Positions 1 to 27,493 of a stretch of DNA of 27,493 nt are shown here, piece after piece. Below the pieces are notes generated by a model. The model saw nothing but the letters and a program-made list of their open reading frames with translations, was not told the origin of the DNA and searched no databases. The stretch lies in the IMG/VR virus record IMGVR_UViG_3300030104_006308, positions 1 through 27,493 of that record, one strand, 5' to 3'. Origin of the DNA: a virus. The translations under genes were made by a program, and so were the position numbers. Position 1 is the first letter of the stretch; every line of letters begins with the position of its first letter.

Positions 1-2
1 GA

Positions 3-137
3 GCAGGTAAAAATGGAAGAGCAATAGTATGCCCAGAATGTAAAAGTGTTCGGACTGTTTATCATTTTAACTTTAGCAGATTGACATGTCCTGAATGTAA
101 ACAATCAGTAGACAAATACGAATGGGGTGTGTTATAA
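3..137 (+). CDS. 3' end of a CxxC-CxxC zinc-ribbon protein (partial)
   Basis: This is an open reading frame that enters from the left edge and stops with TAA at 135-137; no in-frame ATG lies inside the window, so the start is missing. The visible 44 residues contain CPEC followed about 16 residues later by another CPEC, the four-cysteine pattern of a small zinc ribbon, and end in DKYEWGVL. Such ribbons usually bind nucleic acid or mediate protein contacts. The specific family is not recognised and its function is unknown. Its last codons overlap the -10 box of a predicted promoter for the next gene. Confidence 0.6.
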   Translation, partial: AGKNGRAIVCPECKSVRTVYHFNFSRLTCPECKQSVDKYEWGVL

Positions 138-138
138 T
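109..138 (+). promoter_or_regulatory. Sigma70-type promoter for the 164-343 gene
   Basis: TAGACA (109-114), an 18-bp spacer, then TATAAT (133-138) preceded by TG and one base (extended -10). The predicted start of transcription is about 145, giving a leader of about 19 nt before the ATG at 164. The element lies over the stop codon of the upstream zinc-ribbon gene. Confidence 0.55.
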
Positions 139-163
139 TACATCACAGATTAAAGGTGAGAAG

Positions 164-343
164 ATGTATGAAACCCCCGATCAATTAGCCTCTGATAGTA
201 ATATATTAGAGATGACAATCATCGAGGATATTGTGTTACATTGTGAGAATAATCGTGTAGGTCGTGTTACTCAGAATGGGCTGATTACACTGATAAAAGA
301 TAACTTTGAAAGAGAAAGATTAAGAAGGAAAAATAGACTTTAA
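164..343 (+). CDS. Hypothetical protein, 59 aa
   Basis: A small protein starting MYETPDQLASD and ending in a basic stretch (ERERLRRKNRL). I chose the ATG at 164 over the one at 122 because the latter lies inside the upstream gene and overlaps the predicted -10 box, and because AAAGGTGAG (152-160) sits just before 164 as a ribosome-binding site. The middle (about residues 15-50) could fold as a small alpha/beta unit and the C-terminus is likely helical and positively charged. No membrane segment or known motif is visible. I do not recognise the family. It is the first of two tiny genes before a non-coding gap, probably expressed early from the adjacent promoter. Confidence 0.6.
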   Translation: MYETPDQLASDSNILEMTIIEDIVLHCENNRVGRVTQNGLITLIKDNFERERLRRKNRL

Positions 344-353
344 TGGGGGCAAT

Positions 354-509
354 ATGTGGAAAGATTATCAAGAACCGAAACGACATTGGAGTGATAAACA
401 ATGGTTACAATACTGTTTGATTCATATGCACAACCCCCATATAAATGAGGAGGAAAGAGAATATTATAGAGAGAAATACTATGACTTAAGTAATAAGAAT
501 AAGCAGTGA
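354..509 (+). CDS. Hypothetical protein, 51 aa
   Basis: A short reading frame starting MWKDYQEPKRHW and ending in SNKNKQ. It begins 10 bp after the previous stop and has a G-run (345-349) shortly upstream as a weak ribosome-binding site. It is rich in Tyr, Trp, His and charged residues, with an acidic/basic helical segment around residues 31-43 (NEEEREYYREKYY). There is no signal peptide or membrane segment. The family is not recognised. Support comes from compact packing with the previous gene, same strand, and the fact that a perfect hairpin begins right after its stop codon. It could still be a chance ORF. Confidence 0.45.
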   Translation: MWKDYQEPKRHWSDKQWLQYCLIHMHNPHINEEEREYYREKYYDLSNKNKQ

Positions 510-546
510 AGTTTTCCACAGTTGTTGTTAGTTTCTGTGGAAAACT
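510..546. repeat. Perfect 12-bp inverted repeat (hairpin)
   Basis: AGTTTTCCACAG (510-521) is the exact reverse complement of CTGTGGAAAACT (535-546), separated by 13 nt. Each arm contains one TTTTCCACA box. It starts one base after the stop of the 51-aa gene, so it may act as a transcription terminator, although no T-run follows directly, or as a paired protein-binding site. Confidence 0.8.
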
Positions 547-570
547 CTTAGAATAAGTATATTTTACCCT

Positions 571-578
571 CATAAATA
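571..578 (+). promoter_or_regulatory. T4-type late promoter-like motif
   Basis: CATAAATA matches the NATAAATA pattern of T4-like late promoters. No gene follows for 300 bp, so it would transcribe the non-coding region; it may be a chance match in AT-rich DNA. Confidence 0.25.
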
Positions 579-710
579 GCAAATTAAATATACTTTAGTG
601 TTTTAATCGTTTTCCACAATGTTGTTAATAATGTGATGTAATATGTGGAATAAGTGTTAATTAGTGGTGAAATTGTGTGGATAAATGTACCTCAGAGTAG
701 TGATCTTAGC

Positions 711-734
711 GAGCGTATTATAACACGAACGCTC
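711..734. repeat. Short inverted repeat
   Basis: GAGCGT (711-716) pairs with ACGCTC (729-734) across a 12-nt loop. A second, weaker one follows: ACCCT (747-751) with AGGGT (766-770). Both lie between DnaA-box-like sites. Their function is unknown. Confidence 0.4.
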
Positions 735-822
735 TTAAATTACAAGACCCTCGTTAACACTTTGTAGGGTTATGTTGGTTTCATAATATATAAAGTTTTC
801 CACATAAATATCATACACTTAG

Positions 823-851
823 TTGACAGTTTCTCTTAGAGATTGTATACT
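823..851 (+). promoter_or_regulatory. Strong sigma70-type promoter for the 882-1043 gene
   Basis: TTGACA (823-828), a 17-bp spacer and TATACT (846-851). Predicted transcription start is near 858, about 24 nt before the ATG at 882. The 15 bases 822-836 are identical to 1089-1103 in the next promoter, beyond what the -35 box alone requires. Confidence 0.75.
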
Positions 852-881
852 AGTTGTAGTTACTTTTCACAGTGCAATTCC

Positions 882-1043
882 ATGACAGTTTCTTACAGTC
901 AAGGGCTCAAGAGTAAGTATAGAATAACGCTGGAATTAGATGTGCTAGATGACTTTAATCCGCATGATATTGCATGGGATAAAGTGTTTACTTTGGACAG
1001 TAATAATGAGTCTGTTAAATGTTACATAGAGGACATAAGTTAG
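882..1043 (+). CDS. Conserved hypothetical protein, 53 aa
   Basis: The start is placed at ATG 882 (MTVSYSQGLKSKY). An in-frame TTG at 843 would lie three bases before the promoter's -10 box and upstream of the predicted transcript start, so it cannot be used from that promoter. The protein reads like one compact unit, with a beta strand (YRITLELDV), an acidic linker (LDDFNPHDIAWDKVF) and a final strand (ESVKCYIEDIS), giving a net negative charge. The pattern of a strand followed by DDFxPxxIxWxxxF and a C-terminal YIED is one I associate with small conserved cyanomyovirus proteins, but I cannot name a function. It is a single-gene unit between two strong promoters, so early expression is likely. 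Confidence 0.6.
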   Translation: MTVSYSQGLKSKYRITLELDVLDDFNPHDIAWDKVFTLDSNNESVKCYIEDIS

Positions 1044-1089
1044 CCTGTCAGTTCTTATAAAGAATGTGCAGCATATTGCAGGGGGGTTG

Positions 1090-1118
1090 TTGACAGTTTC
1101 TCTGCGATATGTTATAAT
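1090..1118 (+). promoter_or_regulatory. Full-consensus sigma70-type promoter
   Basis: TTGACA (1090-1095), a 17-bp spacer and TATAAT (1113-1118), with TG at 1110-1111 giving an extended -10. All 12 core bases match the bacterial housekeeping consensus. The nearest gene start is 1348, so the transcript would have a leader of over 200 nt or encode a short RNA. It shares 15 identical bases with the promoter at 823-851. Confidence 0.8.
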
Positions 1119-1231
1119 ATTCATATATTCGTTTTGACAGTTATTTGGGCGGTTATATGTTATTGGGCGTGGCGGCGTTGCGTTTATAAAAAAGGGTAAG
1201 TCCCTAACCTACAGAGGTGACAAATCGAGAG

Positions 1232-1238
1232 CTAAATA
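1232..1238 (+). promoter_or_regulatory. Late-promoter-like CTAAATA motif
   Basis: GCTAAATAAA (1231-1240) is identical to the sequence at 3418-3427 just ahead of gp25, where a T4-type late promoter is expected. It lies about 110 bp ahead of the 1348 gene. Confidence 0.35.
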
Positions 1239-1261
1239 AAAAAATTCCAAAAATTTTTCTG

Positions 1262-1294
1262 AGGTAAAAACCCCCCTTCAATACTTTTTTACCT
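1262..1294. repeat. 9-bp inverted repeat (possible terminator)
   Basis: AGGTAAAAA (1262-1270) is the exact reverse complement of TTTTTACCT (1286-1294). The loop begins with six C residues. The right arm is T-rich, so the hairpin could work as a weak terminator for transcripts from the 1090-1118 promoter. Confidence 0.45.
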
Positions 1295-1296
1295 TC

Positions 1297-1325
1297 TTGC
1301 AATTATGTTGATATTGATATATAAT
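1297..1325 (+). promoter_or_regulatory. Candidate promoter before the 1348 gene
   Basis: TTGCAA (1297-1302, 4 of 6 bases), a 17-bp spacer and TATAAT (1320-1325). The predicted start, about 1332, would put AAGGA (1331-1335), the likely ribosome-binding site of the 1348 gene, at the extreme 5' end of the transcript, which weakens the case. Confidence 0.35.
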
Positions 1326-1347
1326 AAGTGAAGGACGACGACACATT

Positions 1348-1578
1348 ATGTACGACGAAACGACCTATCACATCTACGCACAAGATAGATGTCTTTATGC
1401 AAACTTAGGAGAAGAAGAGTTTGAAAGTACATGGGAGATGTTAAAGGTAATGATAGATTTGTTAGGTAGTAAGTATACAAAGGATGATTTAAATTATATT
1501 AAGTTAGGACCAAAGTGCGGCGTTGGTGGTCCTGGTAGAGTTATCCCGACACCTATGTGGGAAGAAGATTCATATTGA
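1348..1578 (+). CDS. Conserved cyanophage-type hypothetical protein, 76 aa
   Basis: The protein begins MYDETTYHIYAQDRCLYANL, then has EEEFESTWEMLKVMIDLLGSKYTKDDLNYIKL and a Gly/Pro-rich tail. From memory this opening (MYDETTYHIYA...D.CLY) and the EEEF..TWE..K helix belong to a small protein found repeatedly in T4-like cyanophages, where it has no known function. No enzyme motif or membrane segment is visible. An AAGGA at 1331-1335 is the likely ribosome-binding site, about 12 nt from the ATG. Its stop codon (1576-1578) lies inside the -35 box of the next promoter. The Gly/Pro tail (GGPGRVIPTPMWEEDSY) may be specific to this phage. Confidence 0.75.
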   Translation: MYDETTYHIYAQDRCLYANLGEEEFESTWEMLKVMIDLLGSKYTKDDLNYIKLGPKCGVGGPGRVIPTPMWEEDSY

Positions 1579-1603
1579 CAACTATATAAATGGATGTTAT
1601 AAT
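1575..1603 (+). promoter_or_regulatory. Full-consensus early promoter with a late-like motif inside
   Basis: TTGACA (1575-1580), a 17-bp spacer and TATAAT (1598-1603) with TG at 1595-1596 (extended -10). Inside the spacer lies TATATAAAT (1583-1591), close to the T4 late consensus TATAAATA. The predicted early start near 1610 gives a leader of about 17 nt for the gene at 1627. Confidence 0.75.
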
Positions 1604-1606
1604 TGA

Positions 1607-1620
1607 ATTGAAATTTCAAT
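1607..1620. promoter_or_regulatory. Perfect 14-bp palindrome at the transcription start (operator candidate)
   Basis: ATTGAAATTTCAAT equals its own reverse complement and spans the predicted transcription start of the 1575-1603 promoter, just before the ATG at 1627. The position suits a repressor or activator site. One or two such palindromes are expected by chance in a window this size, so the case rests on its position. Confidence 0.4.
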
Positions 1621-1626
1621 AAAACT

Positions 1627-2412
1627 ATGGCCAAAGGATTTACAGTAAAAACTGTTCCACCAAAGAAGAGTAAAGCACCAGAATGGGATTATGATGCAAT
1701 CAAGGCAAGAATGAAAGGAAAGAAGATTGTATTCTGTTTACCTGGTAGAGGTTGTTCATTTATATTTTTAAAGAATTTTGTACAAATGTGTTTTGACATG
1801 GTACAAAATGGAATGAGTATTCAGATCTCACAAGATTACTCATCAATGGTTAACTTTGCACGTTGTAAGTGTCTAGGTGCAAATGTCTTGAGAGGCCCTG
1901 ATCAATTACCTTGGGATGGTAAACTAGAGTATGATTACCAACTATGGATTGACTCGGATATCGTCTTCACATCAGAAAAGTTCTGGCAACTATGTGATCT
2001 TGCAGTTCCTGCTGAAGATTCTGATCGAGAGGAAGCACGGATTGCTGGTGGATGGTATGCAACAGAAGATGGCACGACTACCTCAGTTGCACACTGGTTA
2101 GAAGAAGACGACTTCCGCAAGAACGGTGGAGTGATGAACCACGAAACTGTGGAGTCGATCAGCAAGCGTAAGAAACCATTCACTGTAGACTACACAGGTT
2201 TTGGATGGGTAATGATTAAGAACGGAGTCTTTGAAGATAAGAAGATTGAGTATCCTTGGTTTGCTCCGAAGATGCAGCAGTTTGAATCTGGTGCCGTTCA
2301 AGATATGTGTGGAGAGGATGTATCATTCTGTCTCGATGCAATTGATGCAGGTTATAAGATCTGGTGCGATCCTCGGATTCGTGTTGGTCACGAAAAAACT
2401 CGTGTAATCTAG
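1627..2412 (+). CDS. GT-A-type glycosyltransferase-like protein, 261 aa
   Basis: A predicted soluble enzyme that would transfer a sugar from a nucleotide-sugar donor. The acceptor is not evident and could be phage DNA, a phage structural protein or the host envelope. Visible motifs: a basic N-terminus (residues 1-20); a beta strand KKIVFCLPGRG (about 32-42); LWIDSDIVF with the DxD-type metal site at D109-S110-D111; GEDVSF (229-234), a typical acceptor-side motif of GT-A folds; and GYKIWCDPRIRVGH ending at H255, matching the C-terminal histidine many of these enzymes use for metal binding. The length fits a single GT-A domain. It is transcribed from the strong promoter overlapping the previous stop and has no clear Shine-Dalgarno sequence. 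Proteins of this type recur in T4-like cyanophages, but their role there is not established. Confidence 0.7.
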   Translation: MAKGFTVKTVPPKKSKAPEWDYDAIKARMKGKKIVFCLPGRGCSFIFLKNFVQMCFDMVQNGMSIQISQDYSSMVNFARCKCLGANVLRGPDQLPWDGKLEYDYQLWIDSDIVFTSEKFWQLCDLAVPAEDSDREEARIAGGWYATEDGTTTSVAHWLEEDDFRKNGGVMNHETVESISKRKKPFTVDYTGFGWVMIKNGVFEDKKIEYPWFAPKMQQFESGAVQDMCGEDVSFCLDAIDAGYKIWCDPRIRVGHEKTRVI

Positions 2413-2445
2413 AACGTGTCTCGATTTATCATGGAGGAATCTTAA

Positions 2446-2586
2446 ATGGCAAAAATGTATAGCACTGGTGTGGATCTAGTTGAATCCAAACCGAAAAAAA
2501 CTCGTCAAGGTAGGGGCAAGCATACTAAATATTCCGCAACCTCTCGTAACTTTGCAAAGAAAAGAACACGAGGACAAGGAAGTTAA
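2446..2586 (+). CDS. Small highly basic conserved protein, 46 aa
   Basis: The start is fixed by a strong ribosome-binding site, GGAGGA (2433-2438), 7 nt before the ATG. The sequence (MAKMYSTGVDLVESKPKKT, then RQGRGKHTKYSATSRN and a KKRTRGQGS end) is very rich in Lys, Arg, Gly and Ser from residue 15 on and carries no predicted hydrophobic core, so it is probably disordered and binds nucleic acid or an acidic partner. From memory, a protein of this pattern is conserved in T4-like cyanophages without known function. It lies between the glycosyltransferase-like gene and the 220-aa gene, with 33 bp before and 3 bp after, so it is probably co-transcribed with both. Confidence 0.75.
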   Translation: MAKMYSTGVDLVESKPKKTRQGRGKHTKYSATSRNFAKKRTRGQGS

Positions 2587-2589
2587 ACT

Positions 2590-3252
2590 ATGCCAGCCTT
2601 AATTTGTAATCTACCTGCATATGAAGTGTGGGTTCGTAAAGAGTATCTTACCGATCATCAGAGTGGACATGGTGAATATGTAAAGGGCGTTTGGGTATCG
2701 GCAAAGTCGATACCTGGACGTGCAATGTATTTTGAAACATATCTACCAGAGTATGCGGCAATGTATGATAAATTACCTATAAGTGCGTTTTTATCATCAC
2801 CAGAGAAACCAGATCCTGATATGGAGTTACATAATCTCCAGTTTTGGAATTGTATGGACTATGGTGTAGTTGCAGTGCAGAAGCAATTTATTGGTTCAAT
2901 GCACTATGAAGTCATGACAAGAGATTATGGCCTTCAAACGGGTACATATATTTGTACTTTAGACAATTATCATCAAGATGCTGATCTAATTGACTACTCT
3001 ACAAGTGAAAATCCACCTGAACATAAGTCTCATAACCTCATTGAGTTAGATAATGGTCAATTTTGTCTTTATCCGAACAATCGAACACGAATTTATGACA
3101 ACAGTTTGACACCTGAAACACCAAAAGTGCCTGATTTTAAGGTTTCAACGGTATTTTATCAGGTTGAAAACGGTCATGATCGTGATGGACTCGGAAATGA
3201 CGAAAATTATTTCTGGAAAACTAGCAAAGAGAGGAAAAATGACAGCGAGTAA
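2590..3252 (+). CDS. Conserved cyanophage-type protein of unknown function, 220 aa
   Basis: The protein begins MPALICNLPAYEVWVRKEYL and ends in YFWKTSKERKNDSE. It looks like a single globular, strand-rich domain with many aromatic residues (for example LQFWNCMDYGVVAVQKQF near residues 83-100, then GTYICTLDNYHQDADLIDY) and no signal peptide, membrane segment or enzyme motif I can identify. HNLIELDNGQFCLYPNNRTRIYD (about 148-170) has the look of a beta hairpin. From memory a protein with this opening is widespread in T4-like cyanophages and sits upstream of gp25, where its role is unknown. It starts 3 bp after the previous stop and overlaps the next gene by 14 bp, so translation is likely coupled on both sides. 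Confidence 0.75.
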   Translation: MPALICNLPAYEVWVRKEYLTDHQSGHGEYVKGVWVSAKSIPGRAMYFETYLPEYAAMYDKLPISAFLSSPEKPDPDMELHNLQFWNCMDYGVVAVQKQFIGSMHYEVMTRDYGLQTGTYICTLDNYHQDADLIDYSTSENPPEHKSHNLIELDNGQFCLYPNNRTRIYDNSLTPETPKVPDFKVSTVFYQVENGHDRDGLGNDENYFWKTSKERKNDSE

Positions 3253-3406
3253 TGATTTTTTGGACAATTTAGCTAACGATCAGTATCAAAAAATGCTTCG
3301 TGAGATCGCAAATGACAAAATTGTGCCGAAAAAAAGTGATAAAAAGGTGCAAAATGACCTTTATGAGAAAAAAGAAGACGATGATTTTTATGAGATAATA
3401 GATTAG
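3239..3406 (+). CDS. Small charged protein upstream of gp25, 55 aa
   Basis: I place the start at ATG 3239, not at the in-frame ATG at 3164, because GAGAGG (3229-3234) lies just before it and the longer version would overlap the upstream gene by almost 90 bp. The protein (MTASNDFLDNLANDQYQKML ... DDDFYEIID) has an N-terminal helix, a central basic stretch (KIVPKKSDKKVQ) and an acidic C-terminus (EKKEDDDFYEIID). This alternating charge without a hydrophobic core suggests a partly disordered adaptor. It overlaps the 220-aa gene by 14 bp. No function is known to me; its position suggests a minor structural or assembly role, which is inference. Confidence 0.6.
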   Translation: MTASNDFLDNLANDQYQKMLREIANDKIVPKKSDKKVQNDLYEKKEDDDFYEIID

Positions 3407-3418
3407 GTAAAATCGCTG

Positions 3419-3425
3419 CTAAATA
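3419..3425 (+). promoter_or_regulatory. Late promoter motif before gp25
   Basis: CTAAATA (3419-3425) resembles the T4 late-promoter core TATAAATA and the variant described for cyanomyoviruses. It lies 23 bp before the gp25 start in the only sizeable gap (41 bp) ahead of the structural block, so it probably drives late transcription of the baseplate genes. Confidence 0.55.
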
Positions 3426-3447
3426 AAGATATATTTGCTCGATTATA

Positions 3448-3849
3448 GTGCCTGTTCAGCGTAAAAGTCAGTCATTTAAAGATATTAGCATGACTTTTCA
3501 AAGAAGTCCTTTATCTTCTGACCTTATTGCAATTAAAAATCAGACTGCTATAGCTCGCTCTCTTCGTAATTTGGTGCTTACCGTGCCTGGAGAGCGATTT
3601 TTTAATGAAGATATTGGTTCAAACGTAAATAATTTGTTATTTGAACCTTTTGGTCCTTCGACTGCCTCTGAAATTGAGGATGAAATTAAATCCACTATTG
3701 AAAATTTTGAACCAAGAGTTGAATTGATTAATTTAGTTGTAGAGGCTAACATTGACTCTTATGAATTTGACGTAACTATTACATATAAGATAATTGGAAT
3801 CGAACCAGTGGGGCAACAATTGTCATTCGCATTACAACCAGCAAGATAA
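3448..3849 (+). CDS. 25: Baseplate wedge subunit gp25
   Basis: A T4 gp25-type protein, part of the baseplate wedge. In T4, gp25 is a lysozyme-like fold that joins gp6 and gp53 in the wedge and helps start the sheath. The 133 residues match the family length and carry its core: an N-terminal FKDISMTFQRSPLSSDLIAIKN, then ARSLRNLVLTVPGERFFNEDIGSNVNNLLFEP and IENFEPRVEL (about residues 85-94), ending QQLSFALQPAR. The start is GTG at 3448; the first ATG in frame would be residue 15 and would cut off part of the conserved FKD..M.F segment, so GTG is preferred. It is followed with no gap by gp6 (TAA then ATG), so gp6 is probably translated by coupling. Confidence 0.93.
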   Translation: MPVQRKSQSFKDISMTFQRSPLSSDLIAIKNQTAIARSLRNLVLTVPGERFFNEDIGSNVNNLLFEPFGPSTASEIEDEIKSTIENFEPRVELINLVVEANIDSYEFDVTITYKIIGIEPVGQQLSFALQPAR

Positions 3850-5964
3850 ATGTCCTTAGTTAATTTTGCAAATCTGGATTTTGACCAGATAAAGACAACA
3901 ATTAAAGATTATCTTAGATCTAATTCTAATTTTACGGATTATGATTTTGAAGGATCTAATTTATCTACAATTATTGATGTCTTAGCATATAATACGTATA
4001 TTACTTCATATAATGCCAACATGGTATCAAATGAAGTTTTTATTGATAGTGCTACTTTAAGAGAAAATGTTGTTTCACTAGCAAGAAATGTAGGATATCT
4101 TCCAAGGTCAAAAAGAGCATCTCAAGCTAATGTTAGTTTCTTTGTCGATACAAGTCAGTATTCAAGCGTTCCTCAAACCATAACATTAAATAAAGGAATA
4201 GTTGCATCAACAGGTAGGTTTAATGGTGAGAGTTACACTTATGCAATTTTAGACGATATTACAGTTCCTGTAGTAAATTCTGAGGCAGTTTTTGAAGATG
4301 TTGCTATTTTTGAAGGAATTTATATAACAAAAACATTTACAGTTACTTCTTTTGATCCGAATCAAAGATTTATTCTTCCAAATGCAGGAATTGATTTAAA
4401 AACAGTGCGTGTAACGGTTAAACCATCGGAAAATTCAACCGTAACTCAAAAATATAGAGAGGCAAAAAGTTTATTTGAATTAGATAATAATTCAGCTGTT
4501 TATTTTGTGAATGAAATTGAAGGAGAAAGGTATGAATTAATATTTGGTGATGGTATTTTTGGTAAAAAGCTAGAACCACCTAATTTTATCGAAGTTTCTT
4601 ATGTAGTAACAAGTGGATCAGATTCAAATGGAAATAATTCATTTGACTTTAGTGGAAGATTAACATCAACTAGGGATGGTGTTGTCATTGATGGTGGAAT
4701 ATCGCTCTTGACAACCCTTAGAGCGTCCTCTGACGGTGATTCTATTGAGGATATCGAGTCTATCAAGAAGTTTGCAACTCGAATATATTCATCACAGAAA
4801 AGAGCAGTCACTCCAGCAGATTATGAAGCTATAATTCCTAGTTTGTATGCTGAGACTGATTCAGTATCTGCTTTTGGAGGAGAAGACTTAAATCCTCCAC
4901 AATTTGGTAGAGTGTTTGTAACGATAAAACCAACTAATGGTCCATACCTATCAAATTTAATTAAAGACAATATTAAAAGAGAACTTAGTAAATATAAGGT
5001 GGCAGGTATATCTTTAGATATTATTGATTTAAAATATTTGTATGTAGAGATTAACACAACTGTATATTACAATCCTAATTTAGCAAAATCTGCTTCTGAC
5101 ATAATTACAACAGTGTCAGATAATATTTTATTATATGCAAAATCAACAGAGTTAAATACTTTTGGTGGTAGATTTAAATATAGTAAATTTGTTTGTATGA
5201 TTGATGATAGTGATCCTGCTATTACATCAAATATAACAACAGTAACAATAAGAAGAGATTTAAGAGTTGCTTTGAATAATTTAGCAGAATATGAAATTTG
5301 TTATGGAAATAGATTTTTTATTGGCAAAGAAAATGGTTATAATGTTAAGTCCTCTGGTTTCTCTGTATCTGGAATTGCTGGTATAGTTTATCTAACTGAT
5401 ATTCCTGACGGTAATGGTGAAACTGGAAAAATGGTTCTAATTCAATTAGATTCTGCAACTCAAGCAAAAATTGTTCGACAACCTGTGGGAGAAGTTGATT
5501 ATATAAGAGGTGAAATTAAGTTATCTCCAATCAATATAACTAGTACAGTTATTAATAAGGGTTTCCCAATAATTGAACTTTCCACAGTTCCATATTCTAA
5601 TGACGTAGTGGGACTTCATGATTTATTTTTACAAATAGACACTAATTATACTGTTATAAATGCAGTAGATGATCAAATAGCTTCTGGTATTGATGTTGCA
5701 GGTGTGAATTTTGAAGGAGCATCTAGTTATGCAAATGGATCTTTAGTTCGTGGTCCTGTTCTACCTGTTATATCTGCTGCAGGAGCAACCGTAAGTGCAA
5801 CTTCAACTCCAATCTCAACCGTGATATCAGACACAACCACAACCACTACAACCACCACTACAGCTGCTTCAACCTCATCAAGTGGAGGAGGCACAATGAA
5901 TGGCGGTGGATCATCCTCTGGCGGCAGTAGCGGCGGTGGTCACGGTGGTCACGGTGGTTACTAA
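3850..5964 (+). CDS. 6: Baseplate wedge subunit gp6, with Thr-run and Gly/Ser/His tail
   Basis: A gp6-type baseplate wedge protein. In T4, gp6 forms the ring that holds the wedges around the hub and links gp25, gp7 and gp53. Family features: the opening MSLVNFANLDFDQIKTTIKDYL, then DVLAYNTYITSYNANMVSNEVFIDSA (about 43-68), FGDGIFGKKLEPPNFIEVSY (about 233-252) and a baseplate J-like region, KRAVTPADYEAIIPSLYAETDSVSAFGGE (about 317-345). The length (704 aa) is near that of T4 gp6. The last 50 residues are unusual: ten consecutive Thr (662-671), an Ala/Ser stretch and a Gly/Ser-rich tail ending GGGHGGHGGY. This low-complexity tail is not part of the T4 protein and may be a flexible tether or metal-binding tail. 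The gene starts directly after the gp25 stop with no Shine-Dalgarno sequence. Confidence 0.93.
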   Translation: MSLVNFANLDFDQIKTTIKDYLRSNSNFTDYDFEGSNLSTIIDVLAYNTYITSYNANMVSNEVFIDSATLRENVVSLARNVGYLPRSKRASQANVSFFVDTSQYSSVPQTITLNKGIVASTGRFNGESYTYAILDDITVPVVNSEAVFEDVAIFEGIYITKTFTVTSFDPNQRFILPNAGIDLKTVRVTVKPSENSTVTQKYREAKSLFELDNNSAVYFVNEIEGERYELIFGDGIFGKKLEPPNFIEVSYVVTSGSDSNGNNSFDFSGRLTSTRDGVVIDGGISLLTTLRASSDGDSIEDIESIKKFATRIYSSQKRAVTPADYEAIIPSLYAETDSVSAFGGEDLNPPQFGRVFVTIKPTNGPYLSNLIKDNIKRELSKYKVAGISLDIIDLKYLYVEINTTVYYNPNLAKSASDIITTVSDNILLYAKSTELNTFGGRFKYSKFVCMIDDSDPAITSNITTVTIRRDLRVALNNLAEYEICYGNRFFIGKENGYNVKSSGFSVSGIAGIVYLTDIPDGNGETGKMVLIQLDSATQAKIVRQPVGEVDYIRGEIKLSPINITSTVINKGFPIIELSTVPYSNDVVGLHDLFLQIDTNYTVINAVDDQIASGIDVAGVNFEGASSYANGSLVRGPVLPVISAAGATVSATSTPISTVISDTTTTTTTTTTAASTSSSGGGTMNGGGSSSGGSSGGGHGGHGGY

Positions 5965-6000
5965 CTCTCATATTCTTACTAAGATCAAAGTATACAAAAA

Positions 6001-9000
6001 ATGATATCAACAGATCTCCAAAGAGTACAATTACAAAATATAGTTGAGAATCAACTTCCTGCTTTTGTCAAGGATGATTTTCCATTAGTTGGTGAGTTTT
6101 TAAAAGAGTATTATAATTCTCAAGAATATTCGGGTGCTCCTGCAGATTTAATTCAAAATATAGATGAATATATTAAATTAGAAAATTTAACAACTAACGC
6201 AGATAAAACAGAATTAAGAGATGATATATCATTTAATACTACAACTATAAACGCAACTTTTAATTTACAAACTGAAATTTTTGGAACATATGAGTTTCCT
6301 GAAAGATATGGTTTAATTCAAATTGATAGTGAAATTATATTGTACAAAGAAAAAACAGATAATAGTTTTTTAGGATGTGTAAGGGGGTTTAGTGGTGTAA
6401 CCTCATACGGCACTCATGATCAATTACAATTTTCAATTTCAGATGCAAACCCACACTTAGCTGGAACTAAGATAATAAATTTAAGTGCTTTACTATTCAA
6501 TCAATTTTTATTTAAATTAAAAAAACAAATATCACCAGGATTTGAAAATAGGACGCTTGATTCTGATTTAAATCAAAGATTATTTTTAAGTCGAGTAAAG
6601 GATTTTTATGAAACAAAAGGAACAGAAGAAGGATTTAAAATATTATTTGGTGCTTTATATGGCGAGAAAGTAGATTTAATTGATCCTAAAGATTTTTTAT
6701 TTAAACCATCAAACGCAGAATTTGTTGTAACTAAAGATTTAGTTGTAGAGGCGATAGACGGAGATCCTTTACAATTATTGAATAGCACAATATATCAAGA
6801 TGCTAATGTAGATTATGGGATAACTGAGGCCTATGCTCCAATTAGTGATATTGAAAAAATAAGTATTGATAATGAAGATTACTATAAATTAAAATTAGAT
6901 TTTGGTTTTGCAAAAGATATTCCATTAGATGGAAGCATTTTTGGTGAATTTTCTGTCCATCCAAATACTAAAATAATTACTCCTGTTTCAGTTGGATCTA
7001 GTACGATAGATGTTGATTCAACAATTGGATTTCCAAATACTGGAGAGTTATATACTGAATTTGCAACGGGAGTTGTTGGTATATTAACTTATAGATCGAA
7101 ATCTATAAATCAATTTTTTGGAGTAGGAATAGCAAGAACAACCGATGCTGGCATAACCACAGCAATTAATTCAACAGAAAATATTAGATTGAACGTAGAG
7201 GCTTATGGTTACGTTGGTTTTGGATTTACCACTAAAGTATCCATGAGAGTGGGGTCTGTATTATCAGACATATCTATCCCAGACAATACATATGATTACG
7301 ACAAAAATGATAAAATAAAAATAAAGTCTTTAGGAATAACAACTTCATCAGCAAGAGTTGACGATTGGTTTTATAATATTGCAACAAAATATGACGTAAA
7401 ATCAATTACATTAATTGATGAGTCTGATTTTACATATACTTTAGTTACGTTTGCTAAAAATAATTTAAGATTGGGTGATCAGGTAGTTGTTGTTGATACA
7501 ACTGGTAATACTAAAGATTCGACAGTTAGTGATGTCATAAGTGAATTTAGTTTTTCCATAAGAGGTCAAGGATTAATATCAGACGCAAAATTAACTGTTG
7601 AAAGAAAAATATTAAGAGGAAAGGTTGAAACATCTCTTTCAAATTATTCTTATATTGAAAACCTTTTTGCAAACGTTCAAAATACATATGCAAGATTTAA
7701 TCAAGACGTAATGGTTGCCTCCTCAGGCATACCAAACTACTTTGATAGTCCTTTAGATTTTTATGATAGAAAAATTACTTTAGATGGTGAATATGATGGA
7801 GCCGAATTTACTATTTTAGGTGTAGATGATCATGGTTATTACACAGGAGACCCTGTTTACTACAGTCCTTTTACCATAGAATCAAAAGATTTTTTTGGAA
7901 ATATTACAAGAGTGATTAGTAAGTTCCCTGAAATGAACGAGGGTGTATTTTACGTAAACAGATTAAATAAAAATCAATTTCAACTTGCTACAAGTCCAGC
8001 TAATATATCTAATAATTCATTTGTTTCAGTATCAGGTATTGTAACTTCTAATACTTTAGAGCCTTTTGAATTTCATGATAAAACAGTTCAACATCAATTT
8101 TTAGTAAAGGAGTTTAAAAATCCAATAAATGACGACGGAGTTTATACTACTGAGCCTGGTAGTAGAGTTGGAATGCTTGTTAATGGTGTCGAAATTTTAA
8201 ATTACAAATCTAGTGAATCAATTTATCATGGACCTATTAAAAAAATTAATGTTGCATCAGAGGGTGATGGTTTTGATATAATAAATCCACCACTAGTTCA
8301 TATATCAGATAATGTTGGATTAGGTGCTACAGGTCATGTTTCAGTAAAAGGATCTCTTCAAGAAATTAATGTTGAAGATACTGGTTTTGATTATGTTACA
8401 AAACCCACTATCACAATTAGCGGTGGTAACGGAAAGGGAGCAACCGCATCTGTAAATACAACTTTCATAGAATATTCAGTTTCTTTTAACTCTACATCAG
8501 ATTCGGCTCGTGTAGATTTAAATAATGATACAATTGGATTTTCAACTTTTCATAAATTTAACAACGGTGAAAAAGTCATTTATAAGACAGATGGACAAAC
8601 AGCAGTTGGTGGAATATCCACTGACGCAATTTATTATGTTCACACTGTCGGAGTTTCTACCGTAAAATTATATGCGGATGAAACACAAGCTGTAAATGCA
8701 GGTTTAGGAACTATCTCCCTGTCTAGTTTTGGAGTTGGAGTTCATAGATTACAATCTGTTAATCAAAAACAAATTATTTCTAATATTGTTGTTAATAATC
8801 CAGGTGAGGGTTATGAAAATAAAAAAAGAACTATAATATCACCAACAGGGATTAACACTTCCTTAAATCAAATTAATATTAATGATCATGGATATGAATC
8901 AGGAGAAATTGTAAGATATTCTTTTGATGTAGATAAACTTACAGGTATAAATTCAAATACAGATTATGTTATAACCTCGATTGATAAAGATCATTTTAAA

Positions 9001-12000
9001 TTATCAAGTGTCGGAGTGGGAACAACTTCTAAATTCTTATTTTACGATACTAAACAATATTTAAATTTAACATCTTCAGGATTGGGAACTGGGTCTCACT
9101 CTTTTAATTATATACCGATTACAGTTTCACTTGATGGAGAGATTGGAATTACAACTTTTTCGGGACAAGATTTTACAGCAAAAATTCAACCTCTTTTTAG
9201 AGGCCCAATAACTTCAGTTCAAGTCACTGGAGAGGGAAAAGAATATGGATCATCAGAAATAATAAATTATGATCGACAACCTCTAATAACTTTAGATAAT
9301 GGATCTGGAGCTCAAATTGACGGTATTATTAGTAATGGTAAAATTGTAGAAGTGGTAATCAATAATCCTGGAGAGGGATACAATGCTCCCCCTAGATTAA
9401 CTGTTTCAGGAACTGGTGATTTTGCTAAATTAGTTCCCATAGTAAATGATGGTAGAATTACAAATGTAATAATTAAAAATGCTGGTATAGGTTACACTGG
9501 AGGCATAGGAATTGGAGTGACGGTTGATGGGTCAAATGCAAAATTAAGAGCAGAAATTAAAACATGGGGAATTAATTTAGTTAAAAAATATGAAAATATT
9601 ATTTCTAATAATGATGGTATTTTAGAACCTGCAGAAAATAGTGAATTTGGAATTGAATATACTCATTTATATGCACCTCGTAAATTGAGAGAGTCTGTAT
9701 ATGTTAAAAATCAAGATAATAAAATAAAATATGGATTAGTTGATTTACAAATATTAGATGGAAATGAGGTATCTCCAGAGTTTCACTCTCCAATTTTAGG
9801 TTGGGCATATGATGGTAATCCAATATATGGACCATATGGATATACAACCAGATCTGGTGGTGCGATTAGATTAATGAAGTCTGGATATGAGGCAGTAACA
9901 GCACTAAACCGCCCTCCTCTTTCATCATATCCTTTAGGATTTTTTGTTGAAGACTTTGAATTTAAAAATTCTGGTGATTTAGATGAGCATAATGGACGTT
10001 TTTGTGTAACTCCAGAATATCCTAGAGGAGTTTATGCGTATTTTGCCACAATAAATCCATCCTCAATTGAGAGTTCAGGGCCTTTTGAAGGATTTAAGTC
10101 ACCAGTCTTCCCTTATTTTATTGGATCGTCATTTAAATCAAAACCAAACGAGTTTAATTATGATATAAGTGTTAATCAAAAAACTTATGATTTTAATACA
10201 TCTGCTTGTTTTAGAAATACAACTCCATATTCATTAAATGAGGAGAACGCATATTATGATTTCTTATTTCAACCAAATAAAAAAAGAGAGCAATTAATCA
10301 ATATAACTTCTGTTTCAAGAGGATCTATTGATTCTGTTGGAATTTTAACAGGAGGTAATAATTATCAGGTTGGTGCTGGTATTTCTTTTGACTCTGATTC
10401 AGAATTTCAAAAAGCAAAATCTAATGTTTCATCAGTTGGTGGTAAAATAGTCACTAATATTAGCGTAGCCTCTAGCACTATATCTAATTTAGAAATATCC
10501 CCCTTCAATCTTAATGGAGAATATATTGCAATTTCAAGTTCTCCTCATAATTTTAGTAATCTCAATTTAGTTTCATTATCAGGATTTAATACTTCAATTG
10601 ATTATATCAATAGTAGTTTTAATATTGGTGTCAGAACTGAAAGTGTTGCTCTTTCTAAAGATGTTGCTAATACTAATACGACTGGATTGGTTACTTATTT
10701 TGGTATTTCTGGATCTGTAAAAACTGATTTACTCGCAGTTAGAGAAAATGATATATTAGGAATCGGAACTGAGAAAGTTCAAGTTTTAAATATTGATAAA
10801 TTAAATTCTAGATTTAGAGTTTTAAGAGCACAAAAAAATACGGTTAGCAGTGCTCACACAGCAGGGGTGGTAATTACAGAAGATTCTAGAAAATTCACAT
10901 TCAAATCTTCACCAGAAAATAATGTTAAATTCAATTTAAATAAAGAAATTTATTTTGAACCAAAAGAGGCATTAGGAATAGGAACAATAACAGGAGTTGG
11001 TATCGGAACTACAATTTCATTCTCTAATCCTGGTGCTGGTATAACACAAATATTCATACGAACAGAGTCTATATTCCTCCCAGAGCACGATTTAAATACT
11101 GGAGATGTCGTAACATACCAAACTAATACAGGTGACGCTATAGGCGTTTCTACGGATGGTATAACGGCATATAGTTTACCAACAGGGGCACCCCTATATG
11201 TGGGTAAAATTTCAAATGATTTAGTTGGTATTCAAACTTTCGAGGTTGGAATTGGAACAACTGGAACTTTTGTTGGAATAGCAAGCACAACTAAAACTAG
11301 AGGATTATTAAGGTTCACTGGAATCGGAACAGGAACATATCATAGTTTTAAAACTGTAAGAAAAAATGTTGTAAAGGCAGAGGTAAATAGACAAAATGTC
11401 ACTGTGGCCACTGCTTCAACTCATGGATTATTATTTAACGATACAGTTGCTATTGATGTTCAACCAGGAATAGGAACCACTATTTCTGTTAAGTATAATG
11501 ATTTTAACAGAAGAATAGTTTTTAATCCAAAAGACTTTACTGCAAGTAATATTGATATTATTAATAATACGATTACAATTTTAAATCATGAATTTAATAA
11601 TGGCGATAAGGTTATTCATACGTCCACATCATCTTCGGGTGGATTAGAGAATAATAAAATTTATTATATTGTTAGATATTCAAAAGATAAAATTCAACTT
11701 ACTTTAACAAAATATCAAACAACTTTATTTACCCCAGATGTAGTTGATATTACATCTGCATCTTCTGGAACAATATCTGCTATTAATCCATTAACAGATG
11801 TTTATAAAAATAATACTGTTTCTTTTGATCTTTCTGATCCTTCTTTGGCAACTATTGTTGGATTAACTTCATACTCAGCTTTTGATTTAAACATCTATAC
11901 TGATAAAGATTTTAACACTGAATTTTATAGTTCTGGAGAAACAAAATTCTTCGAGGTAAATAAAATAGGAAGTGTTGGACTTACTAGTGATGCTAAATTA

Positions 12001-15000
12001 AATTTAAGCGTTACTAAAAATCTTCCAGATATTTTATATTATAAGTTTACTCCTGTTAATTTAAGTGTAATATCTAAGGAAAAAAATGAAATAGTAATTG
12101 ATAAAGAGGTAGATGGTAATAATCAAATCAATGTAAATGATAGTATTTACTCAGGAGTTTTCAAAGTAACTGGTATTGGTTCAACCACTACATTCAATTA
12201 TAATTTAATTGAAGCACCAGAAAAATCATCTTATAGTTCTGTAGAATCAAAATTAAATTATATTACAAATTCAAAAACTGCTTATGGTTCCATAGCAGAA
12301 ATTGAAACAAAATATCGTGGAAATGGATATGAAAAAATTGTTGGCGTGTCCTCAATTTCATCCAATCTTGGAACAAAAGCTATATTAGAACCAAAAAGTG
12401 AATCCATAGGAAAAATACTTTCTACAAAAATAGAAAACATTGGATTTAATTATCCAAGTGATAACACTTTAAGACCTGTTGCTAATTTACCAGAAATTTT
12501 AAAAATAGAATCATTAACATCCTTTAATGAAATTGGAATAACATCAGCAGGTAAAAATTATACGATAGCACCTAGATTAATAGTCAAGGATGGGTTTACT
12601 GGTAATTTAGTAAATGATGTTGATTTAAAATTTGAATTAGGTAAAACAAAAGTTGAAATAATTAAAAATACTAAAGGAATTTATAATACACCACCTCTTT
12701 TGATACCAACTGGTAATGTAAATGGTATTGGTATTAATACAATATCTTACGATTCAAGCACTCAAAATGTAACCATTGGATTAAATACTGCTTTTAGTGA
12801 TGAATCTCCATTTAATGTTGGGGATAAAGTTTTAATTGAAAATGTTAGTGTTGGTGTAGGAACAACAGGATATGGATATAACTCTTCAAAATACGATTAT
12901 ACACTGTTTACATTAACAGACGTTAATGTTCCTCTAGGAGGAGGTGTTGGATTTGTAACTTATAGTTTGGCTGGCCTCTTGCCAGAGAATGAAAATCCAG
13001 GCAATCATGATGTTTTAAATTCAGCAGGATCAATTATCCCTGAAAAATATTTTCCACAATTTGATATTAAATTGAAAAAAAATGATTTTATATTAAATGA
13101 AGTTGTTTCATCTGGAGTAAAAGTAGGATCTGTAGAAAGTTGGAATTCAACCAGTGAAACTTTAAAAGTTTCTTCAAATTTAAATTTTGATGTTGGAGAT
13201 TTAATAATTGGTAAAACATCAGAGACGCAAGGAACAATAGTATCAAAAGTTGATTTTGAATCTGAAATCAAATTGTCATCAGGATCAGTTGTTAGATCTG
13301 GATGGAAAAATGAGAGTGGATTTATAAGTAATACTCTTCAAAGGATATCAGATAATTTCTATTATCAAAATTTCTCATATTCATTAAAATCAAAAGTATC
13401 GATAGACAAATGGGATAGTGCAGTTCAATCTTTAGCTCATCCCTCTGGTTTCCTTAAGTTTAGTGATTTAGTAGTAGAGTCAACTGATAGGGATGTAACA
13501 AAGTCTGGTTTAGAAAGTGATCTGTTTATTTTCTTAGATGTTATTGAAGATATAGATTTAAATTGTTATTCAAGTTTTGATTTAGTAACTGAAAATTCAT
13601 TAAACATAAGTGATAATGAAAAAGCATCAAATCAAATATATTTCAATTCTAGAGTTTTAACTGATTTCTTTGAATCAGTTGGTAATAGGGTTTTAGTAAT
13701 TGATGATGTTAGTACAGAATTTAGTAGTGATCCAAGGCCAACTAAATTCTCAACTGCTGATGAATTCCCTATTTCCCAGAGATCTAAGAAATTCCTTACT
13801 CTTGTAAAAGATGCAACCTTTACTGGTGAAAGACAGACAATGATTGTTTCTCTTTTACAAAATGGATCTGAAGGATATCTCAATCAATATGGTAGAGTTG
13901 AATCGGTAACTGATTTAGGAAGTTTTGATTTTGCTGTTAGTGGTAATAATGGACAGTTAAGATTCTTCCCAACTAAATTCCAAAACAATAATTACAACAT
14001 GAGTGTTGTAAGTTTTGATATAATTGGTTTTGCAAACACCACAGGTATCGGAACAACAACTCTTGGAGATGTTGTTAATATCGAATCTACTCAAACCTCA
14101 GTATCTGCTGGAACAACAACCACAATTGTTGGTATTGCCTCTACGTACAGAAGTTCAAAGATAATTGTTCAGATAAATGCTGATAACGGTAGAATGGAAT
14201 ATGATGAACTTAATGTAATTCATGATGGAACAACCGTTGAACTTTTAGAGTATGGACAATTAACAACAGATAATGCAAATAATTTTGGTGGAGCTGGATT
14301 AGGAACTTACATTGCATCTATGTCCACGGGTGATATAAACATTGATTTTGTTCCTCAAGCAGGAATAGCAGCATCTGTTGATACAATTAGAATATCAATT
14401 GCCAGTACTTTATCAACTGGTATTGGAACTCAACATATTGGAGATGGTGCTTTAAGTTTATCAACCTTAGAATCATCATTTACCTCAATCTCTGCATCAG
14501 GCTCTCCTACAGAAAATCTAATCGCACAATATACAATCAACAATACGGTTGGAACAAATGATAAAAATTGTGCTTATTATGTTTTGAGTATTGAAGATAC
14601 AACTAATGATCGCTATGAAATGGCTGAGGTCGTTGTTCTTAATGATAGTTCAGAAGCATATATAACAGAATTTGCAAACTTAACCAGTGTTGCTGGTTTG
14701 GGAACAGTTGGTGCTGCTGTATCTACTTCACACACTCAATTATTCTACACACCAAACGCAGGAATCGATGTTCAAGTTCGTGCTTTTCAGATGAGTCTTC
14801 AGATAGCTGCTGAAGATTCAGATATATCAACCGTTGATTCTGTTAGTTTAACCAACGCATCAATTTCTGGTGGTCAGGGAACCTACGAAGGAACAGGTTC
14901 TGATGTTAAGAGAGCGTTCAATCTGTCTCATGACGGTAGAGATATATTTGCAAGAGAATTCGATGGTAGTAGTTCTTCAGTCATTGATCTTACTAAAAAT

Positions 15001-18000
15001 TCAGTTACCATCCCAGAGCACTTCTTTGTTTCTGGAGAGGAAGTAACATATGCACATGATGCTGATGAGGGAAGTCCTATTGGAATTGCTACAACTACAA
15101 TTACAGGTATAGGAACTACAACTCAACTTCCATCAACTGTTTATGTCATAAAGGTTGATGAAACAACTGTTAAATTTGCTAAAACTCCTGAAGATGCTTT
15201 AAAAACAGTTCCAAATGAATTGCATTTAACATCTCTTGGTGTTGGTGCGGCACATACTTTATTTGCTAGAAATCAAAATACAAAATGTTTGATTGCGATT
15301 GATAATTATATTCAATCTCCAATAGTTTCTACTGCAGTAACAACAAGCACTGTAGCTCTCATGGGTGTGGCAGATAGATTAGTTAGAGTTGTTGGTGTAA
15401 CATCAATTACTGGTGGTGATTTAATAAAAATAAATCAAGAGATAATGAAAGTGAATACTGTTGGTTTTGGATCAACTAATTCACTTCTTGTGGATCGTGC
15501 TTGGATGGGAACAGGATTAGGTATTCATACATCCAACTCTATAGTTACTAAAATTGAAGGTAATTATAATATTGTTGATAATACACTTAATTTTGTAACA
15601 GCACCACAAGGACCAACACCAATTAGTTCCACAACTAATGAACCTGATGATAGAGATTATGTTGGTATAACAACTTTCTCTACTTTCCAAGGTAGAACTT
15701 TCTTAAGATCTGGTGGCGAAAATACAAGTTCTAGACCATATAGCACAAATTACGTTTTTGATGATATTTCAACTCAATTCACTGGTATTGGAAAAACATT
15801 TACTTTAACCTCAGATAAACAAAATGTAACTGGATTCTCTACTAATAATGCAATTGTTTTAGTTAATGGTATTTTACAAGGGCCAACAGGATCGTTAAGT
15901 GTAGAGCAAGATTTTAACTTAAGTGAGGCATCTGGAATAACCACATTGACTTTCACAGGAACTGCTACTTCTTTAGCAACTGATCCAAATAATTCTAATG
16001 TTCCAGTTGGTGGTGTGATTGTATCAGTTGGATCAACTGGTGGATTTGGATATCAACCACTAGTGGCTGCAGGAGGAACTGCAGTTGTATCTGTTGCTGG
16101 AACTATATCATCCATTTCTATTGGTAATAGTGGATCTGGATATAGAACTGGTATTCAAACAATTGTCAACGTTGGAGTTCAGACTTTTAGTGATGGTGTT
16201 CCTGCAATTGAATTTATTGGAACTGCTGCAATTAGTAATGGACATATTGTTAGCATCGCTATTACTAATCCAGGCACTGGATATACATCAACAAATGCAC
16301 CAGAAGTTGTTATTGATGATCCTTTATCTTACTCCAATATACCTCTTGTTTATGGATCAGACTCTTCAGGAATAGGAACTCAAGCATTTGCAAATATTGT
16401 TGTTGGTCAAGGATCAAGTGTAATTGATTTTGAAATAACAAACACTGGTTATGGATACGCAGATGGCCAAGTTTTAACAGTTCCAAAAGCAGGAACAACT
16501 GGTATTCCAACAGATCCAACTAAAACATTTGAAGAATTTAGAATAACACTAGAAGAGACAATCGATGATAAATTTGCTGCATGGCACTTTGGACAATTAG
16601 ATGTTTTAGATAAAATTGATAGTGAATTTGACGGATCTAAGAAAGTATTTACTTTGAAGAAAAACAATTCTCCTATAACAATAAGAGCAAGAGAGGGATC
16701 TAATATTGATGTTCAATCAACAATATTAGTGTTTATTAATAATGTTTTACAAGTTCCAGGTGAAGGTTATACTTTAAATAATGGAAGTATACTATCATTC
16801 CCATCAGCTCCAAGAGGAAGACAAAGTGATGGATCATATGATGGAGATACTTGTAAGATTCTCTTTTATAAGGGAAGTGGTGATATTGATGTTAAATTTA
16901 GAGATATATTGGAAACTGTTAAAAAAGGTGATACCTTAGAAATTCGTGGAGATGCTGATCTCTGTTCAGACTCAATATCTCAAGATAAAAGATTAGTTGA
17001 AGAAGTTGTTTCAACTGATATTGTTAACACTAATGTTTACGATGGTGTTGGTATTAATGGAGATCCATTATGTAAGAGAACTGTTACTTGGTGTAAACAA
17101 GGAGTTGATAAGATTATTAATGGTCAGATCGTAAGTAAGAGTCGTGAAGAATTAGAACCTTTAATTAATCCAACCACTTTTATTATACAGTCTGTTGGAG
17201 TAGGATCTACAGTTGTCTTTACTCAAAGTGTCAAAACATTCTTTGATCCAAATAATGAGGATCAAACAAGTGCTAAAACACAAGAGATTTCAATAGTTTC
17301 TCAAGATACCATAACGGGTGCAGCTGCAACGGCAATCGTTTCTGTTGCTGGAACCATAACATCAGTTACAATATCTGATGGTGGTGTTGGATATACAACT
17401 GCACCAGAGGTTATAATAGGAACTCCTGTTGGATTAGGAACAACAACAAGGGCAGTGGCAACTGCTTCCTTAACTGGTGATACAGTTTCTTCAATTACAG
17501 TTACATCTCCTGGCACTGGATATACAAATACCAATCCACCACAAGTTCTCATCTCTGTTCCATCAGCAATAAAAGAAACAAATAAATCTTCATTGTATGA
17601 AGGTGACTTTGGACAGATTGTTGGAATATCCACTACTTCAGTTGGTGTTGCAACCACTGCTGTTGTATTTGATCTCTTTATTCCGACTAATTCATTCTTA
17701 AGAGATTCTAATATTGTTGGAACTGCAGTCACAATAAGTGGTATTCAAACTGGATATTACTTTACTGTATCCAATAGTAATATTGGTAATGGATTAACGT
17801 CTATATATCAAGATGGGTCTGTTCTAGGAATAGGAACCACATTCGTAGATGGTGTTTATGAAGTTGCTGCTGTGTCTGTGGCAGAAACATCTACACCTGG
17901 AATTGCTAACACTTATGTTGCTAGAGTAACAGCAAGTGTTTCTAGTTTTAATTCTTTATCTGGTGTTGGTTCAAGTGAAATATTTGGTGAATTCTCTTGG

Positions 18001-18141
18001 GGTAGAATAACTTTAGGAGATAGGGCTAGCACAACTGTTAAGTCCTTTAACGCATATACTCAAAACGGATTTACAGGACTTTCAACATCTGCTGTTGTTA
18101 GTAGGGTAACTCCATTGAAGTTTAAAGATTATTCTGCATAA
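6001..18141 (+). CDS. Giant gp7-like baseplate/tail structural protein with YHYH-like domain, 4046 aa
   Basis: Probably a virion structural protein at the gp7 position of the wedge (between gp6 and gp8). The N-terminus (QLQNIVENQLPAFVKDDFPL, FLKEYYNSQ, then FLSRVKDFYETKGTEEGFKILFGALYGE near 200-227) resembles the wedge protein that follows gp6 in cyanomyoviruses. The identification with gp7 rests on position and that resemblance. At about 1255-1381 lies a YHYH-like domain (LGWAYDGNPIYGPYGY, LDEHNGRFCVTPEYP, YAYFATI, FPYFIG). The rest is a mosaic of repeats: seven HxxxxG(D/E)xV units, GxGY units, about 20 GIGTT-like motifs, three copies of a beta module at about 2610-2937, and 'EII...RG' units near 104-146 and 3139-3188. 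No signal peptide or membrane segment is seen. It begins 36 bp after gp6 and has no in-frame stop in 12 kb. T4 gp7 has about 1030 residues, so this is roughly four times larger. Confidence 0.8.
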   Translation: MISTDLQRVQLQNIVENQLPAFVKDDFPLVGEFLKEYYNSQEYSGAPADLIQNIDEYIKLENLTTNADKTELRDDISFNTTTINATFNLQTEIFGTYEFPERYGLIQIDSEIILYKEKTDNSFLGCVRGFSGVTSYGTHDQLQFSISDANPHLAGTKIINLSALLFNQFLFKLKKQISPGFENRTLDSDLNQRLFLSRVKDFYETKGTEEGFKILFGALYGEKVDLIDPKDFLFKPSNAEFVVTKDLVVEAIDGDPLQLLNSTIYQDANVDYGITEAYAPISDIEKISIDNEDYYKLKLDFGFAKDIPLDGSIFGEFSVHPNTKIITPVSVGSSTIDVDSTIGFPNTGELYTEFATGVVGILTYRSKSINQFFGVGIARTTDAGITTAINSTENIRLNVEAYGYVGFGFTTKVSMRVGSVLSDISIPDNTYDYDKNDKIKIKSLGITTSSARVDDWFYNIATKYDVKSITLIDESDFTYTLVTFAKNNLRLGDQVVVVDTTGNTKDSTVSDVISEFSFSIRGQGLISDAKLTVERKILRGKVETSLSNYSYIENLFANVQNTYARFNQDVMVASSGIPNYFDSPLDFYDRKITLDGEYDGAEFTILGVDDHGYYTGDPVYYSPFTIESKDFFGNITRVISKFPEMNEGVFYVNRLNKNQFQLATSPANISNNSFVSVSGIVTSNTLEPFEFHDKTVQHQFLVKEFKNPINDDGVYTTEPGSRVGMLVNGVEILNYKSSESIYHGPIKKINVASEGDGFDIINPPLVHISDNVGLGATGHVSVKGSLQEINVEDTGFDYVTKPTITISGGNGKGATASVNTTFIEYSVSFNSTSDSARVDLNNDTIGFSTFHKFNNGEKVIYKTDGQTAVGGISTDAIYYVHTVGVSTVKLYADETQAVNAGLGTISLSSFGVGVHRLQSVNQKQIISNIVVNNPGEGYENKKRTIISPTGINTSLNQININDHGYESGEIVRYSFDVDKLTGINSNTDYVITSIDKDHFKLSSVGVGTTSKFLFYDTKQYLNLTSSGLGTGSHSFNYIPITVSLDGEIGITTFSGQDFTAKIQPLFRGPITSVQVTGEGKEYGSSEIINYDRQPLITLDNGSGAQIDGIISNGKIVEVVINNPGEGYNAPPRLTVSGTGDFAKLVPIVNDGRITNVIIKNAGIGYTGGIGIGVTVDGSNAKLRAEIKTWGINLVKKYENIISNNDGILEPAENSEFGIEYTHLYAPRKLRESVYVKNQDNKIKYGLVDLQILDGNEVSPEFHSPILGWAYDGNPIYGPYGYTTRSGGAIRLMKSGYEAVTALNRPPLSSYPLGFFVEDFEFKNSGDLDEHNGRFCVTPEYPRGVYAYFATINPSSIESSGPFEGFKSPVFPYFIGSSFKSKPNEFNYDISVNQKTYDFNTSACFRNTTPYSLNEENAYYDFLFQPNKKREQLINITSVSRGSIDSVGILTGGNNYQVGAGISFDSDSEFQKAKSNVSSVGGKIVTNISVASSTISNLEISPFNLNGEYIAISSSPHNFSNLNLVSLSGFNTSIDYINSSFNIGVRTESVALSKDVANTNTTGLVTYFGISGSVKTDLLAVRENDILGIGTEKVQVLNIDKLNSRFRVLRAQKNTVSSAHTAGVVITEDSRKFTFKSSPENNVKFNLNKEIYFEPKEALGIGTITGVGIGTTISFSNPGAGITQIFIRTESIFLPEHDLNTGDVVTYQTNTGDAIGVSTDGITAYSLPTGAPLYVGKISNDLVGIQTFEVGIGTTGTFVGIASTTKTRGLLRFTGIGTGTYHSFKTVRKNVVKAEVNRQNVTVATASTHGLLFNDTVAIDVQPGIGTTISVKYNDFNRRIVFNPKDFTASNIDIINNTITILNHEFNNGDKVIHTSTSSSGGLENNKIYYIVRYSKDKIQLTLTKYQTTLFTPDVVDITSASSGTISAINPLTDVYKNNTVSFDLSDPSLATIVGLTSYSAFDLNIYTDKDFNTEFYSSGETKFFEVNKIGSVGLTSDAKLNLSVTKNLPDILYYKFTPVNLSVISKEKNEIVIDKEVDGNNQINVNDSIYSGVFKVTGIGSTTTFNYNLIEAPEKSSYSSVESKLNYITNSKTAYGSIAEIETKYRGNGYEKIVGVSSISSNLGTKAILEPKSESIGKILSTKIENIGFNYPSDNTLRPVANLPEILKIESLTSFNEIGITSAGKNYTIAPRLIVKDGFTGNLVNDVDLKFELGKTKVEIIKNTKGIYNTPPLLIPTGNVNGIGINTISYDSSTQNVTIGLNTAFSDESPFNVGDKVLIENVSVGVGTTGYGYNSSKYDYTLFTLTDVNVPLGGGVGFVTYSLAGLLPENENPGNHDVLNSAGSIIPEKYFPQFDIKLKKNDFILNEVVSSGVKVGSVESWNSTSETLKVSSNLNFDVGDLIIGKTSETQGTIVSKVDFESEIKLSSGSVVRSGWKNESGFISNTLQRISDNFYYQNFSYSLKSKVSIDKWDSAVQSLAHPSGFLKFSDLVVESTDRDVTKSGLESDLFIFLDVIEDIDLNCYSSFDLVTENSLNISDNEKASNQIYFNSRVLTDFFESVGNRVLVIDDVSTEFSSDPRPTKFSTADEFPISQRSKKFLTLVKDATFTGERQTMIVSLLQNGSEGYLNQYGRVESVTDLGSFDFAVSGNNGQLRFFPTKFQNNNYNMSVVSFDIIGFANTTGIGTTTLGDVVNIESTQTSVSAGTTTTIVGIASTYRSSKIIVQINADNGRMEYDELNVIHDGTTVELLEYGQLTTDNANNFGGAGLGTYIASMSTGDINIDFVPQAGIAASVDTIRISIASTLSTGIGTQHIGDGALSLSTLESSFTSISASGSPTENLIAQYTINNTVGTNDKNCAYYVLSIEDTTNDRYEMAEVVVLNDSSEAYITEFANLTSVAGLGTVGAAVSTSHTQLFYTPNAGIDVQVRAFQMSLQIAAEDSDISTVDSVSLTNASISGGQGTYEGTGSDVKRAFNLSHDGRDIFAREFDGSSSSVIDLTKNSVTIPEHFFVSGEEVTYAHDADEGSPIGIATTTITGIGTTTQLPSTVYVIKVDETTVKFAKTPEDALKTVPNELHLTSLGVGAAHTLFARNQNTKCLIAIDNYIQSPIVSTAVTTSTVALMGVADRLVRVVGVTSITGGDLIKINQEIMKVNTVGFGSTNSLLVDRAWMGTGLGIHTSNSIVTKIEGNYNIVDNTLNFVTAPQGPTPISSTTNEPDDRDYVGITTFSTFQGRTFLRSGGENTSSRPYSTNYVFDDISTQFTGIGKTFTLTSDKQNVTGFSTNNAIVLVNGILQGPTGSLSVEQDFNLSEASGITTLTFTGTATSLATDPNNSNVPVGGVIVSVGSTGGFGYQPLVAAGGTAVVSVAGTISSISIGNSGSGYRTGIQTIVNVGVQTFSDGVPAIEFIGTAAISNGHIVSIAITNPGTGYTSTNAPEVVIDDPLSYSNIPLVYGSDSSGIGTQAFANIVVGQGSSVIDFEITNTGYGYADGQVLTVPKAGTTGIPTDPTKTFEEFRITLEETIDDKFAAWHFGQLDVLDKIDSEFDGSKKVFTLKKNNSPITIRAREGSNIDVQSTILVFINNVLQVPGEGYTLNNGSILSFPSAPRGRQSDGSYDGDTCKILFYKGSGDIDVKFRDILETVKKGDTLEIRGDADLCSDSISQDKRLVEEVVSTDIVNTNVYDGVGINGDPLCKRTVTWCKQGVDKIINGQIVSKSREELEPLINPTTFIIQSVGVGSTVVFTQSVKTFFDPNNEDQTSAKTQEISIVSQDTITGAAATAIVSVAGTITSVTISDGGVGYTTAPEVIIGTPVGLGTTTRAVATASLTGDTVSSITVTSPGTGYTNTNPPQVLISVPSAIKETNKSSLYEGDFGQIVGISTTSVGVATTAVVFDLFIPTNSFLRDSNIVGTAVTISGIQTGYYFTVSNSNIGNGLTSIYQDGSVLGIGTTFVDGVYEVAAVSVAETSTPGIANTYVARVTASVSSFNSLSGVGSSEIFGEFSWGRITLGDRASTTVKSFNAYTQNGFTGLSTSAVVSRVTPLKFKDYSA
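9781..10143 (+). other. YHYH-like domain inside the giant protein
   Basis: About residues 1261-1381. The motifs GWAYDGNPIYGPYGY, LDEHNGRFCVTPEYPRGVYAYF and PVFPYFIGSSF follow the order and spacing I know from the YHYH domain family, a domain found in some secreted and phage structural proteins whose activity is not established. It interrupts a run of GxGY-type repeats (last copies near 1121 and 1159) and is followed by more structural sequence. Confidence 0.7.
13828..14811 (+). repeat. Three tandem beta-rich modules in the giant protein
   Basis: At about residues 2610-2677, 2717-2801 and 2856-2937 the pattern is strand (TMIVSLLQN / KIIVQINAD / YYVLSIEDT), E or Y-rich strand ending in a hydrophobic stretch (YGRVESVTDLG / LNVIHDGTTVELLEYGQL / MAEVVVLNDSSEAYITEF), then LGxx.A.S, a short strand (LRFFPTKF / INIDFVPQAGI / TQLFYTPNAGI) and a final VS/RISIA/MSLQIA strand. 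The order is the same in all three, and copies 2 and 3 are the closest. Confidence 0.6.
16081..17560 (+). repeat. Duplicated SVAGT-GxGY modules in the giant protein
   Basis: VVSVAGTISSISIGNSGSGY (about residues 3362-3381) recurs as IVSVAGTITSVTISDGGVGY (about 3780-3799). Each is followed 40-50 residues later by a second unit, NPGTGYTSTNAPEVVIDDP or SPGTGYTNTNPPQVLISVP. At DNA level TCTGTTGCTGGAAC is identical in both copies, indicating a fairly recent block duplication. Confidence 0.65.
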
Positions 18142-18146
18142 TAACT

Positions 18147-18155
18147 TAATAAATA
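18147..18155 (+). promoter_or_regulatory. Late-promoter-like motif before gp8
   Basis: TAATAAATA within a TAATAAATAAATAAA stretch (18147-18161) in the 31-bp gap before the gp8 start resembles the T4 late core TATAAATA. Chance occurrence in AT-rich sequence cannot be excluded. Confidence 0.4.
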
Positions 18156-18172
18156 AATAAAAACTCTGTCAA

Positions 18173-19726
18173 ATGGCCGCAATAATAACGGATCAACTTC
18201 GTATTCTGAATACTAAAGATTTTGTAGCGAGCGTAGCATCAACTACCAATTCATACTACACTTGGATTGGTTTGCCAAATCCTACTTCTGTTGATTCCAA
18301 TTGGAATACCACTCCACCTGATCCTAGAGATAGTTTTAATCAAGAAAATGATTATTGGGATACAATGATCGCCTTGAAAAAAATTGACTCAACTGATGTA
18401 AAACAGGTTGTGAGTAAAAACACTTGGTCTTCAGGTGTTACTTATGATATGTATAGAAATGACATTAAGGCAGAGAGTCCATCTAAACCATCAAATGCAA
18501 TAAGTTTGTATGATGCAAACTATTTTGTGATGAATTCTGATTTCAAAGTTTATATTTGTCTTCAGAATGGAACTGATCCTGATAATCCAGAGGGAAAAGC
18601 ATCATTAGATGAACCAACGTTTACTGATTTAGAACCAAGAGCAGCTGGTAGTAGTGGTGATGGGTATATTTGGAAATACCTCTATACAATTAAACCAGGT
18701 GATATTGTAAAATTTGACTCTACCAATTTTATGCCAGTTCCAAAGGACTGGTCAACTAACACTGATGATGCTGCAGTTAGAGATAATGCAGCAACTAGTG
18801 GACAACTTAAAATTGTTACTGTTACTAATAGAGGTGTTGGACTAGGAACTGCTAATCAAACTTATACAAAAGTTCCAATTAAAGGAGATGGTGCAGGAGC
18901 AGAGGCAACTGTTGTTATTAACAGTAGTTCTAAAGTTGAATCTGTTACTGTTTCAAAAGGTGGATCTGGATATACTTTTGGAACTTTAGATTTAGCTGGT
19001 GGTGGAGTTCCAACTGGTAGTACAAGTGCTGCTTTTAATGTTATTATTCCTCCTCAAGGTGGACATGGTGCAGATATTTACAGAGAATTAGGTGCTAAGA
19101 GCACATTACTTTACTCTAGAATTGAAAATGATAGTGAAAATCCAGATTTTATAACTGGTAACGAATTTTCAAGAATAGGTGTTGTTCAAAATCCTCAAGC
19201 ATTTAATTCTAGTGTTAATTTGGAATTAGATAAAGCAAGTGCAGTTTATGCTATAAGACTTACTGGTGCTGGAGCTAGCAATGCTACATTTACTGCAGAT
19301 GGTTTTATCACTCAAAACATAGGAGTAGGATCTACTGCTGTGGGTAGGGTAATTTCATATGATCAAACAACACAAGTTTTAAAATATTGGCAAGATAGAA
19401 CCACTGCTGGATTTAACACAAACGGCACTGCTAATACGAGTCCTGAGTATGGATTTGAGTTAAATAGATTTACATCAAACATAAAAACAGGTGGTTCATT
19501 TAGTATTGTTGGTGGGTCTGCTACTTTAGCGATTAATACATCATTTACAGGTGTATCAACAGTAATAAATAGTAGGACGTATTACCTTGGACAGTCATTC
19601 TTTGCTGGATTGGCTAACCCAGAAGTTAAAAAATATTCTGGAAATATTATTTACGTTGATAATAGACCAGCAATTACTAGGTCTACAAACCAAAAAGAAG
19701 ATATCAAAGTCATTTTGCAATTCTAA
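18173..19726 (+). CDS. 8: Baseplate wedge subunit gp8 (enlarged)
   Basis: A gp8-type wedge protein. In T4, gp8 is a dimer that joins gp7 and gp10 in the baseplate wedge and anchors the outer part. The match is clearest at two places. SGDGYIWKYLYTIKPGDIVKF with MPVPKDW shortly after (about residues 160-196) parallels T4 GDGYVWEYLFEI...VPWP. The C-terminal SGNIIYVDNRPAITRSTNQKEDIKVILQF (489-517) parallels T4 SGEMIYMENRPPI...EEINILFTF. The family opening (DQLRILNTKDFVASV) is also present. T4 gp8 has 334 residues; the excess lies mainly in the middle (about 205-450) and includes a GxGY module (SVTVSKGGSGYTFG near 255-268) and IGVGSTAVG, both shared with the neighbouring giant proteins. It begins 31 bp after the giant gene and ends 6 bp before the next. 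Confidence 0.9.
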   Translation: MAAIITDQLRILNTKDFVASVASTTNSYYTWIGLPNPTSVDSNWNTTPPDPRDSFNQENDYWDTMIALKKIDSTDVKQVVSKNTWSSGVTYDMYRNDIKAESPSKPSNAISLYDANYFVMNSDFKVYICLQNGTDPDNPEGKASLDEPTFTDLEPRAAGSSGDGYIWKYLYTIKPGDIVKFDSTNFMPVPKDWSTNTDDAAVRDNAATSGQLKIVTVTNRGVGLGTANQTYTKVPIKGDGAGAEATVVINSSSKVESVTVSKGGSGYTFGTLDLAGGGVPTGSTSAAFNVIIPPQGGHGADIYRELGAKSTLLYSRIENDSENPDFITGNEFSRIGVVQNPQAFNSSVNLELDKASAVYAIRLTGAGASNATFTADGFITQNIGVGSTAVGRVISYDQTTQVLKYWQDRTTAGFNTNGTANTSPEYGFELNRFTSNIKTGGSFSIVGGSATLAINTSFTGVSTVINSRTYYLGQSFFAGLANPEVKKYSGNIIYVDNRPAITRSTNQKEDIKVILQF

Positions 19727-19732
19727 AGAATT

Positions 19733-22700
19733 ATGTCTCAGGAAACCAATCTTAACGTAGCTCCCTACTTTGATGATTTTAATGCAAGTGATGACTATTA
19801 TAAAGTGTTGTTTAAACCTGCCGTTCCAGTTCAGGCAAGGGAGTTAAATAATTTACAATCTATATTACAATATCAGATTGAAAAATTTGGTCAGCACTTT
19901 TTTAGAGAGGGTTCAAAGGTAATTCCTGGTAATACTTCTTACAATGATCAATATCCTGCATTAGAACTTCAACAATCATATCTTGGAGTAGAGTTATCTA
20001 ATTATATCGGACAGTTAGTTGGAGTAAAAATAACTGGATTAACCTCAGGTGTTACTGCGATAGTAGATAAAGTTTTATTTGCTAAAGATTCTGATAGAGG
20101 AAATCCAACTCTTTACATTAATTATTTGCAATCAGATTCAACAAATAATGCATCTGAATTATTTTTTAATGATGAGTTAATATCTGCGGATATTGATATT
20201 TTAGCAGCAAATACTGTAATTTCAGCTGGCGAACCTTTTGCCAACACTTTAGTTCAAAATACAACATCTTTAGGATCTGCATTTTCAATTAGAAATGGAG
20301 TATATTTTGCAAAGGGTCAATTTTTAGAAGTTCAGGATGAAACTATTTTATTAGATCAATACTCTAACACTCCAAATTATAGAATAGGACTTTTCATTAG
20401 TGAGAAAATAATTAATGCAGATATGAATCCTGCGTTAAATGATAATTCAAGTGGTTTTAATAATTTTTCAGCACCTGGTGCAGATAGACTGCAAATAACC
20501 ACGTCTTTATTTAAAAAACAATTAGATGATTACGATGATGATAATTTTATAGAATTAGCAACAGTAACTGAAGGAAATATTGTAGCCAAAAAAACTGGGT
20601 CAGATTATAATATCATAACAGATGAACTAGCAAGAAGAACTTTTGCAGAATCTGGAGATTATTATGTTAAACCCTTTAATGTTTCAGTTAAAGAGTCTTT
20701 AGATAACTATCAAGGTAATAATGGTGTTTTTACTCCTGGTCAATTGACACCATCTGGGAACGTTCCCTCTGGTGACATTGGTTTGTATAAATTATCTCCA
20801 GGCAGAGCGTTTGTTAAAGGATATGATATTCAACTAAATGGATCTACCTTTTTAGATTTTAATAAACCAAGAACAACAAAAACATTAAAAGATCAAGCGA
20901 TAGATTATAATACTGGTGCTACATTAAAAATTAATAATACATTTGGAAATCCTCAAATAGGACTTGGTAATACTTATGTTTTAAGTTTGAGAGATTCTAG
21001 AGTTGGTTCTGCAGCTACTCTTCCCTCAGGAAAGGAAATTGGATTAGCGAGAGTATATGATTTTGATTTAAATTCTGGATCTTACAATACTAATAATCCT
21101 AATATTAATGAATGGGATTTAACATTATTTGATCTTCAAACAGTATCTGAAATAACATTAAATGAATCTATTACTTTATCTGTTCCCACGCATATAAAGG
21201 GTAAATTTAGTGGAGCAACTGCTTTCTTGAAATCATCAGTTTCTGCAGGGACTGCTCTAACTGTTTATGAAGTAAATGGAGATTTTATAAAAAATGAAAA
21301 CTTTATTATTGATGGCGTAGAAAATACTAGAGTTGCAGTAGCAGTTACTAACTTTGGAATATCTGATGTTAGATCTGTTTTTGGTAATGTTAACGGCCCA
21401 GATATGAATACTGTTGGTGCTGCACAAACATTTTCTGCTGATATTATTCAAACACCTATAACAAATGTTGGAGTTGCAACTATCACAACTGTTAATGCTG
21501 TCGGTGTTAGCACAATTAGAAGTAGTAATCCTAGATTTCCTGGTCAAATAAAAACAGGTAACTTAGTTCAATTTAGTAATATTACCTCTAGTGATCCTGT
21601 TTTCGCTTCAGTAACTAGCATAGGATCTAGTCATGTCAATATAACTGGAGTAACAACTGTTACAGGAGTATGTGATGGCAAATTACCCTCATCATTACTT
21701 CAAGTTTCTGATCTTACAGTTATAGGATCTGATCTTGAAAAAGCAGATGATCTATCTTTCTTTACAAAATTATCAAAATCTAATATATCTAACGTAGATT
21801 TAACCGATGCCTCTTTAGTAATTAAAAAAACTCAAAGTGTTAATATTAACGCTAATCAATTATCAACGGCTGTTGAGACAGGAACTAATGAAACTTTCTT
21901 ACCTTTCACTCCATCAAGATACTCTTTAATTAGAAGTGATGGAACAACTGAAGTTTTAACTAGTGATAAAGTTCAAATTAATACTGCATCAAACAGATTA
22001 GAAATTTTTGGATTAGGTGGTAATGATGATGCAACATTAATAACAACTTTAAAGAAACAAAAACCAAAAGCAAAGGTAAAACTTCAAAATAGAGTTAATA
22101 CTTTATTGGTTGATAAATCAACAAACTCTGCATCTGGTTTAACAACAACAACTTTAAATGATGGTTTAACTTTTGGTAATTTTCCTTTTGGAACTAGAGT
22201 CCAAGATGAGCAAATTTCTTTAAATGTTCCTGATGTTTTTACAGTTTATAAAATTTATGAATCAACAAATACATCAGATCCTTCTGCTCCAACCTTAGTA
22301 TTAAGATCATTAACTGGTGTTACAGGTAAAACATCTGATTTAGTAATAGGTGAAAAAATAAAAGGTAAAACAACTCAAGCATGTGCAGTTTTAGCAGAAA
22401 ATGTAACTGATTTTAAAATATCTTTCATCGATGAGAATCAAATTAATTTCAAAGAGGGTGAAACTGTAGTATTTGAAGAATCCAATATTGAAGCCGTTAT
22501 TGTGACTATCGACACTCCTAGTATTGATATTACATCATCTTTTAAATATGAAAATGGACAAAAAGAGGATTCTTATAATCATTCATCAATTGTTAGAGAA
22601 CCAAAAACTAACGCACCAACCAAAAAGTTAAAAATATATTTTGCTAATGGAACTTATCAATCAACAGATGATGGTGACATAACAACTGTTGATTCTTATT

Positions 22701-25700
22701 CAAATTTCAATTACACAACAGAAATATCAACAGTCAACAATATCAGAAATACTGATATTCTTGATATAAGACCAAGAGTTTCAGAATATGTTGTATCAGT
22801 TGATACTAGATCCCCTCTAGAATTTTTTGGCAGAACATTTAATGCATCAGGTAATTCTGCTGCTAATATTTTAGCATCTGATGAAACTATTTTAACAGAT
22901 TTTTCTTACTATCTTGGTAGAATTGATACTATCTACTTAACAAAAAATGGAACTCTTCAAGTTAAATTTGGAGAACCATCAGATAGACCTGAAGAACCAA
23001 TTACTGTTGATGATGCTTTAAAAGTTGCGACTGCATTTTTACCACCATACGTTTATGATACTTCAAATATCTCTTTAGATCTTTTGGAATATAAGAGATA
23101 TAGAATGCAAGATATTAGAGGACTGGAAAATAGAATTAAATCTTTAGAATATTACACCACACTCTCTTTACTAGAATTAAACACATCTAGTTTGTTTTTA
23201 CCAGATTCATCAGGTATAAACAGATTTAAATCTGGATTTTTTGTTGATAATTTTACATCTTTCTTATCTCAATCCAATTTAACCTCATATAAGAATAGTA
23301 TTGATATTTTATTCAATGAATTAAGACCAAAACATTATACTACCTCTGTTGATTTACAACTAGGTCCAGTTGAAAATATTACTGCGGGACGAGATTTAAA
23401 TTTTGCAATACCACAAGGATCTAATATCAAAAAAACTGGTGATATTATTACATTAAATTACGATGAAGTTGAATTTTTAAAACAACCAAATGCTACAAGA
23501 ACAGAAAGTGTAACTCCCTTTATATTAAGTTTTTGGCAAGGTAATATTGATTTAACTCCTGCATCCGATGGTTGGGTTGATATTGAAAGACTTGAGGCTA
23601 ATGTTATAAATGTTGAAGGCAATTTCAATCAACAAGTTCAAGATTTAGCAGATCAATTTGGAGTTGATCCACAAGATGGTTTTGGATCTATTTTATGGAA
23701 TTCTTGGGAAACTTTTTGGAGTGGAGAAACTAGAAATGATACAAGGTGGGATATTTTATCTAGTAACACAACTGAAAGTGGAAACTTTAGAACAGAACAA
23801 GGAGTAAGAGAATTAGTAACAACGACAGTTGAAGATAGACGAGAGAGAAGAACTGGAACTCGAGCTGTGGTTACGGAACAATTTGATATGACCTCTCAAG
23901 GGGATCGTCTTATCAGTAGGGATCTTGTATCATTTGTAAGATCTAGAAATGTTCAATTTGTTGGTAATAGAGTTAAACCATCCACTAGGTTATATGCTTT
24001 CTTAGATGGTATTGATGTTACTAGATATTGTATTCCAAAATTGATTGAAATATCAATGGTTTCTGGAACTTTCCAAGTTGGAGAAAGGGTGACTGGAACA
24101 ACTAGACCGTTAGGAATTTTACCAATAAGTAATGATGATGCTAATCCATCAATAAGATTTAGAGTTGCTCAATCAAATCATTTAGAAGGTCCATATAATA
24201 GTGCAACTAAAACATATGGTCAAAGTCCATATGTTTCTGAGGTTGTTCCTGCGTCTTACTCTTCTACATCAACAACTATAAACGTAGATACTTTCTCCCT
24301 TGCTAATCAACCAGAAGGAACATATTTTGGATGGATTGAGAAGGATATGATATTAACGGGTGAGACTAGTGGTGCTTTAGCAGTTATATCTGAAGTTAGA
24401 TTAGTTTCTGATATTAGTTCCAACATACTTGGAAGTTTGTTTATCCCCAATCCAAATATATCAAATTTCCCTAAATTTGAAACTGGTGATAAAGTATTTA
24501 CATTAACAAATAGCATTAATAATGATCAAAATGATGCAACAACGGTAGCGACCAAAGATTACTCTGCAGTTGGTATTTTAGAAACAATTCAAGAAGATAT
24601 AGTTTCTGTTAGAAATGCCCAGATAGCTTTACAAGAAGTATCTGAAGAGAGAAGAGTTCAAGGAGCAATTGTAGGATCAGTCACTGGAGAAGCTCAAACA
24701 TTCTCCAGAACATGGAGATTTAGAGATCCATTGTCTCAATCATTCCAAGTTGAAGAAACAACTGGTGTGTTCGTAACAAGTTGTGATGTTTTCTTTGCAA
24801 CGAAGGATGATAATGATCTTCCTGTTACTATGCAGATAAGAACAATGCAGGGTGGAGTTCCTACAAGAAAAGTTCTTCCTTTCTCTGAGGTTAGTTTATC
24901 ACCATCTGAAGTAAATGTTTCTAATGACTCATCATTATCAACAACATTTACGTTTAAATCTCCAATATATTTGGAAGGTACTATAGAGTATGCGATAGTT
25001 CTTTTATCAGATTCTACAAAATACGGTGCTTACATTTCTAGAGTTGGAGAGGTTGATCTTCAAACTCAATCATTTGTATCAAATCAACCTTATCTTGGAT
25101 CATTATTTAAATCTCAAAATGGATCAACTTGGGAACCAAGTCAATGGGAAGATTTAAAATTTACTTTATATAGAGCTGATTTTATTACTCAAGGAAATTT
25201 TGAGTTATATAATCCAGAGTTATCTCAAGGTAATCATCAAATTGCAAAATTATTACCTGATCCAATAAATGTAACCTCTAGAAAAATTAAGGTTGGAATT
25301 GGATCAACTTTACAAGATACTGATTTAGCCTTTGGAAATACAGTTTTACAACATGGTAGTAATGCCACTGGTATATATGTTGCTAATGCTGGAATTGCAA
25401 CAGGAACTTTAAATATTATCAATGCTGGTATTGGGTTTACTCCATCAGCTGGTGGAGTTACATTCCCAGAAGTTCCTCTAATTAATATCACCTCTGCTGG
25501 TAATAATGCAACTGCTGATATTACAATTCAAAATGGAGTGGCTGTTGGTGCTACAATCGTAACTGGTGGATCTGGATATGTTCCAGGTGATGTTTTAGGA
25601 ATAGGAACAATTGGTCTTAATAATTTAGGATTAAATGCTAGATTATCATTAGTTTCAATCGCAAATACCAATCAATTAATTATTGATAATGTACAAGGTG

Positions 25701-27166
25701 ATTTTGTAACTGGTGCTGGTAACACCGTTAAATTTATTAATAGTTCAGGTTTAACCACAGATTTAAATAGTTCTGTTGGTGGAAATGTAACCATCTCTGA
25801 TATAGAAATTAATACTAATGGTTTAGAATTAATCGTGAATCATAAAAATCATGGAATGTATTTTGAAGATAATATGGTAACTCTATCTCATGTTAAAACT
25901 GATATTATTCCTACAAAACTTTCTAATGATTTAGATGTTTCTACAACTGGAAATATAACAGTTGATAGTGCAACTAACTTTGACAAATTTGAAAATGTGG
26001 GAGTGGGAACCACAAATCATGGATTCTTATTAATTGGTGATGAAATTATTTCTTATGAAAGTGCGGATGGAACAACTATTGGCATAACCACTAGATCTAT
26101 AGATTCTACAGTTGCTAAAAATTACTTGGCAGGAACTCCAGTTACAAAATATGAATTTAGTGGTATTTCTTTAAGAAGGATCAATAAGACTCATAATTTA
26201 GCAGGAATAACTTCCAATCCAATTACTTTTGATTCTTATAATATCAAATTAGATATGGGTGCTAATGGTATAGGTAGATCAACTGGTGAGAGTTTCCCAA
26301 TTTTGTATGCAGGGGAAACTAAGTCAGCTGGTGGTAATAATGCATTAGCAACTCAAAATATTCCTTTTGAGATAATTAAACCAACAATTCAAAATACCAC
26401 AGTTCCTGGTACAAATATCATAACTGAGGTAAATACTGTTAGCGGAGTAAGTTTGGATGGAAATGAAATTCCATATATTCAACAAGGATTTGAACCTGTT
26501 ACCATCAATCAAAATAATTATCTAAGCACACCACGTATTGTTGCATCTAAAGTTAATGAAGATAATAAATTAAGTGCTTTACCTGGAAATAAATCATTAA
26601 ATATGAAGGTAAATCTTCAAACAGTTAATTCTAGAATTTCTCCAGTTATTGACACTCAAAGAATGAGTGCAGTTTTAATATCAAATAGAGTTGATAGTCC
26701 TGTAGGAGTTGGTAGTTTTGCCTCTGATAACAGAGTTAAAAGTGCTTTTGATGATCCAAATGCCTTCCAATATCTTTCTAAAGAATTCCAATTAGAAAAT
26801 TCTGCAACATCTATAAAAATTATAGCGGATGTTTATCTATCTCCAGATGCAAATATTAGAGCATTCTATTCAATTAGTAACTCTACTTTAAGTGATCCTA
26901 TATTTGTTCCTTTTCCAGGCTTTGATAATATTAACGAAAGAGGAGAGGTTATTGATCCAGCAAATAATGATGGAAAATCTGATGTTTCTATTACAAAAGA
27001 AACAAATCAAGAGGTAGTATCTACGAACTTAAACTTCAAAGAATATACCTTCACAATAGATAATTTACCATCATTTAAATTCTATAGAATTAAATTAATT
27101 GGAACATCAACAAATCAAGTTTATGTTCCAAGAGTTAAAAATCTAAGAGTTCTTGCACTCGCTTAA
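19733..27166 (+). CDS. DUF4815-type virion structural protein, 2477 aa
   Basis: A large tail/baseplate protein. The N-terminal part (about residues 1-570: LNVAPYFDDFNASDDYYKVLFKPAVPVQARELNNLQSILQ, later FFREGSKVIPG, NGVYFAKGQFLEV and LSPGRAFVKGYDI) is the DUF4815 pattern that in T4-like cyanophages and many other phages starts the large structural protein after gp8. The place in the order suggests a role like gp9/gp10 at the outer baseplate, which is inference. Further along are a basic segment (EDRRERRTGTRAVVTEQF near 1370), VGNRVKPSTRLYAFLDGIDVTRYC (about 1405-1428), FRDPLSQSFQVEETTGVFVTSCDVFF (about 1663-1688), a GxGY pair (about 1890-1945) and an 'EII...' module (about 2096-2142) also found in the 4046-aa protein. 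It starts 6 bp after gp8 with no strong ribosome-binding site and ends one base before the next gene. Confidence 0.85.
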   Translation: MSQETNLNVAPYFDDFNASDDYYKVLFKPAVPVQARELNNLQSILQYQIEKFGQHFFREGSKVIPGNTSYNDQYPALELQQSYLGVELSNYIGQLVGVKITGLTSGVTAIVDKVLFAKDSDRGNPTLYINYLQSDSTNNASELFFNDELISADIDILAANTVISAGEPFANTLVQNTTSLGSAFSIRNGVYFAKGQFLEVQDETILLDQYSNTPNYRIGLFISEKIINADMNPALNDNSSGFNNFSAPGADRLQITTSLFKKQLDDYDDDNFIELATVTEGNIVAKKTGSDYNIITDELARRTFAESGDYYVKPFNVSVKESLDNYQGNNGVFTPGQLTPSGNVPSGDIGLYKLSPGRAFVKGYDIQLNGSTFLDFNKPRTTKTLKDQAIDYNTGATLKINNTFGNPQIGLGNTYVLSLRDSRVGSAATLPSGKEIGLARVYDFDLNSGSYNTNNPNINEWDLTLFDLQTVSEITLNESITLSVPTHIKGKFSGATAFLKSSVSAGTALTVYEVNGDFIKNENFIIDGVENTRVAVAVTNFGISDVRSVFGNVNGPDMNTVGAAQTFSADIIQTPITNVGVATITTVNAVGVSTIRSSNPRFPGQIKTGNLVQFSNITSSDPVFASVTSIGSSHVNITGVTTVTGVCDGKLPSSLLQVSDLTVIGSDLEKADDLSFFTKLSKSNISNVDLTDASLVIKKTQSVNINANQLSTAVETGTNETFLPFTPSRYSLIRSDGTTEVLTSDKVQINTASNRLEIFGLGGNDDATLITTLKKQKPKAKVKLQNRVNTLLVDKSTNSASGLTTTTLNDGLTFGNFPFGTRVQDEQISLNVPDVFTVYKIYESTNTSDPSAPTLVLRSLTGVTGKTSDLVIGEKIKGKTTQACAVLAENVTDFKISFIDENQINFKEGETVVFEESNIEAVIVTIDTPSIDITSSFKYENGQKEDSYNHSSIVREPKTNAPTKKLKIYFANGTYQSTDDGDITTVDSYSNFNYTTEISTVNNIRNTDILDIRPRVSEYVVSVDTRSPLEFFGRTFNASGNSAANILASDETILTDFSYYLGRIDTIYLTKNGTLQVKFGEPSDRPEEPITVDDALKVATAFLPPYVYDTSNISLDLLEYKRYRMQDIRGLENRIKSLEYYTTLSLLELNTSSLFLPDSSGINRFKSGFFVDNFTSFLSQSNLTSYKNSIDILFNELRPKHYTTSVDLQLGPVENITAGRDLNFAIPQGSNIKKTGDIITLNYDEVEFLKQPNATRTESVTPFILSFWQGNIDLTPASDGWVDIERLEANVINVEGNFNQQVQDLADQFGVDPQDGFGSILWNSWETFWSGETRNDTRWDILSSNTTESGNFRTEQGVRELVTTTVEDRRERRTGTRAVVTEQFDMTSQGDRLISRDLVSFVRSRNVQFVGNRVKPSTRLYAFLDGIDVTRYCIPKLIEISMVSGTFQVGERVTGTTRPLGILPISNDDANPSIRFRVAQSNHLEGPYNSATKTYGQSPYVSEVVPASYSSTSTTINVDTFSLANQPEGTYFGWIEKDMILTGETSGALAVISEVRLVSDISSNILGSLFIPNPNISNFPKFETGDKVFTLTNSINNDQNDATTVATKDYSAVGILETIQEDIVSVRNAQIALQEVSEERRVQGAIVGSVTGEAQTFSRTWRFRDPLSQSFQVEETTGVFVTSCDVFFATKDDNDLPVTMQIRTMQGGVPTRKVLPFSEVSLSPSEVNVSNDSSLSTTFTFKSPIYLEGTIEYAIVLLSDSTKYGAYISRVGEVDLQTQSFVSNQPYLGSLFKSQNGSTWEPSQWEDLKFTLYRADFITQGNFELYNPELSQGNHQIAKLLPDPINVTSRKIKVGIGSTLQDTDLAFGNTVLQHGSNATGIYVANAGIATGTLNIINAGIGFTPSAGGVTFPEVPLINITSAGNNATADITIQNGVAVGATIVTGGSGYVPGDVLGIGTIGLNNLGLNARLSLVSIANTNQLIIDNVQGDFVTGAGNTVKFINSSGLTTDLNSSVGGNVTISDIEINTNGLELIVNHKNHGMYFEDNMVTLSHVKTDIIPTKLSNDLDVSTTGNITVDSATNFDKFENVGVGTTNHGFLLIGDEIISYESADGTTIGITTRSIDSTVAKNYLAGTPVTKYEFSGISLRRINKTHNLAGITSNPITFDSYNIKLDMGANGIGRSTGESFPILYAGETKSAGGNNALATQNIPFEIIKPTIQNTTVPGTNIITEVNTVSGVSLDGNEIPYIQQGFEPVTINQNNYLSTPRIVASKVNEDNKLSALPGNKSLNMKVNLQTVNSRISPVIDTQRMSAVLISNRVDSPVGVGSFASDNRVKSAFDDPNAFQYLSKEFQLENSATSIKIIADVYLSPDANIRAFYSISNSTLSDPIFVPFPGFDNINERGEVIDPANNDGKSDVSITKETNQEVVSTNLNFKEYTFTIDNLPSFKFYRIKLIGTSTNQVYVPRVKNLRVLALA

Positions 27167-27167
27167 C

Positions 27168-27389
27168 ATGACATATTTAAAAGTTGAAAATCATAGTGGT
27201 TTGTATAGGGACACCAATACAAATTCTATAGTTAATAAAGATAAAACTCAATATCATGAGTATATGTCAGGAAAAGATAAGAGAATGAAAGAAAGCGAAA
27301 AGGTAAATACCATTGAGGATGATTTATCCAGAATGAAAAATGAAATTCAAGAAATTAAATCTTTACTCAAGGAGTTAGTAAATGGCTAA
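27168..27389 (+). CDS. Small coiled-coil protein, 73 aa
   Basis: I place the start at ATG 27168, one base after the stop of the 2477-aa gene; an upstream in-frame TTG at 27153 would overlap that gene. The protein has two parts. MTYLKVENHSGLYRDTNTNSIVNKDKTQYHEYM (1-33) has the look of a small conserved cyanomyovirus protein family that opens with xYLKVExHSxLxRDxNxxxI. The region after it, to KELVNG, is a heptad-like charged helix (MKESEKVNTIEDDLSRMKNEIQEIKSLLKELV) that should form a coiled coil. Its location in the structural block suggests a small tail component or assembly factor. It overlaps the next gene by 8 bp. Confidence 0.75.
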   Translation: MTYLKVENHSGLYRDTNTNSIVNKDKTQYHEYMSGKDKRMKESEKVNTIEDDLSRMKNEIQEIKSLLKELVNG

Positions 27390-27493
27390 TCAAAATATAA
27401 CATTTGACCTAGAATCAGGAACTCCTTTTGAATCTAATATTGCCATTAATGGTGGAGCAAATTTTAGTAATACATTCACAGTAAAAAATCCAA
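27382..27493 (+). CDS. 5' end of a probable tail structural protein (partial)
   Basis: The start is ATG 27382 with a good ribosome-binding site, AAGGAG (27369-27374), 7 nt upstream, overlapping the previous gene by 8 bp. Only 37 codons are present before the window ends. They read MANQNITFDLESGTPFES, then NIAINGGANFSNTFTVKNP. The pattern of a short polar opening, 'xGxxFSxTFTVKNx' and presumably a following Asp-Leu-Thr-Gly-Tyr type segment is common at the start of phage tail or fibre proteins, but the deciding part lies outside the window. Confidence 0.7.
   Translation, partial: MANQNITFDLESGTPFESNIAINGGANFSNTFTVKNP

Follow-up and report, generated by a model that had tools for sequence, protein, structure and literature searches.

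An array of cyanobacterial DnaA boxes upstream of gp25 and gp6 in T4-like cyanophages as a candidate replication-initiation region

A non-coding gap in a viral fragment from IMG/VR contains a control region, conserved among T4-like cyanophages and acting in cis, which is organized around an array of cyanobacterial DnaA boxes and probably binds host DnaA. The array most likely is part of a replication-initiation region, although its function as an origin is inferred. The boxes are specific to one locus, are helically phased, are associated with a core that is conserved and with a promoter of the early type, and are independent of the neighbouring gene.

In the literature searched, no description of DnaA boxes in T4-like cyanophages, nothing relevant to a decoy function and no experimentally mapped replication origin for these phages were found. 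According to a review (PMC2984593), Syn9 has been predicted to have one theta origin, and the array locus may already have been noted in that prediction. DnaA boxes in foreign replicons are already known from plasmids (PMC4674748). T4-like cyanophages are abundant marine viruses, and the array pinpoints a locus open to experiment in model phages (Syn9 52,565; S-PM2 19,231; Syn1 58,713), raising the question of whether host DnaA is needed for phage replication or for shutting down the host.

DnaA boxes in the non-coding gap

The window, i.e., the whole stretch of DNA that was analysed, is an IMG/VR fragment of 27.5 kb and belongs to a Kyanoviridae-like phage. In it, the gene for a glycosyltransferase-like protein with 82% identity to those of S-SM2, Bellamy and S-B05 is followed by gp25, by gp6 and by a gp7-like gene of great length. 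From position 510 to the ATG at 882 no credible gene was found, in keeping with the non-coding gap of the original prediction; a minus-strand ORF (340-582) overlaps the coding frame upstream of the gap. The first gene downstream of the array is a small ORF on the plus strand (882-1043, phrog_12516, no assigned function), which is swapped for unrelated genes in other lineages. Downstream of gp6, the window contains two very long ORFs, 6001-18141 (4046 aa) and 19733-27166 (2477 aa), of which the former occupies the place of the gp7 baseplate wedge initiator in relatives. Between the glycosyltransferase and gp25, positions 2590-3252 correspond to phrog_3704 (labelled ferredoxin), and at this place S-SM2, S-B05 and SynMITS9220M01 carry a gene annotated purM.

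Five exact matches to TTWTNCACA are located in the gap. Box 1 (512-520, plus strand), box 2 (536-544, minus strand), box 3 (610-618, plus strand) and box 5 (796-804, plus strand) have the sequence TTTTCCACA, and box 4 (676-684, minus strand) has the sequence TTATCCACA; a near-match with one mismatch, TATTCCACA, is found at 644-652 on the minus strand. Boxes 1 and 2 are mutually inverted with a start-to-start distance of 24 bp. A recount reproduced all these positions, the predominance of TTTTCCACA (four of the five boxes) and the sole further match of the window outside the gap, at 13050-13058 on the plus strand. The original prediction had called this form cyanobacterial, and TTTTCCACA is indeed the published cyanobacterial DnaA box; the binding of paired boxes by domain IV of cyanobacterial DnaA is cooperative (PMC4674748).

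The total of six TTWTNCACA matches in the whole window equals the chance mean (6.07), so the signal resides in their clustering. In 200 dinucleotide shuffles of the whole window no 295-bp stretch contained more than three boxes, and none of 5,000 dinucleotide shuffles of the gap reached five (mean 0.13, maximum 3). A cluster of DnaA boxes beyond chance, as is expected for a DnaA-dependent origin of the bacterial type, is present.

Conservation of the boxes in relatives, a point on which the original prediction could have failed, was assessed in an alignment of seven homologous gaps. Boxes 1 and 3 are fully invariant (9/9 columns each), followed by box 2 and the near-match (6/9 each) and box 4 (4/9), while box 5 has no invariant column; for comparison, 36 of 150 columns outside the boxes are invariant. 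At the level of sequence the array is conserved in relatives, box 5 not strictly so.

Locus specificity in cyanophage genomes

When 80 IMG/VR relatives were analysed together with the window, the density of TTWTCCACA was 0.36 per kb over the 1.6 kb that precede the glycosyltransferase gene versus 0.008 per kb downstream; in many of these relatives the stretch available lacks a box altogether. In 27 cyanomyovirus genomes the word is sparse, mostly 2-10 copies per genome. Tight pairs were identified in 14 of these (Syn9, S-PM2, S-SM1, Syn1, Syn19, S-CAM22, S-RIM44, S-RIM2, ACG-2014d, ACG-2014b, S-SM2, P-TIM68 and two large IMG/VR records), and all pairs found are located 2-8 kb upstream of gp6. 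The two IMG/VR records are possibly close to listed isolates, so that the 14 genomes should not be taken for as many independent lineages. The other 13 genomes, including P-HM1, P-HM2, P-SSM2, P-SSM4, P-RSM6, Bellamy, S-B05, SynMITS9220M01 and S-RSM4, have no tight pairs. The array is therefore not essential to the group, and since the boxes are absent in about half of the genomes, any role they play would be lineage-specific or replaceable.

To avoid a prior choice of word, all 9-mers were counted in 13 complete genomes, with a pair defined as two copies 9-60 bp apart and the locus as 1.5-9 kb upstream of gp6. Only TTTTCCACA pairs tightly at the locus in at least four genomes (11/13), and all 14 tight TTTTCCACA pairs of these genomes are at the locus upstream of gp6. 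A similar box density elsewhere would have counted against the original prediction; tight pairs occur nowhere else in the 13 complete genomes.

IMG/VR was also scanned for inverted pairs TTTTCCACA-N3-33-TGTGGAAAA without reference to context. Among the matches listed, 61 of 119 loci contained module genes (glycosyltransferase, gp25, gp6 or small neighbouring genes). With the reversed control word, none of 120 loci had a gp25, gp6 or glycosyltransferase match, and one control locus weakly matched (26%) another protein of the window. Fifty of the remaining 58 loci were searched over whole contigs, and 15 of these encode gp6, in all 15 cases 3.0-12.6 kb downstream of the pair (among the matches listed). 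Many of the other loci among the matches listed are short, or GC-rich and unrelated, and the latter indicate that TTTTCCACA pairs are not exclusive to cyanophages.

Box spacing, conserved core and promoters

In distinct cyanophage sequences, the spacings of inverted pairs are 12-15, 21-25 and 33-35 bp and those of direct pairs 11-12 and 19-23 bp, with almost nothing between; some of the sequences are related, so these counts are not independent. Within these ranges, inverted pairs concentrate at 13, 23-25 and 34 bp and direct pairs at 11-12 and 20-22 bp. The same spacing rule holds whether a lineage has its boxes inverted or direct. The spacings correspond to the helical repeat of DNA, which speaks for proteins arrayed on double-stranded DNA.

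Next to the boxes, the 60 bp at 548-607 have a GC content of 18%, which is the 1.3rd percentile of the window and agrees with the AT-rich surroundings described in the original prediction. By composition, this stretch is a possible DNA unwinding element, and an AT-rich element adjoining the boxes is a feature of an origin.

Alignment and a profile search identified a conserved non-coding core, TAGTGATCTTAGCGAGCG, at 698-715 on the plus strand. Of 13 cyanomyovirus genomes, 11 carry a single strong copy each, in every case at 2-8 kb upstream of gp6. The profile had been trained on ten of the 11 matching genomes, and Bellamy, in which the core is present and the boxes are absent, is an independent match (E = 2.7e-6). 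In the 11 sequences measured, the exact boxes precede the core by 29-110 bp, counted from the box start, with the two outer boxes of the window at 169 and 193 bp. A second conserved non-coding element, containing CCCTAACCTACAGAGGTGACAA, is located at 1174-1235 of the window, upstream of the phrog_2626 ORF; this block recurs in Bellamy, S-SM2, SynMITS9220M01 and P-TIM68, and more weakly in S-B05 and AG-345-E15.

An early-type promoter flanking the boxes had been proposed, and a rightward one (TTGACA-17-TATACT, 11/12 match) is predicted at 823-851 on the plus strand. Of the 13 sequences scored, 11 have a predicted rightward promoter of the sigma-70 type scoring 9 or more in the segment, versus 17% of random segments; in P-TIM68 it lies upstream of the phage's own boxes, and S-PM2 and Syn1 have none. 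On the minus strand, a leftward sigma-70-type promoter with an extended -10 (TTGTAA-17-TATAAT) is predicted at 717-745. It is convincing in the clade of the window (the window, loci L010, L017, L023, L037, L040, L047 and L050, S-SM2 and Bellamy) and in ACG-2014b, and not convincing in Syn9, Syn1, Syn19 and S-PM2. A leftward primer promoter as a general feature was therefore rejected.

The first genes downstream belong to at least three unrelated families across lineages. The element is thus independent of any particular gene, which speaks against an operator dedicated to one gene.

Replication origin and alternative readings

T4 starts replication from R-loops and is not known to use host DnaA. 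For the array, we give an even chance to a DnaA-assisted origin. Host DnaA would bind the phased boxes cooperatively, the bound DnaA would help to open the AT-rich DNA or would keep an early transcript open as a primer, and phage replication would start at the array, where boxes, AT-rich DNA and early promoter stand in a fixed order. That a large part of the T4-like cyanophages replicates from a single host-DnaA-dependent origin upstream of gp25-gp6 is a bolder proposal, which we regard as rather doubtful. If true, phage replication would be tied to the light- and clock-regulated DnaA of the host, unlike the R-loop origins of T4. The array suggests that these viruses use or capture host DnaA. 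Expression of cyanobacterial DnaA is light dependent.

The original prediction of a candidate origin is upheld in its reading of the boxes, their cyanobacterial form, the AT-richness, the promoter and the conservation. Against an origin stand the missing skew switch, the missing DnaA-trio and the 13 of 27 genomes without tight pairs, as do the dispensability of DnaA in Synechocystis and the T4-type recombination-replication proteins that T4-like cyanophages carry (PMC2984593). In S-SM2 and P-TIM68, the two genomes tested, cumulative GC skew runs monotonically past the locus, with no switch, although a one-sided transcription bias may mask one. In picocyanobacteria, DnaA was found in six of the eight genomes searched, and an exact TTTTCCACA directly beside dnaN in two of the eight; the other six have near-match boxes or none there. 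Both dnaN-adjacent sites (host oriC L454 and L456) are followed by the DnaA-trio CTACTACTACTA, which is absent at all phage boxes examined. If the array is an origin, the basal unwinding system of the host is thus not copied.

Compared with known systems, the array resembles the cyanobacterial chromosomal oriC in its box word, its several boxes and its AT-rich neighbourhood, but has neither a DnaA-trio nor a dnaA/dnaN neighbour. Its spacings (11-12, 13 and 21-25 bp) also differ from the 9-bp tandem boxes at the Prochlorococcus oriC L456. With DnaA-box plasmid origins, stated for some plasmids (PMC4674748), it shares host DnaA boxes on a foreign replicon; here, however, the replicon is a lytic T4-like phage, and no plasmid-type Rep system was identified. 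In a T4-type origin, an early or middle promoter would give a primer transcript, and early-type promoters are predicted in the array segment. In T4, oriE (79355, in gene 5) and oriF(uvsY) (115321, beside gene 25) are near genes 6 and 25, as is the array with its position 2-8 kb upstream of gp6, but in T4 a long distance separates genes 25 and 6, and the positional likeness is therefore loose. T4 oriE also resembles the array in combining an early promoter with repeats (PMC3016281), although its iterons are 12-nt direct repeats, unlike the array. A T4 review on origin initiation does not mention DnaA (PMC3016281).

The main rivals of the origin reading are titration of DnaA and control of early transcription. 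In E. coli, datA is a cluster of DnaA boxes outside oriC that titrates DnaA and stops new rounds of host replication. The array is likewise a DnaA-box cluster outside oriC, but it is on a phage and beside a conserved core and early promoters. As a titration site, it would multiply with the phage DNA, soak up host DnaA and halt new host rounds without being an origin. Perfect boxes in phased clusters would be good binding sites for DnaA (PMC4674748), the missing DnaA-trio and skew switch are as expected for such a site, and loss in some lineages suits an accessory function. However, 2-5 boxes per genome are a modest number, and a sponge, which could sit anywhere, would not have to stand at a set distance from core and promoter, whereas the boxes do so across lineages even beside unrelated genes; synteny alone could nevertheless hold the array in place. 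We consider titration unlikely, though the strongest of the rivals.

Only a little less probable is a transcription switch, in which host DnaA or a protein of the same specificity on the array would control the early promoters around the core. The strong rightward promoter in the segment of most genomes speaks for it, as do the leftward promoter of the window's clade, which points into boxes 1-4, and the position of box 5, which precedes the -35 hexamer at 823 by 18 bp. In most genomes, however, about 125-195 bp (summed distances) lie between the starts of the boxes and the rightward -35 hexamer downstream of them, in several the boxes overlap the end of the upstream open frame, the first downstream genes are unrelated between lineages, and box 5 is not fully conserved.

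Recognition of the box word by a phage-encoded protein, e.g., an initiator, would be a coincidence and is improbable. T4 oriE offers a precedent, with iterons and its own RepEA and RepEB proteins (PMC3016281), but the word in the array is the host DnaA box letter for letter, including the TTATCCACA variant. Far less probable is an RNA hairpin or terminator formed by the inverted pair at 512-544. Although AGTTTTCCACAG and CTGTGGAAAACT can pair, this reading was rejected, since the boxes are direct and not inverted in S-SM2, Syn1 and S-RIM44, the spacing is that of the DNA helix and a search for terminator-like sites gave none. A search for RNA families gave no Rfam match. Chance clustering in AT-rich DNA, with which the box total of the window would agree, has a negligible probability and is refuted by the gap shuffles and by the recurrence of the word at the same locus in distant relatives.

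Two further observations concern the host genomes. In G008 and G009 no Bac_DnaA (PF00308) match was obtained and dnaN is present; these may be incomplete single-cell assemblies or may have lost dnaA. A conserved TTTTCCACA/TGTGGAAAA pair, 44 bp apart, is found in a gap away from dnaN in G007, G009 and G005 (L566, L567 and L568, near 1480-1560) and also in G008, and is possibly a regulatory or titration site for host DnaA.
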